Below are positions 1 to 64,000 of a stretch of DNA of 64,000 nucleotides, one piece after another. The DNA is taken from NCBI GenBank assembly GCA_025054955.1, contig JANWZE010000025.1, positions 1-64,000 on the forward strand, given 5' to 3'. Origin of the DNA: Blastocatellia bacterium (lineage in GTDB: Bacteria > Acidobacteriota > Blastocatellia > HR10 > J050). The translations under genes and the position numbers were made by a program. The notes beneath the pieces were generated by a model that searched no databases, was not told where the DNA came from, and worked only from the letters and a program-made list of their open reading frames with translations. How positions within the stretch are numbered: position 1 is the stretch's first letter; every line of letters starts with the position of its first letter.

Positions 1-4
1 ACGT

Positions 5-102
5 CTGACAGCCGGTTTGCCTTCCCCCCGTTTAGAGGCAGCCCGACCCGTGCCCGGCAGGCGGCGGCTACCTCTAAACGTTTGGTGGGGAACCGGTGTC
101 AG
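5..102. repeat. 98-bp imperfect inverted repeat
   Basis: Left arm 5-43 and right arm 67-102 pair in three blocks: CTGACA at the outer end, CCGGTT, and an inner GTTTAGAGG-N-AGCC block of 14 bp with one mismatch. The loop is about 23 nt. There is no T-run on either side, so it is not a simple terminator. It could be a MITE-like or REP-like element or a structured 3' end for the minus-strand operon. Confidence 0.6.
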
Positions 103-140
103 TAGCCGCGTCTGCGCAACGGCTACCGAAGCAATTTCTT

Positions 141-165
141 ATTCGTCCCGTAGGGACGGTTGAAT
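141..165. repeat. Short REP-like palindrome
   Basis: The sequence ATTC-GTCCC-GTA-GGGAC-GGTT-GAAT is an almost perfect palindrome around a 3-nt loop. A second CGTCCC...GGGACG hairpin occurs at 20890-20909, so the two may belong to one family of dispersed palindromes. Confidence 0.4.
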
Positions 166-332
166 GAGGCTGGTCATTCATGGGCTGCTGACGGTGGCCG
201 CCTACAGTCCTGCATTGCGCGAGCGACAGATGAATCACACGGTGGTCGCGCTCACCGGCTGCTACGCCAAGCTCGGTCTGCCCATGTTCGTGAGGCCCTC
301 TCCATTCGTGAGCGATGGCGCCGCTCGCGCGG

Positions 333-824
333 TTACTGTGCGTAGTATCCGAGCAATTGCACATAGAACCGCCCAGCCGTGCGCAAGCTGGCTGTCTCAA
401 TGGCGATGGCGCTGCCCGGAGCAAAGACGAGCCCACCGGTGAAATGCTGACTCCAATTCCCATGGCCGCCTTCAGGAATCCGGCAGCGGAACTTCAGTTG
501 ATCGTTTTCCATCAGGCTGTAATCGGCATGAAACCCTTGTGTGGTTGCGGTGCGATCCATGTAGGTGACAATGTCGGTCAACACAAACGTTCTACCAGCA
601 GGCACCCTCAGCGCTGTGACTGAATCGCCCGGGTCAATTGCAATCGGTCCGAGGTGCAATATGTTTGTCGTGGCGACGCCCAGATGAGTCGGCGCCGTTT
701 GCGCATCTTGTCCACTGGTTGTTGGACTTGTTTTACTCACCAGCATCACCAGCATGGCAACAACGCCAATAGCCAGCGTCAGTCGGGCAAGATGATTGAT
801 GAGCGTGCGAGCATGAATCTGCAT
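333..824 (-). CDS. Hypothetical membrane-anchored or secreted protein
   Basis: This 163-residue protein is not recognised. I place the start at 824 because a strong AGGAGG site sits 8 nt upstream; longer starts would run into the preceding gene. Residues 8-30 (LINHLARLTLAIGVVAMLVMLV, shown in part) form one hydrophobic segment, either a signal peptide or an N-terminal anchor. The remainder is beta-rich and polar, with phrases such as LRVPAGRTFVLTDIV, and looks like a small beta-sandwich exported domain. It is the last gene of the minus-strand exopolysaccharide run, 110 nt after the two-domain oxidoreductase gene. A role at the cell surface is inferred only from the signal and the context. Confidence 0.6.
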   Translation of the reverse strand: MQIHARTLINHLARLTLAIGVVAMLVMLVSKTSPTTSGQDAQTAPTHLGVATTNILHLGPIAIDPGDSVTALRVPAGRTFVLTDIVTYMDRTATTQGFHADYSLMENDQLKFRCRIPEGGHGNWSQHFTGGLVFAPGSAIAIETASLRTAGRFYVQLLGYYAQ

Positions 825-934
825 CTGTTTCTTCCTCCTTCTACAAAATAAAAATCCGAATGATGGCGACGGTGGCGAGATCAGCTCCTCGACGAGGCTT
901 TGCAGTCGCTCTCGGCCACTAGGTGAAGCCGCGA

Positions 935-3136
935 TCATTTTCCTGAGCCGACGAACCGGAATGGAAACTGCGGCTCCAGCCGTACAACGCACCGGTTGCG
1001 AATCGAGCGCTGGACGGCCAACAGAGCTTGTGTGGAGAGCACAAAACTCTCGGTCAAGTCCTCGGCGCCGGTCACTCCTTGGAATTGCGCCATCATGGCT
1101 TTCAACATGGCTTCCTGTCCAAGGTCTGGTTGCAGCAGTCGCGTCGTCTTTTTACGCGAGCCGGCATATAAGGTGAGCTTATGAAATCCCACAAGATGCG
1201 CCGAGCGACCGCCGCCGCTGACATCAATCGTCTCGCGCGCGTATGGCAATTGACTGCCGCTGATGTAGCGAATCGAAGCGACGCTGCCATTGGCAAATTG
1301 CATCTGGATGGCCCAACTATCGTAGCGATGAGCAGGGTCTTTCGTCTCCAGCGCGTGAATATCCGTCGGGATGCTCTCGGCTAAGACGATGGCCAGATCA
1401 ATGAAGTGACAGGCATCGCCAAACAACATCCCGCCGCCTTCGGCGCTGTCTTGATACCAGCTCTCGGCAGCCGGCGCAGCCGCGTAGACCTGACAGTGAA
1501 TCTGTCGCACGTCAATGCCGGCGAAATGGTTTCGCAGTTGCTGAAGCAGCGGACTAAAGCGACGATTATGACCGATCCACAGCGTTGGATGATGCCGCTG
1601 GCGTTGCTCGAGCAGCTCAATGATCGGCTGTAGCTCTTCTTCGTTCATGACCAGCGGCTTCTCAACGAACGTGTGCTTGCCTGCTTGTAACGAGCGCGCC
1701 GCCAACTGGGCGTGACTGTCATGTCGCGTGGCGATCATGACGGCGTTGACATGCGGGTTGTTGAACAGCTCATCCGCTTCGGTTGTTGCCATGCGAAAGC
1801 CATATCGTTGCGCCAGATGATCGGCATTGGCGCCTTTGGTGGTACAAATGGCTTCGAGGCTCACATTCGGGAGTTTGGGCAGGAATGGCAGCAGCATTGA
1901 CTTGCAGTAGTTCCCTGCGCCAATAAGCCCAAGCCGAACGGCAGCCGGCGCGCGATGGCCGACATACTGGAAGGTGCGAAGCTGGCTCGGCGCCGGCGTC
2001 GTTTCCGATTGAGGAAATTGGAAGACAATGCCGACAGCCTGTTTCAACGTACCGTTGGCGATGCCATCAAAGGCCGCTTCAGCTTGGTCGAACGGAAACC
2101 GATGGGTGATCAGTCGTGTTACGTCCACTTTGCCATGCGCCAGCAACTGGAGAAACGCTTGCATATTTCGTTGCGCTGTCCATCGCACATAGCCGATGGG
2201 ATAATCCTGCCCGCGATGAATGTAGTGCGGATCGTGAATGCCGGCGCCCATAGCGCGGCTGAAGCGAAAATCAATTTCCTTCTTGTAATAATCACGCCAG
2301 GGCAGCTCGATATGCGTATTGCCCAGACAGATGACACGACCACGATCACGAACCAGCGCGGCAGCCATCTCGATCGGCTCGTTACTGTCCGTCGAGGTGG
2401 TCAGGAAGACAGCATCCACGCCTTGTGCGTGACTGACCTGCACGGCGTGATAGAGGGCCTCATCAAGCGAATTCGTACAGGCCGCATCAGCGCCGTTTTG
2501 TCGAGCCAGTTCACATTTGAATGGGTCCACATCAATGCCCACCACACGGCAGCCGTTGGCGCGGCACAGTTGCACCAAGAACTGGCCAAGCATGCCCAGG
2601 CCGATCACGGCCACCGACTCGCCCAATTCCAATCGCGCTTGACGCACGGCCTGCAACGCAATGGTGCCGACCGCGGTGGCGCTGGCCGCTTCCAAACTGA
2701 CGCCGGATGGGACGTGAGCCAGCAGCGAGTGCGGCACGGCATTGAATTCAGCATGAGTGGCCATGCCCTCGTCACCAATGCAGGCGACACGGTCGCCAAC
2801 GCGGAATCCTTCAACTTTCGCTCCCACTTCGACGATCACACCGGCGCAACTGTAGCCGAGCGTTGTCGGCGCTTTTAATCGCTCCTGGACTTTGCGGATG
2901 GTTGGCATCACCCCTTGTTCGCGCAGCGTCTGAAAGACCAGTCGGACTTGATCAGGCCGTTCTTTGGCTTTCTCCAGCATGTTCATACGCGCTTGCGAAA
3001 CTTTCATTTTCTCGGTGCCGACGCTGACGAATGAATAGTGGGTCTGAACCAACACCTCACCGGCGCGAATCATCGGCACGGGCACGTCTTGACATTCCAA
3101 CCGACCGTCTCCGTAGTATTGCAATATCTGTTTCAT
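935..3136 (-). CDS. Two-domain oxidoreductase (MDR alcohol dehydrogenase + Gfo/Idh/MocA)
   Basis: This 733-residue fusion joins two NAD(P)-dependent domains. Residues 1-370 form a medium-chain dehydrogenase-like half, with the GYSCAGVIVEVG signature near 95 and a Rossmann motif (VIGLGMLG) near 178. Residues 400-730 form a Gfo/Idh/MocA half, with LGLIGAGNY near 404 and the EKPL motif near 493. Such bi-domain proteins occur in polysaccharide loci and probably act on a nucleotide sugar or sugar acid, but the substrate cannot be read from the sequence. The ATG at 3136 has GAGGAAAA about 10 nt upstream. The 176-nt gap to the preceding gene holds a large hairpin. This is a natural fusion known in other bacteria, not an assembly error. 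Confidence 0.85.
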   Translation of the reverse strand: MKQILQYYGDGRLECQDVPVPMIRAGEVLVQTHYSFVSVGTEKMKVSQARMNMLEKAKERPDQVRLVFQTLREQGVMPTIRKVQERLKAPTTLGYSCAGVIVEVGAKVEGFRVGDRVACIGDEGMATHAEFNAVPHSLLAHVPSGVSLEAASATAVGTIALQAVRQARLELGESVAVIGLGMLGQFLVQLCRANGCRVVGIDVDPFKCELARQNGADAACTNSLDEALYHAVQVSHAQGVDAVFLTTSTDSNEPIEMAAALVRDRGRVICLGNTHIELPWRDYYKKEIDFRFSRAMGAGIHDPHYIHRGQDYPIGYVRWTAQRNMQAFLQLLAHGKVDVTRLITHRFPFDQAEAAFDGIANGTLKQAVGIVFQFPQSETTPAPSQLRTFQYVGHRAPAAVRLGLIGAGNYCKSMLLPFLPKLPNVSLEAICTTKGANADHLAQRYGFRMATTEADELFNNPHVNAVMIATRHDSHAQLAARSLQAGKHTFVEKPLVMNEEELQPIIELLEQRQRHHPTLWIGHNRRFSPLLQQLRNHFAGIDVRQIHCQVYAAAPAAESWYQDSAEGGGMLFGDACHFIDLAIVLAESIPTDIHALETKDPAHRYDSWAIQMQFANGSVASIRYISGSQLPYARETIDVSGGGRSAHLVGFHKLTLYAGSRKKTTRLLQPDLGQEAMLKAMMAQFQGVTGAEDLTESFVLSTQALLAVQRSIRNRCVVRLEPQFPFRFVGSGK

Positions 3137-3240
3137 TGTCGCTTTTCCTCGTTATGCATCACCGGCCGTTCGATCTTCACCGCCGGCCGAGCGGACCAAT
3201 CAACCCTAACGGCGCACGTCGTTAAACCGATAGGCGAGAC

Positions 3241-3317
3241 CTTAGAGTGGAGGCGGAGCGCGAAGCGGCTAGGGGGGTCCAAATTCCATTTCGCGCTCTC
3301 TGGTGCTCCACTCTAAG
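3241..3317. repeat. 77-nt two-step hairpin at the end of the acyltransferase gene
   Basis: Outer arms of 12 bp (3241-3252 and 3306-3317, CTTAGAGTGGAG) pair perfectly. Inner arms of 9 bp (3256-3264 and 3290-3298, GAGCGCGAA) also pair. On the minus strand the hairpin begins at the TAG stop of the gene ending at 3313. No T-run follows, so it may be a processing or attenuation structure or a mobile palindrome. Confidence 0.55.
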
Positions 3318-4545
3318 CTCGGGCCCGGTGGGACGTCTGAAACATTCCGAGCAACGTACGTCCCCACTGGGCGAGGCGTGGCGATTTCTTCACCCATGCT
3401 TTGGTTTCACACCACGCTCGATGAACCTGATAATCCACGGGCCGACGAAAGACGCGAAGCGCGTAATTAGACCGGCAATGATTGGCGAAACGATATTTGA
3501 ATGGCTCTTCGCCGATTGTGAAATCGAACTCTGCGACGCCCTGCTCAATAGCATATTCGAGCAAATACTTAATCAGCACTTCGCCTGGCGAATGCTGGGC
3601 GTATCGCACATTGAAGGTGGGCTTGTACCACATCAGGCGGCCGTCATATTCAAAGCCGAAGTGAAAGGCGATTGGTTCATCATTGAATAACACCACCGAA
3701 AACAACAACCAGCCGGTCGGCGCCAACCGATAGACTAACTCGCGATAGAACGAACGCTGCTGCTTATCCAGAAACTGGCTCGGCGTATCAGTCAATGCGC
3801 GGCGCTCGATGTGCTGCTCAAAAAAGAGATCGAGATAACCGATGATCTCATCAACGCTGTGGCAGTTTTTGAACTGCAAGCGACCGTTGCGCTGAAAGTA
3901 GTTGACATGACGCCGCAGGCTTTTCTTTCGGATGACCTGAGCATCTTCCACCGGATCGCCAAGCAATCGCGTAGGCGCTTCATACAAAAACCGGATGTCG
4001 GTCCGATAGCCGCGTTGACGGAAGCACTGCGATAAATGATCCAGCGTGCTGGATGTATTAGGCACGTCATGCAAATGAATCACATCCCACAATTGCGAGT
4101 AATCCATTAGCCACTCGGCAAACTTAGGCAATACATCTGGCCGCGCACGGTCTACGATCAAGTCGCAAAAGTCGGAGGCCCCCAGCCCGATCAACTGAAC
4201 GACCCGTCGGGTTTGTCCAAAGCGTCGTCGTTCCGACACCATCAACGGAGCGATGCCCACCAGCTCGTCGCCAGCTTCGGCGAGCAATATCAGCGGACGA
4301 GCATTGCCCCTGAGCGTCTTCCACCAACTGACATGCCACTCATAGGTTTGAAAAATCGTAGAGGTCTGGCTGCGCTCGGCCAGCTCATTCCATTGCAGAC
4401 GGCGCGCCGCCAGCGCGTTCAGGTCATTGACCAACGTGACCCGAATCGGAGGCGAGGAAACCGGAGAAAACGCCGGCAGCGTCTGGCGCATGACTGTGCT
4501 CATGTTTGCCACGTCCTGCGAAGCAGTCTTCTTAACTGATACCAT
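3313..4545 (-). CDS. FemAB/CelD-like GNAT acyltransferase
   Basis: This 410-residue protein resembles the BioF2/CelD-like acetyltransferases (Acetyltransf_6) and the FemAB-like protein of XrtA exopolysaccharide loci. Recognisable stretches are FQTYEWHVSWW near residue 68, LILLAEAGDELVGIAPL near 85, and a C-terminal GNAT half with FHFGFEYDGRLMWYKP and a final DFTIGEEPFKYRF. It probably transfers an acyl or aminoacyl group to a sugar or lipid-linked intermediate in the cytoplasm. The chosen ATG at 4545 overlaps the upstream deacetylase gene by 46 nt and has AGGAG 10 nt upstream; an ATG at 4503 is an alternative. The overlap suggests translational coupling to the deacetylase. Confidence 0.75.
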   Translation of the reverse strand: MVSVKKTASQDVANMSTVMRQTLPAFSPVSSPPIRVTLVNDLNALAARRLQWNELAERSQTSTIFQTYEWHVSWWKTLRGNARPLILLAEAGDELVGIAPLMVSERRRFGQTRRVVQLIGLGASDFCDLIVDRARPDVLPKFAEWLMDYSQLWDVIHLHDVPNTSSTLDHLSQCFRQRGYRTDIRFLYEAPTRLLGDPVEDAQVIRKKSLRRHVNYFQRNGRLQFKNCHSVDEIIGYLDLFFEQHIERRALTDTPSQFLDKQQRSFYRELVYRLAPTGWLLFSVVLFNDEPIAFHFGFEYDGRLMWYKPTFNVRYAQHSPGEVLIKYLLEYAIEQGVAEFDFTIGEEPFKYRFANHCRSNYALRVFRRPVDYQVHRAWCETKAWVKKSPRLAQWGRTLLGMFQTSHRARA

Positions 4546-5555
4546 GGCTGCATGGCTCCTGCTAATTTCATCTTGAAATAGGCGCGACTCGATTCTGGGC
4601 CGATTCCCACCCGTTGTAGGGCGAAGCGATCATACTGAGGGGAAACGAAGCCTCCAACAGAAGCGAACGCACAGGTGAATCCTTGGGCTCGCAGTTCCCG
4701 CTTGAGCGCTTCATTGAAGTCTGCTTCAGTGCCGTTGGGATAGGCGAAGAAGCGGGCCGGTTGGCCGAGCAAGGCTTCCAGTTTCTGTTTCGAGATTTGA
4801 ATCTCTTGCTTGGCTCGTTCAAACGGAAAGCGGGTCAGGATTTCATGCGATTCAGTATGAACGCCAAAGGTGATCAAGCCCTCCTGCGCCATCTGCTGGA
4901 TTTCATGCTTGCGCAACATGGCATAGGGCGCATCCGCGTCCGAGAGCGCGCTCAGATCAACGTTGAGCCGTCGGGCAATTTCACTCAACCAGCGATTCTT
5001 TTGATCCACTGGCAACGTCTTCATGTACTCGATCAATCGGGTGAAGGCGCGCTGCCGTTCGGTCAGGCTGCGCAGCCAATGTGTCCCGTCGCCGAGGTGT
5101 CGCAAATCCAACCATTGAACGTTGGTGCGATAGATAGCTTGAAACAACACGTCCGGCCACAATGCCTGCTCGGTATCGAGATAGCCCGTCACCAGGAAAA
5201 TCGTTGCCGGCAAGCCGAACTCCTTCAAAATCGGATAGGCGACGGTGTAGTTATCGCGGAATCCATCATCAAACGTGATGACCACAGAATGAGGTGGAAT
5301 CGGCTGTCGTTTCAACAGCAACTCGACATAATACGGCAACGGCAGCACCCGATGATGCCGCGCCAGATAGCTCATCTGCCAGCGGAACTCACTCTGGCGA
5401 ATCGCCCATGGCGGCAGCGGCTCAACGTCATCGCGCGCTACACTGTGATATAACAGCACGGCGGCCTTGTCGCGATTGATATAGCGCAGCACATAGTGCA
5501 GGCCGAGCGCTTGCATCATCGCGGCTCCGATTGCTTTCAAACCCAGATTCTTCAT
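4500..5555 (-). CDS. Polysaccharide deacetylase (NodB domain)
   Basis: This 351-residue carbohydrate esterase family 4 protein carries the NodB motif VVITFDDGF near residue 92, with the metal-binding Asp. A downstream His-x3-His pair lies in GVHTESHE. The family removes acetyl groups from N-acetylated sugars in a metal-dependent way. No signal peptide is obvious, although residues 5-20 are mildly hydrophobic. The start at 5555 has AAGGAGG 11 nt upstream; an earlier in-frame ATG would add 28 unlikely residues. It follows the sugar transferase gene by 170 nt and overlaps the acyltransferase gene. A deacetylase next to a FemAB-like gene is the arrangement of XrtA-type loci. Confidence 0.88.
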   Translation of the reverse strand: MKNLGLKAIGAAMMQALGLHYVLRYINRDKAAVLLYHSVARDDVEPLPPWAIRQSEFRWQMSYLARHHRVLPLPYYVELLLKRQPIPPHSVVITFDDGFRDNYTVAYPILKEFGLPATIFLVTGYLDTEQALWPDVLFQAIYRTNVQWLDLRHLGDGTHWLRSLTERQRAFTRLIEYMKTLPVDQKNRWLSEIARRLNVDLSALSDADAPYAMLRKHEIQQMAQEGLITFGVHTESHEILTRFPFERAKQEIQISKQKLEALLGQPARFFAYPNGTEADFNEALKRELRAQGFTCAFASVGGFVSPQYDRFALQRVGIGPESSRAYFKMKLAGAMQPWYQLRRLLRRTWQT

Positions 5556-5725
5556 CACAACGTTTACCTCCTTTGGTGACGTCGCCCGATAGCTATGCTG
5601 ATGACTTGCTCCTCTGCTGAGTAAACACGCTCTCGTCACGTCACGTCGTCACGCGGCTTCGCGGCGCAGGCTCAGCAGCAGGCCATGCCTCGCGCCACTG
5701 AGCAGACGGGCTGGTCAGGCCCTTC

Positions 5726-7285
5726 CTACTCTTCCGTCTGACCGAACAACATGACAGCCGGCGTTTTCAAAATGATCTTCAGGTCTAGCCAGAGCGACCA
5801 ATTCTCGATGTAGAAAATATCCAATCGGATCATCTCCTCGAAGGGTAAGCGATTGCGTCCGCTCACTTGCCACAGCCCGGTCAATCCCGGTTTGATGTGG
5901 TGCCGAGCGCGTTGATAAGCATTCGTACCTTCCACTTGATATACCGGCAGCGGACGCGGTCCTACCAAACTCATCTCGCCACGCAGCACGTTGATCAATT
6001 GCGGCAGCTCATCCAGACTGAAGCGCCGGATGAAACGTCCCACTTTGGTGATACGATCATCGTTACTGACTTTGCCGTAGAGCGGCTTGTCTTGGCTGCC
6101 TTGATTGCCGCCATGACCGTTGTTGGCAAGCATCTGTCGGACGGCTTCCCGATGCGCGCGATCATCGCTATCGGCGCGCATGGAGCGGAACTTGTTGACG
6201 ACAAAGACGCGCCCATCCATGCCGACACGCTCTTGTTTGTAGAAGACCGGCCCTGGCGACTCGCGCTTAATCCACACGGCAATGATTAACCACAACGGAC
6301 TGGTCAGCGCCATGAGCAAGCTGGAGGCCACCACATCAATGGCGCGTTTCAAGTAGCGATTCAGCCCGGTGATCGGCTCCTCGAACAACTTGACCATCGG
6401 CAACACGCCAATCTGGGCAAAGTCGGTCTTCTGCGGCAGGCAATTGAACAAATTGGGAATGACATGATACCGCACCTGCTGCGAGTGACCGGAGCGCATG
6501 ATCGTTTCAAACAGCACTTGGGGATCAAGCTTGCTGTCTGTAATCAACACCTCTCGGACGGCGTAGCGGCGAATCAGTTGGGGCAACTCTGCGACCGTGC
6601 CGATGATCGGCAGCGGCGACGGCTCGCTGAGGCTGAATCGGTCGGCTGATGTCACGACGCCAACAACGTGGTATCCAAGCCGCGGCTTGCTGACGATCTC
6701 TTCCAGGCAAACCTGAGCCATCTCACCATCACCGATAATAATTGCCGGAATAATGTTCAGCCCCTTGCGTCGCGCGGCAATTTGAATCATGCGGATGCCG
6801 AGACGCACCACCAGCAAGCCGTATAACACAAACAGACCATCCAGCAGCAACACATGCCGCAACAGCGACAACTGATGCGCATCTTGCGCGCTCGAAGACA
6901 GAAACGCGATCAACATCAAAATGACGCTGCCGACGGTGGTTGCTTTGATGATATTCCACAGATCACGCATCAGGGGAAATTCACCGTACACGCGATAGAG
7001 ACCGAAATACCATATCGCCCCCAATCGAATGAACGGAGCCGACCAAACGAGCGGCCACATAAGCTGAAATGACGCTGTCATGGCTGTTGACCATTCTGCC
7101 CAGCTTGACCAAGCAAACAACGGCCACTGCGTGAACACCCGGTGGGCGAGCAGCAGACTGCCCCCACAAATGAGCAGATCCAGCGCGATCATCGCGCCAA
7201 TCAACACCTGCGCCAAAGATGATCCTGCCTTGGCCACTTGCTCGTGTTGCCAGGGCAAGTCTGATACGTGAACCATTTGACTCAT
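5726..7285 (-). CDS. Polyprenyl-phosphate sugar-1-phosphate transferase (WcaJ/EpsB type)
   Basis: This 519-residue membrane enzyme would start repeat-unit synthesis by moving a hexose-1-phosphate from a nucleotide sugar to undecaprenyl phosphate. The N-terminal third has four or five transmembrane segments. A middle soluble Rossmann-like domain has IIGDGEMAQVC near residue 193. The C-terminal bacterial sugar-transferase domain begins at about residue 318 with YLKRAIDVV and contains PVFYKQERVG, KFRSMR, DELPQL, SLVGPRP and the GLTGLWQVSGRN block. The start at 7285 has GAGGGGG about 8 nt upstream. It sits 57 nt after the kinase-like gene. The sugar (glucose, galactose or other) cannot be told. 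Confidence 0.93.
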   Translation of the reverse strand: MSQMVHVSDLPWQHEQVAKAGSSLAQVLIGAMIALDLLICGGSLLLAHRVFTQWPLFAWSSWAEWSTAMTASFQLMWPLVWSAPFIRLGAIWYFGLYRVYGEFPLMRDLWNIIKATTVGSVILMLIAFLSSSAQDAHQLSLLRHVLLLDGLFVLYGLLVVRLGIRMIQIAARRKGLNIIPAIIIGDGEMAQVCLEEIVSKPRLGYHVVGVVTSADRFSLSEPSPLPIIGTVAELPQLIRRYAVREVLITDSKLDPQVLFETIMRSGHSQQVRYHVIPNLFNCLPQKTDFAQIGVLPMVKLFEEPITGLNRYLKRAIDVVASSLLMALTSPLWLIIAVWIKRESPGPVFYKQERVGMDGRVFVVNKFRSMRADSDDRAHREAVRQMLANNGHGGNQGSQDKPLYGKVSNDDRITKVGRFIRRFSLDELPQLINVLRGEMSLVGPRPLPVYQVEGTNAYQRARHHIKPGLTGLWQVSGRNRLPFEEMIRLDIFYIENWSLWLDLKIILKTPAVMLFGQTEE

Positions 7286-7342
7286 AGAAAACACCCCCTC
7301 GCCAATCGCCATCAGCATGACGGCGCACGCTGATAGCCGGTT

Positions 7343-9553
7343 TCACTCACCCAGCAGCTCTTGCGCACCCGGCAGCGGCAACTCAACGATGAAGTTGGCC
7401 CCCTGGTGTTCCCGGCTGCGGACGTAGATTTCACCATCGTGATTTTTGATGATTTGATAGGCAATCCATAAGCCTAAGCCCAATGCCTGCGTGGGCGGTT
7501 TGGTGGAGAAGAACGGATCGAACACGCGCGTTAGATGCTCTCGCGCGATGCCCGGACCGTTGTCCTGGAACGATACGACGATCACGTCGGTGGCCATCCA
7601 CACACCGCGCGTTTGACGGCGCGTTTGAATCGTCAACTGACGGTCATGGGCCACGTCCAGCAAGGCGTCTTTGGCGTTATCCACAATTGCCAGGAAGGCC
7701 ACTTGAAGTTGTTGCGGGTCGGCCAGAACGCTGAGTTTATTCAATGACTCATCCAAATCCATCGTGACCTGGATGTGGTAGCCTTGCAGCTCATACTGGC
7801 GTAACGCCATCATCTGTTCGAGCAACTGATTGATGTTGGTTTGTGTGATCGCGGGCTGACGAATCTCGGCCCAGGTGGCCAGCGTATCAAATGTGCGCTT
7901 GGCCCGTTCCGCGCCATGCGCGATGATCTCCAGGTTGCTCTTCAGCTCGGGCGAAAGATCAGGCAGTTCCAATGTCAATTCGGTATAGCCGACCACAGGC
8001 GTTAGCGCGTTGCGCACTTCGCCGACCAGATTGCCAATCAACCGCGTGACCGCTTCGAGCTTGCTCGCCTGCAGTTGACGGTCGCGAGCCATTTGTTGTT
8101 CTGTTGTATCGGTGGCCACCAATTCAACGGCTGGGGCTCCTTCAAAATCAATCAACGAGCCAATCAGCGTCAACAAGACTTCTCGACCGTCCTTGGCGAG
8201 CGCCCATGCATCCAGGCTGGGCACCCGCTTGCCCGCGCGGATCCACTCGTAGGTTTTCACCACTGCTTCTCGGCTCTCAGGCATAAACAAATCGCCCACG
8301 TTCATCTGCACCAGCTCATCAAGCGTGTAGCCCAGCAGCTCCATGGCCGCTCCGGTGGCATACCCGTAGCGTCCTTCCTGAATGACCAGGATGGCAGCGC
8401 CGCTGCCTTGCGCCAGCGGCACGTAGGTCATCGTGTTCGCTCGCAGCGGTTCCAGCTCCTGTTGCAGCGACTGATACTGCTCAGCGTTGACCAGCGCCAT
8501 CGCGCTATGGTGCGCCACCGCCTCAAGGAACGCCAACTCGCCGTTGATGATCTGACGAATGTCATCAACATCTTCGAGCATTATGAAGCCGATCAGCATC
8601 CCTTTGGCCAACAACGGGACGAGCAACAGCGATTTGATCCTCAACTGCGTTGTCCAACTGGACGGGATCAGTGGGCTGTAGAATGTGTCTTCGATGATTG
8701 TGATTTGATCACGGTCAAACAGATGCCAGTGTTCGTGAAACCATCGCGCTCGTTCCGCATCAACCGTGTCGGACACGCGCCACCGGGGCGTGCCGGTCTC
8801 CGTTCGCGCTACGGATAAAGCAGGCACGGGTTCCTTCTCCGCGATCAAGAACAGGTGGCCCCGGTCGGCGCCCGCTGCGCCCACCATCATGCTGGTGGCC
8901 ATACGCATGACCTCACGCCGATTGAGCGTCGTGTGGAGCAATCCGGCGATCTCTGCCAATGTGCTCTTGCGCTTGATCTCACGCGCTTGCGCGCTGACCA
9001 CTTCGGCATGATGCAGTCCGATGCTGATTTGATCGGCCAGCACGCGGAACCACTGTTTATCCGTTTGATTGAATCGTTCGCCGGAACGCTTGTTGGCCCA
9101 GAGCAGCGCCCCCAACCGCGTCGGGCCGACGCGCAAAGCGCCCATCAGCAGCGTCTGCAAGCCCACTGTCTGCGCCATGTCGCGGTATTTCTCAAATCGC
9201 GGATCGGTCGCCATGTCATCAACGATGCAAGGTTCGCCACGCTCCCACAAAGCGCGCAGCAGCGTTCCCTCTTTCACCGAAAACTGAATGGCGTCAACCG
9301 CCATCGGATCCAGCCCATACGCCGGCGCCTGACCGAGCAACATCTGTCGCGGCTCGTCATAGCGCAGAATGACGCATTTCTCTATATCGAATGCCTCGCC
9401 CACCATCTTGGTAGCAGTGCGAATGATCTCGACCTGCTCCGTCGTCAAACTCAAGCGACGAGCTAACCCAGCAACCGTTTCCAGCCACAACGTTTGTTGT
9501 CGAGACCCTTGTGTTGATCCATTGCTTTGTTGCGTTGCGGATGAATTGTTCAT
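7343..9553 (-). CDS. GAF/PAS sensor histidine kinase-like protein lacking the phosphoacceptor His
   Basis: This 736-residue cytoplasmic sensor has two GAF domains (about 25-180 and 190-365), a PAS domain (about 385-495) and a C-terminal HATPase (about 600-730). The N box (DNAKDAL) and glycine boxes (DNGPGIA, LGLGLWIAYQII) look intact. The dimerisation region reads LEAVTRLIGNLVGEVRNALTP, where relatives have AHDFNN or AHEINN. The phosphoacceptor His is replaced by Gly at residue 511 (codon 8021-8023). Its layout recalls PrsK, the kinase of XrtA/PEP-CTERM loci. ATP binding may remain while self-phosphorylation on this His cannot occur, so it may be a signalling scaffold or may use another residue. 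The ATG at 9553 is preceded by GGGGA. Confidence 0.85.
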   Translation of the reverse strand: MNNSSATQQSNGSTQGSRQQTLWLETVAGLARRLSLTTEQVEIIRTATKMVGEAFDIEKCVILRYDEPRQMLLGQAPAYGLDPMAVDAIQFSVKEGTLLRALWERGEPCIVDDMATDPRFEKYRDMAQTVGLQTLLMGALRVGPTRLGALLWANKRSGERFNQTDKQWFRVLADQISIGLHHAEVVSAQAREIKRKSTLAEIAGLLHTTLNRREVMRMATSMMVGAAGADRGHLFLIAEKEPVPALSVARTETGTPRWRVSDTVDAERARWFHEHWHLFDRDQITIIEDTFYSPLIPSSWTTQLRIKSLLLVPLLAKGMLIGFIMLEDVDDIRQIINGELAFLEAVAHHSAMALVNAEQYQSLQQELEPLRANTMTYVPLAQGSGAAILVIQEGRYGYATGAAMELLGYTLDELVQMNVGDLFMPESREAVVKTYEWIRAGKRVPSLDAWALAKDGREVLLTLIGSLIDFEGAPAVELVATDTTEQQMARDRQLQASKLEAVTRLIGNLVGEVRNALTPVVGYTELTLELPDLSPELKSNLEIIAHGAERAKRTFDTLATWAEIRQPAITQTNINQLLEQMMALRQYELQGYHIQVTMDLDESLNKLSVLADPQQLQVAFLAIVDNAKDALLDVAHDRQLTIQTRRQTRGVWMATDVIVVSFQDNGPGIAREHLTRVFDPFFSTKPPTQALGLGLWIAYQIIKNHDGEIYVRSREHQGANFIVELPLPGAQELLGE

Positions 9554-9660
9554 GAACGATGATCCCCTTGTGAAATTCACCGTCGCGCAGCCACTGAACT
9601 CATCCTGCAAAACGCAGTGACCGCTCGGATGCTAACGGCCCCCCTTCCATCTGATCGTTC

Positions 9661-11310
9661 TTACTCTCTCCCTACTCGATTGACATCTGATGTCCTAAAC
9701 TGGCTCTCGAACGCGCCAACGTCCGGGCGCTGACCATCGAACTCCTCCAGGTAGACGCCGTCGCCAGCTTCCCACACGAGCGTCGTGTCGGTCACTAGCG
9801 TCTGGCGCAGCTCGTGAATTCTGAGAATGGTGGCCGGCGGATTGCTGCCGATGCGTATACGATCGCCGCGCTTCAGACCATGCCCATCGGTGAAGTACGA
9901 AACATCCACCACAGGAACGACCGTACCGGAACCGGCCGCCACCGTCGCCGTCAACGGCACAGCGGCATCAATGCCAGGAGAGCCGCTGGCCAAACGATAA
10001 TCGCCCGCCGCAGCGTTCACAAACTGCGGCTCGGCGCTGAAGTTATTCATCATCCATTGCGGATAGCGTTGCTGATAAACGGCCAGCGATTGTTGGCCAG
10101 CCAAGCTGGTAATATCCAGCAGTGGCGCGCGGCTCAGACCATTGCCGGCAAAGGCATACCCCGCGAAAAACTCCGGCCCAAAGCTGGCCCGCGGCAGCAG
10201 GTCAATGCGCACTTGCACGGCGTCGCTCTGCCAGCTATTGCCGCAGACGAGATTGTTCTTGAACTCGTTCTTGCTCAGGTCCACGCCGGCAACGCCGAAG
10301 TTCAAACAAGCTATCCCAATGCCTCCGTTGTTGATGATCGTGTTATGATAAATGCGATTGCCATAGACATGGGGCGCTTCGCTCCAGCCGTTGATATAGA
10401 GGCCGCCGCGATCCTGCCCGACAATCAGATTGCGACGAATGATAGTCTCGGCAGCCGCCAGTTGAATGGCTGGACCAACTCGATCACTCATCCCCCTTGG
10501 CCGACCACCGACGAAGAGGTTTTCCTCAATAACATTGCGTCGCGCCACAAACTGCTGGCCGAGGGCAAACGACGGATTGACGCGCCAAACCAGATCAATC
10601 CCTTTTTGCCAATTGTTCGCAAAATAATTCCGCCGAACGATGTTGAACGATGTATCAATGCCCAGCAACGAATGACCCGCATTGATGAACAGGTTGCCCT
10701 CGATCAGGTTGTGGTCGGCATGTTCGCTCAAGCGCACGGCGTCGCCCCATTGGCTGGCCGGCTCTCCCCAGTGATAAAAGAGATTCCCCACAAGACGATT
10801 GAATGAGGAGCCGCTGAAGAGATTCAGCCCGGAAAACAACGTCTCGGCGCTGCGCCCGTTGCCGATGAATGTGTTGTTGATGATCTCGTTGTAGTGGCCG
10901 GCGCGAATTTCTCCCCAGCCTTTGATGGGATTGCGAAAGATGAGCCCTTCGATGGTGATGTAGGACTTTTCGTAAAGCTGGATGAGCTGACGCGCGCCTT
11001 CAATGATCACCTCTTGGGCGTCAACGGCTCGGTAGCTGATGCGTTGTTGCTCTGCGCCTGAGCGCCGCGGCGCAATCGGTTCACGATATATACCTTGATA
11101 CAGGAGCACGCAATCGCCGGGCTGCACGAGCGCATTGGCTTTGGCCAGTGTGCGCCACGGTGTTGTCGGCGTCAGGCCGTCGTTGTTGTCATTGCCCGCA
11201 GCGGCGCTTACATGGTAGATGACCGGCTCATGCGCCACAGTTGGCTTGATCCATCCAGAGATGATCATCAATCCACCAACCCAAAAAATCATCAATGTGC
11301 GGCCCAACAC
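9661..11310 (-). CDS. Secreted right-handed parallel beta-helix protein
   Basis: This 549-residue protein has a signal peptide (residues 1-26, ending PTVA). A pectate-lyase/NosD-like beta-helix follows, announced by GNDNNDGLTPTTPWRTLAKA near residue 38. Repeated turns such as NEIINNTFIGN, NRLVGNLFYHW, NLIEGNLFINAG and NIVRRNYFANN run through residues 145-345. Relatives include polysaccharide lyases and alginate C5-epimerases, but no catalytic set can be assigned. It precedes (minus strand) the kinase-like gene and lies in the same stretch as algD and the heparinase-like gene, so action on a uronate polymer is a fair guess. A GTG at 11310 is chosen because GGGGGAGAG stands just upstream; the next ATG (11292) lacks such a site. 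Confidence 0.8.
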   Translation of the reverse strand: MLGRTLMIFWVGGLMIISGWIKPTVAHEPVIYHVSAAAGNDNNDGLTPTTPWRTLAKANALVQPGDCVLLYQGIYREPIAPRRSGAEQQRISYRAVDAQEVIIEGARQLIQLYEKSYITIEGLIFRNPIKGWGEIRAGHYNEIINNTFIGNGRSAETLFSGLNLFSGSSFNRLVGNLFYHWGEPASQWGDAVRLSEHADHNLIEGNLFINAGHSLLGIDTSFNIVRRNYFANNWQKGIDLVWRVNPSFALGQQFVARRNVIEENLFVGGRPRGMSDRVGPAIQLAAAETIIRRNLIVGQDRGGLYINGWSEAPHVYGNRIYHNTIINNGGIGIACLNFGVAGVDLSKNEFKNNLVCGNSWQSDAVQVRIDLLPRASFGPEFFAGYAFAGNGLSRAPLLDITSLAGQQSLAVYQQRYPQWMMNNFSAEPQFVNAAAGDYRLASGSPGIDAAVPLTATVAAGSGTVVPVVDVSYFTDGHGLKRGDRIRIGSNPPATILRIHELRQTLVTDTTLVWEAGDGVYLEEFDGQRPDVGAFESQFRTSDVNRVGRE

Positions 11311-11359
11311 GCGCGCTCTCCCCCGAAAAATAGTCCACGAAGCACGCTAACGATGCGAA

Positions 11360-11440
11360 AGGGAAGAATCCGAAATCCCAAGCACGAAACCCGAAACAAG
11401 TTCAAAATCCGAAACCCCAAGCACGAAATCCGAAACGACG
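11360..11440. repeat. Heptamer tandem repeat AAnYCnG
   Basis: The stretch reads as 7-bp units such as AAATCCC, AAGCACG, AAACCCG and AAATCCG, with one 11-bp break. It also shows a 31-bp imperfect direct repeat (11367-11397 and 11406-11436). It fills the gap between the beta-helix gene and the glycosyltransferase gene. Other heptamer arrays of different sequence occur at 17232-17340 and 46977-47161. Confidence 0.7.
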
Positions 11441-11463
11441 TGGAAATTGGTCTCTGCGTTGCC

Positions 11464-12780
11464 TTACGGTCGTCCCGACCGGGCTCTATTGACCTCAACC
11501 GACGCCATGCGAAGCTGCGGCTGATTGACGCTGCTTGGCTCAGGCTCATAGGAAATTGGCTGGTCACGGCGCGACGCCAGCCGATAAGCGGCCAGTAACT
11601 GCGGAACAGAATGCGACCACAGCAACTGCGTTTCCACACGCCGACGCCCGGAGCGCCCCATCTGCTCGCGTTTCCGCTCATCGCGCAACAATTCCAACAA
11701 GCACTGGACGAAGTCGGCCTCTTCGTTGGGCTTGGCATAGAGCGCGGCATCTTGCGCCGTGGCGCGCGTCTCGGTCAGGTCAAATGCCACGATCGGCTTG
11801 CCGAAGGCCATGTATTCACCAATTTTGTTCATGGTAGATTTGTCAGAAAAGGCATTGCGCGGCAGCGGGTCCACACACACATCGGCGGTGGATAAATAGC
11901 GACAGACATCGTGATCGGAGAGTCGCCCGGTAAACAGAACGTAGTCACTGAGACCAAGCTGTTCACTGAGCGCTTTCAACTGATTGAACTCCGGCCCTGA
12001 CCCGATGATGGCGCACAGCACATCACGATAACCGACTTGATAAACCATGTGATGCATGGCGCGGATCAGGTAATCAACCCCGTCGTGATTGCAGAGCATG
12101 CCCAGATAACAGATCAAATGTCGGCGACCTTGCTTGAGTGCCGGCTCTGGCGGCAGCGGCCGGAGCCGATCGAAATCTGGTCCGTTGCGCACAATGAAGA
12201 CCCGATCCGGCGGCACCTGCCCGCGCAACAGCGCGATCCGACGATACGACTCATTGGTGGCGATCACAACGTCAGCCGTGCGGAATGTCTGTCGTTCCAG
12301 AAACAACAGCCAACGATAGAGGCGGTCAGGTTGGCGATTGCGATACTTCGCCAGATACAACTCCGGGCACAGATCATGGTGATCGAAGATGAACCGCTTG
12401 CCCCAGAGCTTATAGAACCTGGCCAGCAGCCAATAGGTGTCCGGGGGATTGCACGCCTGAATGATGTCGAACCCGTGCTTGTACCAGACTTTCAGTGAGA
12501 GCAGCAGCGTCATCAACCAACCATAGGCGAATTCGACGACATAGCCCAACAATCCGTCAGCTTGCGTGGGCGCTTTATAGCGGTAGATGTGAATCCCGTT
12601 CAGACAATCATACGAGCCATAGCGCTTGCCAAAGTTGGCATTCGGCTCGCCCTGCGGACAGATGATGCTGACCTCGTAGCCTGCCTCGCGCAAGGCATTG
12701 GCTTCCAACCAGACGCGACGATCAAACGGAACGGGCAGGTTATGAACGATGATCAGGACTTTGTTACCAGCAGATGCCAT
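11464..12780 (-). CDS. Family 4 glycosyltransferase
   Basis: This 438-residue GT-B fold enzyme is cytoplasmic or membrane-peripheral and would add a sugar to the lipid-linked repeat unit. The N-terminal half has NLPVPFDRRVWLEANAL near residue 12. The C-terminal half has CYLGMLCNHDGVDYLI near 240, the FTGRLSD phrase and EYMAFGKPIVAFDL near 345 (GT4 donor-site region). The N-terminal pattern is common in WbuB-like transferases. The start at 12780 is supported by AAGGAGAGG 8 nt upstream and overlaps the end of the dehydrogenase gene by 17 nt, a sign of coupling. The last 20 residues are polar and poorly conserved-looking. Donor and acceptor are unknown. Confidence 0.88.
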   Translation of the reverse strand: MASAGNKVLIIVHNLPVPFDRRVWLEANALREAGYEVSIICPQGEPNANFGKRYGSYDCLNGIHIYRYKAPTQADGLLGYVVEFAYGWLMTLLLSLKVWYKHGFDIIQACNPPDTYWLLARFYKLWGKRFIFDHHDLCPELYLAKYRNRQPDRLYRWLLFLERQTFRTADVVIATNESYRRIALLRGQVPPDRVFIVRNGPDFDRLRPLPPEPALKQGRRHLICYLGMLCNHDGVDYLIRAMHHMVYQVGYRDVLCAIIGSGPEFNQLKALSEQLGLSDYVLFTGRLSDHDVCRYLSTADVCVDPLPRNAFSDKSTMNKIGEYMAFGKPIVAFDLTETRATAQDAALYAKPNEEADFVQCLLELLRDERKREQMGRSGRRRVETQLLWSHSVPQLLAAYRLASRRDQPISYEPEPSSVNQPQLRMASVEVNRARSGRP

Positions 12781-14080
12781 AATAATCCCTCTCCTTAAAT
12801 GGTTTTGGATCCACCAACCGAACCAGATCAATGATGGTGTGATGTCCATTGACTCGATGGAGCGCGTCCGCAAACAGCGGCGAGCGTGTGCCAATGACAA
12901 GCACGTCACAGGAGTCAATCACTTCATCGAGCGATTGGCACATTAACGAAGAGACGTGTGGAATCTCGCGCTCGATAAATTCCCGATTCGCTCCGCACAA
13001 GCGCGCCAGAGAAACATTTTCATCGAAAATTTTCAGCGTGTACCCTTTGCCCAGCAGGCGCTCGATCACTTCGACAACCGGGCTGTTGCGCAGATCATCG
13101 GTGCCGGCTTTGAAGCTGAAGCCAAGGAAGCCGATCCGCTTGCGTCCCGTCTTCATAATCAACTCGACAGCTCGCCGAATCTGCATATCGTTGCTGGGCA
13201 GCAGCGATTCCAGCATCGGCAACGACAGTTCAAGCGAACGCGCCCGCTGCACCAGCGCGCTGACATCTTTGGGCAAGCACGAGCCGCCAAAGGCGAATCC
13301 CGGCTTGAGGTAGTAGGGCGATAGATTCAATTTCGTGTCCGCGCAGAAAATGTGCATGACTTCATGACTATCCACGCCCAGCTTCTGACAGATGATGCCG
13401 ATTTCATTGGCAAACGTCACTTTCAGCGCGTGAAATACGTTGTCGGCGTACTTGATCATTTCGGCGACGCGCACGTCGGTGATGAAACGCGGCGCGTCAA
13501 TATCGGTATAGAGCGCCATCGCCTTCCAGGCGCTCTCTGGATGATCAGCGCCGACGACGATCTTGGGCGGCTGAAAGAAATCCTCAACAGCGGTCCCTTC
13601 GCGCAGAAACTCAGGATTGACGCATAGCTCAAAGCCTTCGCCAAACGGCTTGCCAGAGGCCGCTTCGAGCACTGGTAGGATTTCGTTATGTGTGCTGCCC
13701 GGCAACATCGTGCTGCGAATGACAATGGTATGCTTGGCCGGCTTGTCGGCTAAGGCCAGGCCGATTTGCCGCGCTACGTTGCGCACGTATTTCAGGTCGA
13801 GGCTGCCATTGCCATTGCTCGGCGTGCCGACACACACCAATGAGAGTTCCGTCTGCTGAATCGCGCGGGCGACATCGGTCGTGGCAGAGAGCCGACCGCG
13901 CCTGACGTTCTCGCTGAGCAATTCTTCCAAGCCCCCTTCGACAATCGGCGACCGCCCCTCATTGACCAGATCAACTTTGGTCGGATTGATGTCAACGCCG
14001 ATCACGCGATGCCCAACGTGAGCCAAACACGCTGCCGAGACACAGCCTACGTAACCTAATCCAAGTACGCTTACGTCCAT
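12764..14080 (-). CDS. algD: GDP-mannose 6-dehydrogenase (AlgD-like)
   Basis: This 438-residue enzyme should oxidise GDP-mannose to GDP-mannuronate with two NAD per sugar. The N-terminal Rossmann motif is VLGLGYVG (residue 5). The catalytic Cys lies in GFAFGGSCLPKDV near residue 268. GTDDLRNSPVVE near 325 marks the UDP-binding-type C-terminal domain. It follows Pseudomonas AlgD closely from end to end: SPIVEGGLEELL, CVGTPSNGNGSLDL, IPHVSSLM and the terminal ICW. That makes mannose more likely than glucose as substrate. The length equals AlgD (about 436). The neighbours with beta-helix and heparinase II/III folds fit a uronate-containing polymer. UDP-glucose dehydrogenase is the main alternative. 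Confidence 0.88.
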   Translation of the reverse strand: MDVSVLGLGYVGCVSAACLAHVGHRVIGVDINPTKVDLVNEGRSPIVEGGLEELLSENVRRGRLSATTDVARAIQQTELSLVCVGTPSNGNGSLDLKYVRNVARQIGLALADKPAKHTIVIRSTMLPGSTHNEILPVLEAASGKPFGEGFELCVNPEFLREGTAVEDFFQPPKIVVGADHPESAWKAMALYTDIDAPRFITDVRVAEMIKYADNVFHALKVTFANEIGIICQKLGVDSHEVMHIFCADTKLNLSPYYLKPGFAFGGSCLPKDVSALVQRARSLELSLPMLESLLPSNDMQIRRAVELIMKTGRKRIGFLGFSFKAGTDDLRNSPVVEVIERLLGKGYTLKIFDENVSLARLCGANREFIEREIPHVSSLMCQSLDEVIDSCDVLVIGTRSPLFADALHRVNGHHTIIDLVRLVDPKPFKERDYYGICW

Positions 14081-14218
14081 GATGACTACCCCCTCTTATC
14101 AGAAATCAACTCTTACCGTGACAGCTGTTGCGCTTTACGCCGCGCGATGTTGTGGCTTGTCAACGGAAATCAACTGTTAGCATGATGAATAACTCTTCCT
14201 TGCGTAGCTGTTCCTCGT

Positions 14219-16270
14219 TCACCGTGAGGCACTCGATCCTTCCCGAACGATTCGACGAAATGCCGAAGGTTGTATCGTGATGGTGGTGATAAACTGGCAT
14301 GGCCCCGTGATGCGCCGCCGGCCGACTACGGTGGGAATGGGATGCTTCTGTCCAAGCGTGTAAGACCGCCAGCCCAGCGGCGGCGTTTCTTGACCTTGAA
14401 CCAGCATCTGCTCAAGTTGCTCATCTAGGTGCAACCGGACGCGCACGCCATCATTTTCAATTTCCCATGCCTCATGACTGCGACGCACCTGGCACGCTTC
14501 AGAAAAGTGAAAGAACTGCTCCACCAGATGCTCGCCCGCCGCTTCAATTCGGTCAGTGATGCGGAACACGTGCCGTTTTTTATCGAAGGCGACTTCGCGT
14601 TGATGGGTCACCGGATCAGCGAGCCGCAGATACCCTGTATGATAGCCTTTGACCACGTCGGCTTCCGCGTTCGACTCCCACCCCTGCAAGAAGGCATCCG
14701 CCTTCTCCGACCACATGAAGTTGCCGGTGATGACCGACTGATCCACCTGATCAATGCGAATCGTATTGTGCGCAGCAGTGCTGCGGAAATAATCGCGCCA
14801 TACTTTTTCGCTGTGATAGCAGTAGGTGCCAGGATCAATGAGGATTTCGCGTCCGGCTACTGTCAGCGTTAAACTCAACGCATCCGCATGACCATGAGCC
14901 GCCAGGGAGCCATACCCCAGCGGCCCACAATCAAACACCGCGACCACTTCGTCATCAGCCGTTGCGCCAGCCCGCATGATGTAATAACCGCTCTCAAACG
15001 CGCGCGACTCTTTCCACACTGCCGGCTGCGATTTGCTGCGACGTCGCGTCGGGCTGCCGCCAAGCAGCCAGTAGGTGCGTTCGTCAAACTCAGGCGCCAT
15101 GGCGGCAAAATCGGCGCGACCAAATAACGTGGCGCCGGTGGCCAGCAGCGAACGTGCGCGACTGACCGACGACTCGCCCAGTTGCACTAACAGTCCATTG
15201 TCGTCATCCCCGATATGAGGCAGCCGCCCGCGACAATCCATCAACGCCGCGATGAACTCCATCATCTTCTCCAGCCGCTGCCAGTATTGCTCCGGGAACG
15301 GGAACCCGTTCTGCTCGCCGAGCAATCCGGCCAGCAGCAAGTATTCCAGCACGAGACAATGGTACGCCGTCGCTTGCTCGGCATTGACGCCGTCCGGATG
15401 ATTTTGCAGCAACGCTTCGCGCACGAGAATCCGATGGCTCTCATCGCGCCATACGGCCGCATGTTTCAATTCAGGGAAATAGACGGTTGTCACGAACACG
15501 CCTGTCGCCTCGGCAATCAGGTGATTATTGGCTGAAGAATGACGCGAATAATTCTGCGTGATCAATTCCAGATGCTGATAGATGCTGTGCAGCAATTGAC
15601 TGGTGAATGCAGGAGTGACGCACGAAGCCGGCTGAATCCACTCATACGCCCAAATCCAACTGATCAATCGAATGGCCGCTTGCTCGGCAGTCGTCCAATT
15701 GACGCCCATCATATACGGGCACTGTTCGATCCAACTTTGAATCTGGCTGACAATTTCCGCAGCGTAGCGTTCATCGCCGGTCAGATGATAGGCCTTGGCT
15801 AACGGGACGAAATGCTGATGCCGATTCAGCTCCCAGATGTATTTCACATCGCCGACCAACCGTTCGTCGCGATAATCTACGCGCGGCGCATAGATGAGCG
15901 GGCACATGCGATGATGATAGTAGTTGTAGTTCCACAGAATCGGATCGCCCAGTGGCGCTCGATGCAACGCAAAGAAGGTGAACCGATGCTCCAGCAGGTC
16001 CTCAGCCAGTGCAATGGCCGATTCCCGCGAAATGGCCATTGGCGGCGGCGCCGTGCGCAATTCCAGAAAACGGGTTGGACGCGGTCGCGCCAGATACTCA
16101 TTCAGTTCGCGTTCAGTGAGCTGGAAGTAATCGCTGAGCGGCTTGGTCTTGTGATTAAACGCATGCTTGGGCCATTGCAGCCACTGACGGGCAGCCGTCC
16201 GCGCGCGATGGCCGATCTCCTCCAACGACATCAGCGACAACCGTCTCAAGTACCAATTCAACGATGACAT
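14219..16270 (-). CDS. Heparinase II/III family protein
   Basis: This 683-residue protein has the two-part architecture of heparinase II/III and oligo-alginate lyases. An alpha/alpha-toroid lies at about residues 1-380, with WTTAEQAAIRLISW and SANNHLIAEATGVF. A beta-sandwich lies at about 400-680, with AAHGHADALSL, DPGTYCYHS and AAHNTIRID carrying likely catalytic Tyr/His residues. It cleaves or trims uronate-containing polysaccharide. No clear signal peptide is seen, as in other exopolysaccharide-locus members, which begin LNWYLRRL. I use the ATG at 16270, with GAGG 7 nt upstream, rather than a TTG two codons earlier. It is 9 nt from the methyltransferase gene and probably cotranscribed. Confidence 0.88.
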   Translation of the reverse strand: MSSLNWYLRRLSLMSLEEIGHRARTAARQWLQWPKHAFNHKTKPLSDYFQLTERELNEYLARPRPTRFLELRTAPPPMAISRESAIALAEDLLEHRFTFFALHRAPLGDPILWNYNYYHHRMCPLIYAPRVDYRDERLVGDVKYIWELNRHQHFVPLAKAYHLTGDERYAAEIVSQIQSWIEQCPYMMGVNWTTAEQAAIRLISWIWAYEWIQPASCVTPAFTSQLLHSIYQHLELITQNYSRHSSANNHLIAEATGVFVTTVYFPELKHAAVWRDESHRILVREALLQNHPDGVNAEQATAYHCLVLEYLLLAGLLGEQNGFPFPEQYWQRLEKMMEFIAALMDCRGRLPHIGDDDNGLLVQLGESSVSRARSLLATGATLFGRADFAAMAPEFDERTYWLLGGSPTRRRSKSQPAVWKESRAFESGYYIMRAGATADDEVVAVFDCGPLGYGSLAAHGHADALSLTLTVAGREILIDPGTYCYHSEKVWRDYFRSTAAHNTIRIDQVDQSVITGNFMWSEKADAFLQGWESNAEADVVKGYHTGYLRLADPVTHQREVAFDKKRHVFRITDRIEAAGEHLVEQFFHFSEACQVRRSHEAWEIENDGVRVRLHLDEQLEQMLVQGQETPPLGWRSYTLGQKHPIPTVVGRRRITGPCQFITTITIQPSAFRRIVREGSSASR

Positions 16271-16279
16271 GTCCAAACC

Positions 16280-17206
16280 TCAGACTTCCGACGCCAGCCT
16301 GTTAACGTCACCATGCGATGCCGCCCGCAGTGGCTTGCGGCCAAAGACAAACCGGTGCCAGCCCCAACGCCGACCGAGAAACTGAACGAGACGCTCCGGC
16401 AACAATCGCCCGATCAATGGCCAGTGCAGCCGGTTGAAGTGCCACACCTCGGTCCGCACATCGGTGAAATCCTTAAACAAAGCCAATGCCTCGGCGGCCG
16501 TGTAGACTTTGGCCAGCGGACAATCCGGCCCGTCGGTGTTCATACTGATCCATTCCTGCTTGCTGAGCCGACCACGCGTCAACATGATTTCACGATGCCG
16601 TTCCAGCTTCCATCGCTCAAAACCAGTCAGCTTGGCCACCAACGCCGGCATGAACGATGGATACAACAGCCAACGAAAGAGCTTTCGCAGAAACATGATT
16701 TGCAGGTAATAGTTGATCGAGGTCTTGTTGTAGATCATCACGCAGAGTGTGCCGCCGGGTCGCAACACGCGGTACATCTCTCGCACAATCGCCTCGGTAT
16801 CCGGCGAATGGTGAATGACACCGCAACTATAGACATGATCGAAACTGGCGTCGGCAAATGGAATGCGTTCCTCTGCATTGGCTACTTCAAATCGCCCTGG
16901 AATACCGAACAGCTCAAATCGCTCCCGCGTAATGGCCACGGCTGTCGGCGCCAGATCAATGCCGGTATATCGCGCGCCGTGCCGGGCAAATTGGAACCCA
17001 TCAGTTCCAATCCCACATCCCACTTCCAGCACATCTTTGTCCTTGAACTGGTCGAATTGAGCCACAATCGGGATATGTGGCTCCGTTTCAAACCGCCGGC
17101 GCTCGATCTCTTCAAAATAGGCTCGACGATCCGTTCGGTTTGAATATGAACTGTTGCATGGATGAGCCTCCCAAAACGCTCGCACATCGGCAATCTGTAC
17201 CCCCAT
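16280..17206 (-). CDS. SAM-dependent methyltransferase (copy 1)
   Basis: This 308-residue class I methyltransferase has a clear motif I (VLEVGCGIGTDG near residue 59) and motif II/III (YTGIDLAPTAV). FDHVYSCGVIHHSPD near 127 leads into LRPGGTLCVMIYNK, the usual post-II and post-III segments. The N-terminus begins with VRAFWEAHPCNSSYSN, and the C-terminal 100 residues (FEV-free, helical) are shared only with the next gene. Copies 1 and 2 are clear tandem paralogues. It probably methylates a sugar, lipid or sugar acid of the polymer; the substrate is unknown. The ATG at 17206 is preceded by AGGGGGG. The 109-nt spacer to the paralogue is made of heptamer repeats. Confidence 0.87.
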   Translation of the reverse strand: MGVQIADVRAFWEAHPCNSSYSNRTDRRAYFEEIERRRFETEPHIPIVAQFDQFKDKDVLEVGCGIGTDGFQFARHGARYTGIDLAPTAVAITRERFELFGIPGRFEVANAEERIPFADASFDHVYSCGVIHHSPDTEAIVREMYRVLRPGGTLCVMIYNKTSINYYLQIMFLRKLFRWLLYPSFMPALVAKLTGFERWKLERHREIMLTRGRLSKQEWISMNTDGPDCPLAKVYTAAEALALFKDFTDVRTEVWHFNRLHWPLIGRLLPERLVQFLGRRWGWHRFVFGRKPLRAASHGDVNRLASEV

Positions 17207-17231
17207 AGCTGTACCCCCCTATTGGACATCG

Positions 17232-17340
17232 CGCTCAGACATCAGGCATCAGTCGTCAGACTCCCGTTCATAGTTCGGGGTCTGATGTTTGAAATCGAGG
17301 TCTGTGGTCCGACGTCTAAGACTGAAGGTCTGAAGTCTGC
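17232..17340. repeat. Heptamer repeats in inverted arrangement (TCAGnnn / GTCTGnn)
   Basis: About four units of TCAGnnn (17232-17262) are followed by about nine units of GTCTGnn (17279-17340). The second array is the rough complement of the first, so the region can fold on itself. It fills the gap between the two paralogous methyltransferase genes and reaches into the last codons of copy 2. Confidence 0.65.
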
Positions 17341-18272
17341 GGCCTATTCAACGGTTTGCGGCCGTAGACCATGCGATGCCATCCCCAATGACGCCCAAGA
17401 AATTTGACCAGTCGCATCGGCATCATCTTCCCAATGAATGACCAGTGCGATGGCTCGAAATACCAGACGTCTGTTCGCACATCTTCAAAATCTTTGAACA
17501 ACTCGAGCACCCCTTTCTCGTCATAAACCTTGGCATAGGGACAATACGGACCATCGGTGTTACGGCTGAGCCACTCGGCATTGCTCATCTTCGGATGCGT
17601 GCGCAGCAATTCGTGGTGTCCCTTCAAGGCATAGTAATCGAGTCCAAACACCTTCGACAACAATCTGGGCATGAACGCCGGATACAACAGCCAACGGAAG
17701 AGCTTCCGCAAAAACATGATCTCGATGTAGTAATTGATTGAGGTCTTGTTGTAGACCATTACCGTGAATGTGCCGCCAGGCCGCAACACGCGATACATCT
17801 GCTTGACAATGGCCGGCGTGTCTGGTGACACATGAATGACGCCGAAGCTATAGATGTGATCAAAACTGTTATCCTCAAACGGCATCTCTTCAGCATTGCC
17901 ATTTTTGAAATGGCCGCTGACGCCATAGAGTGAAAACCGTTCTCGGCTGATTTCGATGGCAGCCAGTGTCAAATCCAGCCCAGTGTAGCGCGCGCCGTGC
18001 CGGGCAAACTGCAATCCATCGCATCCCATGCCACAGCCGATTTCCAGCACATCTTTATCTTTGAACCGGTCAAACTGCGCGACGATCGGGATATGCCATT
18101 CGACGCGGTAGCGGCGTTGTTCAAGCTCATCAAAATAGGCTTTGCGATCTGTCTGATTTGAGTAGCGGCTATTACAGGGATTCGCATTCCAGAATGCTTG
18201 CACATCGCTAATGCTGATATGCGGCATGTTGGGATCTCCTGAACCTTTCATGACATTTGAAGCTGTTGCCAT
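17316..18272 (-). CDS. SAM-dependent methyltransferase (copy 2)
   Basis: This 318-residue paralogue of the preceding methyltransferase shows motif I VLEIGCGMGCDG, then YTGLDLTLAAIEIS, FDHIYSFGVIHVSPD and LRPGGTFTVMVYNK. The start at 18272 follows GGAGGAG with 8-nt spacing. A second possible start lies 15 codons further in, which would match copy 1's N-terminus (ISDVQAFWNANPCNS). The two proteins share most of their length, including the odd conserved C-terminal region with MRLVKFLGRHWGWHRMVYGRKPL. Divergence after tandem duplication may give two methylation positions. It is 99 nt from the upstream asparagine synthase gene and on the same strand. The substrate cannot be assigned. Confidence 0.87.
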   Translation of the reverse strand: MATASNVMKGSGDPNMPHISISDVQAFWNANPCNSRYSNQTDRKAYFDELEQRRYRVEWHIPIVAQFDRFKDKDVLEIGCGMGCDGLQFARHGARYTGLDLTLAAIEISRERFSLYGVSGHFKNGNAEEMPFEDNSFDHIYSFGVIHVSPDTPAIVKQMYRVLRPGGTFTVMVYNKTSINYYIEIMFLRKLFRWLLYPAFMPRLLSKVFGLDYYALKGHHELLRTHPKMSNAEWLSRNTDGPYCPYAKVYDEKGVLELFKDFEDVRTDVWYFEPSHWSFIGKMMPMRLVKFLGRHWGWHRMVYGRKPLNRPQTSDLQS

Positions 18273-18371
18273 TGTGTTGTCTCCTCCGAGAAGTGAAGTT
18301 ATCAATCCGTGTCATGATTGCCCGACAGCAACGGTGATGCTGCCCTCTATAGACTTCTTCCCTGACTCTGC

Positions 18372-20288
18372 TTAGTTGATGAATGTCTGATGCCAGAGCG
18401 CGAACGTGAGCAGCGAAAACACTACCGGCCCGGCGTCTTTCGTTCCCGCTTCATTTGCTTTAATCAACTGCCGAACGGCCGATGGATCAAAGTAGCCTAA
18501 TTGCTTCAGGCTCGACTCGCTGAGCAATTCATCAACCATCGGGCGGAGATAATGCGTTAACCAAAATCGTATCGGCACGCCGAAAGCGGCCTTCCGCCGA
18601 TAAAGCGCGTCGTGCGGCAAGAGTCCTTCCAACGCTTTTTTCAGCACATACTTTTGCTGACGCACGCCGACTTTCAGATGAGGCGGGATAGTGGCCACGA
18701 AATCGAACAGATCGTTGTCCAGCAGCGGCACGCGCAGTTCCAACGAATGTGCCATACCGGTTTTGTCGCCATACAGCAGGTTGTGCGATGGCAAAAAGGC
18801 GTGCATGTCCAGATTCAGCGCCCGATGCAGTGGGTCCAGCTCCTTGGGCCCAAGCAGGTGACTGACAAAAATATCAAACGGCGCATCGGCGCGACCGTTG
18901 AGCCGAGGCGCCAGCAAGGCGCGTAGGTCTTCGCCATTGGCATAGCTGATGAATCCGATGTGACCTTCAGCAAAATTCTTATGAGCATGCTCAGCGAATT
19001 TTTTCAATCGGCGCAGCAACGTGACGTGCCGGCCACCGATCACCATCGGCGCGGCCTGCAACGAATGGCCGATCAATCGCAACAGCGACGCGCCGATCAG
19101 GCTCTGGCGCAGCCAGCCGGCCAGTCGCGCCGCGCGATGCCACGGATACCCGCCGAACATTTCATCGCCGCCCTGCCCGCTGAGCAGCACCGTCACTTCC
19201 TCTTTAGCTCGGCGTGCCACCAGAAAGCTGGCAATCGCGCCGCTATCGGCAATCGGCTCATCCATGTGCCAGATGACTTTCGGCAGCACCTCGGCCAGCA
19301 TCGGCGGCTCAAACATGATCTCGCGGTATTGCACGCCAAATTGACGACCCAGTTGTCGCGCCCAGGTCACATCGCTCTTGGCGCCGCCGACGTCCGATTC
19401 ATGATCGGGATAACCAATGGTGTACGCTTTGATGTCCTCCACGCCCACCTGACGCATCATGGCTAGCACCGCGCCGGAATCCACGCCGCCGCTGAAGCTC
19501 AAGCCTAACGGCACGTCAGCGATCAGTTGACGGCGCACCGATTCGGCCAAGCGAAAGCGCAGCTCCTCAATGCATTCCTGCTCGTTCATCATCGGGTCGG
19601 GCATGTATTCCGGCTGCCAGTACCGCACAAACTTGACGCCACGCCGATCAATCTGGCAGTAGTGCCCCGGCAGCAATTTGTAAATGCCCTCGAACATCGT
19701 CAGCGGATCAGGCACGTACCGAAAGGCGACATAGTAACGCAACGCTTCCAGGTCCACCGAAGCTGACACTAACGGATGCTTCAAGAGCGCCTTGATCTCC
19801 GAAGCAAACATGAAATCATCGCCGACCTGATAATAGTAAAGCGGCTTGACGCCGAAGCGGTCACGAGCAATCAACAGTCGCTTCTGCCGATCATCCCATA
19901 ACGCCAGGGCGAACATGCCATTCAATTCGGTGAGCATCTCAGGGCCTTTTTCTTCATAGAGGTGAACGATCACCTCGGTGTCTGAATTGGAGCGGAAGGT
20001 ATGCCCGCGTTGCTCAAGCCAGCGGCGCAATTGCGGGAAGTTATAAATCTCGCCGTTGCAGATGACCTGTATTGTGCCGTCTTCGTTGGCCAGCGGCTGG
20101 CGGCCTCGTTCGGACAAATCAATAATGCTGAGTCGCCGATGGGCTATACCCACACAACCCGGCGAGCTCACATGCCGCCGCGCCAGATACATCCCTGAAT
20201 CATCCGGGCCACGATGGCGAAGCGTTTCGGACATCCGCTCAAGAACGGCCGGGTCTACATATCCGTGAATACCGACGATACCACACAT
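18372..20288 (-). CDS. Asparagine synthase-type amidotransferase (copy 1)
   Basis: This 638-residue class II glutamine amidotransferase begins at the catalytic Cys (MCGIVG). That fixes the start at 20288, because the initiator Met must be removed to expose Cys2. The glutaminase half includes HRRLSIIDLSERGRQP and NGEIYNF. The synthetase half has the PP-loop LSFSGGVDSGAV near residue 260 and LSGQGGDEMFGGYPWH. It would amidate a carboxylate with glutamine and ATP. In exopolysaccharide loci such enzymes probably amidate sugar acids rather than make free asparagine, and in Zoogloea-type loci an asnB gene is needed for floc formation (known for the family). A second, divergent copy lies at 34580-36616. 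Confidence 0.9.
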   Translation of the reverse strand: MCGIVGIHGYVDPAVLERMSETLRHRGPDDSGMYLARRHVSSPGCVGIAHRRLSIIDLSERGRQPLANEDGTIQVICNGEIYNFPQLRRWLEQRGHTFRSNSDTEVIVHLYEEKGPEMLTELNGMFALALWDDRQKRLLIARDRFGVKPLYYYQVGDDFMFASEIKALLKHPLVSASVDLEALRYYVAFRYVPDPLTMFEGIYKLLPGHYCQIDRRGVKFVRYWQPEYMPDPMMNEQECIEELRFRLAESVRRQLIADVPLGLSFSGGVDSGAVLAMMRQVGVEDIKAYTIGYPDHESDVGGAKSDVTWARQLGRQFGVQYREIMFEPPMLAEVLPKVIWHMDEPIADSGAIASFLVARRAKEEVTVLLSGQGGDEMFGGYPWHRAARLAGWLRQSLIGASLLRLIGHSLQAAPMVIGGRHVTLLRRLKKFAEHAHKNFAEGHIGFISYANGEDLRALLAPRLNGRADAPFDIFVSHLLGPKELDPLHRALNLDMHAFLPSHNLLYGDKTGMAHSLELRVPLLDNDLFDFVATIPPHLKVGVRQQKYVLKKALEGLLPHDALYRRKAAFGVPIRFWLTHYLRPMVDELLSESSLKQLGYFDPSAVRQLIKANEAGTKDAGPVVFSLLTFALWHQTFIN

Positions 20289-21246
20289 AGCACGTATCCT
20301 TTGACGAGATGGAGTAAAGACCGACGCGCTGCCTCTTGACTCATCCGAGCAACCTGCGTAGTTGGGCACTCAGGTACACAATCTGTGCTCTCAGGGGGAG
20401 TGTGAGAGACGGAGAGCAAGCAGACCGCAGGCTGTAGTCGCTCGATTGAGGTTGAATAACGCAGCGGTGATCTTTACTCCAAGCCGTAAATAGTCCACCA
20501 CTGGGCGAGGCCACACGGCGCGCGTTCCTCTCATCGCGCGTGCGACGACGCGCATCACGCCGTAGGCTTTCGCCGGACACACACTGGCTTGCCCGCAGAA
20601 GCCTCCCCGGCAAACGTAGCCAGCGACCGGCCGATGAACGACCTGCACGGCGTGTTGACACAGCAGCCCACTGAACAGTGGGCGACTGCATCGTTCGATG
20701 AAAATGAAGACGGAATGAGGGATTCAAACAGGGGATGTTAAGGAGATACGGTGACAACAACCATTGGCGCTGGCTGCTCCTCACCGCGTGACACGTGAAA
20801 ATCATATCTCCTCCTCCTCTCCTGACAGCAGCACTCCAGACAAGCTGCCGCCATCGCGCTTTTCCGCGTGGTGTGAGCATGACGCTCGAGGCGTCCCACA
20901 CGGGACGCCACAGTGCAAGATGCATACCCCTCTTGTGACCCCATCAGTACAAGCATCTATCTATTCCAAAACAAAGAGTTGGTGTGAGTCGTCCGACCTT
21001 CACCGATGGATCATGCTGCTTGCGTCCTCTAAACTTTTAGAGACCCTCAACGGTGGCTCAGCTTACTCAACATCCTAACCATTGGTGATACAAATCACTA
21101 CCTGCCCTCTACAAAATGAGAGGGCTCGCCTTCTCCCGATTAGAGTTTGCATCATGCTCAGTAGTTTTCCTCGCGCAAACTCGATAATCATACATGCCAG
21201 TCTAGGTAATTTTGCGCGGTCACCCACGAGTCGTCGGCAAAGCGGT
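20289..21246. other. 958-bp intergenic region
   Basis: No gene is supported here. Frames of up to 194 codons lack domains and good start sites. The region separates two same-strand blocks and probably contains the promoter for the asparagine synthase gene. Visible structure: a perfect 8-bp hairpin GGCGTCCC-acac-GGGACGCC at 20890-20909; a 16-bp palindrome at 21027-21042 (CTCTAAA...TTTAGAG); an AGAGGG hairpin near 21103-21122; and a weak GG-N10-GC match at 20914-20929 (minus strand). Confidence 0.55.
20890..20909. repeat. Perfect CGTCCC/GGGACG hairpin
   Basis: Arms 20890-20897 and 20902-20909 are exact complements around a 4-nt ACAC loop. No T-run follows in either direction. It shares its core with the palindrome at 141-165. 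Confidence 0.4.
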
Positions 21247-22413
21247 TCAACGCCGTTTTGTCGGTAACGAGGGTGAGACAACCTCCTGTGGAGCGACGCG
21301 CGCGAATGCTGGACCAGTGTGACGAGATGTTTGTTCTTCGGAAGGCGTCCGGCTTGTCAGACTGCGGAGATGGCCGGCCAGTTTTTCAATGTACGCTCCC
21401 ACGTCGAACTCTTGGGCAATCCGGGCGCGATTGGCTTGACCCATGCGCTGCCGGAGCGTGGCATCACGAGTCAATTGGATGACGCGCGTCACCAGCGCAT
21501 CCACGTCACCCGGTTTAATGAAGAATCCACCAACGCCATCCTCAACAACCTGTGGAATGCCGCCGACGGGCGTCGTCACAACAGGCAATCCGACAGCCAT
21601 CGCTTCCAACACGGTGACCGGCAAACCTTCTTCATAAGACGGCAACACGAAAATGTCAGCCCGTCGCAGCACGTCCCAACGTTGCTCGAATGGAACCGGG
21701 CCAAGAAGCTCAATGGCCGACATGACGCCGCGCTGTTGACAGAGATCACGCACCTGCTCGATTTCATGAAGACCACAGAGTAGGAATTTGGCTTTGGGCA
21801 CAGCAGCGCAAATCCGAGGAATCGCATTCACCAGGTCGTAGATGCCTTTCAGCTTGAGGAAGTGACCGAGATACAGCACACGCACCGAACCATCGCGCGG
21901 AGCTGCTTGGCCGGAGGCCGGCACAGGGACAGCGTTGCGCAGCAGATGAAACTCTTTCTCCGGCAGGTAGCCCGATAATTCTCTTTGCAACGCTTCTGAA
22001 ACGACCACCAGCCGGTCACCTCGACGGAGCGTTGCGCGCAGATACCACCGGCACAACCAATTTTGCTGGTAGTAGTAGCGGGCTGTATTGCCCCCGTGAA
22101 TGTGCAACAGCAATTTTCGGCCAAACAACGTAGCCAGCCAGATGAACGCTGACTTCCGATAGATGCTTTTATCGCCGCCGATATGCACGTAGACGAGCGC
22201 CACACGTCGCGTTGCAAGACGCGCGATGAACCGCGCGAGCGCCTGCGTCACGGTCCACCACTTTTGCCGCTTCGAGCCATCTACGACCGAGGGAATGTGT
22301 TCAATCGCAAATTCCTCTGTCAGCGACGAGGTGAGAATGGTTTGAATCATCGTGGCAATGCCGCCCACGACCTTCTGTGGATGAGACCCGATCATCACAA
22401 TGTATGGTTTCAT
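21247..22413 (-). CDS. Family 4 glycosyltransferase
   Basis: This 388-residue GT-B glycosyltransferase has MIGSHPQKVVGGIATM at the N-terminus (the glycine loop typical of GT4). LLHIHGGNTARYY follows near residue 108, then VRVLYLGHFLKLKGIYDLV near 181. The donor-binding EEGLPVTVLEAMAVGLPVV block with the E-x7-E pattern lies near 260. It should act on the cytoplasmic face, extending the lipid-linked repeat unit. The start ATG at 22413 has only a weak ribosome binding site. The C-terminal 30 residues are polar and variable. It ends a run of four same-strand genes (26135-21247) and is followed by a long non-coding gap, so it may close a transcription unit. Confidence 0.87.
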   Translation of the reverse strand: MKPYIVMIGSHPQKVVGGIATMIQTILTSSLTEEFAIEHIPSVVDGSKRQKWWTVTQALARFIARLATRRVALVYVHIGGDKSIYRKSAFIWLATLFGRKLLLHIHGGNTARYYYQQNWLCRWYLRATLRRGDRLVVVSEALQRELSGYLPEKEFHLLRNAVPVPASGQAAPRDGSVRVLYLGHFLKLKGIYDLVNAIPRICAAVPKAKFLLCGLHEIEQVRDLCQQRGVMSAIELLGPVPFEQRWDVLRRADIFVLPSYEEGLPVTVLEAMAVGLPVVTTPVGGIPQVVEDGVGGFFIKPGDVDALVTRVIQLTRDATLRQRMGQANRARIAQEFDVGAYIEKLAGHLRSLTSRTPSEEQTSRHTGPAFARVAPQEVVSPSLPTKRR

Positions 22414-22597
22414 AGTCGCTACACTCAGCCTACATCAGTTTTGGAATCGTTCCACCCCCAGAACGGCTCATGTTAGCTTGATTGAACAAAACCGACCCCC
22501 GTTGTCGGTCATCCTGCAAGTACGAGCAGACCATGGCATTATTGATCAACGAGCTTCCTTGCCGACCGCAGACCAGCCAACTGATTCATGCCGGGCG

Positions 22598-23758
22598 TCA
22601 CCGTTCTGTTACCGCACACGAAGTCGCCGTCAGCCGCCGTCGCTCTTGCTGCGCCCGTTGATAGGTTTCTGTCGTCGCCAACGCAATCGTGCTCCAGGCA
22701 AACCGTGTGGCGACCTGCCGGCCAATCTGCTCACGCATCAACGCGCGCCGCGCCGGATCGCGCAATAATTCAATAATGGCATCGGCCAGCGCGCGCGCAT
22801 CACACGGCGGCACGAGCAGACCCGTCCGGCCGTCATCAACAGCTTCCTGAATGCTGCCGACGCGCGTGGCCACAACCGGCTTGCCAAACGCATAGGCAAT
22901 TTGCAGCACGCCGCTTTGCGAGCCATCAATGTAGGGCAGCACCACCACAGTAGCGCGCTGAAACAACTCGGCGACTTGCTCGTTGGCAATGAATTGATTG
23001 TAGACATCAAACCGATCCGGCTGGCGAAATCGAGCGATGTACTGATTCATATCGTCGCCGCGACCGGCAATGACGATGCGCGCTTCAGGCACAGCGCGTG
23101 TGATGTGTGGCTGCGCGTCAATCAGGTAGTCGAGTCCTTTGTACTTGTAGATGCGACCGAAAAACAGAATCGTCGGCGGTTGCGCGGCGGCCAGATCATC
23201 CGCCGGCAGCGAGGCGGGATCGTTGCTATTGGTGCCGGGCAACAACCGACAATACAGCGACAGCACGCCATGCGGGATGATGTCAATGCGATCAGCCGGC
23301 AGGTGATAGAGCCGGATCAGATCGGCTTTGAGCTTCTCGCCGTGGACGATCACACGATGCGCGCGGCGCAACGAATAGGAACTCAACGCGACCGGTATTT
23401 TGCGCGATGCCGAATCGCCCACATGCGGGACGACATCATGCGTTGTGGCAACCAACGCGCAGTGACTCAGCAACGGCATCAATCCGTTGAGCCACGTCTG
23501 ACAGCTCAAGATGTGCACCACGTCGGGATTGAGTCGTTCGATCAACTGGTGCGTGTCCAGCAAAAACAGGGCGCTTCGCGGATCACGTTGACGCGGCCAC
23601 CACAATGCATGCAGGTTAACGCGCCGATCAAGCGCCCATTCAAGATGAGCAAATTCATGACGCGGCACCAGCAAGTTGACGCGATGATGATCACTCATGG
23701 CGTTGGCCAGTTCGACCGTGTACTCTAATGCGCCGCTGGCGATCATGACAACGTTCAT
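22598..23758 (-). CDS. Family 4 glycosyltransferase
   Basis: This 386-residue GT-B enzyme has the N-terminus MNVVMIASGALEYTVELANAM (shown in part), a mid-region HTHQ-like segment with VVHILSCQTWLNGL, PPTILFFGRIYKYKGLDYLI near residue 190 and the donor site GSQSGVLQIAYAFGKPVVATRVG near 280. The start at 23758 has GAGG 8 nt upstream. It lies 34 nt after wecB, so it is probably cotranscribed. The nucleotide-sugar donor is unknown. A WecB product, ManNAc, is a possible donor for one of the three transferases in this run. Confidence 0.87.
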   Translation of the reverse strand: MNVVMIASGALEYTVELANAMSDHHRVNLLVPRHEFAHLEWALDRRVNLHALWWPRQRDPRSALFLLDTHQLIERLNPDVVHILSCQTWLNGLMPLLSHCALVATTHDVVPHVGDSASRKIPVALSSYSLRRAHRVIVHGEKLKADLIRLYHLPADRIDIIPHGVLSLYCRLLPGTNSNDPASLPADDLAAAQPPTILFFGRIYKYKGLDYLIDAQPHITRAVPEARIVIAGRGDDMNQYIARFRQPDRFDVYNQFIANEQVAELFQRATVVVLPYIDGSQSGVLQIAYAFGKPVVATRVGSIQEAVDDGRTGLLVPPCDARALADAIIELLRDPARRALMREQIGRQVATRFAWSTIALATTETYQRAQQERRRLTATSCAVTER

Positions 23759-23792
23759 ACCGTTTTCCTCATCGAGGTCCCAGATGTCTCAC

Positions 23793-24932
23793 TCAGACGG
23801 CTTGAGCTGCCTCCACGCTTTGCTGACTGAACATCTGGCGTAAGAGATGGACGATCGTTTGGCTCGTATTCAACACGTAGGGAATCGGCCATCGGCCGTT
23901 GCTGCACATCATCAGATCAACCGCGCGCTTCATGTCAGGCAGCTCAGTGCCGCCTATGCGGCTAGCGCCGACAGCGACGGTTTCGGGGCGATCCGTCGTT
24001 TTCCGAATCGTCACACACGGAACGCCGAGGACACAGGCTTCTTCTTGTACACCGCCCGAATCGGTGATGATCAGCCGAGCGTTCGCTTGCAACGCCAAGA
24101 ACTCCAGATAGCCTTGCGGCTCAATGAGCAGCGCCGGCGGCTTGATACGAAATTGCTCCAGTTGGTGCGCCGTTCGCGGATGGATCGGCCACACAACCGG
24201 CAGGTGATACTGTTGACGAACGTAGGCCAACAGCTTGCTCAACTGCGCAATGAACGCCGGATTGTCAACATTTTCGGCGCGATGCGCAGTCAATAACACA
24301 TACTGTTTGGCAGCGAGGTCAAACTCGCGCAACACGTCAGCTTCACGTTGGCGCGCGATTTCGATATTCTGTTGCGTGGCATCCACCACACTGTTGCCGA
24401 CGTTGTAAATGAGCGCTTGTTGCCGACCGCGCGTCGTGAGAAACGGCTTGCTGCCGATACCTTCATCGCGCAGGTTCTGCACGGCGATCTCTGTCGGCGC
24501 AAACAGCAACAGGCTGAGATGATCGGTGAGAATGCGATTGTATTCTTCTGGCATACGCCGGTCTAACGAGCGCAGGCCCGCTTCCACGTGCCCGACCGGA
24601 ATGCCCAGTTTGACGGCGGCGAGCGCGCCAGCCAGCACGCTGTTGGTGTCGCCTTGCACGATGACTACGTCTGGCTCTTCCCGTTCCAGAATCGGCTCGA
24701 TGGCGCTCAACATATACCCGGTCTGCGTTCCATGCGAGGCGGAGCCAGTCTCCAGGTTATAGCGTGGCGCCGGCAGTTTCAGGTCGTCGAAAAAAATCCG
24801 ATCCATCGCATAGGAATAATGCTGCCCCGTGTGTAACAGGAAGAACGTGATCTGCTGACGCTCCAACTCACGAATGATAGGCGATAGCTTGATGATCTCA
24901 GGTCGCGTTCCCAAAATGACGGCTACTTTCAT
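23793..24932 (-). CDS. wecB: UDP-N-acetylglucosamine 2-epimerase (non-hydrolysing)
   Basis: This 379-residue enzyme converts UDP-GlcNAc to UDP-ManNAc in the cytoplasm. The family signatures are all in place: ILGTRPEIIKLSP at the N-terminus, LLHTGQHYSY, VQGDTNSVLAGALAA near residue 95, HVEAGLRS near 117, MPEEYNR, LLTAHRAENVD near 213 and TDSGGVQEEACVLGVPC near 290. The length matches WecB (about 376). The ATG at 24932 follows GGAGGGGG. It sits between glycosyltransferase genes with 34-39 nt spacers, a clear operon. The presence of wecB without a wecC-type dehydrogenase nearby suggests ManNAc or a derivative in the repeat unit. Confidence 0.95.
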   Translation of the reverse strand: MKVAVILGTRPEIIKLSPIIRELERQQITFFLLHTGQHYSYAMDRIFFDDLKLPAPRYNLETGSASHGTQTGYMLSAIEPILEREEPDVVIVQGDTNSVLAGALAAVKLGIPVGHVEAGLRSLDRRMPEEYNRILTDHLSLLLFAPTEIAVQNLRDEGIGSKPFLTTRGRQQALIYNVGNSVVDATQQNIEIARQREADVLREFDLAAKQYVLLTAHRAENVDNPAFIAQLSKLLAYVRQQYHLPVVWPIHPRTAHQLEQFRIKPPALLIEPQGYLEFLALQANARLIITDSGGVQEEACVLGVPCVTIRKTTDRPETVAVGASRIGGTELPDMKRAVDLMMCSNGRWPIPYVLNTSQTIVHLLRQMFSQQSVEAAQAV

Positions 24933-24971
24933 GAACCCCCTCCGTGCGTTGATATGTGTTTCTGCAGCGCC

Positions 24972-26135
24972 TTACGAACCAGCGCCACGCGCGACGCGCA
25001 GCGCGCCGAATCGTTTTAAGATCATTGCCACTGGCTCGGTCAATCGGTCCCAATTCCACGCCGTTTTAATCAGGTGAACGCCGTTGGCTGACATCTCTTC
25101 CCACAGGGGCCGGTCGGTCAATTGTTCAAGCGCTTGATGAAACTGCTCCCCGTCGGAGCGCTCTGTCACAATCCCGCAACGATGCTGCTTGACCACATCG
25201 GCCCACTCACCATACTGTGGCGTGATGACGGGCAACCCGCAGGCCAAATAGTCAAACACCTTGATGGGACAAGCCACACGGCGCGTCAGCCCATCGGTTG
25301 AAGGCGCCATGCCGACTTGCATGCGAGCGAACACATTCATGATGTTGTTGCGTGGCACACTGCCTAGGTAAATCATCCGAATCTGTTCCGTTTCAATGCG
25401 GTTGATCAGATGATCTTTCAGATAGCCGGAACCGGCCAGATAGAATTCGTGGCGCGTGGCGCGCTTGCTCGTGTCGAGGAAGGCATCCACATGCTCCCAG
25501 AAGACCAGCGCGCCACCATAGATGACTTTCAACGGCTCACGAAAACGCGCTTGCACCGGCGATGGGTCAGAGCCGTTGGGAATGCAGACGAGTCGCTCAC
25601 CGTTGACCCCATGTTGATTGACGAAATAGTCGCTCATCGGTTTGGAGACAGTAATCAACACCTGACTGCCGGCAACGGTTTGTTGTTCAATCGCGCGAAA
25701 GTAATCCAGATGCGCCGGCACAATCTTCTGAAACGGATTTTCAGCATATTCGGCGGTCGTCAGTCCATGAATATCGGTGACCAATGGAATGGCGTGTCGT
25801 TGCGCCAGTGGAGCCATCACCCCACCAACCAATTCGGTTTCACACCACAGCAGGTCCGGCTTGACGGCGCGGATTTTCTTCTCCGCCACCAAGGCATACA
25901 GTTTCGCTTGCATGGCCAGCTTACTGAGCTGCCAATTCATCACAGCGTGGACGCAGGATCGCGCCAAGACCCACGGCTGGGTGAACAGGCGCCAACGCGG
26001 TTGATGCGTCTCTTTGAAATTGACGACGGTCACATCAGCGCCAGCTCTCTTTAAGGCCTTGTACATCTTGGAAACGCGGATGGCATCGCCCAGTTGGCCC
26101 TGGACATCTACCAAGTAAAGAACTTTCATATCCAT
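24972..26135 (-). CDS. Glycosyltransferase (GT4-like)
   Basis: This 387-residue glycosyltransferase begins MDMKVLYLVDVQGQLGD. DLLWCETELVGGVMAP follows near residue 115, TDIHGLTTAEYAENPF near 140, and a C-terminal donor-binding region with STDGLTRRVACPIKVFDYLACGLPVITPQ near 285. The conserved D-Y-x-A-C-G-L-P-V block is typical of GT4. Two in-frame ATGs (26135 and 26129) compete, and neither has a strong ribosome binding site. It follows the small membrane-protein gene by 34 nt and precedes wecB by 39 nt. Substrates are unknown. Confidence 0.82.
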   Translation of the reverse strand: MDMKVLYLVDVQGQLGDAIRVSKMYKALKRAGADVTVVNFKETHQPRWRLFTQPWVLARSCVHAVMNWQLSKLAMQAKLYALVAEKKIRAVKPDLLWCETELVGGVMAPLAQRHAIPLVTDIHGLTTAEYAENPFQKIVPAHLDYFRAIEQQTVAGSQVLITVSKPMSDYFVNQHGVNGERLVCIPNGSDPSPVQARFREPLKVIYGGALVFWEHVDAFLDTSKRATRHEFYLAGSGYLKDHLINRIETEQIRMIYLGSVPRNNIMNVFARMQVGMAPSTDGLTRRVACPIKVFDYLACGLPVITPQYGEWADVVKQHRCGIVTERSDGEQFHQALEQLTDRPLWEEMSANGVHLIKTAWNWDRLTEPVAMILKRFGALRVARGAGS

Positions 26136-26169
26136 CTCACGATACGCACACGCCCCCCTTTAACCCCTC

Positions 26170-26985
26170 TCAGGCGACGTGAGATAAACCAACGGACGGA
26201 CGAACCTGTCCGACTAGATGACCTAACACAGCGGTCAAGATCAACGCTTCACCCACTAACAACGCAGCCATCTGGATGATGACGACTTCAACCATGACGT
26301 TGTGGCCGAGCCACACCGTCTGCCACAACCAGGCTTCAAACGGCTCCATTCCGAGCTTCACCGCAAAGCCCAGGAAGCCGGCTACCCACAACGCTTGCGT
26401 GGCGCGGCTTGCTCCGCGTCCGGCGATGAATCGTCGGCTCAGATATAGCACCCCAACAAAGACCGGTACATACACCAACATGTAGCTATACGCGGCCAGC
26501 CCCACATCCTGGATGAACACGTGATCGGTCGTGATGGCCGTGACCGTCGCCACACCGAGCTGCCGTGAATACATGCTCAACACCTGATCAAAACGCTCAT
26601 GCACTTGAGCAGCTTCGTCAAGCGATAAAAACAGAAACACGACGGCTAACGCCAACCAACCCACGGCGTGCGCGACCGACACGCTTCGCAGCCGTTCACT
26701 GATAAACAGACCACCACATGTCAACCCGATCAACGCCAATTGGAGACTGGAAAACCACGTCGTCACGCTGCCTTCTCGTTCCAGCCCGAAGAAGTCCCGC
26801 AAAACGGCTGTTGCGTCGCTAGGATAGATATTGTTAACAAGCGCAGCCATCACATGACACAGCACGAGCGCGGCTGTGGTCGTCAGCAACACCGTCAGCG
26901 TTTGCTTGACGACGCGATCAAGAATGAGCCTCGTCAATGACTGAGGAGCGATGCGGCTCAATCCAATTGTTTGCGCGCCGTTCAC
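26170..26985 (-). CDS. Integral membrane protein of unknown function
   Basis: This 271-residue protein has about seven hydrophobic segments (for example VLLTTTAALVLCHVMAAL and VGWLALAVVFLFLSL) and no family I recognise. I place the start at a GTG (26985). The sequence GGAGG lies 7 nt upstream, and the GTG overlaps the TGA of the flippase gene as GTGA, a classic coupled start. A longer open frame upstream lies inside the flippase gene and is not credible. The motif SLDEAAQVHERFD near residue 120 and the EPFEAWLWQTVWLGHNV stretch near 225 are good search handles. The tight coupling to the flippase suggests a role in export or membrane handling of the polymer. Confidence 0.7.
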   Translation of the reverse strand: MNGAQTIGLSRIAPQSLTRLILDRVVKQTLTVLLTTTAALVLCHVMAALVNNIYPSDATAVLRDFFGLEREGSVTTWFSSLQLALIGLTCGGLFISERLRSVSVAHAVGWLALAVVFLFLSLDEAAQVHERFDQVLSMYSRQLGVATVTAITTDHVFIQDVGLAAYSYMLVYVPVFVGVLYLSRRFIAGRGASRATQALWVAGFLGFAVKLGMEPFEAWLWQTVWLGHNVMVEVVIIQMAALLVGEALILTAVLGHLVGQVRPSVGLSHVA

Positions 26986-28406
26986 GATGCCACCTCCGAT
27001 TTCAGCTCGCGCTCGCTTGTGTCGCCAAGCGCCGGTCGCCAGCCCAGCGCCATGAGACATGCGGCATAACACACGACGCTCAACGGCACAATCATCCAGA
27101 TCGTTTGCTCGCGCAAGCCATAAACTATCACCACCATGACAGCCGTCGCCACCAGCAATCGCCCTGAGAGCCGCAGTAACGACACCTGATACAACGTCGC
27201 TGAAACGTAAGCAAATTCGAGCAGACACAGCGCCGTAATCGAGATGAGTTGCGCCATGGCCACACCCGTGGCGCCGAATTTGGGAATCAAAACCAGATTC
27301 AACGCGACATTGACCGCCACCGCCAGCGCATTGCCCCATGCGTCAACGTGCTGCTTGTTGGTCGCCATCAGGCTGCGCGCCAGCACCGTGACCATGCCCA
27401 GCGGGATGAGCGACCAGATTAACACGCGCAGCGGCGCTGCCGCCGACTCATAGCCCGCTCCAAAGAGCAGCCCAATCACCTGCTCGCTCATCAGGTAGGT
27501 TCCCGCTGCCAACGGCAGTAATAATGCCAACAGATTGCTCATACTGCTGCGGCTAAACCGACCCAGCTCGGCCAACGACAGAGACGCCAGCCGGCACATT
27601 GTCGGATTGATGGACGCAGCATAGCTGACGCAGATCAACGTCCAGGGCACGAGCAATCGGCTGGCCACGCCATACATGGCCACATCCGTCGCCTCATGAT
27701 GGCGGTCGAGCAACAACGTGCCTAACTGCCAGTGCAAACCGGCCAACAAATTGATGAATAAAAATGCTGGCGTCTGCCTCAGTATTTCTTGCATGCAACG
27801 ACGGCTAGGTGACGCCAGCAAAACCGCTGAACGGCGCAGAGCCATCACGTAGACAATCAATGCGCCCACACGCAACAACGCAAGCGTCGCTGAGACGGCC
27901 AGTAGGCCGAATCCCAGATGAATCAACAACCACGGCACAACCGCTTTCAACAGGTTCTCGCTCGTATTGACAGCGGCAATCATCGAGGCGCGCTCATGAG
28001 CCATCAACCACGATTCACAACCGACGATCAACGCCGTGGCAAACACCGAAAGGCTCAATACCATCAGCGATTGAACCACAAGCGTGTCCTGGCTCACCAC
28101 CCAGCCGACGCCCACCATGATGCCGCCACAGGTCAACCCACCCACACTCAACACCGAGGTCATGCTGCCGAGGAACTCGCCGGTTGCTCCCCGCCGACTG
28201 GCCACTTCTCGAACAATCAATGGGCCAAGGCCAAGCGAACACACATTGAAAAACACCAGATAGATGGCCATGATCAGCGTGAACTGTCCAAGCGCCGCCG
28301 GCCCCAGATAGCGGGCCACAATCGCCCACACCAGCAGGCTGTTGATCATGCTCATCGCCCCTGACCACATCATGAATCCGGTGTTCTTCAAAATAACTGA
28401 CATCAT
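26982..28406 (-). CDS. Oligosaccharide flippase (Wzx/MATE-like)
   Basis: This 474-residue polytopic protein of the polysaccharide transporter family has about 12-14 transmembrane segments. It would flip undecaprenyl-linked repeat units across the inner membrane. Supporting phrases are the N-terminal KNTGFMMWSGAMSMINSLL with ARYLGPAALGQFTLI, the helical pairs through residues 80-450, and PKFGATGVAMAQLISI near 390, typical of Wzx proteins. The start is uncertain: a GTG at 28409 and ATGs at 28406 and 28403 lie together with no strong ribosome binding site. Its 3' end overlaps the GTG of the next gene by 4 nt. With the ligase/polymerase genes upstream, it indicates Wzx/Wzy-type assembly. Confidence 0.86.
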   Translation of the reverse strand: MMSVILKNTGFMMWSGAMSMINSLLVWAIVARYLGPAALGQFTLIMAIYLVFFNVCSLGLGPLIVREVASRRGATGEFLGSMTSVLSVGGLTCGGIMVGVGWVVSQDTLVVQSLMVLSLSVFATALIVGCESWLMAHERASMIAAVNTSENLLKAVVPWLLIHLGFGLLAVSATLALLRVGALIVYVMALRRSAVLLASPSRRCMQEILRQTPAFLFINLLAGLHWQLGTLLLDRHHEATDVAMYGVASRLLVPWTLICVSYAASINPTMCRLASLSLAELGRFSRSSMSNLLALLLPLAAGTYLMSEQVIGLLFGAGYESAAAPLRVLIWSLIPLGMVTVLARSLMATNKQHVDAWGNALAVAVNVALNLVLIPKFGATGVAMAQLISITALCLLEFAYVSATLYQVSLLRLSGRLLVATAVMVVIVYGLREQTIWMIVPLSVVCYAACLMALGWRPALGDTSERELKSEVAS

Positions 28407-28632
28407 CACGAGTGCTCAGTTTGATTATCAAATCGGTCGCCAGCCTTGAACATCGTCGCTGGATTGAGCGTGCGTCCGGCGACCATCAGTTTTGTGACCA
28501 GTATTCAATCGTCCAACACAGCGACTTCCATGCTTGCGTCAAGCACCCGACCGATCGCGCCAGTCGCTCATGACATGCGCGAGCCAGCCGTTCGGCTGCG
28601 ACGATCAGGTCAAACAAACTTCCACGCCGAGT

Positions 28633-30303
28633 TCATTCATCACGGCCACGAGCAGATACCTCCTGCTTGCCGTTTCTGACTTGATGCTTCAGATTGGAAC
28701 TCCTTGATGAGGCCACCGGCGGCGGCATCGCGGCAGCCGCCGCCATTGTTGCGGCTCGATTCATCTGTTGCGCAGTCAGGCGATCGAACGTGACGCTCTG
28801 TTGCTTCTGGGCAAGCGTTTCAGCAATCTTTCGCGTGGCCACCAACAGCCCAACGGCCAGCCAAAAGTGACGGTAGCGCGATGAACCGAGCGGGCCGAGT
28901 TCTTTCAATCCGATGAGCAAGTAAGCGATCAAGCCCGTCATCAAGCCGATGGCCGTGGCTCGCAAAAACGGGTCTGGCGCGCGCATGGCGCGGACGCCTT
29001 GCCACAAACTCAAGCCGCACACCAGCAAAAAACAGAGCCCACCAATGATCCCGATTTCAGCGGTGATATTCAGGTAGATGTTGTGCACCGGCCAGGGGAA
29101 AAATTGATGAATGCGATCAGAGCCTTGATCATAACGGAACATCGCTTCTTCGTAATTGCTCAGGCCCACGCCAAACAACGGGTTGTCTTGAATCATCCGC
29201 CAGGCCACGCGCATCATCGGCCAACGGCTTTGCGCTGAGCCAAGATCATCTTCGGTCAATCGCGTATAGATGTTGCCATACAGCGGAGCGGCCAACGCAG
29301 CCAGCATAAGCAGCAAGAGCACGGCTTTTTTCAACGACGCTTTTTGCGCGTCACTGACATGCCCTGTGCTCATCAGCCCGATAGCCATTGGAACGACGAC
29401 GGCAAACGCTAACCAGCCGCCTCGCGAATAGGTGGCAATCAGAGCCAGCACGCCCAGAGCCAATCCAAGCGCCAACGGCGCTTTGCGCAAGCCGCTTACG
29501 GGTGTCAGGAACAACGTCAGCATCAGCGGGAGCAGTTGTGCCAACACGGACGCCAATCCATTGGCAGCGCCGATCAATCCGCCGGCGCGCTTGACCTCGG
29601 CCGTGCTGACCAGCGTCATGGTATCTTCCTCGGCCAGCAACCCAAGCATGGATAACACGCCGGTTCGATCCAATGAGTACTCGGCAATGGCCGCAACACT
29701 GGTCAAACCAACAGCAATCAATAACCACGTGATCACTGAACGCAGATGCTCCCGCGTGGTGATCGCATTGGCCAGATACACAAACAACGCGGTGAAATAG
29801 GCCAAATTGATCAACGCAAACAGGCCGAAGCGCGGCGCTGTTGACACAAACAGTGAGCACAGCGACATCGCCCACAAGCCGAGGATCGGCCAGCCTAGTC
29901 CTCCAAAGAGTCGTCCTCGCGATTGGTATGTGCCGATGCCTTCGATGAACCACCAACCGATCAACAGCACTGTGCACAAGCCCGTGAGCGAAACGGGGAT
30001 GCCCATCGGATCAACGATGTGCGGTTGGCTCCACAGATGGACGTCCATGTTGACGCCAAAGCTGAGCATCAAACCGATTTCCAGGAATCGGCGCGGCGAG
30101 GGCATCAACAGCGCAGCCGCCGGCAACAACAATCCGCCAAGGATCAATAAACCGATCCGCGTCGGCAATCCGCCCACCATCAACACGCCTGTCCCAACGC
30201 CAACGGCGACGATCACTGGTAGCCCAATGCCCCGCAGCCGCTCGAGCTTATCAGCGGCCATGAGCCACGCGCGATGGGTTTGCGTTTTCACCATGCGACT
30301 CAT
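28633..30303 (-). CDS. O-antigen ligase/polymerase family membrane protein (copy 1)
   Basis: This 556-residue protein has about 11-12 transmembrane segments and a Wzy_C domain. Family marks are ATYSRGGWLAFAV near residue 288, NPLFGVGLSNYEEAMFRYD near 375 and WPVHNIYLNITAEIG near 403, the last with the conserved His. It either polymerises repeat units or ligates the polymer to an acceptor on the periplasmic side. It is a tandem paralogue of the next gene (30323-31933): the same order of segments, and the same FGVGLxNYE and VHNIYLN motifs. The ATG at 30303 is preferred to a TTG two codons earlier. The C-terminal 70 residues are cytoplasmic, Ala/Met-rich and low in complexity. Confidence 0.86.
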   Translation of the reverse strand: MSRMVKTQTHRAWLMAADKLERLRGIGLPVIVAVGVGTGVLMVGGLPTRIGLLILGGLLLPAAALLMPSPRRFLEIGLMLSFGVNMDVHLWSQPHIVDPMGIPVSLTGLCTVLLIGWWFIEGIGTYQSRGRLFGGLGWPILGLWAMSLCSLFVSTAPRFGLFALINLAYFTALFVYLANAITTREHLRSVITWLLIAVGLTSVAAIAEYSLDRTGVLSMLGLLAEEDTMTLVSTAEVKRAGGLIGAANGLASVLAQLLPLMLTLFLTPVSGLRKAPLALGLALGVLALIATYSRGGWLAFAVVVPMAIGLMSTGHVSDAQKASLKKAVLLLLMLAALAAPLYGNIYTRLTEDDLGSAQSRWPMMRVAWRMIQDNPLFGVGLSNYEEAMFRYDQGSDRIHQFFPWPVHNIYLNITAEIGIIGGLCFLLVCGLSLWQGVRAMRAPDPFLRATAIGLMTGLIAYLLIGLKELGPLGSSRYRHFWLAVGLLVATRKIAETLAQKQQSVTFDRLTAQQMNRAATMAAAAAMPPPVASSRSSNLKHQVRNGKQEVSARGRDE

Positions 30304-30322
30304 CAGCAAGTCCGTTGAACAC

Positions 30323-31933
30323 TCATCGTTGAAGGCCGCGCCAACTATAGCGAGTCAGCCGCGCGCGCTGGCTCAACCAGCTTTGATGGATTGCTGGCGA
30401 CCGACCGCTCTCAACTGCCGGCGCACAACTCGTCGCCGTCGCCGCCGGTTGTAGCCGACGAATTGCCGCCAGCAATCCGACAGCCAACCAAAACCAGCGA
30501 TACATACCGGAGCCGAGCGGACCAAGCTCTTTCATGCCCACTAACAAAAATCCTATCAACCCCACCAGCAAGCCTACGGCCGTGGCGCGCAGAAAGGCGT
30601 CTTCAACGCGCGTCGCTTGCCAGCCGATCCACAGAGCCATCATGCAGGTCAGCAGAAAACAGAGGCCGCCCAGGAGCCCGCCTTCCGCAGCGATATTCAG
30701 ATAGATGTTGTGCACCGGCCAACGAAAATCTTTATGCGCATATTGGGGACCGCTGTCATACCGATCCATCACATTCTCGTAGTTGCCCAGCCCGACGCCA
30801 AACACCGGGTTGTCGCGAATCATCCGCCAAGCGACCTGGGCCATGATGATCCGACTATAAGCCGAGCCGCGATCATCTGCTGTCAATCGCGCCACGATGT
30901 TCCCGTAAAACGGCGCGGCCAGCAGCGCCATCAAGCAGGCGGCCAGAACGATTTGCTTGAGCGTCTTCCGTGTCAAGATATTGATGCGCGACAAACTCAT
31001 GATTGGAATCATCACCACAAGGGTGACGGCAAAAGCGAGCCAGCCGCCCCGCGAATAGGTCACGACCAGCGCGACCAGACCGATACCAAATCCCGACGCC
31101 ATCAGCCACGTCGGATACCCGGCGGGAGGGCTCAACAGATACGCCAACAGCAATGGCAGCATCTGCACTAACACAGTCGCCAATCCATTGGCGCTGCCCA
31201 TCAATCCACCAACGCGCATCACGTCGGTATCTTCGATGGCCAGCCGTTTATCTTTGTCCACCATGCCCAACGCCATCAGCTCATCGGGCCGACCAAACAC
31301 GGCTTGCATCAATGCCACGATGCTCGTGGTCACCACTGCAATCATCAGGCAGTTTACCAGGAGCCGCAGATGCTCGCGCGAGGTGATGTTATTGACCAGA
31401 TAGGCGTACATCAGCGTGAAGTAGGCCATGTTGATCAGCGCATAGACGCCAAACCGCGGCTCAGATGAACCAATCACCGACCAGATGGACGTGGCCCACA
31501 GCCCTCCAATCAGCCAGCCCAACCCACCCCAGTGCACCGGAGACCGTTGATCCTCCATACGACTCGCAACCCACCACCCAACCAACCCACAGACAAGCAA
31601 GCCCGTCAATGAGACCGGCACGCCGGCTGGATCAACTTCATGCGTCGGATCATTACCCAGATGCACATCCAGCGTCAGGCCAAAACTCAACATCAATCCG
31701 ATTTCCAGGAGTCGCCGCCGGTCAGAGACAAACAGCAACGCGGCTGGCAGCAGCAGTCCCACAATCACCAGCAATCCCCACTTCATTGGCAACCCGCCAA
31801 TCATCAACACCAGAATGCCGATGCCAATGGCCATTATGGTGGGCAGGAGCCAGTGGCGTAACATGCTCATCTGCTCGCTGAGTGCCGAGTGGGAATTGAG
31901 CACACGGACCTTTGCTGCTGAACGAGTCGCCAT
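30323..31933 (-). CDS. O-antigen ligase/polymerase family membrane protein (copy 2)
   Basis: This 536-residue paralogue of the preceding entry carries VVTYSRGGWLAFAVTL near residue 287, NPVFGVGLGNYENVMDRYD near 380 and WPVHNIYLNIAAEGG. About 12 transmembrane segments are predicted by eye. The stop lies only 19 nt before the start of copy 1, so the two are cotranscribed. A tandem pair of Wzy_C proteins suggests a split of roles (polymerase versus ligase), or two linkage types in one polymer. The ATG at 31933 has no strong ribosome binding site. The N-terminus carries about 28 soluble residues before the first membrane segment. Confidence 0.86.
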   Translation of the reverse strand: MATRSAAKVRVLNSHSALSEQMSMLRHWLLPTIMAIGIGILVLMIGGLPMKWGLLVIVGLLLPAALLFVSDRRRLLEIGLMLSFGLTLDVHLGNDPTHEVDPAGVPVSLTGLLVCGLVGWWVASRMEDQRSPVHWGGLGWLIGGLWATSIWSVIGSSEPRFGVYALINMAYFTLMYAYLVNNITSREHLRLLVNCLMIAVVTTSIVALMQAVFGRPDELMALGMVDKDKRLAIEDTDVMRVGGLMGSANGLATVLVQMLPLLLAYLLSPPAGYPTWLMASGFGIGLVALVVTYSRGGWLAFAVTLVVMIPIMSLSRINILTRKTLKQIVLAACLMALLAAPFYGNIVARLTADDRGSAYSRIIMAQVAWRMIRDNPVFGVGLGNYENVMDRYDSGPQYAHKDFRWPVHNIYLNIAAEGGLLGGLCFLLTCMMALWIGWQATRVEDAFLRATAVGLLVGLIGFLLVGMKELGPLGSGMYRWFWLAVGLLAAIRRLQPAATATSCAPAVESGRSPAIHQSWLSQRARLTRYSWRGLQR

Positions 31934-32014
31934 ACGTTTTTGCTACCGAAGATTTCAAATCAGAGACGCATTAAAGTCCCAGGCTCGCGTTGCCTGGCCG
32001 CCGACTCCATCAAA

Positions 32015-33061
32015 TTACTCCATCAAATACCCCAAGTCTCCTTCAATCGCCGTCACATGCCAGGCGGCCACATCCTTCAATTGGCCTGGCTTGCTGCGCA
32101 GACGAACCGGATTGCTTTTCAGTCGTGTATAACCATGACGTCGCAACGCCTCACACCACGGCGCGTAACAGCCTACGGCGTTGATATGGGTCACTTGCTG
32201 GCCTTGCAAGAATTCTTCCGTCGCATTGAGCAAGCTGCTCCAAACGGATGGTGCCTCAATCCACGTCTCAGCTCCCAGCAGATTGGCCCAACGCCGCGAA
32301 CCGCGCGCCATGATCAGCACCGATACGTGCCCAATCAACTGTTGTCCATCATACAAACCGAGCACATGCACGCTGCCTTCAGGGCACTGCTTGAACCACG
32401 CCAAGAACTGCGGATCGAGGGCATTTCGCATCACGGTGGTTGACGACTCTATTGGCTCAGGCGCCTTCGGCTCATCCATCTCACGCCATTGATAAACAGG
32501 CGTAGAGCGTCCGTGCCGATTACGCGCCATCGCCTGCACGCGCCCTGTCCAATATAGGCCGAGCTTGACAGCATTGTGCGCCATTGCACGGCCTGTCGGC
32601 GCGCTGCCCAGCAATCGCCACGGCTTCAACACCTTGATATACCGCTCCACCCGAAACCATTCCTTGTAGCCAAGCTTGGGGATGATGCGCTGGGTCTGCT
32701 CACCGCCGCCGATGACCATCACGAGGTCGCCCGCCGCGCCGATCTCCAGTATCAGCCGCACCGCCAATAACCCAGCTTTGCAGTCAGGATCAACAACCCA
32801 ATTGGCTGGATTCACCACCCGAAGATAACGGCGCCCATCCGTGAATGGCGAAACAGTGCAGCCTATATGCCCGACAATTGAATGCGCGTCGGCAATCACC
32901 AACGCTCGCGGTCGTCCATCCGCAAGGCTCGGTGAGAAATACATCCACTCCATGATCTTTGCCCATTGAGCTGGCGAATGACTCTGAGGAAAAACTCTGA
33001 CCATCAGCCGGCTCACGGCATCAAGATCAGCCGGCTGCATCGCGCGAATTGCAAATCCCAT
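32015..33061 (-). CDS. GNAT-family N-acetyltransferase
   Basis: This 348-residue protein opens with a GNAT-type sequence (FAIRAMQPADLDAVSRLMVRVF, shown in part). A conserved-looking IVGHIGCTVSPF strand near residue 74 and VNPANWVVDPDCKAGLLAVRLI near 95 correspond to the acetyl-CoA-binding region. A second half (about 200-345) has LYDGQQLIGHVSVLIMARG, a repeat of the GNAT beta4 strand, so it may be a tandem two-lobe GNAT as in FemAB-like enzymes. It lies 88 nt downstream of the amidotransferase gene and near an acyl carrier protein, so an acyl-ACP donor is possible (inference). The substrate is unknown. Confidence 0.75.
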   Translation of the reverse strand: MGFAIRAMQPADLDAVSRLMVRVFPQSHSPAQWAKIMEWMYFSPSLADGRPRALVIADAHSIVGHIGCTVSPFTDGRRYLRVVNPANWVVDPDCKAGLLAVRLILEIGAAGDLVMVIGGGEQTQRIIPKLGYKEWFRVERYIKVLKPWRLLGSAPTGRAMAHNAVKLGLYWTGRVQAMARNRHGRSTPVYQWREMDEPKAPEPIESSTTVMRNALDPQFLAWFKQCPEGSVHVLGLYDGQQLIGHVSVLIMARGSRRWANLLGAETWIEAPSVWSSLLNATEEFLQGQQVTHINAVGCYAPWCEALRRHGYTRLKSNPVRLRSKPGQLKDVAAWHVTAIEGDLGYLME

Positions 33062-33149
33062 ACAGTCTGACTACCCATCTTCATTGGCGCATGAGCGAGC
33101 GCCATCTTGGTGAGACCCAACGACCGATTCAACCAAAATCAATAAACCA

Positions 33150-34145
33150 CTATGGCAGATGCAACTGCTCGGCGACGCGACGAACAATAACAGCGTTTTC
33201 CTCAGCCATGATACGGGCCAGCGCTTCGTCACGCGACAAGCGCCCCTCGCGCACGAGCTGCGCCAGTTCAAAATCGTAAGGGTGATAATTGAATCGCTGT
33301 TTGTGCGCTTGATTGGCTAATGCGTTGAGCAAGCAATTGCTCGAATTGGCATCGGTATCGGTCGGACGCTCCCAACCGAGCCGTTCAATCGTCGGCAGAA
33401 TTTCTTGCTCATTGTAATCGGTGAAGACCAGCGGCGCGACCGAATAAGGAAACGAGTCGGCAGCCTGAAAATGTCTCTCTTCAAGAAAGAACGGTCGGAC
33501 CTCTTCGCCGGCCACGTTATACAACGGTTCATACGTGGCTCGCTGCATTGAACGAATCATGGCCGGCGTATTTTTCATCAACGCCGCTCGGTACCCCAAC
33601 TGCCCCGGCGACCAGCCAAAAGCGAGGAACGGGATGTTCAGTTCAATGGCATACCGCAACGAGAGAAACTTGATCAGCCCGATACACGACATGCAGATAA
33701 AACTGCCACGTTGCGCGCTCTTGGAGGCAAACAACGGCCCTTGCAACGAACGCTTGAAGATCGCTTCGAGCATCTCTGAGCGCGGACGCACCACGACCCA
33801 ATCAATGCCCAGCGCCTTGGTCACGCGCTGCATATTGATTTCAGCTTGCGGTGAGAGGAATCCGTTATCCATCGTCAGCGCCAACACGCGCATGGCATAC
33901 TCACGGCGAAGCATGTGCAGCAAATAAGTGCTGTCTTTGCCGCCACTGTACGCCACCAAACAATCGTAACTGCCGCGACCGCGAAACGATTGCGCGAGCC
34001 TCTCGAATTCGGCGCGAATCTCTGCCCTGCGCCCTTCCATGTAATCGTTCCCCTTATAGGCTTGGCAATAGTTGCACACGCCTGCTTCATTGAAGCGAAT
34101 ACCGGGAAACGTCTCAGGCAAGATACAATTTTGGCATCGTTTCAT
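33150..34145 (-). CDS. PP-loop N-acetyl sugar amidotransferase (WbpG/PseA-like)
   Basis: This 331-residue ATP-pyrophosphatase is related to WbpG/PseA enzymes that form amidino groups on sugars. Residues 1-22 carry a zinc-ribbon-like CQNCILPETFPGI...CNYC motif. The PP-loop YSGGKDSTYLLHML lies near residue 68. FICMSCIG near 140 has two more Cys. WbpG normally works with HisH- and HisF-like partners that supply ammonia, but no such genes are in this window. The adjacent asparagine synthase could be an alternative nitrogen source (inference). The start at 34145 is set by GAGAGGGAG upstream and by the MKRCQNC start typical of the family; a longer frame adds 28 implausible residues. Confidence 0.85.
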   Translation of the reverse strand: MKRCQNCILPETFPGIRFNEAGVCNYCQAYKGNDYMEGRRAEIRAEFERLAQSFRGRGSYDCLVAYSGGKDSTYLLHMLRREYAMRVLALTMDNGFLSPQAEINMQRVTKALGIDWVVVRPRSEMLEAIFKRSLQGPLFASKSAQRGSFICMSCIGLIKFLSLRYAIELNIPFLAFGWSPGQLGYRAALMKNTPAMIRSMQRATYEPLYNVAGEEVRPFFLEERHFQAADSFPYSVAPLVFTDYNEQEILPTIERLGWERPTDTDANSSNCLLNALANQAHKQRFNYHPYDFELAQLVREGRLSRDEALARIMAEENAVIVRRVAEQLHLP

Positions 34146-34259
34146 AAAACTCCCTCTCTGTCGGTGAAGTGGCGTGAGTGTGTTCGTAGGAGGGAAGTTC
34201 GCGCGGGGATGAACGCTGAATCGTACCACTGCCCAGCGCTGTGCCTGCGCCGTTGGCGG

Positions 34260-34538
34260 CTAGCCGATAGTTACTACATCCAGTTGATCCACACGATCAG
34301 GACATTTGCAAGCTAGAAACGCGCAGATACGACTAACGGTATCCAAGTTTTCTGGCACCATCTCTTCGTCGGCGATGTGAATCCCAAATTCCTCTTCCAA
34401 AAAGGCCACTAATTCCAAAATTCCTGTGGAATCAATGATCTGTTTATCCAGCATGGAATCGGTATCGGTGAAGTCATCATCACTGACAATGAAATTATCA
34501 CAAATGAATTGTCGAATGATTTGTCGAGTGCTCTTCAT
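34260..34538 (-). CDS. Acyl carrier protein
   Basis: This 92-residue acidic four-helix protein has the phosphopantetheine attachment motif D-S-T-G in QIIDSTGILELVAFLEEEFG (shown in part), Ser at about residue 37. The following ILELVAFLEEEF matches helix II of ACPs and DltC/PCP-like carriers. The start at 34538 has AGAGGAAA 6 nt upstream; a longer frame would overlap the asparagine synthase gene. It lies 41 nt after that gene and before the PP-loop amidotransferase, so it is part of a four-gene module. A carrier here implies an activated acyl or aminoacyl group being attached to the polymer or its lipid; the loading enzyme is not visible. Confidence 0.9.
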   Translation of the reverse strand: MKSTRQIIRQFICDNFIVSDDDFTDTDSMLDKQIIDSTGILELVAFLEEEFGIHIADEEMVPENLDTVSRICAFLACKCPDRVDQLDVVTIG

Positions 34539-34579
34539 AAGCAACTTTCCTCTTGATTGAGTCATGATCGAACCGGTGA

Positions 34580-36616
34580 TCAATCGCCGGCGATGAAAGA
34601 AAATTCCTGAACTTGTCGTTCTGCCGCTGCGGACTGACGGAAATCCCACGTCTTGATGTTCTGGCACGTGGATGGCCGACTTGACAGGCGCGGACGCGAG
34701 GCGATGAAGTGATGATAAACGAGCTGCAGTGAGAGGATGCCCACCATCGCCATATTGTCCACCTCGCCCATCACCTTGCCTTTCTGTTGAAACTTCTGCA
34801 CCAGCTTTTGCACAAACGCCGGATTGAAGCAGCCCGCCTCTTTCAACCGGCTGGGGCTCAATACATCGGCTACGTAATCCAGCGGCTGACCGTTGGCAAA
34901 GAAGCTCTCGATATTCGGCGCGCGATACGCTTGCTTGGGGCGCTCACGGATGCTGAGCGGCACAATATCAGCGAACGCTTTTTTCAACACGCTCTTTTCG
35001 CGCATCGCTTGCAATTTCACCGTTGGCGGCATCGCCGCGGCTAATTCGATCACTCGATGATCGAGGAACGGGAACCGCCCTTCAACCGAATGAGCCATGG
35101 CCTGACGGTCACCTTGCGAAGCCAACAGGTAACCGGCCAACAACATCTTCATGTCAATGTATTGCGCTCGAGACAAGTAGTGCCACCGATGAAAATCCGC
35201 CGGCAACGTCGCCTTGAAGGCAGCAATGGCATCATACCCGTTCAACGCGGCCTTCACTTCATCGGCGAAAAATTTCTTCGTCTTGGCCGTGTTGGACCAC
35301 GTCGGAATATGCGAATAGTGCGGCTCGTCTACGTCCATCATGCCAGCGCCAAAAAACGCTTTGAGGTACTCAGGCGATTGCACCTGAGCCAGCGTCAAAT
35401 ATGGATAGAGCCGCTGGAAGAGCACGGTACGGCGCGTGTTCGGGTGCTGCGCCCAATATCGCCGCAGCTTCGTCTCCTTAAATAGATCGTACCCTAGGAA
35501 CGCTTCATCGCCGCCCTCGCCGCTCAAGACCACTTTCACACCACTGTCGCGCACGAGTCGGGAGAGCAAAAACAGTGGGGCCGGCGCGGTGCGCAGCACC
35601 GGCGTTTCCGTATGCCAAATCACTTGAGGGAAGACCCGCCCAATATCCTCGCTGGAACAATCCACTGCCTGATGATTGGCGCCCAGATAATCCACCATGA
35701 GCCGTTGATAGGGACTTTCGTCGTAAAAATCGTTGGTGAAGCGAACCGAGAACGTAGTCAGCGGATTGTCACTGTAGTGCTTGACCACGCTGGCCACCAC
35801 CGATGAATCAATGCCGCCGCTCAGGTAGACGCCCACAGGCACATCGGCTTGAAGTTGTAACCGCGTTGAGTCAATCACCAGCTCACGCAGTTGCTCGATG
35901 CACTCAGCTTCTGTGCGAGCCGGAGCTTCGCCCTCCACCGGGAATCGCAGATGCCAGTAGGGACGCGTGGTGACACCATGACGGTCGGCAATCAGATAAT
36001 GCCCCGGCGGCAATTGCGATACGCCAGCGAAGATCGTCTCCGGCGGCAGCGTGACCCAATAGGTGAAAATTTGATCCAGGGCGTGCAGATTGATTTGACG
36101 TTTGATCGTCTCGTCCAGAAACAGCGACTTGACTTCTGAGGCGAACCGCAAGCGACCTTCGGCTTCAACATAAAATAACGGACGAATCCCCATGCGATCG
36201 CGCGCCAGCAAGAGTCGTTGCCGCACGGTGTCCCACAAGGCGATGGCAAACTGCCCGTTCAGATGCTCCAGGAAAGCATCGCCTTCCTGCTCGTACAAGT
36301 GAACAATGACCTCTGTATCAGCCTGCGTGTAAAACCGATGCCCTTGCGCCAGCAGTCGTCGGCGAAGCTCTTTGTAGTTGAAGATTTCGCCGTTGAACAC
36401 GACCCAGACGCTCTTGTCTTCATTGTGAATCGGCTGCTGCCCCGTCTCTAGATCAATGATGCTCAACCGCGCGCTGCCCAGACCGACTTTTTCATCCATC
36501 CAAATGCCAGCTTCATCAGGACCACGATGACGGATCATCGCAACCATCCCGGCCAGCAGTTCAGGATTGACCGCTTCATCGGCGTTGAAATGAAACATGC
36601 CAGCGATTCCACACAT
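34580..36616 (-). CDS. Asparagine synthase-type amidotransferase (copy 2)
   Basis: This 678-residue class II amidotransferase starts at the catalytic Cys (MCGIAG). The glutaminase half has ARLSIIDLETGQQP and VVFNGEIFNYKELR. The PP-loop VYLSGGIDSSVV lies near residue 260. VLSGEGGDEAFLGYDLFKE follows near 350 and DRQAMAHSVEGRFPFLDHR near 500. The C-terminal tail of about 50 residues after the synthetase domain is unusual, polar and perhaps a read-through of a spacer. It heads the module AsnB-ACP-amidotransferase-GNAT. The enzyme is clearly different from copy 1 (638 residues) in sequence and neighbours, so it is not a simple local duplication. Confidence 0.9.
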   Translation of the reverse strand: MCGIAGMFHFNADEAVNPELLAGMVAMIRHRGPDEAGIWMDEKVGLGSARLSIIDLETGQQPIHNEDKSVWVVFNGEIFNYKELRRRLLAQGHRFYTQADTEVIVHLYEQEGDAFLEHLNGQFAIALWDTVRQRLLLARDRMGIRPLFYVEAEGRLRFASEVKSLFLDETIKRQINLHALDQIFTYWVTLPPETIFAGVSQLPPGHYLIADRHGVTTRPYWHLRFPVEGEAPARTEAECIEQLRELVIDSTRLQLQADVPVGVYLSGGIDSSVVASVVKHYSDNPLTTFSVRFTNDFYDESPYQRLMVDYLGANHQAVDCSSEDIGRVFPQVIWHTETPVLRTAPAPLFLLSRLVRDSGVKVVLSGEGGDEAFLGYDLFKETKLRRYWAQHPNTRRTVLFQRLYPYLTLAQVQSPEYLKAFFGAGMMDVDEPHYSHIPTWSNTAKTKKFFADEVKAALNGYDAIAAFKATLPADFHRWHYLSRAQYIDMKMLLAGYLLASQGDRQAMAHSVEGRFPFLDHRVIELAAAMPPTVKLQAMREKSVLKKAFADIVPLSIRERPKQAYRAPNIESFFANGQPLDYVADVLSPSRLKEAGCFNPAFVQKLVQKFQQKGKVMGEVDNMAMVGILSLQLVYHHFIASRPRLSSRPSTCQNIKTWDFRQSAAAERQVQEFSFIAGD

Positions 36617-36760
36617 AAGAAGTCTCCACTTGTTGCCTCATGCACTCGTGATGGATGTCATGGACAACGGCTATTGACCTGCGTGAGAGTCTATGACCAC
36701 CAACGAACCATGACAGGGGAATGCAGATAAAAGAACGAACCAGACAAGGACAAGTAACAA

Positions 36761-37525
36761 CTAAACACGCTCAGCCAGCGCTTTGGGCAGATGTTGTTTG
36801 CGCTGACTTAAGACCACGCCCATGATGTGAGCATGAACGCGCTCAAACTCGGTCTTGGCGGCGCTCAGCTCCTCCAGCCGCGATTTATCGGCCTGAGCGA
36901 TCATAATCACACCATCCACTTTCGTCGCCAGCAAGACTGTATCGGGATGGGTCAATACAGGGCCGGCATGGACGATGACATACTTGAATCGTTCGCGCAT
37001 CCGTCGCAATACATCAGCCGGATGAATCAACGACATCAAAGGCATGCTTGCTTGCTCGTCGCCAATCAAATAGAAATTAGTAACGCGAGTTTGCTGCACT
37101 GTTAGTTGGTTAGTCAGGGAAAAGACTTCCTTCAAGGGCCGCCCCGGCAGCGCCGACTTCAGATGCGAAGTGATGTCCGGGCCGCCTTGATAAACGTCCA
37201 CCAGGGCAACCGGCGTGTGCTCCAATTCCGCTAGTATCAACGCCAGCTCAGCCGAAACAGCCGCAGCGCCATCATCATCGTGCGCGCCACACAGCAAGAT
37301 GATTTGCACTCCTTGCATTTGATTGGCCAACAACACAGCCCCTCGCAGGCGCTCCAATTCTTGCCGTCGCGTCCCCGTGTGGGGCAGAATGCCGGACGGA
37401 ACGGACGTCGCCGTGTCCGTTACCGCCGGCTCACTCACGCCAGGCTGCGCACGCTTAGCCTCATGATCGGCCGAACGTGAAACAGAGCCACTAATGCGTT
37501 CTAAGACTCGGGCGTATTTGCTCAT
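36761..37525 (-). CDS. BY-kinase-like protein with lost P-loop
   Basis: This 254-residue protein follows the ParA/CpsD (bacterial tyrosine kinase) fold, with the SRRQE-like helix TRRQELERLRGAVLLA near residue 52. Where kinases have a GEGKTT Walker A motif it reads LLCGAHDDDGAAAVSAEL (residues 77-94), with no Lys-Thr. Walker A' is VALVDVYQGGPDI instead of a VLLIDAD box. The Walker B-type strand YVIVHAGP is also altered. The C-terminus has no tyrosine cluster. It is therefore probably a non-catalytic partner of the chain-length protein, a role known for adaptor-like relatives. It follows (37525) the ATPase gene by 125 nt. The ATG has a GAGAGGG site just upstream. Confidence 0.78.
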   Translation of the reverse strand: MSKYARVLERISGSVSRSADHEAKRAQPGVSEPAVTDTATSVPSGILPHTGTRRQELERLRGAVLLANQMQGVQIILLCGAHDDDGAAAVSAELALILAELEHTPVALVDVYQGGPDITSHLKSALPGRPLKEVFSLTNQLTVQQTRVTNFYLIGDEQASMPLMSLIHPADVLRRMRERFKYVIVHAGPVLTHPDTVLLATKVDGVIMIAQADKSRLEELSAAKTEFERVHAHIMGVVLSQRKQHLPKALAERV

Positions 37526-37650
37526 GACCCTCTCAATGATGGGTGGTTAAGCGCAGATCAGTTCCTCTCTGACTGCCGACTTCCATCCTCTTATAAGTGT
37601 CGCAATCCAACCGTCACATCATTGCAGGCAGTTGGACATCAGCGATGACT

Positions 37651-40233
37651 CTACTGGCTTGAGCGATGCTCAACATCATCGGCTTCCGGCAGCGGTGGCA
37701 AGAGTAACGCTGTTCCGCTTGGCAGCTCGTCCCAATTGTAGACGTGAGGATTTGCGGCGCGCACGCGGTTGACCAATCGCGGCGTGACAGCGCCATACTC
37801 GCGGCGCATAATGCTCAGTAATGTCTCGCCTGGACCGACAATGACCATGTGAGGCGTTGCTTCAGCCGGGTTGGCCTCGCCGCCGGGCAGTGCGGATGAG
37901 ACCGATGCCGGCGCCAGCGGCCCAGTGGGGATCATCAGCGGCGAGGTGGAGATTTCCGTTTTGCCGGGCATCGTGGCCAATTGCCCCGCTGTCATCTTTA
38001 CCGGCCAGCGGCTGACTCCATGAGTCATCCATGCCGTGATCTGACCACCATAGAATTTGGTGATCACAAACCCGCCCACCAAACCTACGCACAGAGCAAA
38101 CAAGGCTAAAAACAACGCAGCAGCGAACAATTGTGGCCGAGACCAATGTTGCGGCACTTCGATCCGCGACAGCGGCACACGGACCGGTTCAGGTCGCGTC
38201 CAGGAGTGATCCCACGTCTGAGGCGTCGCTCCTATGGCAAAGTCATGTTTGACACGCGGAATCGGTTCTGAGTCAGTAGACGGCTGGACGTTCCTGTCAA
38301 ACTCTGCTTCTGTAGGCTCAGACCAGAATGATCTCATCGCGTCAGACTCATCCATGAGTTTTCCTAATGCCGCGCTGCGCACGCCTGCCAATAGTTGTTC
38401 ATCCTGATGCGCCGTGGTTGGTCGTCCTGCCCGCGCCTGAATGAATGTTTCCAATTCATCCAACAATTGATCCATCGAAAGCCCGACCGGTTGACTTTGC
38501 TGCCATCGTGGCCGTGACAGCGAGCTTGGATATTCGTTCGCCAGCCGAACGTTCAACGGACGCTCAACCGGGGACGAGTTGGTCTTATCATGAGTGACAG
38601 CCGGCACGGTATCAGGCGCGGGCGCCGGCGGCATATCCAGCGCAGGCTCTACCGCTCGCGCCGGAGCAGACAACCCAACGAACGCTGGGCGACGCTCTGC
38701 CTCTGCGCCCACCAACGGCGCAGGCACGCCAGGCACACGACCATAGGCGGGACGAAATCGGCCAGCGGCTTTTGGTTTGAACGGCGTTACATTGGAGCCG
38801 CTCTCGGATGATTCTGCTACATCACCAACCTTGCTTGCCGGCGCGGTAGCCGCTGAAGGCGCTTGGTTGTCGGACTCATCGGAAGTTTTCCCATCAGACC
38901 CGGTCACCGCTGGCGCTGCCTCTGAAGCAAAATCCTTTCTAAGCTCTGATGTCTGATCCGGCTCAACCGATACGACCGGCGCCGACGCTGTTGAATCACT
39001 CAAACTAACGACTGCTGCCTGTGTAGAAACCGGCGCCGTTTCAACTGCAACTTCAGGGGTGAGCGTGGCGGCCTGAGCTGGAACCGTTGCCAGTGGAGCG
39101 ACGCCATCTGCCGGTTCAGGTTGTGTCGGCTGCGACCACGATTCGTGACTGACGTCAGCCAACGCGACCGACGGCGCGACGCTCGGCGTTACCACCGGGG
39201 GCGGCGCAATCATTGGTGATGACTGAGCTGAGGCGGCGCCCGAATGTGCGGCTTCTGATACCAGTTCCGCCTGCTGCCTTGTCACCTGCGCAGCCACTGT
39301 CTGCGCGTCGGCTTCGGACGACATCTGATCGTCAGCTTCGGCAGACATGGCCACCAACCATTGCTGCATTTCCGGGTCAGTCGCCTTCGAGGCAGCAACA
39401 GGATCAATCAGCGGCACTGATTCAAACAGGTCTAACTCCTGAGCAGCTTCTTTGACCATCGGCAGCTCGATGCGGTACTTATTCTCCGCATACGCCACCA
39501 GCAGCGCATTATGACAGACAGCGTTAATCAATCGAGGAATCCCGTGCGAGGCTTCGTAAATAGCGGCCAGCACAGGCCGGCTCATGAGCGAGTGCAACGG
39601 CTTATTCCATTCAGTGCACCGCAACCGATGCTCGATGTACTCGCTTGTCTCAGACATGGTCAGTGGCCGCAAATTGACATTGACGGTGATGCGTTGTTTC
39701 AACTGAGCCAGTTCTGACAATCCCAGCTTGGATTTCAACTGCGGTTGACCAACCAACATCACTTGCAGCAGCTTCGCCTGCGGAACCTCAAAATTGGTCA
39801 ACAGGCGAATATCTTCCATCTCGCGGATGGAAAGATTCTGCGCTTCGTCGAAAATCAGCACAACATTGTTACCGGAGCGCCACTGATCAGCCAGTAGATC
39901 CTGAAGCTGTCGGGTCAAGCTCAACACAGTGCCGCCCTGCGGTTTGCTGCCCAACGATTCAAGAATGAATTGCAATCGTTGCTTGAACGTCAGGTCTGTG
40001 CCGGGCAGGAAGACGGTTCGGACAGAATTTTCTAATTGCTCCAACAACGCATAGAGCAACGTCGTCTTGCCCGTGCCAGGTTCGCCGGTCAGACAGATAA
40101 AGCCTCGACGCATTTTCACGCCGTACATCAATGCGGCAAACGCTTCTTGATGGCCGGGGCCCAAATACAGAAATCGCGGGTCGGGGCTTACGCCAAACGG
40201 GTCTTCACGGAATCCAAAATGCTCAGTGTACAT
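37651..40233 (-). CDS. ExeA-like AAA ATPase with membrane segment and LysM-like tail
   Basis: This 860-residue protein has an N-terminal AAA (ExeA/TniB-like) domain at residues 1-270, with Walker A GEPGTGKTT near 50, Walker B VVLIFDEAQNL near 120, and the family opening MYTEHFGFREDPFGVSPDP. A long Ala/Pro/Ser/Thr/Glu-rich linker runs to about 690. One transmembrane helix lies at about 702-724 (LALFALCVGLVGGFVI). A LysM-like domain lies at about 796-846 (VGPGETLLSIMRREYG...VRAANPH). It resembles the XrtA-system ATPase but with a longer, membrane-spanning C-terminus that would place LysM in the periplasm against peptidoglycan. It may energise or gate export. The start overlaps the chain-length gene by 11 nt. 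Confidence 0.87.
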   Translation of the reverse strand: MYTEHFGFREDPFGVSPDPRFLYLGPGHQEAFAALMYGVKMRRGFICLTGEPGTGKTTLLYALLEQLENSVRTVFLPGTDLTFKQRLQFILESLGSKPQGGTVLSLTRQLQDLLADQWRSGNNVVLIFDEAQNLSIREMEDIRLLTNFEVPQAKLLQVMLVGQPQLKSKLGLSELAQLKQRITVNVNLRPLTMSETSEYIEHRLRCTEWNKPLHSLMSRPVLAAIYEASHGIPRLINAVCHNALLVAYAENKYRIELPMVKEAAQELDLFESVPLIDPVAASKATDPEMQQWLVAMSAEADDQMSSEADAQTVAAQVTRQQAELVSEAAHSGAASAQSSPMIAPPPVVTPSVAPSVALADVSHESWSQPTQPEPADGVAPLATVPAQAATLTPEVAVETAPVSTQAAVVSLSDSTASAPVVSVEPDQTSELRKDFASEAAPAVTGSDGKTSDESDNQAPSAATAPASKVGDVAESSESGSNVTPFKPKAAGRFRPAYGRVPGVPAPLVGAEAERRPAFVGLSAPARAVEPALDMPPAPAPDTVPAVTHDKTNSSPVERPLNVRLANEYPSSLSRPRWQQSQPVGLSMDQLLDELETFIQARAGRPTTAHQDEQLLAGVRSAALGKLMDESDAMRSFWSEPTEAEFDRNVQPSTDSEPIPRVKHDFAIGATPQTWDHSWTRPEPVRVPLSRIEVPQHWSRPQLFAAALFLALFALCVGLVGGFVITKFYGGQITAWMTHGVSRWPVKMTAGQLATMPGKTEISTSPLMIPTGPLAPASVSSALPGGEANPAEATPHMVIVGPGETLLSIMRREYGAVTPRLVNRVRAANPHVYNWDELPSGTALLLPPLPEADDVEHRSSQ

Positions 40234-41740
40234 CAGCGTATCCTCCTACACCCTCCTCTTCAGGGAGCGCGGCCAACACATTGAGTGAAAGCTGTCGCTC
40301 GATGATCTCTTCGGTTCGCACGGGATGCTCGAAGTATTCCAGGCCAAAAGCGGTGGCGATGCTGAAAAAGAGGCCGACAGCCAACCCCAAAATGGCATTC
40401 AACATGACATTGGGACTGACCGGCTGATAGTTGGGGGTCGCCGGCTCAGCAATGTTGACGTTGACGATCCGGTGCTGATCCAGCGCCTGGCTCAAGCGCG
40501 ATTCTTCGGTCTTTTTCACATAAGCTAAGTAGGTCTGCTCGACCACATCCCGCATTCGACGCAAGTTGCGCTGCTCATAGCTGTTTTCACGAATGTTGCG
40601 CACGCCGGCGCTATAACTTCCCAGCACACTGGAGAGCGCCTTGATGCGTTCTCGTTGCATGGAGGCTTCAGCGCGGGCACGCATCAGATCACTTTTGAGC
40701 GCCATGTGCAGCTCGTTTAGGCCCTGCGCCACTTCCTGAGCCGGTTTCTTCTCTAGTTGGTCAAGGTACTCTGTCACAGTCGCCACTTGCTCTTCCACTT
40801 GCTTGACCACCCGACTGTCTGGCTGGTACTTTTGCCGCAGTTCGGTCCGGCGCAGTTGCAATTCTCCCAATTTTTCACGTAATGTGTCAAGTCCTTCTTG
40901 ATATTTTGTTCGTGTTTCAGTGGTTATCCGTTCAGGCTGAGTGGCCAAAAACTGTTCTAACAGTGCGGCCTGCTCTTCGGCTGCTTTTAATCCAACTTTG
41001 GCTTCGTTTAGTTGCGCCTGAAATTCGGCCTGCTTCTGTAATGCCAGGTGTTCTTGCGTTTCGGCTGTGGCCAGCCCGTGACCGGATTCAAACCGTTTCA
41101 ACTGGTCTTCAATTTCCTGCAGCTTCTTGCGCAGCGCCTCTGTCTGCTCTTCATAAAACGCCGTCGCATTGCTTACCTGACGAAGTTGCAAATGCCGATC
41201 AATGTATGCCTGCGACAGCGTGTTCAACACATTGGCGGCCAGTTCCGGGTCACGAGCGCGATAGCTGACCTGCACCACGTTCGATTTTTTGATCGGGATA
41301 ACTTGCAGATTTTTCTTCAGGTTCAGTATGGCTCGATCCACTGCAGCCTTATCGGGCTGATCGTGAATTTTTCGATAAGAGCTGTCAAACCAGCGACTGA
41401 GCAGGCCGCCACCTGAGTTGGATTGCTTGGCCAAGCCGGTTTGCTCGACGACCTTGGCCAGAATGGGACGGCTGGTTAACAACTCGATCTCTGAATTCAT
41501 CTCGACTTCGCCGACTTCCGCCGAGACATATTCCCGCGTGGTTTCCACTTCGGATGAGACTACTGGTTCAGACCGCCCGCGGCGTAGCAAAATCTTACTA
41601 GTTGATTCATAGGTAGGCGGAATGAAGAGGGAACCAACGACAGAAATGACCAAGACCAGTAACGTGATCAACAGGATGACTTTTCGGCGCGCAAACAGGA
41701 CGGTCAAAATATAGCGCAGACTCAGTGGCTCTCGTTGCAT
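40223..41740 (-). CDS. Wzz/GNVR chain-length determinant
   Basis: This 505-residue inner-membrane protein has transmembrane helices at residues 22-41 (VILLITLLVLVISVVGSLFI) and about 455-475, with a long periplasmic coiled coil between. A GNVR-like region lies at 180-280 and a proline-containing YQPVSPN segment precedes the second helix. It sets polymer length and links export to the envelope. There is no C-terminal kinase domain; a BY-kinase-like protein is encoded separately three genes on. The start at 41740 follows AAGGAGTTCC with good spacing and begins MQREPLSLRYIL; a longer frame to 41782 has no better site. The stop overlaps the ATPase start by 11 nt. Confidence 0.9.
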   Translation of the reverse strand: MQREPLSLRYILTVLFARRKVILLITLLVLVISVVGSLFIPPTYESTSKILLRRGRSEPVVSSEVETTREYVSAEVGEVEMNSEIELLTSRPILAKVVEQTGLAKQSNSGGGLLSRWFDSSYRKIHDQPDKAAVDRAILNLKKNLQVIPIKKSNVVQVSYRARDPELAANVLNTLSQAYIDRHLQLRQVSNATAFYEEQTEALRKKLQEIEDQLKRFESGHGLATAETQEHLALQKQAEFQAQLNEAKVGLKAAEEQAALLEQFLATQPERITTETRTKYQEGLDTLREKLGELQLRRTELRQKYQPDSRVVKQVEEQVATVTEYLDQLEKKPAQEVAQGLNELHMALKSDLMRARAEASMQRERIKALSSVLGSYSAGVRNIRENSYEQRNLRRMRDVVEQTYLAYVKKTEESRLSQALDQHRIVNVNIAEPATPNYQPVSPNVMLNAILGLAVGLFFSIATAFGLEYFEHPVRTEEIIERQLSLNVLAALPEEEGVGGYADVH

Positions 41741-41880
41741 AACGGAACTCCTTGAAAACGATCCAAGCTGGGGATCAACCATCCACAGGAGGGTCGCCGA
41801 TGGTCATCCCCAGCTTTCATTGCGTCCTACCTCCAAAGACCTTCAGTACAGGGCTATGTTGACGCGATATTCCATCGAGG

Positions 41881-42804
41881 TTACCGCCGTCGGAGCGGGT
41901 CCGTGTACAACCCAAACGACTGAATTTGCAACGCACGAAGCGCATCATTGATTCGACTCAGTTTGGATTGCGGCACGTAGATCAGATCGCCATCTCGCAG
42001 CGTGAGGTTCAAAAACGGGTCTGGACGCTTGGAATAAACTTTGGTCATATCAACGACGGTGACTCTCATCTGCCCCTCGCCGATAGGACGAAGATGAATG
42101 ACCTGCTTGCGATGCGCTTGCGGCGTGAATCCGCCGGCCAGCAACACGGCTTGCGCCAGCATGTCGCCATCGCGCAATTCGTAGGCGCCCGGTTTCACGA
42201 CATAGCCGCCGATGAAAATGCGTGGCTTGACGAATTCCTTGAGTGTGACGGAAATCAGCGGGTCAATCAATTCTTTGGCGTATCGCTCGGTCAATTTCTG
42301 TTCCAACTCTGACACCGTCAATCCTTCAGCCCGCACATCCCCAATCAACGGCAGCGAAATCATACCATCCGGCTTGACAATCGTTTCTTGATTCAATTCC
42401 GGTTGATAGAAAAATTTGACTTCGAGTTTATCCCCCTGATGCAGTTGATAACCAGAGGAGGTGCGCAGTTGAGGTGGGCCGCCAGCAAATTGCACGATGG
42501 TGGAGTCTGGCTCAGTGGCTCCCGCAGGCGTTGCTGTCGAGGATGAGGGTAGCGACGGCGACGCGCTCTGAGCCGACACGCTGAGCTGAAGCCCCAACAT
42601 CAGCACGATACCGGGTAACACCTTTCGCTTGATTCCTGTCCTCCGCTTGATTCCTGTCAGACACAGCCGACCGAGCCTTCCGATCATACCGGCGGCGGCT
42701 TGAAAGCCGACACGCCCAAACTCCGAATGCGCATCCAGTAACTGCACACCCTCGAGCGATGCAGGCTGCCGCCATCCCGGTTTTTCAACCGTCTTCTCTT
42801 TCAT
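41881..42804 (-). CDS. Polysaccharide export protein (Wza-like)
   Basis: This 307-residue outer-membrane export protein has a Poly_export domain (YQLHQGDKLEVKFFYQPEL near residue 117, then PLIGDVRAEGLTVSELEQKL) and an SLBB domain (FIGGYVVKPGAYELRDGDM near 200). A hydrophobic signal (VLPGIVLMLGLQLSVSAQS, about 62-80) follows a long N-terminal extension, so either export uses an internal start or the true start is later. There is no lipobox Cys, unlike E. coli Wza. The start at 42804 is supported by GGAGGAACAGGCC; a GTG at 42876 is an alternative. A small internal duplication (GIKRRTGIKRK) lies just before the signal. It would form the channel for the polymer. Confidence 0.88.
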   Translation of the reverse strand: MKEKTVEKPGWRQPASLEGVQLLDAHSEFGRVGFQAAAGMIGRLGRLCLTGIKRRTGIKRKVLPGIVLMLGLQLSVSAQSASPSLPSSSTATPAGATEPDSTIVQFAGGPPQLRTSSGYQLHQGDKLEVKFFYQPELNQETIVKPDGMISLPLIGDVRAEGLTVSELEQKLTERYAKELIDPLISVTLKEFVKPRIFIGGYVVKPGAYELRDGDMLAQAVLLAGGFTPQAHRKQVIHLRPIGEGQMRVTVVDMTKVYSKRPDPFLNLTLRDGDLIYVPQSKLSRINDALRALQIQSFGLYTDPLRRR

Positions 42805-43124
42805 GGCCTGTTCCTCCAACCACATTGTTACAGGGGCTGCGATGGCCCTACTCAGCCCCATCAAACCAGACTTCACACACCGACACGATCACCCAGCAAC
42901 GATCCGATGAAAGTTACGCCTGCGCGCCAACCCACTGCGTGCCAGCTCACAAGGTTGATCTGTTGGTGGCTGCTGCCGGCGTCGTTGCTGTTGGTCTGTC
43001 GGTTCATGTCGTCGTTCGATTCCGGTTTACTATTGCGTTGCTCACACGGCCTGCCGGTCCGCGTCAAATCTTGGTTCATCGTAAGCTGCCCGAGTTGCTG
43101 CCGATGAATCACCACGCTGCCTGG
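42805..43124. other. 320-bp intergenic region inside the export operon
   Basis: On the minus strand this lies between the zinc-ribbon gene and the Wza-like gene. Open frames on the opposite strand have no domain and are not supported. Apart from an in-frame GTG extension of the export gene (to 42876), nothing recognisable is seen: no T-run terminator, promoter consensus or repeat. Confidence 0.5.
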
Positions 43125-43349
43125 CTAATGGAAATAGGCTCGCTGGTTTCGTTGTGTATCCAGAGACTCCTTCAGTCGCTGGCCGCACACCGAACAAAAC
43201 TTGGCATACGGATTGGTGATTGCGCTCTGGCAACCACTACACGCCGTCAGTAGCCGTGACCCGCAATTGGAGCAGAAATGCTCCTGCAGTTTGGCATTGG
43301 AAAAATAGTCACACTGAGGACATGTAAAATAGGTTTCTGTCATGGTCAT
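43125..43349 (-). CDS. Small double zinc-ribbon protein
   Basis: This 74-residue protein is built from four CxxC knuckles: CPQC, CSNC, CSGC and CSVC. They form two zinc ribbons of the DZR type. Such small proteins may bind nucleic acid or another protein; no function can be assigned. The start at 43349 (or an ATG two codons later) has an AGAGGG site nearby. It is the first gene of the minus-strand exopolysaccharide run and lies about 126 nt downstream of the transcription start predicted from the sigma-54 promoter at 43486-43501. The last residues run beyond the ribbons as a short polar tail. Confidence 0.75.
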   Translation of the reverse strand: MTMTETYFTCPQCDYFSNAKLQEHFCSNCGSRLLTACSGCQSAITNPYAKFCSVCGQRLKESLDTQRNQRAYFH

Positions 43350-44008
43350 CAATCCCTCTGAAATTGCCTGTTCCCGCGTGTTGTGCATCGTCTTGTTTGG
43401 CAGCGGGCTTTTCTGGTATCGCCCGATACCATCAAAGCCCGCCAAGCGAACCTCCTAAGAACTGCTTCACGACGCCGGGCTGATTTGCAATGAGTGTTCC
43501 AACGCAATGTACTCCGAGGCGAGCGCACTTAAGCACCTGATAACAAACCCTTTTGCGAAATTTGCAATGAGCTTCAATGATTCGCTCAGATGGATGAGGC
43601 CTCTACATTTTTGCAGTCCGCCCTTGGAAGCGCTCATAGATTGAGCAAGACAATGACCGAGAGAACAATCAGTTAAATGCCCTATAGAAAAACAACGCTC
43701 GCCCTCTTCTCAAATAGAGGATTGGCCATTTCTAGGTAATTTCCCAGCGCCGATCTAAGTAAAAATACCTAGGTGGCTAGGTGATACCACCAATTGTTTT
43801 CACCCCCTGTTATGGAGACAATAGGGGCGGCACTAAAAAAGAACGGTTGTGGGTAGCCGGGTTGGGCTGACAACAACAACACATCTCGCTTCGGCGAGCG
43901 CCCACCTACCGAATCGCTCCCCTCAGATGAGTGAAGGGGCGATGAGAAAAAACAGATGTAGTAGGGTCTGGAACTAGAAGGGTGAATAATAGAGGAGGTT
44001 GGGTCACG
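43350..44008. other. Divergent regulatory region between the export operon and the sigma-54 activator
   Basis: This 659-bp stretch without a gene separates two divergent transcription units. It contains a sigma-54 promoter candidate (43486-43501, minus). A 12-bp direct repeat ATTTGCAATGAG lies at 43483-43494 and 43560-43571. A CCTCT/AGAGG hairpin lies at 43703-43720. CTAGGT boxes are found near 43732, 43768 and 43777. These are possible activator-binding sites, but none is proven. Confidence 0.6.
43486..43501 (-). promoter_or_regulatory. Sigma-54 promoter candidate for the zinc-ribbon/Wza operon
   Basis: Read on the minus strand, the site is TGGAAC-ACTCA-TTGCA. It matches the -24/-12 consensus TGGCAC-N5-TTGCA at all but one position and keeps the GG-N10-GC spacing. 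Transcription would start near 43475, giving a leader of about 126 nt before 43349. A divergent gene at 44009 encodes a sigma-54 activator. Confidence 0.55.
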
Positions 44009-45409
44009 GTGAATCGAACGGTACTACTGGTTACAAAAGACCTCTCGACCGAGAGGGTGATGATGAATACGTTATCGGTGCGGGGCTACCGACTGCTGCT
44101 GGCCGATACGACAGCCTCGGCTTTGGAGCAGCTTCAACAGCATCCAGTTGACGTAGTAATGACGGAGATCGGGCCGCACGGTATCTCAACCGTTGAATCG
44201 CTTGATAAAAGCAGTAGCGATCTGTTGAAAATGAGCGCCGTGGTGATCGCGGCTGAAGATACACCGGTCAGAGTGCTGAGCGAGATCACGCGGCTGGGCA
44301 ACTCTCAGTTGATGATCAAACCGTTTCAGGAGCCGGAGCTGCTTGGCTGCCTCGCCCGTGCGCTGGGTGAACGACTGATCCCACCATCAGTGCCGACGCC
44401 GCTGCGCCAAGGGCCGATGATGACCAACATCATCACCCAGAACCCGCAATTTCAAGCCCTCATGGCCATGGCCACGCGGGCCGCGCGCACCGACGCGACT
44501 ATGTTAATCACCGGCGAAACAGGCACCGGCAAAGAATTACTCGCCCGCGAAATTCACCGATTGAGTCGTCGAGCGGATCAACCATTTGTCACCGTCAATT
44601 GTGCGACGCTTTCTGAGACGTTACTGGAAACCGAACTATTCGGCCACGCGCGCGGCGCGTTCACCGGCGCCGAACAAGCCAAGGCCGGGTATTTTGAAAT
44701 TGCCAACGGCGGCACGGTGTTCCTCGATGAAATTGGCGAAATCAGCCATTCATTCCAACTGAAGCTGCTGCGCATTCTTCAACAGAAGGAATACAATCGC
44801 GTCGGTGACACGCGAACCTACCGCACAGACGTGCGCATCCTGGCTGCGACTAATCAGGACTTGATGCAGGCCGTTCAGCAACAACGGTTCCGCGCCGATT
44901 TGTTTTATCGGCTGAATGTCGTCCATTTGCAACTGCCGCCGCTCAGACAACGCAAAGATGACATCCCGGCGTTAGCTCACTTTTTCTTACACAACTCAGC
45001 CAAGGAACTGGGGCAGCCTGTGACCATGATTGCTCCCGTGGCCTTGCATCTACTGCAACAACACGATTGGCCAGGCAATATCCGTGAGCTACAAAACGTG
45101 ATCGAACGCGCCGTCATTATGTGCGACGGCGATACGCTCGGCCCTGAGCATCTACCCGAATATATCACCGCGAGCGCCCAACCGGACTCGTCGGGAGGCT
45201 TTCCAACACAGAAGCTCGATGCGCCGTTTAAGTTAGCCAAAGAAGAATTCGTCGGAGAATTTGAACGCCGTTACATCCTGCATCATCTCTCGCTCAATCG
45301 CGGCAATGTAGCCAAGACGGCGCGAACAACCGGCATGTTTGAGGGTCATCTTTATCAAAAGATTAAACGTTATCGGATAGACCCCAATCAATTTCGTCAA
45401 CTCGAGTGA
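44009..45409 (+). CDS. Sigma-54-dependent activator with atypical receiver (PrsR-like)
   Basis: This 466-residue protein has an N-terminal receiver-like domain (1-120), an AAA+ sigma-54 interaction domain (about 140-380) and a C-terminal Fis-type helix-turn-helix (RGNVAKTARTTGMFEGHLYQKI, about 430-455, in part). The AAA+ domain has Walker A GETGTGKE near residue 169 and the intact GAFTGA loop near 216. In the receiver, the phosphoacceptor Asp is replaced by Glu (residue 53, DVVMTEIG). The acidic pocket reads TKD and the conserved Thr/Ser is Ala, while the Lys remains (MIKPF). It may be locked active or respond to other inputs. The GTG start is chosen from GAGGAGG 10 nt upstream. The layout matches the XrtA-locus regulator PrsR. 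Confidence 0.86.
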   Translation: MNRTVLLVTKDLSTERVMMNTLSVRGYRLLLADTTASALEQLQQHPVDVVMTEIGPHGISTVESLDKSSSDLLKMSAVVIAAEDTPVRVLSEITRLGNSQLMIKPFQEPELLGCLARALGERLIPPSVPTPLRQGPMMTNIITQNPQFQALMAMATRAARTDATMLITGETGTGKELLAREIHRLSRRADQPFVTVNCATLSETLLETELFGHARGAFTGAEQAKAGYFEIANGGTVFLDEIGEISHSFQLKLLRILQQKEYNRVGDTRTYRTDVRILAATNQDLMQAVQQQRFRADLFYRLNVVHLQLPPLRQRKDDIPALAHFFLHNSAKELGQPVTMIAPVALHLLQQHDWPGNIRELQNVIERAVIMCDGDTLGPEHLPEYITASAQPDSSGGFPTQKLDAPFKLAKEEFVGEFERRYILHHLSLNRGNVAKTARTTGMFEGHLYQKIKRYRIDPNQFRQLE

Positions 45410-45783
45410 GGTCGTGGTTTGATTCGTGGTCACTCGAACGGTGGGAGAGACACAGGAAGGATAACGCGGTGTATGAACCAATGAGCAATGTCCGACGGGC
45501 ACTGTTTATTTTGACCATACCCGATCTTCCGCTCTCCCACCATGTTTTTCCCTCCCGTGCACTGCGTCCAGTCGCCCGTCAGATCTTGGTCCCCTACTCT
45601 TTCACCGCGTCTCTTTCCTCCCGTGCACTGCGTCCAGTCACCCTGCGAATCCCGATCCTGCACTCTCGGAGGGCGTCTTTTTCCATCCCGCCCGTTGTGT
45701 CCAGTCGCCCGTCAAAGGAACGGCTGTAGCACAATCTCCGACCGCTTGTCAGTGAAACCCACGTGTCGCTATTATAGCCGGGC
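45410..45783. other. Intergenic region with tandem 66-bp repeats
   Basis: This 374-bp gap between two plus-strand genes holds three imperfect direct repeats of about 66 bp (see 45530-45716). No open frame with support is seen. A promoter for the downstream lipoprotein gene is likely but not identifiable by consensus. Confidence 0.55.
45530..45716. repeat. Three imperfect 66-bp tandem repeats
   Basis: The block CCTCCCGTGCACTGCGTCC (plus AGTC) is exact at 45551-45573 and 45617-45639. A third degenerate copy lies at 45684-45714 (CCCGCCCGTTGTGTCCAGTC). Each is preceded by a pyrimidine-rich run with TTTCC or TTTTTCC and a CTCT motif, giving a period of 66-67 bp. Confidence 0.65.
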
Positions 45784-47016
45784 ATGCGGACATGGAGGTT
45801 ACAGTGGGTCAAGTTTGTTGGCACGACTGTTGCTCTGATATTCAGTCTATGCTTGTTTAGCTCGTGCGGCAGCAATAGCTCTGACAGGTTGCCGGCGACG
45901 ACCGAACCACATGCTCCATCCACGACTGCGACGAACGCACAGGAGACGTCAGATTCGCTTTCAGCGCAACCGTCATCGGATTCAACGTCATTCGGTCAAG
46001 GTGAAACGCTCGATGATCGGCTTGGCGCATCTGATGGCTTCGCCGCTTCGATTTTCTTTGTAAGCGACCTGACCGGCAGTCTCGACGTGTGCGGCTGTGC
46101 ACAAAATCCACAGGGGGGCATTGCCCGGCAAAAGGGTTTTCTCAACGAGTTTGAGAATCGCTACCGAGGCATTCCCTACCTCTATGTTGATCTTGGTCAC
46201 AGCCTGAGCGAGCGCACCAAATTCGGGACGATGAATTTGCTGGAGCCGGTCAGAGTGGGAAATGAGTGGGTTCTACGCGCTTACAACGAACTGAACGTAT
46301 CGGCGGTGAACGTCTCATTCCGTGACCTCGTGCATCTGAGACACACATTGGCTGCTGATGTCTTCGCCAAGCAACGCCGTGAACTGCCTGTGCTGACCCG
46401 ATTCGTCTCGGCCAACGTCAAACCCAAGACGAATGCTCATGTGGCGTTGCCGCCCTACCTCATTCAAACGCTGCGTGGCGGACGGTTGAAGCGACCGCTG
46501 AAAGTGGCGTTGGTAGGACTGACCGAGGTCGGCACGCTTCCGCTGGAAGCATTCACCATTGAAGACCCGTTGGAAGTTGCGCACCGTGTCATCCCGGAAG
46601 TGAGCGCCAAAGCTGACATCGTTGTGGTCATGGGGTATCTTTCGCGCGCTGTCGGCCAGCGATTGGCTGGCAGCGGCCTTCCATACAATGCCTTACTGAC
46701 GGCCTTTCGCTTGCCGAATCTTCAACCGATCCGGCGCTACGGCAAAAAGCTGTGGGCTACCAGTATCTACGAAGGGCGTTTCTTGGGTGAACTGCGCATT
46801 TACACCGACCCACAGGGACGATTTGCTGATCTGAAGGCGCGCTATATTCCGCTGGATCAGGTTGTGCCGGATGATCCTCGTTTTGCCGCACTACGCAGTG
46901 AGGCGCGCGCTGCCATCAACAAAGCAGGAGAACAGATGAGCAAAGAGGGAACGGCAAACGCAACACCGGCGACCGGGGCCACGAGTCACGAACCACGAGC
47001 CACGAATGAGGATTGA
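45784..47016 (+). CDS. Lipoprotein related to metallophosphoesterases, active site degenerate
   Basis: This 410-residue protein has a lipoprotein signal (LCLFSSC, Cys near residue 27). A Ser/Thr-rich linker to about 75 leads into a domain similar to the N-terminal half of calcineurin-like/5'-nucleotidase proteins that carry a GCGCxxNPxGGLARR signature. Here it reads VCGCAQNPQGGIARQKGF near residue 102. The metal-binding Asp-x-His of the first motif is missing (FVSDLTGS), so catalysis is doubtful. It may be a binding protein. The last 11 residues (ATSHEPRATNE) are encoded by a heptamer repeat that continues past the stop. It is preceded by the 66-bp repeats and followed by a DciA-like gene. 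Confidence 0.7.
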   Translation: MRTWRLQWVKFVGTTVALIFSLCLFSSCGSNSSDRLPATTEPHAPSTTATNAQETSDSLSAQPSSDSTSFGQGETLDDRLGASDGFAASIFFVSDLTGSLDVCGCAQNPQGGIARQKGFLNEFENRYRGIPYLYVDLGHSLSERTKFGTMNLLEPVRVGNEWVLRAYNELNVSAVNVSFRDLVHLRHTLAADVFAKQRRELPVLTRFVSANVKPKTNAHVALPPYLIQTLRGGRLKRPLKVALVGLTEVGTLPLEAFTIEDPLEVAHRVIPEVSAKADIVVVMGYLSRAVGQRLAGSGLPYNALLTAFRLPNLQPIRRYGKKLWATSIYEGRFLGELRIYTDPQGRFADLKARYIPLDQVVPDDPRFAALRSEARAAINKAGEQMSKEGTANATPATGATSHEPRATNED

Positions 47017-47161
47017 TGATTGAACCGCAAACCACGATCTACGATCCACGATTCACGAATCACAGAGCACGAATTACGGACCACAGTTCACGGACCACGT
47101 GTCACGATTCACGAACCACGAGTCACGAACCACGGATCACGGATCACGGACCACAAGCACT
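46977..47161. repeat. Heptamer tandem repeat nCACGAn
   Basis: About 25 units of 7 bp, such as CACGAGT, CACGAAC, CCACGAT, TCACGGA and CCACGGA, run from inside the 3' end of the lipoprotein gene across the gap almost to the next start. A short interruption lies near 47008-47030. The phase of 7 is kept over most of the array. Confidence 0.75.
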
Positions 47162-47175
47162 GAGCGTTGATCAAT

Positions 47176-47619
47176 ATGGACGAGCTGGTTAGTTTGTTGC
47201 CATCCATTTTACAACGATCCGGTTATCAGCCCGATGTGTGTGAGCAAGCGGCATTCGCTGCATGGAATCATGTCGTTGGTAAAGCAGTGGCAGCACGCTG
47301 CGTCCCGTTCCGCCTGCACGAAAAGCACCTGATCGTCATCACGTCTGACAAAACGTGGAAAACGCAATTGCAGAAGATGACCAGTGAAATCATCTTCAAA
47401 ATCGGCCGCGTCTTAGGCGCGCCGTTGGTCACCTACATTGAATACCGGGTTGATCCTCAATACGTGGCCAGACGACAGCAGGAGAGGCCGGCGATTGTTT
47501 TTGACCGACTCGAACAATGGCACGCAGAATTGCAAGCCGACGCTGAGCTGATCGCCGATGATGAATTGCGCGACATCTTTCTGCGAGCTGCCAGCAAATC
47601 CTTGGCCCGCCGCTCTTGA
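47176..47619 (+). CDS. DUF721/DciA-like protein
   Basis: This 147-residue small basic protein is of the DUF721 family, whose DciA members load the replicative helicase in bacteria without DnaC. Recognisable parts are AFAAWNHVVGKAVAARCVPFRLHEKHLIVIT near residues 30-60 (in parts) and SDKTWKTQLQKMTSEIIFKI near 61-80, the typical beta-hairpin plus helix. A C-terminal helical tail is less conserved. The start is uncertain: the ATG at 47176 and a TTG 3 codons earlier both lack a good ribosome binding site. It is separated from gatC by 87 nt and may be cotranscribed with it. A role in replication is inferred from the family only. Confidence 0.75.
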   Translation: MDELVSLLPSILQRSGYQPDVCEQAAFAAWNHVVGKAVAARCVPFRLHEKHLIVITSDKTWKTQLQKMTSEIIFKIGRVLGAPLVTYIEYRVDPQYVARRQQERPAIVFDRLEQWHAELQADAELIADDELRDIFLRAASKSLARRS

Positions 47620-47706
47620 TGAAGAGCCAGACTCGGTGTACGCAACACCTTGACAGGCTCAACGTCATCCAGTTTACTACCCGCTTCGCATGGAGGCCGA
47701 TGAACA

Positions 47707-48003
47707 ATGCCGATCACAGAGCAAGATGTTGAGAAGATTGCCGAACTGGCCAATCTGGAACTCACCGCTGAGGAAAAGAAGTTGTTCACCGTCCAACTGG
47801 CTTCAATCGTTCAATACATCGAGAAACTGAATGAATTGGAGACAACTGATGTGCCGCCGATGATGCACGCTGGCGCCGAGCAAGAGCCGGACGCTGCGCA
47901 ACGCGATGATCATGTCCTGCCCGGTTTGGGTCAGCAAGGCGCGCTGCAAAACGCGCCAGACCCCTGGCAGGGATTTTTCCGTGTCCCCAAAGTGATTGAA
48001 TGA
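47707..48003 (+). CDS. gatC: Glu/Asp-tRNA amidotransferase subunit C
   Basis: This 98-residue subunit stabilises GatA and wraps the GatAB complex that makes Gln-tRNA or Asn-tRNA from misacylated tRNA. It shows [20 protein letters not shown] (in part) at the N-terminus, [19 protein letters not shown], and the conserved [21 protein letters not shown] tail (in part). The ATG has GGAGG about 10 nt upstream. The stop overlaps the gatA start by 4 nt (ATGA). No gatB is visible in the window. Confidence 0.95.
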
Positions 48004-49484
48004 GTGGAAGCCGATATATGTCACCAGTCGAACTGCCGATTGACCAATTCCATCAGGCGCTACAACGCGGTGAGACGACCATCCGGGCGACCTGTGAGCA
48101 ATTCTTTGAGCGGATTGATCGGTTCAACGACGTTCTGGGCGCATTCCTCACGCTCAATCGCGACGAGGCGTTTCAACGGGCTGAACAACTCGACCGGCAA
48201 CTTCAGCAGGGCGCGCCACTGAACAAATTGACCGGCGTTCCGGTGGCGATTAAGGACGTTATTTGCACACAAGGGTTGCGCACGACGTGCGCGTCCAAAA
48301 TCCTACAAAACTATGTGCCGCCCTATCAGGCAACGGCTGTCGAGCGATTGCTCGACGCTGGCGCTATCATCCTTGGCAAAACCAACTGCGATGAATTTGC
48401 CATGGGTTCATCAAACGAAAACTCGGGTTATTACCCAGCGCGAAATCCGTGGAACCTCGATCGCGTTCCTGGCGGCTCGTCGGGCGGCTCGGCCGTTGCT
48501 GTCGCGGCTGATCTGTGCATGGCAGCGTTGGGAACTGATACCGGCGGCTCGGTGCGGCAACCCGCCTCGTTCTGTGGCATTGTTGGACTCAAGCCGACCT
48601 ATGGGCGCATCTCGCGTTACGGGCTTGTCGCCTTTGGGTCATCGCTGGATCAAATTGGGCCAATGACTAAATCGGTCAGCGATGCCGCGCGAATGCTCAG
48701 TGTCATGGCTGGCCACGACCCGCATGATGCGACGTCCTCGAATCGTCCTGTGCCTGATTACGGGGCGGCGCTCACCGGTGAGGTGACAGGAATTCGCCTT
48801 GGCGTGCCCCAGGAGTACTTCGGCGCTGGCCTTGATGCTGAGGTCAAACAGGCAGTTGATACGGCGATCGCTCGGCTGGCCCAGATGGGTGCGGATGTCG
48901 TTGAGATTTCGCTGCCCCACACCGAATATGCGATCAGTTGCTACTACATCATCGCCACGGCGGAAGCGTCATCGAATTTGGCTCGGTATGACGGCGTGCG
49001 CTACACAAGCCGCAGCGCCCGCAGCGCCAACCTGCGCCAGATGTATCAACGCACACGCGAGGAAGGATTCGGCGCCGAAGTCAAGCGGCGCATCATGCTG
49101 GGCACGTATGCTCTGTCTGCCGGTTACTACGACGCCTACTACTTGAAGGCACAAAAAGTGCGAACGCTTATAGAACGCGATTTCCGTGACGCTTTCCAGC
49201 AATGTCACCTGATCGTCGCGCCGACATCTCCGACGGTCGCGTTCCGCTTAGGTGAGAGAACCGATGATCCGTTGCAGATGTATTTGGCCGACATTTACAC
49301 AGTCACGGCGAATTTGGCTGGCATTCCCGCAATAAGCATTCCCTGCGGACTGTCGAGCGACGGGCTGCCCATTGGCCTACAGTTTTTAGGTCGCCACTTT
49401 GATGAAGCGCGGCTGCTATGTGTAGCGCATGCGTATGAGCGAGCCTATCCGTTTCAACAGAAGCCGCCGCTGCCTCACCCATGA
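48000..49484 (+). CDS. gatA: Glu/Asp-tRNA amidotransferase subunit A
   Basis: This 494-residue amidase-signature enzyme releases ammonia from glutamine for GatB. The catalytic Ser-cisSer-Lys set is intact: Lys in GVPVAIKDV near residue 82, the glycine-serine block [17 protein letters not shown] near 157, and [14 protein letters not shown] near 181. [19 protein letters not shown] near 268 and ITANLAG-type sequence near 440 fit GatA. The length is close to the usual 485. It overlaps gatC (ATGA). The 3' end is copied exactly in the downstream gap (49516-49552), so the terminal codons QQKPPLPHP occur twice. Confidence 0.96.
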
Positions 49485-49552
49485 ATGTTGGCCTCGCTGC
49501 TTTCGTTGTCCCTGCGTTTCAACAGAAGCCGCCGCTGCCTCACCCATGAATG
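49451..49552. repeat. 37-bp exact direct repeat copying the gatA 3' end
   Basis: The 37 bp at 49451-49487 (codons for [10 protein letters not shown], the stop and ATG-type sequence after it) recur exactly at 49516-49552, with a period of 65 bp. This is a recent local duplication. Confidence 0.8.
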
Positions 49553-49640
49553 ACATCAATCAGGTCAGCGACCATCCGGCTACGGCTAACAGCGGGGGCG
49601 ACGCCACGACGCGGGTTTTAATCATGACCCTGTTGGGTCT

Positions 49641-49748
49641 CTGCTCGTCGTGATTACAACACCACACTACGAGCGTCAAACCAACGATGATGATGTCAGT
49701 GCATTTGGCCGGCTGTTCGTCGCTATTACAACACCACACTGGTGAGCG
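49641..49748. repeat. Duplicated 3' end of the Lrp-domain gene
   Basis: A 35-bp segment at 49641-49675 resembles 49713-49748, which includes the stop and last codons of the minus-strand gene. The shared core is ATTACAACACCACACT. Period is 72-73 bp. The gap thus carries partial copies of both flanking gene ends. Confidence 0.65.
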
Positions 49749-49956
49749 TTCGGGTGACGCCGCTGATGCCTTGAATCTTTTTAACAATCATGTTGACCAG
49801 CTCGGACGTATCGTTGGCTTCGACAAACACGATAATGTCATAGGGTCCGGTCACCACGTGCGCTTGCCGGACCCCTGGAATGCGCGCCACGCGTTTGATC
49901 ACCGTTGGCGTTTTGCCGGGTTCTGTTTCGAGAAAGATGTACGCAGATAATGGCAT
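49726..49956 (-). CDS. Stand-alone Lrp/AsnC ligand-binding (RAM) domain
   Basis: This 76-residue protein is just the C-terminal effector domain of Lrp/AsnC regulators: MPLSAYIFLETEPGKTP, then VIKRVARIPGVRQAHVVTGPYDIIVFVE (in part) and SELVNMIVKKIQGISGV. The fold is a beta-alpha-beta ferredoxin-like domain that binds amino acids and forms oligomers. No DNA-binding helix-turn-helix is present, so it is a single-domain sensor of the SraA/STAMP type. The start is fixed by GGAGG 7 nt upstream of 49956. It is convergent with gatA; its 3' end overlaps the copied region. Confidence 0.88.
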   Translation of the reverse strand: MPLSAYIFLETEPGKTPTVIKRVARIPGVRQAHVVTGPYDIIVFVEANDTSELVNMIVKKIQGISGVTRTLTSVVL

Positions 49957-50112
49957 AGGATGACCTCCGTGCTCTGTTGCATTGATTCGCACCAGAGTAT
50001 AGCACGAATGCCAACCATGCGTTCACTCACCGCAGTTAATCTTGGTTATTAGCTGGCGTCGCCGCACAGCCAATCCTTGCGCGAATCATGAGCTGGGCGC
50101 CACGAGTTGATC

Positions 50113-52485
50113 TCAATTGCCAGCCGGCGTCGCCACATAGATGGCCGAGGGCAAGGATGAACCGTTTGTTGCTGCTGTGAAGGCAATGTGCCCCTCACGG
50201 TTCAATCCGAGGCTGTAGAATCGGCTAAATCGGCCTGTTCCGCCGGACAGTGATTGCAGCGTTGTGGCGACAGGTCTGAGCGCCCCTTTGTCGAACATGA
50301 ACACACCCTGACGGATCGTCAACCATGTGCCGATAAAAGCAATCTGCCCGGCATTGTTAATCACCGCCTGGCCGAGCGATTGAAACAGCCGGCCGGCATC
50401 GCCTGGAACTTCCATGCCGGTATGAGCGACAAGCGACGCCCGCCCACTGGCCCAATGAAAGATGGCTTGATCATCCTCATAGTATGTCTGAAAGACTACT
50501 TCACCGCGATCGTTGAGCATGACCGATTCAAACTGACCATACTCGCGACCACCCAGCCCCGGCGCCTGTCGTTGACCTTTGGCTACGAGCGTGAGCCGTC
50601 CACCCAACCACAGAAACACACCTTCGTCACCATCATCGAGCGAGGCGATGAACGCGATTTCGCCGTCATTGTTAATCCATAGGTCTTTGCTATTGAATGA
50701 AACAAACCGAGCATCGCCAGGGGCAAGCTGTGATTCGACGGCGACCAGTTGATGCTGGCCGTTCGCATAGCGAATGATCGCTTGTTTCTCAGTGGCATCC
50801 TCGCCTGAGCCTTGACGAATAATCCCATTAAAAACAACCATGCCGGACTGGTTCATCACCACGTCTTCAAAACTGACAAATAGCGTATTGGGCAAGCCTG
50901 GCGCATCGCGTCCGAACAGGGCAATAGCTTCCGGCCCGCGCGTTAACACGCGCACGACACCAATCTCAGAAACGCCGCCCAGCAGCGAAACGCTCATGGC
51001 GGTTCCTCCCTGGTCGCTGAGGCCAAAGCGATTCGGCTCGAAGTCGGGAATCTCCGAAACGATCCCGTTGCCGCTATTGGCGACTGATTGCCCAGGAACT
51101 AGCAAAGGACGAATCGCTCCGCTATCGCTCAAATGTAGGCCACGTCCGTTGCCGGTCACTAGCCCGCTGAACGCTAGGGTCCCATTGGGGCTAAAGCCCA
51201 GGTCGCTGCCCAGCAGCAAATGACGCGCGCCGGGCACTGATGTGCGTGATGTGACTGCCGGCGTCACATTCAATCCATTAACCAGATAGATGCCAACTGT
51301 TCCCGGATTCACCGTGTGGCCAACAAAGGCAATGGTCCGGTCGGCATTGATGGCCAGGTCACCCGTTGGCACAAATCGGTCGGCCACTCCGCCAACCACC
51401 GATTTCTGCGAGTAAAGAGCAACACTCAAGGTTCCCCGCGAATAAACAAGGACAGCTTGACGTCCGCTCTCAAACACGGCGCGAAAAGCGAACTCCCGCT
51501 GCTGATTGCTGACGATCGTGGGAAAGTCCTCGTATCTCTCGCCTACTAACAGCGTCACCGACTGCCCCCCCACAGCGACGGTCTCCAGCCTGCCGCCGAT
51601 CATCGCATAGAGGTTCACTGATGCGCTGTAGCCGTTGAGGGCAAAGCCGACGAACGCTAAGTCTCCCTCTTCGCTGATCAACACCGTCTGACTGAACCGT
51701 TCAAATGTGCCGCCCACAGGAGCAGCTTGACCAGTGGCCAACAACAAGCGAAACGTGCCGGCGCTATAGAGGAAAACGACCGAACTGGCGCTGCCATTAC
51801 GGACCGACGCTTGAAGCAACAGTTTCCCGCTGTTGGTCAACGAGCGAACGGCCACCGCCGTGAATTGGCCTCCTACCGAAGGAGCCGGCTGCGTCGGCGC
51901 AGCAATCGCCTGCACCCGCTCGCGCTCCCAGAGAAACGCGGCTGTCTGCGTCGCAAATAAACTTCCGGTAAAGGCCACCTGGCCACTGTCATTCAGCAAC
52001 ACATGGAGAAAATCCTGGTAGCTCGAGAACGTGGGCACCGGCGGACGGTCGCTCGATAAAACAATTGAACGAATCGTCCGCGTGGACGCCGAATATAAGA
52101 AGATGCCTTTAAGAGCGCGCGCGCCAAACGTCGTAGCAATGAAGGCAACATCGCTATTGTTATTCAAACTCAGCCCTAACAGCTCGTCAAAATAGACGCC
52201 ACTCAACCCCGGCACAGGCTCAGCCGTGGATGCAATCGGAGTGATGCTATTGCCGATTTGAAGATACAAGCCGGTGTACTCACCAGCAATGAACGCCACG
52301 TGACCATGTGTGTTGATGGCGACCGTATTAAACTGAGCAAAATTGACCGGTGCTGTCACCGGCGTGCCAGTCGAGATCATGGGCGTCAGTTTGAACGTGC
52401 CTGACGATTGCGCCTGTACGACCCAGGGCCTTGATGCCACTAACACGAGAAGCCAAATGGCAGTCAACCACTGTTTGATCTTCAT
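50113..52485 (-). CDS. Secreted beta-propeller-like repeat protein (DUF7453-like)
   Basis: This 790-residue secreted protein has a signal peptide (residues 1-25, ending WVVQAQ) and then many copies of a loose 45-55-residue repeat. The repeat core is 'N..G.VAFIA....GIFL...G....I...GQ..PG.GG.F..F', seen for example in NNNSDVAFIATTFG, LNDSGQVAFTGSLF, SEEGDLAFVGFAL and NNAGQIAFIGTW. The pattern is typical of Acidobacteria and Planctomycetes surface proteins assigned to DUF7453; their role is unknown. The start at 52485 has GGAGG about 11 nt upstream, within a very short leader if the sigma-54 site at 52513-52528 is used. It could adhere to or bind polymer at the surface (inference). Confidence 0.78.
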   Translation of the reverse strand: MKIKQWLTAIWLLVLVASRPWVVQAQSSGTFKLTPMISTGTPVTAPVNFAQFNTVAINTHGHVAFIAGEYTGLYLQIGNSITPIASTAEPVPGLSGVYFDELLGLSLNNNSDVAFIATTFGARALKGIFLYSASTRTIRSIVLSSDRPPVPTFSSYQDFLHVLLNDSGQVAFTGSLFATQTAAFLWERERVQAIAAPTQPAPSVGGQFTAVAVRSLTNSGKLLLQASVRNGSASSVVFLYSAGTFRLLLATGQAAPVGGTFERFSQTVLISEEGDLAFVGFALNGYSASVNLYAMIGGRLETVAVGGQSVTLLVGERYEDFPTIVSNQQREFAFRAVFESGRQAVLVYSRGTLSVALYSQKSVVGGVADRFVPTGDLAINADRTIAFVGHTVNPGTVGIYLVNGLNVTPAVTSRTSVPGARHLLLGSDLGFSPNGTLAFSGLVTGNGRGLHLSDSGAIRPLLVPGQSVANSGNGIVSEIPDFEPNRFGLSDQGGTAMSVSLLGGVSEIGVVRVLTRGPEAIALFGRDAPGLPNTLFVSFEDVVMNQSGMVVFNGIIRQGSGEDATEKQAIIRYANGQHQLVAVESQLAPGDARFVSFNSKDLWINNDGEIAFIASLDDGDEGVFLWLGGRLTLVAKGQRQAPGLGGREYGQFESVMLNDRGEVVFQTYYEDDQAIFHWASGRASLVAHTGMEVPGDAGRLFQSLGQAVINNAGQIAFIGTWLTIRQGVFMFDKGALRPVATTLQSLSGGTGRFSRFYSLGLNREGHIAFTAATNGSSLPSAIYVATPAGN

Positions 52486-52512
52486 ACACACAGTTCCTCC
52501 GCTCGAACACAA

Positions 52513-52528
52513 AGCAAGTGACGTTCCG
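52513..52528 (-). promoter_or_regulatory. Sigma-54 promoter candidate for the repeat-protein gene
   Basis: Minus-strand CGGAAC-GTCAC-TTGCT keeps GG-N10-GC and the TTGCW -12 box and agrees with the consensus at 9 of 11 core positions. Predicted start is about 52502, 17 nt before the ATG, just upstream of the GGAGG ribosome site at 52496-52500. Confidence 0.42.
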
Positions 52529-52720
52529 CTTGGCCGCGCTGGGCGCACGACCGGGGCAATCCGCAATAAGCATTGCTCTCCGAGAAGTTATCATGGGCGA
52601 GAGGTGGCATTGTGACCATCCCTACTCACCCACTGCTGTTCATCTATGAAATGTCCTTTTCAGGGATTTCATGAACAGGAATTACGCGCCGGGACTGACA
52701 CGCGCTTGAGCCAATGCCGA

Positions 52721-53968
52721 TCACAGGAGGCGAAATCCTAACTGACGTCCAATGCGATTGAAAATGGTTTGTAAATCATCCAGCGACGGCGCGTCAAAGT
52801 AATGATCATTCGTGCCCGGCCTAGAGGAGGCCACGCGTTGCATCAATTCAATGTCCACATCGTCGGAAACCCCATAACGAATCGAAAAGATTTCGATGCC
52901 TTCATCCTTGGCGGCCTGCGCTTGCGCGAGCATCGCTTGGTCGAGGCAACCATAATCAGCATCGTCGCAATTCATCACGCCCATGCCGAAATAGGCATTG
53001 CGGCGGCAGGTGCTGTTGGGATTTGTCATCGCATCGCCGATATTGTTATCGCCATCGGTGAGCAGGATCATAACCTTTCGGAATCGCGACCGCGGGCCAG
53101 CCTCAGTAAACGGCGCATCGGAGGTCAACACGTGCCGGCCCCATTTGATGCCTTCCGCAATCGTCGTGCAAGAAGAATACGGAGTACCGCCCTGCGCCTG
53201 CATGCTGGCAATCGCCGCATGAATGGCCCCCTTGTTATAAGAGAGTCCAGCCACCGGCGGAAGCGCCGGATTTGTGCATGATTGATCTGCCGGGTTGAGC
53301 GGTTGATTGAACGACCCATCGGCATTGCGGCAGCCGGCCGGCCGACCATCCACATCGGCGGGCAATCGCACTTTTCCACGAAACGCTACCAATCCGACTT
53401 TGATAGACGGCGCTGTGCCGTTGGGAATTAACATGTCAACAAACTGATGAGCCGCCGCCTTCACTGATTCAATTGGCTCACCCTCCATGCTGCCAGAATT
53501 GTCTATCACCAGCGCAACTTCCAGATCATTGAAGCCGGCGCAAGCGGACGCCGCGACATCGCGCGAGCTAATGGCCAGCACATTCATGAACGTCATTTCC
53601 ACATTCACCTGTGCTGTCACACATACGCTCCGAACGCCAGTGCCGGGATTAAGAGCGGTAACCGTCGCGCCTGAGTAATTCCTGTTCAGATAATCATTGA
53701 CCGCATTGGCCACGGCGCCATTTTGGCAGTCAGGATCGCTCATCAAGTACATTGACCCGGCCAGCGCCGCTGCATCCACGGCTGCTTGCAGTCGCGCGCG
53801 AGCCGTATAGAGCCGTCCCATATCAACGGCGAATCCGGCCATGCCAAGAAGGATGGGGAACGTGATCGTCACCAGGAGTAACGCTTGGCCGCGCGCTCGC
53901 GCTCGCCGACGCGCCAGATACTGTTCAGACCCGCTCCTTGTCGAAGAAACAACCAATCGTTTCATCAT
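52721..53968 (-). CDS. VWA protein with TadG-like N-terminus (copy 3)
   Basis: This 415-residue protein has a TadG/TadE-like N-terminal helix (GQALLLVTITFPILLGMAGFA, in part, about 28-48), then MGRLYTARARLQAAVDAAALAG and a VWA domain. The MIDAS motif is VIDNSGSM (DxSxS) near residue 160. Cys-rich loops (CRNADG, NCDDADYGCLDQ) are kept in all three copies and suggest disulfides outside the cytoplasm. The C-terminus FNRIGRQLGFRLL is shared too. The start is chosen at 53968 (Met-Met) because the sigma-54 candidate at 54012-54027 would put the transcript start at about 54001, just before the other ATG at 53998. Unlike copies 1 and 2 it has no TadE-like partner. Confidence 0.8.
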   Translation of the reverse strand: MMKRLVVSSTRSGSEQYLARRRARARGQALLLVTITFPILLGMAGFAVDMGRLYTARARLQAAVDAAALAGSMYLMSDPDCQNGAVANAVNDYLNRNYSGATVTALNPGTGVRSVCVTAQVNVEMTFMNVLAISSRDVAASACAGFNDLEVALVIDNSGSMEGEPIESVKAAAHQFVDMLIPNGTAPSIKVGLVAFRGKVRLPADVDGRPAGCRNADGSFNQPLNPADQSCTNPALPPVAGLSYNKGAIHAAIASMQAQGGTPYSSCTTIAEGIKWGRHVLTSDAPFTEAGPRSRFRKVMILLTDGDNNIGDAMTNPNSTCRRNAYFGMGVMNCDDADYGCLDQAMLAQAQAAKDEGIEIFSIRYGVSDDVDIELMQRVASSRPGTNDHYFDAPSLDDLQTIFNRIGRQLGFRLL

Positions 53969-54011
53969 GCTCTTCTCTGAATTGTTTACGCTTACCATAT
54001 CTCATCTCCCT

Positions 54012-54027
54012 TGCAACCTGATGACCG
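54012..54027 (-). promoter_or_regulatory. Weak sigma-54 promoter candidate for VWA copy 3
   Basis: Minus-strand CGGTCA-TCAGG-TTGCA has GG-N10-GC and a full TTGCA box, but the -24 hexamer matches only in GG. The predicted start is near 54001, 33 nt upstream of the ATG at 53968. Confidence 0.3.
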
Positions 54028-54290
54028 TCTCTCGGCCGCAGCATGTGGGACTATGTCGTGGAGCGCGGTGGCCGATTGTGGCATGGCCACCGCATTAAAG
54101 GGGCTCAACCTGATGCCTGCTCATTGTCGCAAAAGACAGCTCGACAAACAATCGAGGGAATTACTTAATTTGCCGGGAAAGAATACAGTTGGTATCTCGT
54201 TCCGACACGCGCGAGTGAGAGACAGGAATGGAAGGTTCAAAGAATACAGGCTGGCGCGTCGTTTGCAGCATGAGCTAACCAGGAGGCCTG

Positions 54291-54336
54291 AAAAAATTGG
54301 CCGCCAAGGATGGATTCTACTCAGCTCTTGGCGGCC
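54291..54336 (-). terminator. Intrinsic terminator after the second TadE module
   Basis: Arms GGCCGCCAAG (54299-54308) and CTTGGCGGCC (54327-54336) are perfect complements with an 18-nt loop. On the minus strand the stem is followed by AATTTTTT. It ends the transcription unit of the genes at 54687-59411 about 350 nt after the last stop, isolating VWA copy 3. Confidence 0.75.
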
Positions 54337-54686
54337 ATCACAGGGTACTTGATGACCATTGTGCGAGGAAAAAGCCTGTTAAGCAGCGCCGATCACGCTT
54401 GCAATGAGATTGTCACAGCATCAACCATCCTGCCAGCATAAGCGTTCAAAAACACCTCCCACCATCAAGGCGCTGCGCTCACCACAAGAAAGAGTCGGCA
54501 GGTCTGTAGCTGTGGCCGCGCGCCTTGATGGCAAGAGTTGTTGCTCCGACATTGATGAAAAAGCAAATTCCTTCAGTGCGTTGATCGCGTGTTTCATGCC
54601 TGTTTTTGACAGTTCTGCCAACATTGGATACCGCCTTCCATGCCGGACTCGGCTTCAAGTGGCGAAGGGCGCTGTCAGCACCGCGC

Positions 54687-55163
54687 CTAAGAGCAAGGAA
54701 TCCATGGTTCGTTCAGTTTGCGATCCTGGCCTTGCAGTTCAATCTGGCCGCTGTTGGGCATGATGCGGCTGATCAAGGGAACCACCGGCCGATACGTGTA
54801 CCGTACGATGACTTCGACCAAGTCACAGGGCGCTCCCGGATGATTATCGCGGGCGCCGCCGGATGTGGTCACACCGGCATAGCTGCGCACGCTGATAATC
54901 GGCGCATTGCCCGGCAGACCGGCAACCGCATTCTGAGCGGCTGTGATGATGCGACTCAACCGCGTGCCGTCTTCCTCACCTTCTCCAGTGACGGCCACAC
55001 GCGCGGCTGTGCGGGCTGCATGTTGAACCGTGACCCAAGCATGAAACAGCCGCCCCATCTCGATGACGCCAAATAGACACACCACCAGCAGGGGCGTGAC
55101 CAGCACCATCTCCGTGAGCGCTTGTCCGCGGCTGCTACGCATATAATCGTGATAGTTCACCAT
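54687..55163 (-). CDS. TadE-like protein (b2)
   Basis: This 158-residue pilus-assembly TadE-like protein has a short cytoplasmic start (SSRGQALTEMVLVTPLLVVCLFG, in part), one transmembrane helix at about 17-34 and a small extracytoplasmic domain. The phrase IEMGRLFHAWVTVQHAARTAAR is typical of TadE. The C-terminal end QDRKLNEPWIPC is nearly the same in its paralogue at 57299-57772. It closes the second TadE-VWA-TadE module, 17 nt after the VWA gene. The ATG at 55163 has GAGGG upstream. It probably sits in the inner membrane facing the periplasm and may form a minor-pilin-like filament part. The function is not known. Confidence 0.84.
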   Translation of the reverse strand: MVNYHDYMRSSRGQALTEMVLVTPLLVVCLFGVIEMGRLFHAWVTVQHAARTAARVAVTGEGEEDGTRLSRIITAAQNAVAGLPGNAPIISVRSYAGVTTSGGARDNHPGAPCDLVEVIVRYTYRPVVPLISRIMPNSGQIELQGQDRKLNEPWIPCS

Positions 55164-55180
55164 AACCGACCCTCGCCTGC

Positions 55181-56497
55181 TTAGAGCAATCGAAATCCAA
55201 GTTGACGCCCAATTCTGTTAAACACTGTTCCAATGTCATTGACCGACGGGGCATCATAGTAATGATCATCGGTGCCCTGTGACGATGATGCCACCGCCTT
55301 CATCAACGCGATGTCCACCGCGTCGGACACGCCGAAGCGAATGGCAAAAATTTCAATACCCTCCTCCTTCGCTTTCCGCGCCTCCTCCAACATGGCTTGA
55401 TCCAGGCAGCCATAATCATTACACCCACAGTTGGTCACGCCCATCTGGAAATAGGCATTGCGCCGATAGGTTGATTGTGGATCTGTGCGAGGGCTGCGTC
55501 CGCCGAACTGACCTGAACATGTGCCATCCTCGTTATCTCCGTCGGTGAGCAGGATAATCACCTTGCGAAATCGGTCCTTGGAACCCCCTTCAACAAACGG
55601 CGCTTCCGGCGTCAATACATGCCGTGCCCATTTTAACCCTTCGGCAATAATGGTGCCCGACGTATCGCTCGGTGAGTTCCCGGCATTCATCGTATGAATC
55701 GCGCGTTTAATGCTGGACTTGTTGTAAGAGAGTCCAAAAACCGGCGGCAACGCGGCATCCCGGCAGGAATAATCGGGAGGATTGACGTTGGAATTATTAA
55801 CCGAGCCATTAGCATTGCGACAACCGGCCGGCTTGCCATCCACGCCATCAGGCAGCCGGATTTTGCCGCGAAACGGCACAAGACCAACCTTGATTGAAGG
55901 AGCGCCGCCGTCGGGAATCATCAGGTCCACCAGCTTGATCGCTGCTTGCTTCACTTCGGCAATGGGCCGTCCATTCATACTGCCAGAATTGTCAACGACC
56001 AGAACGACCTCAAGGTCATTAAACCCTGCGCATGAACGCGCGCTCACACTTCGAGAGCTGAGGGCCATCACTTTCATGAACGTCATGGGCACATCGGTCT
56101 GAGCCGAGACGCACACGCCACGCACCTGCGTTAACGGGCTCAACGCTGTGACGAGCGCGCCCGGATAGTTGTTGACAAGGTATTCAGTAACAACATTGGC
56201 AACTATGCCGTTTCTCAGTTGTGGGTCTGAACCAAGATACATCGAACCAGCCAGCGCCGCCGCATCCACGGCTGCTTGTAATCTGGCCTTGGCGGCATAC
56301 ATTCGTCCCATGTCAACGGCCAATCCCGTCATCCCTAACACGACCGGCAAGGCGACCGCGATGGCCAGCAAAACTTGACCACGGGCCCGACCGCGCCCGC
56401 TACGGGATAGGCATCGTTGAGGTGCCCCTAAGCCTGAGCGGATTGGGCAGCAGCTCGCTAACCAATGGAATATTGCCGAAAATAAACCTGTAATCAT
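55181..56497 (-). CDS. VWA protein with TadG-like N-terminus (copy 2)
   Basis: This 438-residue protein has N-terminal TadG-like hydrophobic segment (GQVLLAIAVALPVVLGM near residues 40-56), VDAAALAGSMYL and a VWA domain with MIDAS VVDNSGSM near 160. It keeps the Cys-rich loops (CRNANGS, NCGCNDYGCLDQ) and the terminal FNRIGRQLGFRLL. The only ATG in frame (56497) lies inside the upstream TadE-like gene and overlaps it by 98 nt, exactly as in copy 1. No strong ribosome site precedes it, so coupled re-initiation or +1 frameshifting from the TadE frame are both possible. Confidence 0.82.
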   Translation of the reverse strand: MITGLFSAIFHWLASCCPIRSGLGAPQRCLSRSGRGRARGQVLLAIAVALPVVLGMTGLAVDMGRMYAAKARLQAAVDAAALAGSMYLGSDPQLRNGIVANVVTEYLVNNYPGALVTALSPLTQVRGVCVSAQTDVPMTFMKVMALSSRSVSARSCAGFNDLEVVLVVDNSGSMNGRPIAEVKQAAIKLVDLMIPDGGAPSIKVGLVPFRGKIRLPDGVDGKPAGCRNANGSVNNSNVNPPDYSCRDAALPPVFGLSYNKSSIKRAIHTMNAGNSPSDTSGTIIAEGLKWARHVLTPEAPFVEGGSKDRFRKVIILLTDGDNEDGTCSGQFGGRSPRTDPQSTYRRNAYFQMGVTNCGCNDYGCLDQAMLEEARKAKEEGIEIFAIRFGVSDAVDIALMKAVASSSQGTDDHYYDAPSVNDIGTVFNRIGRQLGFRLL

Positions 56498-56819
56498 AAT
56501 TCACCACTACTGTCACCGTCCGGTTGCCTCGACTATCAAAGCCATACGTTGCTTGAGAAGTGAGTGTGGATGTGGGCAGCCGCTCAGCCAATGTTTGCAC
56601 TAATCCGTTCAGGTTCGCCGTCGGACCCTCACGAACGATCAGCCGGGCTCCGTCTCGGCTAGCTTCGGCTACCGTCAAATAAGCATTCAAGCCATTTCCC
56701 ACTTCGACCAAGCCAACCAATATGATCAGGATGATCGGCAGCAACAGACTCAGTTCAATCAGTGCGCCACCTGTTTCCGCATGCCGTTGCTGTGATTTCT
56801 TGCGATTCGTTGCCTGCAT
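56400..56819 (-). CDS. TadE-like protein (a2)
   Basis: This 139-residue TadE-like protein has HAETGGALIELSLLLPIILIILVGLVEVG (in parts): a cytoplasmic start, one helix at about 18-38 and a small exported domain. NAYLTVAEASRDGARLIVREGP is the TadE-type post-helix segment. It ends in TSTMPIP; the sister protein ends TTMPIP. The last 98 nt are shared in another frame with VWA copy 2. The start at 56819 has GCAGGG 6 nt upstream. It heads the second module. Confidence 0.83.
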   Translation of the reverse strand: MQATNRKKSQQRHAETGGALIELSLLLPIILIILVGLVEVGNGLNAYLTVAEASRDGARLIVREGPTANLNGLVQTLAERLPTSTLTSQATYGFDSRGNRTVTVVVNYDYRFIFGNIPLVSELLPNPLRLRGTSTMPIP

Positions 56820-57298
56820 ATTGCACCCTGCCTTTTAGGACATCGTTGCTTAGCCTCAACCGGCCAAGCCCTCTACATGACCAATGCCCTTGGCGCGCTC
56901 AAACAATCCACACCAGATTGTCCCAAAACGCACCAGGTCTCACAATCGGCAGGACTACCTACTTCTCAACTTAGAATTACGGAGGAAGCAACGACTTCAA
57001 TACCAGTTCACATGAAGAGGCCGTGTGTTGGCACTGTTCGTGCCTTTCGTAACCCTTTTGCTAAAAGACTCCGGAATGAATTTGTGCAACGTGCGGCTAT
57101 TGTGAGGGGAGAATGGTGGTAAAGGTGGTGGGCACAGGGTGTGCCGGCCTACACCGACAGGGCGTGAGTTACTGAGGGAACAGCGTGAATGTGAGCGACG
57201 TGAGGGGTGGCAACGTTGCTGAGCGATGAAATGACAAGAGGCGGTCTCGTATCTTCTGCTTGCTCGGTGTTGTCACCCCTTCAAAACGCTCCACGCGC
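56820..57298. other. 479-bp gap between the two modules
   Basis: No gene is supported. The stretch separates module 1 (57299-59411) from module 2 (54687-56819) on the minus strand. I see no strong promoter consensus and no T-run terminator; a GG-N10-GC match at 56842-56860 lacks the TTGC box. Confidence 0.5.
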
Positions 57299-57772
57299 TC
57301 ATGGACAGGGAATCCACGGTTCGTTCAATTTGCGATCCCGACCGCGCAACTGAATCGTTCCTTGATTGGGCATCAGACGCCGGATGAATGGCAGAATGGG
57401 CCGATAGTTGTACCGAAGCTCGACCTCCACCAATTCGCACGGTTGCCCCGGATTGCCCAGTCGGCCTGGGCCAGTGGCTGTCATGCCGGGCCAACTTTGC
57501 ACGATCACTTGCGGAACCGGACTCAAGCTTTGCACCCGCGAGAGCGCCGCGCTGACAATGGCATTGTAGCGCGTGCCTTCCAGCTCGCCTCTGCCTGTGA
57601 CGGCGACCCGCGTGGCCACTCGCGCAGCATGTTGGATCGTCACGTAACAGAAGAACAATCGGCCTAATTCGATAACACCATACACGCACAGAAACATGAT
57701 CGGGGCGGCCAACGCCATCTCCGTGATCCCCTGACCACGACTGCGTTTCTGCTGAGATCGTTCGTGAGCCAT
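57299..57772 (-). CDS. TadE-like protein (b1)
   Basis: This 157-residue paralogue of the gene at 54687 has SRGQGITEMALAAPIMFLCVYGVIELG (in parts), one helix at about 17-35, then FFCYVTIQHAARVATRVAVTG and a small exported domain. The terminal DRKLNEPWIPCP block is the shared hallmark of this pair. The start at 57772 follows AAGGAGG with 5-nt spacing. It comes 21 nt after VWA copy 1 and closes module 1. Confidence 0.84.
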   Translation of the reverse strand: MAHERSQQKRSRGQGITEMALAAPIMFLCVYGVIELGRLFFCYVTIQHAARVATRVAVTGRGELEGTRYNAIVSAALSRVQSLSPVPQVIVQSWPGMTATGPGRLGNPGQPCELVEVELRYNYRPILPFIRRLMPNQGTIQLRGRDRKLNEPWIPCP

Positions 57773-57793
57773 GTCTGCCTCCTTAGCAGCAGC

Positions 57794-59116
57794 TTACAGT
57801 AATCGGTAGCCCAACTGCCGCCCGATTTTCTCAAACACCTTCCCAATGTCAGATGTGGAAGGAGCATCGAAATAATGATCGTCGGTGCCGGGCGAGGAAG
57901 ACGCAATGGCTTTCATCAGCGCGATGTCAACGGAATCGGAATCGCCATAGCGAATGGCAAATATCTCAATGCCGGCATCCTTAGCCAGTTGCGCCTGCGT
58001 GAGCATCGCTTGATCCAGGCAGCCATAGTTATTGCAGTTGCAGTTGGTCACCGGCGGCGATTGTTGGAAATAGGCATTGCGACGATACGCGCATGTGGAG
58101 CTGGTTCTCGGATCACAACTGCCAAACGTTCCGCTGCAAGTGCCATCCTCGTTATCGCCATCGCTCAGTACAATCATGACCTTGCGAACCTTGTTAGGTT
58201 GGCCCCCTTGAGTAAAGGGTGGTTCCGGCGTCAGCACGTGTCGGCCCCATTTGATGCCTTCCGAGATGATCGTTCCCGAGGCATAGCGCGTGCCACTACC
58301 GGCATTCATGCTATTGATGGCGTTCTTGATTGTTGTCTTGGAAAACGACAACGCCGCTACTGGGGGTAGAGCCGCATCCTTACAGGAATCATCCGGTGGG
58401 CTCACATTTGAATTATTCACCGTGCCATTAGCATTTCGACAGCCTGCCGGTAATCCGTCAACATTAGCACCCACTCTCACCTTGCCACGAAACGGAGCTA
58501 GTCCGACTTTTATAGCGGGAGCCGTGCCGCCCGGTATCATCAAGTCAACCAGCTTATTGGCCGCCGTTTTCACGGAGTTGATCGGCGTGCCGTTCATACT
58601 CCCCGAATTATCAATGACCAGCACGACCTCCAGATCATTGAAGCCAGCGCAGGCAGAGGCTGAAACGGTTTCCGATTCAATACCCAACACTCCCATGAAC
58701 GTCATCGGCACTTCGACTTGGCCGGTCAGACAAACAGTGCGGACGGTCGTGCCTGGCCCCAGGCTCACAACGGAGGCCTCCGGAAAGTTTTCGTCAAGGT
58801 ACGTCGCCACTACGTTGGCAATCGTGCCATTGTTGATGTTTGGATCACTGGTCAAATAGAGCGTTCCGGCCAGTGCTGCGGCATCCACAGCGCCCTGGAG
58901 CCGTGCCTGGGCTGTGTACAACCGCCCCATATCAACAGCCAGCCCTGTCATGCCGGCTAATACCGGCATGGCAATGGCCACGGCAATCAAGACCTGCCCG
59001 CGCGCGCCCCCTTGCTTGTTAGGGGATGGGCATGGTCGTCTGCGCGGTGAGCGTGAATTGTTCGGGAAATATGTGGCAAAGAATTGGAAAATTGGCAAAA
59101 ATAAATCTGTACGCAT
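57794..59116 (-). CDS. VWA protein with TadG-like N-terminus (copy 1)
   Basis: This 440-residue protein has an N-terminal leader (residues 1-38) that is unlike the other copies, then the TadG-like GQVLIAVAIAMPVLAGM segment and a VWA domain with MIDAS VIDNSGSM near 155. Conserved Cys loops (CRNANGT, NCNCNNYGCLDQ) and the terminal FEKIGRQLGYRLL tie it to copies 2 and 3. The ATG at 59116 overlaps the upstream TadE-like gene by 98 nt. VWA copies in TadG position suggest metal-dependent adhesion or binding of partner subunits outside the membrane. Confidence 0.83.
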   Translation of the reverse strand: MRTDLFLPIFQFFATYFPNNSRSPRRRPCPSPNKQGGARGQVLIAVAIAMPVLAGMTGLAVDMGRLYTAQARLQGAVDAAALAGTLYLTSDPNINNGTIANVVATYLDENFPEASVVSLGPGTTVRTVCLTGQVEVPMTFMGVLGIESETVSASACAGFNDLEVVLVIDNSGSMNGTPINSVKTAANKLVDLMIPGGTAPAIKVGLAPFRGKVRVGANVDGLPAGCRNANGTVNNSNVSPPDDSCKDAALPPVAALSFSKTTIKNAINSMNAGSGTRYASGTIISEGIKWGRHVLTPEPPFTQGGQPNKVRKVMIVLSDGDNEDGTCSGTFGSCDPRTSSTCAYRRNAYFQQSPPVTNCNCNNYGCLDQAMLTQAQLAKDAGIEIFAIRYGDSDSVDIALMKAIASSSPGTDDHYFDAPSTSDIGKVFEKIGRQLGYRLL

Positions 59117-59411
59117 ACGTCACCCTCACTGTCACTTTTTGGTTTCCTTTGAAATCTGTGCCATACATCGGATTGACTTGTAACGAAGAACTCGGCAATC
59201 GTGTGGTCAGCGTTTGCGCCACTCCATAATAGTCGGATGAAGGGCCTTTACGCACAATCAACCGAGCACACTCTCGACTCGCTTCCGAGATGGACAGGTA
59301 CGCGTTCAGCGCGTTGCCGACTTCAACGACCCCGATGAGTAACGTCGTCAAAATCGGCAAGAGCAGCGCCAACTCAATGAGGGCATGCCCTCGTTCTTTT
59401 CGTTTGTTCAT
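59019..59411 (-). CDS. TadE-like protein (a1)
   Basis: This 130-residue TadE-like protein starts MNKRKERGHALIELALLLPI, followed by one helix at about 12-32 and NALNAYLSISEASRECARLIV. The exported domain ends LTAQTTMPIP, like its sister a2. GAGGAGGG lies 8-10 nt before the ATG at 59411; a TTG six codons upstream is less likely. It is the first gene of module 1 and lies about 122 nt downstream of the predicted start of the sigma-54 promoter at 59544-59559. Confidence 0.83.
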   Translation of the reverse strand: MNKRKERGHALIELALLLPILTTLLIGVVEVGNALNAYLSISEASRECARLIVRKGPSSDYYGVAQTLTTRLPSSSLQVNPMYGTDFKGNQKVTVRVTYAYRFIFANFPILCHIFPEQFTLTAQTTMPIP

Positions 59412-59495
59412 ACGTTCGACCCTCCTCAAGGTCTTCGCTCTTTCTCAAACCCCGCATCGCCCAACAGACTATGCGAAGCCAACTAACCCATAACC

Positions 59496-59526
59496 CACTG
59501 CCTCCAGGCAGTGTGAAAAATTTTTT
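59496..59526. other. Leader hairpin with T-run on the opposite strand
   Basis: The stem CACTGCCT/AGGCAGTG (59496-59503, 59506-59513) has a 2-nt loop. On the plus strand it is followed by TTTTTT and looks like a terminator, but no plus-strand gene precedes it. In the minus-strand transcript it lies in the leader of the TadE/VWA operon. Confidence 0.5.
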
Positions 59527-59543
59527 CGACCCGGTGAATCATT

Positions 59544-59559
59544 TGCAATTGTTATGCCA
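59544..59559 (-). promoter_or_regulatory. Sigma-54 promoter candidate for the TadE/VWA cluster
   Basis: Minus-strand TGGCAT-AACAA-TTGCA matches the TGGCAC-N5-TTGCA consensus at 10 of 11 positions with GG-N10-GC. The predicted start is about 59533, with a leader of roughly 122 nt to the ATG at 59411. TTGAAAC words upstream could be activator sites. Confidence 0.58.
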
Positions 59560-60046
59560 CTTATACTGTTTCAATCGGCGAAATCCTAGCCAAAAACCAA
59601 CTGGCGCGGTTTCGATAACTTACTTTTCTGCCCAGCCGGGATGTAGCAAGGTTGAAACGGAATTGAAACAATCAAACATGAAATTAGTTTTTCATGCAAC
59701 GTCTCAACAATGATATGTGGCGTCATGAGGCGCGGCCTGCCGAGTCACTCTGAAGCTGAGCGGATGGCCAGGGCATAAGCGCTGACACGATTTTTTGTCT
59801 TCGATCAGCGCCCCACACCTTCTCATCGGCAATAACTCTGATTACGCTTTGACGCCGAGCCAGCAGCCATCGCATCTGCTTGGGTTGCGGTTGATCGGCG
59901 AACGAGGCTTTAACCGTTTTCTATGCTTATCTGGCCGAGACGATTGGATCATATCTGCGGAGGTTGATCGGCGAACGATGTTGATGAGCCGGTGAGTTTG
60001 TCTTCTCGGATTGATTTCACCGCGTTTTTTTGAATAATAAGCCGGC

Positions 60047-61462
60047 GTGAATACGTGGCTTTCACTGCTGCCGCCCATTCTGGCCATCCTGCTGGCTGTT
60101 CGCACTCGACAGGTCTTTGTGTCGTTATTGCTGGGCATTTTGAGCGGCTCACTGATCCTTCTACACGGACATCCGACGCAGGCTTTGGCCGATACGCTGG
60201 CGCGACTGGTGAACGTGTTTCAGGACCGCAGCAACGTTCAAGTCATCTTCTTTTGTTCGCTCGTTGGCAGTCTGATTGCATTGATCGAACGCTCAGGCGG
60301 GCTGCAAGGCCTGGTCAATTACATTGTCAGCCGGGACCTGATTGGCACGCGGCGCGGGGCGCAGTTGCTCGGTTTCGTCGTCGGCATCGTCATCTTTGTC
60401 GAGTCAAACATCAAAGCGTTGCTGACCGGCTCTGTTGCACGACCGCTGTGTGACCGGTGGCGCGTTTCCCGCGAAAAGCTCTCGCTGATTACAGACACGA
60501 CGGACGCGCCTGTCTGTATGCTGATTCCACTCAACGGGTGGGGCGCGTTGATTGTCTCGTTACTGACGGTGCAACAAGTCAGTGATCCTGTGCGCGTGCT
60601 GGCGTGGTCGCTTCCGCTCAGTTTCTATCTTTACCTAGCGTTGCTGGTGTTGCTAGCGGTTATCTTGCTAGAGCGGGACATCGGGCCGATGAAACAGGCT
60701 GAACAACGAGCACAACAAGAAGGAAAATTGCTTCGGGACGGAGCCGTGCCGTTGATGGCCGAAGACGTCGCCGCGTTGGAAACCAAACCGGGCGTGACCC
60801 CGCGAGCGAGAAATATGGTTGTACCGATCTTGGTCATGGTGGTGATGATTTTCGTTGGACTCTACGTGACCGGTCAAGGCAATCTGATGAAAGGCTCTGG
60901 CTCAACCTCGGTCCTGTGGGCAGTGAGCACGGCTGTCTTGGTCAGCATCTTGATGGCATTTACTCAACGAATCCTGACGCTGGAGGAGGTCTCAGAGCTA
61001 GTGCTCAAGGGCATAGCTGGGCTGGCGCCTCTGAACGTCATCTTGGTCTTGGCCTTCGCCATCGGCACAGTGTGTCAGGACCTGGGAACAGGCCCTTATG
61101 TTGCTCAACTCTTCTCCAGCGCGCTGCCAGCATGGTTGTTGCCGCTGGTCATTTTTGTGGTGACCGGCGTGATTGCTTTTTCAACGGGAAGCTCGTGGGG
61201 GGCATTCGCGATCATGATTCCGGTAGCCGTGCCGACAGCAACGGCGTTGGACGTGCATTTGCCGCTGGCCGTCGGCGCTGTCCTCTCAGGCGGCGTATTC
61301 GGCGATCATGCGTCTATCCTGTCGGATACGACGATCGTGTCGGCGATGGCTTCTGTGGCCGATCTCGTGGATCACTTCAACACACAGTTGCCGTATGCGC
61401 TGGTCGCAGCAGGACTCTCTGCGGTGTCGTATCTGATAGCCGGCTTGCTGATCACTGTGTAA
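60047..61462 (+). CDS. Na+/H+ antiporter of the NhaC family
   Basis: This 471-residue inner-membrane protein has about 11-12 transmembrane helices. Family marks are SLLPPILAILLAVRTRQVFVSLLLGILSG (in parts) at the N-terminus, GFVVGIVIFVESNIKALLTGSVARPLCD near residue 110 (in parts), SLITDTTDAPVCMLIPLNGWGALIV near 146 (in parts), and FSTGSSWGAFAIMIPVAVPTA and GAVLSGGVFGDHASILSDTTI near 390-425 (in parts). It exchanges Na+ for H+; some relatives move malate or lactate. The GTG start at 60047 is preceded by a weak site. It is divergent from the TadE/VWA operon, with a 17-bp direct repeat upstream. Confidence 0.88.
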   Translation: MNTWLSLLPPILAILLAVRTRQVFVSLLLGILSGSLILLHGHPTQALADTLARLVNVFQDRSNVQVIFFCSLVGSLIALIERSGGLQGLVNYIVSRDLIGTRRGAQLLGFVVGIVIFVESNIKALLTGSVARPLCDRWRVSREKLSLITDTTDAPVCMLIPLNGWGALIVSLLTVQQVSDPVRVLAWSLPLSFYLYLALLVLLAVILLERDIGPMKQAEQRAQQEGKLLRDGAVPLMAEDVAALETKPGVTPRARNMVVPILVMVVMIFVGLYVTGQGNLMKGSGSTSVLWAVSTAVLVSILMAFTQRILTLEEVSELVLKGIAGLAPLNVILVLAFAIGTVCQDLGTGPYVAQLFSSALPAWLLPLVIFVVTGVIAFSTGSSWGAFAIMIPVAVPTATALDVHLPLAVGAVLSGGVFGDHASILSDTTIVSAMASVADLVDHFNTQLPYALVAAGLSAVSYLIAGLLITV

Positions 61463-61719
61463 GCAATGAGTTCATCAATGCACATAGGTTGGCTGACCGC
61501 GTTGACCGATCGGCGAATCATATTCCGGCCCGACGCAGCCCTGAGTCAACTTTCAGTGTGTGGCCCGCGTGGGTTCTCGGTAAGCTGCCCGCCCCAGCCC
61601 GGTATTTTAGGACGTTTCAGCTTTCCGAAGAGCCTGCGGTGTACATGTTAATGACTCAGAACCTGGTCAGACCGGAATATCATTCGCCAATGGCCCAGCG
61701 TGACGGCTAGCCGCCAGTG

Positions 61720-63426
61720 CTACCCCGATCCGGGGTCAGGGAACACGGGTTCAATCATCACCGGCAGGCTAACCGTTCGACTCACATCACCAGACACACC
61801 TTCGACTGTCAGCCGGTAGCTGCCTGGCACTACATCTATCGGCGCAGTCAACGTCAACCGGATCGTGACTTGATCGTTAGGCGCAAGCAAAACCGGATTG
61901 CTCGACCAACGATGTGACACGTTGCTAACGCGCGGCTCAAATGACGTTGACAGGGTGACGGCTCCGACAAACCCGGCTACTGATCGAACGCCCAAATCAA
62001 CATCAACTGACTCGCCAGCCCGAAGCGTGACCGGTCGCGCGTCCAAGGAGAGTTGAAACTCTGAAGCCGGCTCGTTCAGTTGTTCAACCAGTTGAAGCGT
62101 GTTGAAGGCGTTCACCATGCCGCCCGTTCGCGTCTTACCCTGTAACGATGAGAGCGGCACGACTCCTTGCACTAACGTTGTCTTCATCGCTGCCACCGTC
62201 AGGTTCGGCTTGATCGCCAGCGCCAATGCAGCAACCCCAGCAACATGCGGCGCTGCCATAGATGTCCCGCTGAAGAAACCATAACGATCGAGCGTCACCG
62301 TACTGGCAATGGACACACCGGGAGCAGCCAAGTCAACCGAACTCTTGCCGTAATTGGAAAAGGCAGCAAGCTGACCGCGACGGTCCACAGCCGCCACCGA
62401 GATGGTATTGGCTAGATCGTAACTGGCTGGGAAAATCGGTTGTACATCATTATCCGTGCCACGTAGGCCGGCGCCATCATAGTTGTTTCCAGCCGCCGTT
62501 ACAACCAACATCCCAGCACGGCCCGCCGCTTCAATCGCTTCGCGCAGCGCAGCAGAAGCGTTCGGCCCGCCCCAACTTGCATTCAACACACGGATGTTAA
62601 CGCCACGACGCCTCATCGCGATGGCATACTCAATGCACTCAATGGCGTCGGAAACGTAACCGACGCCCTGCGCGCTGAGGAATTTCAATGCCATCAACCG
62701 GACCTGCCAGTTGACACCAGTCACACCCAATCGGTTATTGCCTACGGCGCCAATGGTGCCGGCTACATGCGTGCCATGATTGTTGTCATCGAGCGGGTCG
62801 CCACTGTCCATCTGCGCATTCCACCCATGAACGTCATCAATGTACCCGTTACCGTCATCATCCAGACCATTGTCAGGCCGCTCACCAACATTGATCCACA
62901 TGTTGGCTGCCAAGTCCGGGTGAAAATAGTCAATCCCGGTGTCAATCACTCCAACGACAACATCAGAACTGCCTGTTGTAATGTCCCACGCTTTAAGCGC
63001 GCTTATATCCACACCAGCGATGCCACCTGATTGGCCACGATTGTGCAATCCCCAAAGGAAGCTGAAATAGGTATCCTCAGGCTCAGCGACCGAAACCCGA
63101 TAGATGTAATTCGGTTCAGCATATTCAACATTCGGGTCGCGCCGCAAAGCCTCGATGGTTGCAGCGACCGTCTTGCCAGCGGGAACTTGCTGTAGGCGCA
63201 GGCCCCTCTTCACTCCCGCGAAATGACGAATGGTTTTCAATTCATGACGCTGAGCAATTGAGTGGATAACCTGTGGAGGCGCCGCCTCGCGGTACCTAAC
63301 CAGAATTTGCCCAGGCGCCGCCTCGCTCTTGAGTAATGGGTCAGGCCCCTCAAAGCTGCTTACTACACTTGCGTTGAGGATAACGAGATGCGTTGCGAGG
63401 ACAGTAACAATCAACCTACGTATCAT
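61720..63426 (-). CDS. Secreted subtilisin-like serine protease (S8)
   Basis: This 568-residue protein has a signal peptide (1-24), an I9-like propeptide (ILVRYREAAPP to VEYAEPNYIY, about 40-115) and the S8 catalytic domain. The triad is clear: Asp in GVIDTGIDYFHPD near residue 158, His in NHGTHVAGTIG near 213, Ser in SGTSMAAPHVAGVAAL near 390. Ca-binding-type DDDGNGYIDD follows the Asp. After about 440 a C-terminal beta domain (VTLRAGESVDVDLGVRS, in part) resembles a fibronectin/CARDB-like module. The protein is exported and activated by propeptide cleavage. A good -35/-10 pair lies upstream. The ATG at 63426 follows CAGGGAG at 9 nt. Confidence 0.93.
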   Translation of the reverse strand: MIRRLIVTVLATHLVILNASVVSSFEGPDPLLKSEAAPGQILVRYREAAPPQVIHSIAQRHELKTIRHFAGVKRGLRLQQVPAGKTVAATIEALRRDPNVEYAEPNYIYRVSVAEPEDTYFSFLWGLHNRGQSGGIAGVDISALKAWDITTGSSDVVVGVIDTGIDYFHPDLAANMWINVGERPDNGLDDDGNGYIDDVHGWNAQMDSGDPLDDNNHGTHVAGTIGAVGNNRLGVTGVNWQVRLMALKFLSAQGVGYVSDAIECIEYAIAMRRRGVNIRVLNASWGGPNASAALREAIEAAGRAGMLVVTAAGNNYDGAGLRGTDNDVQPIFPASYDLANTISVAAVDRRGQLAAFSNYGKSSVDLAAPGVSIASTVTLDRYGFFSGTSMAAPHVAGVAALALAIKPNLTVAAMKTTLVQGVVPLSSLQGKTRTGGMVNAFNTLQLVEQLNEPASEFQLSLDARPVTLRAGESVDVDLGVRSVAGFVGAVTLSTSFEPRVSNVSHRWSSNPVLLAPNDQVTIRLTLTAPIDVVPGSYRLTVEGVSGDVSRTVSLPVMIEPVFPDPGSG

Positions 63427-63518
63427 TCGTGATGGCTCCCTGAATCAATTCCGGGCCATGCAATGAAGATCGTGAGGCGATTGGTTTATTTTCATAAACC
63501 TCAATCATAGTCGCCATC

Positions 63519-63547
63519 ACAATACAATAAACTGCAATTGATGTCAA
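63519..63547 (-). promoter_or_regulatory. Sigma-70-type promoter of the subtilase gene
   Basis: Minus-strand TTGACA (63542-63547) is followed after 17 nt by TATTGT (63519-63524). The region is AT-rich. The transcript start would be near 63512, about 85 nt before the ATG at 63426. Confidence 0.5.
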
Positions 63548-63646
63548 CAATTATTTTAGAAAGACAGCCTTGTCAACGATACATTTTTATAAACTAGGCT
63601 ACGCGATTTCCAATACAAATTGAATCAGAGCAATTTGTTATGTCTG

Positions 63647-63676
63647 TTGCCTGAGCCTCTGACAACAGCTTATAAT
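63647..63676 (+). promoter_or_regulatory. Promoter with possible leaderless start
   Basis: TTGCCT (63647-63652) and TATAAT (63671-63676) are 18 nt apart. The ATG of the next gene (63683) lies only 6 nt after the -10 box, about where transcription should begin. Confidence 0.5.
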
Positions 63677-63682
63677 GCCCCC

Positions 63683-64000
63683 ATGTGGTGGCAGCGATAC
63701 CGGCATAAACTTTCAAAGCCTCGTCTCCTCTGGGTTATCATCCTCTTATTTTCGTTGGGAAGCATAGGGCTTTACATGCTTGTGCGAGCGGTTAATCTGG
63801 CTATTTCCCATCAACGACAGAGACTCATGGGGGAGCGAACGGTTCGGGTGGAACCGGTTGCGCTCGTCCCGATGCGTGCAGACGGAGTGGCATATTTCGG
63901 TTTGACCGAGGATGTGAGAGACATGGATTGGTTTGCCGGTCGTCAGTATGCAGCTACGGCCGGTGGTTTGGTTGTCCTCAACGATGCAGGTCAAGTCATA
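63683..64000 (+). CDS. Membrane-anchored protein, 5' part (runs off the window)
   Basis: At least 106 codons are open from the ATG at 63683 to the end of the window. Residues 14-37 (LLWVIILLFSLGSIGLYMLV, in part) form one N-terminal transmembrane anchor with positive residues (RYRHKLSKPR) on its cytoplasmic side, so the rest should face the periplasm. The following sequence ends DVRDMDWFAGRQYAATAGGL, with a pattern like a beta-propeller blade of a two-component-regulator or WD-type sensor; this is only a hint. There is no ribosome binding site, in line with a leaderless transcript from the TATAAT box just upstream. The 3' end lies beyond the window. Confidence 0.65.
   Translation, partial: MWWQRYRHKLSKPRLLWVIILLFSLGSIGLYMLVRAVNLAISHQRQRLMGERTVRVEPVALVPMRADGVAYFGLTEDVRDMDWFAGRQYAATAGGLVVLNDAGQVI

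Follow-up and report, generated by a model that had tools for sequence, protein, structure and literature searches.

Receiver domains without the phospho-accepting aspartate make up 2–4% of receivers (PMC4395418, PMC12632262), with figures of 2.0% for these domains and 0.9% for HisKA domains lacking their histidine given in PMC12632262. Glutamate is the commonest substitute (26%; PMC4395418) and exchange of the switch threonine for alanine is common (PMC4395418, PMC12632262), so that a residue change of this kind is in itself ordinary. NtrC with a glutamate at the phospho-Asp site is active (Klose 1993, as cited in PMC4395418), but the Asp-to-Glu exchange alone is often not enough (PMC4395418), and the mechanisms by which pseudo-receivers switch have been called a mystery (PMC12632262).

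Here, we analyse a sigma-54 activator and its surroundings in 64,000 nucleotides of a Blastocatellia genome (GCA_025054955.1, contig JANWZE010000025.1; “the window”). As in the regulators known as ALRs or PsRs (PMC4395418, PMC12632262), its receiver has Glu for Asp, Ala for Thr and a retained Lys, and its fold is predicted here. Whereas ALRs keep the first acid of the acidic pair in 65% of cases, the window activator has lost this residue too, and it differs from them in its output, a sigma-54 AAA+ activator beside the locus of a His-less kinase gene. FleQ (Pseudomonas), VpsR (Vibrio) and EpsI/Nla24 (Myxococcus) are likewise NtrC-like and run exopolysaccharide genes, and FleQ is listed as an atypical regulator that is active without phosphorylation, as the window activator probably is; these proteins bind c-di-GMP, however, whereas the window genome yielded no GGDEF domain. 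PrsK and PrsR of the PEP-CTERM/EpsH systems (PMC1569441) are similar in that an NtrC-like regulator and a kinase are tied to exopolysaccharide loci and an enhancer-like motif lies upstream of −24/−12 promoters, but they are usually encoded in tandem and typed as a working kinase and regulator, whereas the two window proteins have lost both phosphosites. NtrX, NtrC1, NtrC4 and LuxO, the best whole-chain structural neighbours, share the domain order of the activator but are taken to be phosphorylatable, whereas the window protein has no pocket and a short linker predicted to be disordered. It is the way these features are combined that is unusual: a single exopolysaccharide locus contains a stable Asp-less activator together with a kinase that lacks its His, the enhancers are recognisable, and nothing points to synthesis of c-di-GMP.

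The activator and its receiver pocket

The activator gene (43,982–45,409, plus strand; alternative GTG start at 44,009) encodes an NtrC-type protein with a receiver-like domain (residues 10–131; 44,009–44,374; delimited by the alignment of three orthologues and by the receiver fold of the model), an AAA+ sigma-54 interaction domain with its lid (44,429–45,187; Pfam, motifs and structure comparison) and a Fis-type helix-turn-helix. Pfam places Sigma54_activat at residues 150–316, AAA_lid_14 at 322–402 and HTH_8 at 425–464, and the Walker A motif (GETGTGKE) and the GAFTGA loop are intact; with this AAA+ domain and the Fis-type helix-turn-helix the protein has the sequence features of NtrC-type bEBPs. 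The Response_reg match (residues 14–121) scores 24.4 bits, under the cut-off of 30.2.

The receiver was aligned with those of 30 other REC-AAA+ activators from the same genome and its relatives, all of which (30/30) have a canonical pocket consisting of an acidic pair (DD or ED), Asp, Thr and Lys. At the phospho-Asp position, the window reads ATG-ACG-GAG-ATC in frame (M-T-E-I; 44,159–44,170), placing there Glu62 (GAG, 44,165–44,167; residue 53 if counted from the GTG at 44,009), which is kept in both orthologues. T18-K19 (44,033–44,038) replaces the acidic pair, beside a retained third acid (D20), Ala91 (44,252–44,254) replaces the switch Thr, and by inspection a Leu occupies K−3, which is normally aromatic. 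Lys113 (44,318–44,320) is the only residue of the pocket set that is present. An earlier note, made from the letters alone, had read the Glu, the altered acidic pair and the Ala in this way; the in-frame codon and the alignment bear it out, and the loss of the pocket is more complete than that note described. Receiver homology and predicted fold in the absence of the phospho-Asp identify the domain as a pseudo-receiver and, with Lys alone left of the pocket, set the protein apart from canonical response regulators. Since Asp, acidic pair and switch Thr are all gone, this activator cannot normally be switched by phosphorylation of an Asp.

In the AlphaFold model (mean pLDDT 81.9, pTM 0.59) the receiver adopts a (beta-alpha)5 fold with Glu62 where beta3 ends; the linker is short, disordered and free of coiled coil. 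The AAA+ domain lies within 1.4–1.7 Å rmsd of those of ZraR, FlrC and FleQ, and FleQ and VpsR join NtrX, NtrC1, NtrC4 and LuxO among the whole-chain neighbours.

The earlier note suggested that Asp-to-Glu mimicry might keep the regulator always on, in which case Glu62 and Lys113 would hold the receiver active and the operons would be governed only by supply and sigma-54. By analogy with NtrC, Glu62 may indeed mimic the phosphate: receivers without the Asp most often carry Glu instead, a residue that activates NtrC when placed at this site (PMC4395418), and both Glu and Lys are invariant in the three orthologues. The stronger part of the suggestion fares less well, as the exchange by itself is often insufficient (PMC4395418) and loss of the acidic pair and the switch Thr removes the usual coupling of pocket to surface. 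With the switch Thr gone, phosphate mimicry is not favoured, and we consider a constitutively active receiver unlikely.

Two orthologues of the activator were found, in the metagenome-assembled genomes G001 (JALSQX010000005, Blastocatellia) and G002 (RFHM01, Acidobacteria), which represent another genus of the same family; both read VTQD, TEIGP, VIAAEE and IIKPF in the receiver. Scans of 396 sampled genomes of the phylum, 58 relatives and 84,980 GTDB species genomes, the last by two receiver peptide patterns and therefore not exhaustive, yielded no further orthologue and none with the normal Asp that the earlier note had named as evidence against its reading. Receiver dN/dS is about 0.09 within the second genus (G001 versus G002); between genera it is 0.13, at a dS close to saturation. 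Judged by these comparisons, the phosphosite-less state is conserved under purifying selection and not decaying, which agrees with the earlier view that chance decay is not at work; the same residues in two other genomes and the low dN/dS rule out sequencing error or decay. That the receiver is a roleless leftover on its way to loss would fit its absence from the sister clade (see below) and its lower identity between genera (53%, against 74% for the AAA+ domain), but is made highly improbable by the dN/dS of about 0.09, the open frame, the intact predicted fold and the retention, in both genera, of key residues and of the pocket loops (TEIGPxGIS and AAExTP in all three orthologues).

Conservation is uneven over the domain. 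Invariant positions make up 18/28 of the alpha4-beta5-alpha5 face and 5/28 of alpha1 and alpha3 (P = 0.0009, for a grouping picked after viewing the per-element table), and helix alpha1, which as a rule contributes to the surface for kinase docking, is among the least conserved parts (2/13 positions invariant). In the activator tree, a clade of receiver-free activators is the sister group of the pseudo-receiver proteins (the six-member clade has 100/100 support; the tree tool flags long branches), so that phosphorylation control has been abandoned by two routes in this lineage. In three of the four genomes, the receiver-less sisters are accompanied by genes for urocanase and imidazolonepropionase. 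Just 3′ of each sister gene lies a sigma-54-like site (L041 2,792, L043 1,924, L044 2,768 (minus)), and the one in L041 stands before a large secreted protein of FG-GAP/beta-helix-like type, which is likely to be a surface target as well.

Exopolysaccharide gene runs and their likely enhancer–promoter modules

In all three genomes, the activator gene points away from a double-zinc-ribbon gene and from genes for exopolysaccharide export and chain length, which lie on the other side of a shared intergenic region. The window run (EPS1; 34,580–43,445, minus strand) encodes the double zinc ribbon, export and chain-length proteins, an ATPase, a BY-kinase-like protein and an asparagine-synthase-like amidotransferase. 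A second run (EPS2; 5,726–20,369, minus strand) encodes an amidotransferase, two methyltransferases, a heparinase-like protein, a sugar dehydrogenase, a glycosyltransferase, a beta-helix protein, the His-less kinase and an initiating sugar transferase. The order of the genes on a single strand suggests operons, and terminator-like matches between 5,700 and 21,300 are at or below chance.

Across the whole window, −24/−12 matches with at most two mismatches are at chance level (48 versus 47.5 expected), and we therefore used only sites backed by their position in three genomes or by enhancers. A perfect sigma-54 consensus at 45,819, inside the open reading frame 45,784–47,016, was taken as a chance match. 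Before the zinc-ribbon gene, a sigma-54 element occurs at the same place in the three genomes, reading TGGAACACTCATTGCA in the window (43,486–43,501, minus strand), CGGCATGCCGCTTGCA in L038 (12,610) and TGGCATACGACTTGCA in L039 (1,204). Upstream of it lies a palindrome, CCTCT-N8-AGAGG, whose distal copy (43,703–43,720, minus strand; 10/10 in the window) is centred 210, 212 and 211 bp upstream of the −24 element in the window, L038 and L039, respectively. The proximal copies follow at 107, 107 and 106 bp, with 9/10 matches in L038 and L039 and one good half-site (7/10; 43,600–43,617, minus strand) in the window. The EPS2 run is preceded by a similar arrangement on the minus strand, a weaker sigma-54-like promoter (GGGTATGCATCTTGCA; 20,914–20,929) with a proximal (9/10; 21,026–21,043) and a distal palindrome (10/10; 21,106–21,123) 105 and 185 bp upstream of its −24 element.

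Five palindromes with no more than one mismatch occur in the window (expected, 1.0; 0/100 shuffles reach five); the half-sites of the window pair exactly only at the N8 spacer length; and the combined palindrome and promoter pattern matches once per genome in three genomes, only at these loci (in the window genome, at the EPS2 module), with 0 matches for the reversed control, all counts which are not unbiased P values because the palindrome was first noticed by eye and the pattern written from the sites. What carries weight, as far as sequence comparison goes, is the recurrence in three genomes at fixed spacing. The CCTCT-N8-AGAGG and sigma-54 module beside the activator, repeated before the EPS2 run, is newly described here.

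Upstream of the activator gene, the stretch 43,735–43,815 (ATTGGTGNNATCACCTAR, then AAATTACCTAGA) is strongly conserved in the three genomes. It may serve as the promoter of the activator gene itself or as an additional operator. AAATTACCTAGA and GTATCACC are found again near EPS2, at 21,211 and 21,091.

Separately, the BY-kinase-like protein of EPS1 (36,761–37,525, minus strand) has lost the Walker A lysine (GAHDDDGAAAV), as have those of relatives (L067 4,353–5,111; L068 5,933–6,676), which read GTRQDDGASSV, making it a third conserved apparent pseudo-enzyme along with the pseudo-receiver and the His-less kinase. On the far side of the activator, inspection points to three similar large pilus-assembly proteins of TadG/von Willebrand A type (52,721–53,998, 55,181–56,497 and 57,794–59,116, minus strand), apparently a tandem amplification; small TadE-like genes (54,687–55,163 and 57,299–57,772, minus strand) each precede one of two of them.

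Candidate inputs to the activator

Control might come from a small molecule bound by the altered pocket or the AAA+ domain, comparable to c-di-GMP in FleQ, VpsR and EpsI/Nla24. The pocket loops are conserved; among regulators of exopolysaccharide genes, the closest analogues in function are c-di-GMP binders, and the structural neighbours include FleQ and VpsR. GGDEF domains (PF00990) were not found in the 99% complete window genome, however, while control genomes were positive, and this makes control of the FleQ/VpsR type unlikely. The Arg after Walker A that FleQ requires (R185) is present in the window activator but is Gln in the G001 orthologue, although VpsR binds without all of the FleQ residues. 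No other ligand is indicated, and we judge a ligand-sensing receiver or motor very unlikely. No GGDEF match was obtained even though the genome encodes sigma-54 and many activators and has a large locus for exopolysaccharide.

Membership in the PEP-CTERM PrsK/PrsR family can be ruled out. The proteins score below the cut-offs of TIGR02915 (PrsR; 317.6 versus 502.6 bits) and TIGR02916 (PrsK; 65.7 versus 300 bits), and the exosortase (EpsH, PF09721) was not found in the window genome, G001 or G002.

The second protein of the locus is a GAF-GAF-PAS-HisKA-HATPase protein (7,343–9,610, minus strand) in which Gly530 (GGC, 8,021–8,023) takes the place of the phospho-His, as identified by Pfam and alignment. 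The N, G1 and G2 boxes for ATP binding are kept. Gly also stands at the His position in the G001 and G002 orthologues (50% identity), whereas seven more distant relatives have His; the missing His that the earlier note had reported is thus real. In all three genomes, the gene stands directly before that of the initiating sugar transferase. The note had also called for a survey of paired losses, and in every genome found to have the genes (3/3) the losses of kinase His and receiver Asp are both fixed. Its further step to co-evolution does not follow, since three genomes that share both losses represent one evolutionary event and offer no contrast.

The His-less protein might bind the pseudo-receiver and signal without phosphate. 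Pseudo-histidine kinases that act by contact are known, for example DivL (PMC4211667), and the joint fixation of the losses, the preserved ATP-binding motifs and the position of the kinase gene in the run behind the EPS2 module are consistent with such a pair. But the genes are 34 kb apart in different gene runs, and on separate contigs in G001 and G002, receiver helix alpha1 is hypervariable, other kinases are encoded in the genome, and a single shared event cannot test co-evolution. We regard a contact pair as distinctly unlikely, and are just as doubtful of the wider proposal that a two-component pair turned into a phosphate-free contact switch for exopolysaccharide operons, with the activator driving the operon of its own pseudo-kinase.

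Other partners were considered and rejected. An ancestral pair with intact His and Asp finds no counterpart, because none of the His-bearing kinase relatives examined (in the window genome, G001 and G004) occurs with the activator or an exopolysaccharide locus. An apparently intact REC-GAF kinase/NarL-type regulator pair adjoins the activators of G001 and G002 (L038 7,424–10,320; L040 986–3,880), but these proteins are absent beside the window gene and form a pair of their own.

Proposed mechanism and implications

Probably, the protein is an NtrC-type activator with a pseudo-receiver that drives exopolysaccharide operons independently of phosphorylation. Read from the DNA, the phosphosite is lost and its loss conserved, the motor is intact, and the enhancer–promoter modules are conserved; we infer palindrome binding by the activator itself, the assembly role of its receiver and the input that sets its activity. 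With moderate confidence, we take the following to be the best explanation of the whole. The activator, its AAA+ motor and DNA-binding part intact and phosphorylation no longer used, would bind the paired palindromes about 106 and 185–212 bp upstream of sigma-54 promoters and switch on two exopolysaccharide runs, the one that diverges from its own gene and another at a distance of 23 kb. The folded pseudo-receiver would aid dimerisation and assembly, probably via the conserved alpha4-beta5-alpha5 face, and output would be set by the amount of protein, a partner or a ligand instead of an Asp phosphate. The window genome contains rpoN. Counting against this explanation, about 20 other activator genes are present, any of which might bind the palindromes, the proximal EPS1 site of the window is half only, the EPS2 promoter is weak, no counterpart of the EPS2 module turned up in the G001 and G002 kinase loci, and the comparison covers three genomes.

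The locus offers a clean system for the study of pseudo-receiver switching, with a motor-intact activator, likely enhancers and promoters, and replicates in two runs and three genomes. No GGDEF domain having been found, the usual c-di-GMP answer is removed, and a receiver-less sister clade is available for comparison with the pseudo-receiver activators. The His-less kinase and Asp-less regulator of one locus would, moreover, be testable as a contact-based pair.

Follow-up and report, generated by a model that had tools for sequence, protein, structure and literature searches.

Tandem TadE–VWA–TadE modules of a Blastocatellia bacterium as probable alternative tips of a Tad pilus encoded elsewhere in the genome

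Which machine, if any, assembles pilin-like proteins whose genes lie far from any pilus locus? The question is raised by a seven-gene cluster in the window, the 64,000-nucleotide stretch of a Blastocatellia bacterium genome analyzed here. A sequence-only reading had described the cluster as TadE-VWA-TadE modules without Tad secretion machinery, possibly forming a metal-dependent adhesive filament. Our analysis indicates that the proteins of the cluster very probably form alternative tips for a Tad (type IVc) pilus, the machine of which is located elsewhere on the chromosome, on contig C5. This assignment is based on gene content, motifs, single-protein fold models and the linkage of homologues to Tad cores.

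Six minus-strand genes (54687–59429) are transcribed in the order TadE_d, VWA3, TadE_c, TadE_b, VWA2, TadE_a (Table 1). All four TadE proteins match PF07811 (TadE; E 5e-16 to 4e-11), and the three VWA proteins match both PF13400 (Tad; 1e-12 to 5e-10) and PF00092 (VWA; 4e-17 to 5e-15), in each case above the curated cut-offs. TadE proteins in the same position are more alike (TadE_a and TadE_c 54%, TadE_b and TadE_d 51% identical) than those in different positions (31–36%), from which it follows that the whole module was duplicated with its gene order intact. The gene reading, the Pfam matches and these in-register identities bear out the two tandem modules described earlier. The third VWA gene counted with them exists, but lies outside the 54687–59411 interval given for the cluster, at 52721–53998, separated from TadE_a by a gap of ~690 bp and without a TadE pair of its own. 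The window VWA proteins are 64–69% identical to one another, VWA2 and VWA3 sharing 69% over 403 codons. A scan of the cluster for sigma-70 promoters and terminators gave no clear excess over shuffled sequence.

Table 1 Minor pilin genes of the window cluster, in order of transcription, with VWA1 last.
Gene	Position	Strand	Description	Evidence
TadE_d	59019..59429	-	Small minor pilin, opens module 2	Prepilin motif G^HALIE; PF07811 E 2.5e-11
VWA3	57794..59116	-	TadG-like large minor pilin, C-terminal VWA (MIDAS) domain	PF13400 + PF00092
TadE_c	57299..57772	-	Small minor pilin, gene 3 of module 2	G^QGITE; PF07811 E 3e-12
TadE_b	56400..56819	-	Small minor pilin, opens module 1	G^GALIE; PF07811 E 3.6e-11
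VWA2	55181..56497	-	TadG-like VWA minor pilin, module 1	PF13400 + PF00092
TadE_a	54687..55163	-	Small minor pilin, gene 3 of module 1	G^QALTE; PF07811 E 5e-16
VWA1	52721..53998	-	Lone TadG-like VWA paralogue	PF13400 E 1.1e-12, PF00092

The annotated starts of VWA2 and VWA3 each overlap the preceding TadE gene (TadE_b and TadE_d, respectively) by 98 bp (56400–56497 and 59019–59116). In both genes the first in-frame ATG is found at this distance inside the upstream TadE gene, and relatives of VWA2 and VWA3 also carry long in-frame extensions. Coupled translation or a conserved overlap of the two genes may account for this. Where translation really begins is uncertain, as only ~20 bp separate the TadE stop codon from the conserved Gly in the pilin helix.

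The prepilin Gx4E motif is retained in the TadE alignments, including all 14 homologues of the upstream protein TadE_d. Judged by sequence, the small proteins are thus TadE-family pilins with a prepilin motif, as in known Tad tip sets. TadE_c ends in a conserved DRKxNEPWxPC motif, and its model shows a confident pilin-like lollipop shape (pLDDT 92), for which a Foldseek search of the PDB returned no significant match.

Unlike the TadE proteins, the VWA proteins lack the Glu of the prepilin motif. They are TadG-type proteins with a pilin-like N-terminus and a C-terminal head, as in other Tad tip sets. The MIDAS residues D134, S/T136, S138, T247 and D284 are retained in all 20 aligned members of the VWA family; together with the PF13400 matches, this agrees with the TadG-type N-terminus and complete metal site noted previously. 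The shared Cys loops of that reading hold in part: Cys191 and Cys210 are invariant among the 20 proteins, but the remaining loops vary across the family and VWA1 lacks part of them. The AlphaFold2 model of VWA3 (pLDDT 83.4, pTM 0.79) comprises a 46-residue pilin helix (residues 6–51), a small sheet and a VWA fold, and its top matches among solved structures are the pilus adhesin SpaC and the pilus-tip protein Mfa5. VWA3 is therefore a pilin module fused to a vWA domain with an intact MIDAS, the architecture of Caulobacter CpaL.

The source genome (152 contigs, 99.5% complete) encodes a single TadA-type ATPase, which is located not on the window contig but on contig C5. The core around it (locus L017) contains Flp, TadV (PF01478), RcpC (PF16976), the RcpA secretin (PF00263), TadZ, TadA, a 162-residue protein, TadB and TadC. 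The Flp gene (10338–10565 of L017) matches PF04964 with E 1.2e-7 and 31.9 bits, 0.3 bit under the cut-off of 32.2. No TadE or TadG gene is found among the C5 core genes, and the contig extends 0.7 kb beyond TadC. The window cluster is at least 54 kb from both ends of its 184 kb contig (C25), so a Tad core does not lie just outside; a complete Tad locus immediately beyond the window, which would have made these ordinary tadE/G genes, is not there. The absence of machinery near the cluster is thus confirmed locally, but does not extend to the genome, which has the complete C5 core.

In total, 10 TadE and 8 TadG-like genes are present alongside the one TadA, arranged as five E-E-G sets and three lone G genes. 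They are distributed over four contigs (C25, which carries the window, C21, C103 and C100), none of which is C5. A VWA domain is found in the three G proteins of the window and in one on C100. For two tested G proteins, belonging to the C103 and C100 sets, Tad models were the only matches, and head type thus appears to vary from set to set. The genome therefore pairs a single Tad core with several paralogous E/F/G sets, as in the Kil system of Myxococcus.

Relatives of VWA3 were sought in 84,980 species genomes, and 16 were found. Eleven belong to Desulfovibrionales, and all 11 show the E–VWA–E order at 0.2–3.2 kb from Tad core genes. A further four are Blastocatellia/Acidobacteria loci on contigs of two genomes, G021 and G022, with no Tad core within view. 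At a distant Thermoflexus locus, TadE- and VWA-like genes adjoin Tad core genes. The module is thus conserved in Desulfovibrionales and in related Acidobacteriota. It is unlinked to the Tad core in the source genome and its family members, across three genera of the class. Like the source genome, G022 carries a complete core, of nine genes, with no recognizable TadE or TadG gene in the ~5 kb flanking it on each side, which makes dispersal a trait of this family. In G023, of the same order, the operon reads Flp-TadV-E-E-RcpC-RcpA-G-G-TadZ-TadA-X-TadB. Its G genes are homologues of the dispersed C21 TadG of the source genome (E 1e-122 and 4e-127) and its E genes are homologues of the C103 E genes, so that, one rank higher, genes of this type do sit with a Tad core. 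A genetic link to a Tad core, absent from the source genome, thus exists in homologous loci. Across the class, the VWA family occurs in 4 of 162 genomes; TadA is present in all four carriers, compared to 56 of 162 overall, a co-occurrence that is statistically weak because the carriers are related. Six class genomes that were tested and have no PF13400 protein are also absent from the TadA-positive list. A point against the tip reading is G018 (same order, 98% complete), which has a PF13400 gene with no TadA match at 1e-60.

This linkage bears on which machine would assemble the module. The genome encodes a second type IV filament machine of the T2SS/T4P type on contig C38, with a GspE/PilB-type ATPase, a two-domain platform protein and a secretin-like protein, which could in principle act in place of the Tad core. 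We regard this as very unlikely, because TadE and TadG are Tad components in described systems and the homologues are linked to Tad rather than T2SS/T4P genes in all 11 Desulfovibrionales loci and in G023. It is likewise highly improbable that the seven proteins build their own filament or surface complex with no part played by a Tad machine. The lack of machinery on either side of the cluster and the unlinked position of the module in the class agree with such an arrangement. However, all carrier genomes have TadA, the C5 core lacks its own TadE/G while homologues elsewhere adjoin a core, and in described cases TadE/TadG proteins work together with a Tad motor and a prepilin peptidase (PMC12075869, PMC13170226). 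The absence of TadE/G from the C5 core and the position of the Desulfovibrionales modules beside Tad cores also speak against the earlier description of the modules as lacking Tad secretion machinery. The adhesive filament it proposed retains sequence support as a MIDAS-bearing adhesive surface structure of TadE/TadG-type proteins, but probably not as one without a machine.

The earlier reading also knew of no described system of exactly this form, but two known systems come close. In the Tad pili that have been described, minor pilins prime filament growth and are located at the tip. Myxococcus xanthus has four paralogous KilLMN sets (Tip1-Tip4) in separate clusters, each a predicted trimer, that serve one Kil Tad pilus and alter its performance (PMC12075869). 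Like Kil, the source genome has several paralogous three-gene TadE/TadF/TadG-type sets in separate clusters, with one Tad machine, and a variable head on the large TadG-type protein. In contrast, the head of KilN4 is of unknown fold, whereas the window heads are VWA domains with a MIDAS; the source genome has its five sets and three lone G genes, with two sets in tandem; and the organism, unlike the Kil host, is not known as predatory. The second system is that of Caulobacter crescentus, in which CpaL is a pilin-vWA Tad tip protein reported to match SpaC and Mfa5 (PMC12607857), as VWA3 does. CpaJ, CpaK and CpaL have been fitted at the base of the machine in its resting state and are thought to prime and tip the pilus, with the vWA head proposed as a mechanosensor (PMC12607857, PMC13170226). 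The window modules share with CpaJ-CpaK-CpaL the combination of two small minor pilins and a pilin-vWA protein with MIDAS. Unlike Caulobacter, for which one set is described, the source genome has multiplied its set and placed it far from the core. Modules of Desulfovibrionales (Pseudodesulfovibrio, Solidesulfovibrio and others) have the same E-VWA-E order, with VWA proteins 48–54% identical over the full length, but adjoin the Tad core and are single-copy in the loci seen. The window modules combine the parts of a CpaJKL-like tip with the genomic layout of the Kil Tips.

As alternative Tad tips, the modules may work as follows. Each supplies two small minor pilins in the TadE/TadF position together with a large minor pilin of the TadG type, the pilin stem of which carries the VWA domain with its metal-dependent adhesion site. 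The leaders would be cut by the TadV prepilin peptidase at the conserved Gly (within Gx4E in the TadE proteins), and the three pilin helices would form a bundle that primes polymerization of Flp by TadA, TadB and TadC of the C5 machine. The VWA head would then be pushed out through the RcpA secretin, giving a tip that may adhere or sense force via the MIDAS. The two window sets, the three elsewhere and the spare G genes would, by comparison with the Kil Tips, be interchangeable on the pilus of this one machine.

The cluster is accordingly of a known kind, and the new details are an expanded vWA tip set in Acidobacteriota and the possible mobility of the module between phyla; the number of alternative tips in one genome is mildly unusual. 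The "adaptable tip" model of 2025, drawn from the Myxococcus Tad pilus, would extend to Acidobacteriota and to vWA-type tips. On this view, TadE/TadG genes far from any Tad locus should be taken as candidate tips of a core elsewhere in the genome, not as orphans or as signs of a new filament.

In a tree of the close family, VWA1–3 group together (support 89/92), as do the G021/G022 copies (88/90), so multiplication was probably independent in the two lineages; the deep tree of all TadG-like proteins brings long branches together and is read only for the close family. The VWA family is present in 3 of 210 sampled Acidobacteriota genera, and the nearest outside relatives of VWA3 in the scan are Desulfovibrionales. 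Between the source genome and Desulfovibrionales, VWA3 is 48–54% identical, more than RcpC, RcpA and TadB (35–39%), but the TadE proteins reach only 26–43% and TadA 55–65%. As module and core identities are mixed, only the patchy distribution supports horizontal transfer; taken with the nearest relatives, it suggests that the tip cassette was transferred. We put forward tentatively, as a proposal that on balance is somewhat unlikely, that at least five exchangeable tips share a single Tad machine and that the E-VWA-E cassette moves between phyla without the machine and was multiplied locally after arrival.

Orthologue pairs of G021 and G022 give dN/dS values of 0.03–0.13 for the VWA and downstream TadE genes, and the upstream TadE compared shows no amino-acid change; these genes are therefore under strong purifying selection. 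The values come only from close orthologue pairs, as synonymous sites of the window paralogues are saturated or nearly so. We give very little credence to the modules being redundant, decaying duplicates with no present function, as the many paralogues and the lone VWA gene without partners might suggest, since all frames are open, the MIDAS residues are intact in every copy and the orthologues are under such selection.

Directly downstream of VWA1, the window encodes an 817-residue DUF7453 protein (50113–52566; PF24251, E 6.8e-70). An ordinary exopolysaccharide-type cluster (21247–27339 and 37651–41782) contains glycosyltransferases, a UDP-GlcNAc 2-epimerase, a Wzz chain-length protein and an AAA ATPase.

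The TadE/TadG sets outside the window (L018 on C21, 3–5792; L019 on C103, 3–6609; L020 on C100, 1468–8792) adjoin a TPR-CHAT protein and a small conserved protein with a cysteine-bearing N-terminus, anti-sigma-like by eye. Relatives of both are also found near TadG-like genes in locus L023, and a sigma-70 family factor lies near the C100 set. A regulatory link between the sigma factor, the CHAT/TPR protein and alternative pilus tips is possible.

The 162-residue protein encoded between TadA and TadB (L017, 2811–3299) is conserved, has no Pfam match and occupies the same place in the Tad cores of G021, G022 and G023; it may be a Tad core component of this group that has yet to be described. Intergenic stretches of L017 (for example 4653–4814 and 10844–11066) translate to a recurring EIRNPKSEIRN / FGFRIWDFGFP peptide. 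Its recurrence in many intergenic or N-terminal stretches of the genome, and also in locus L021, suggests a DNA repeat dispersed over several contigs.
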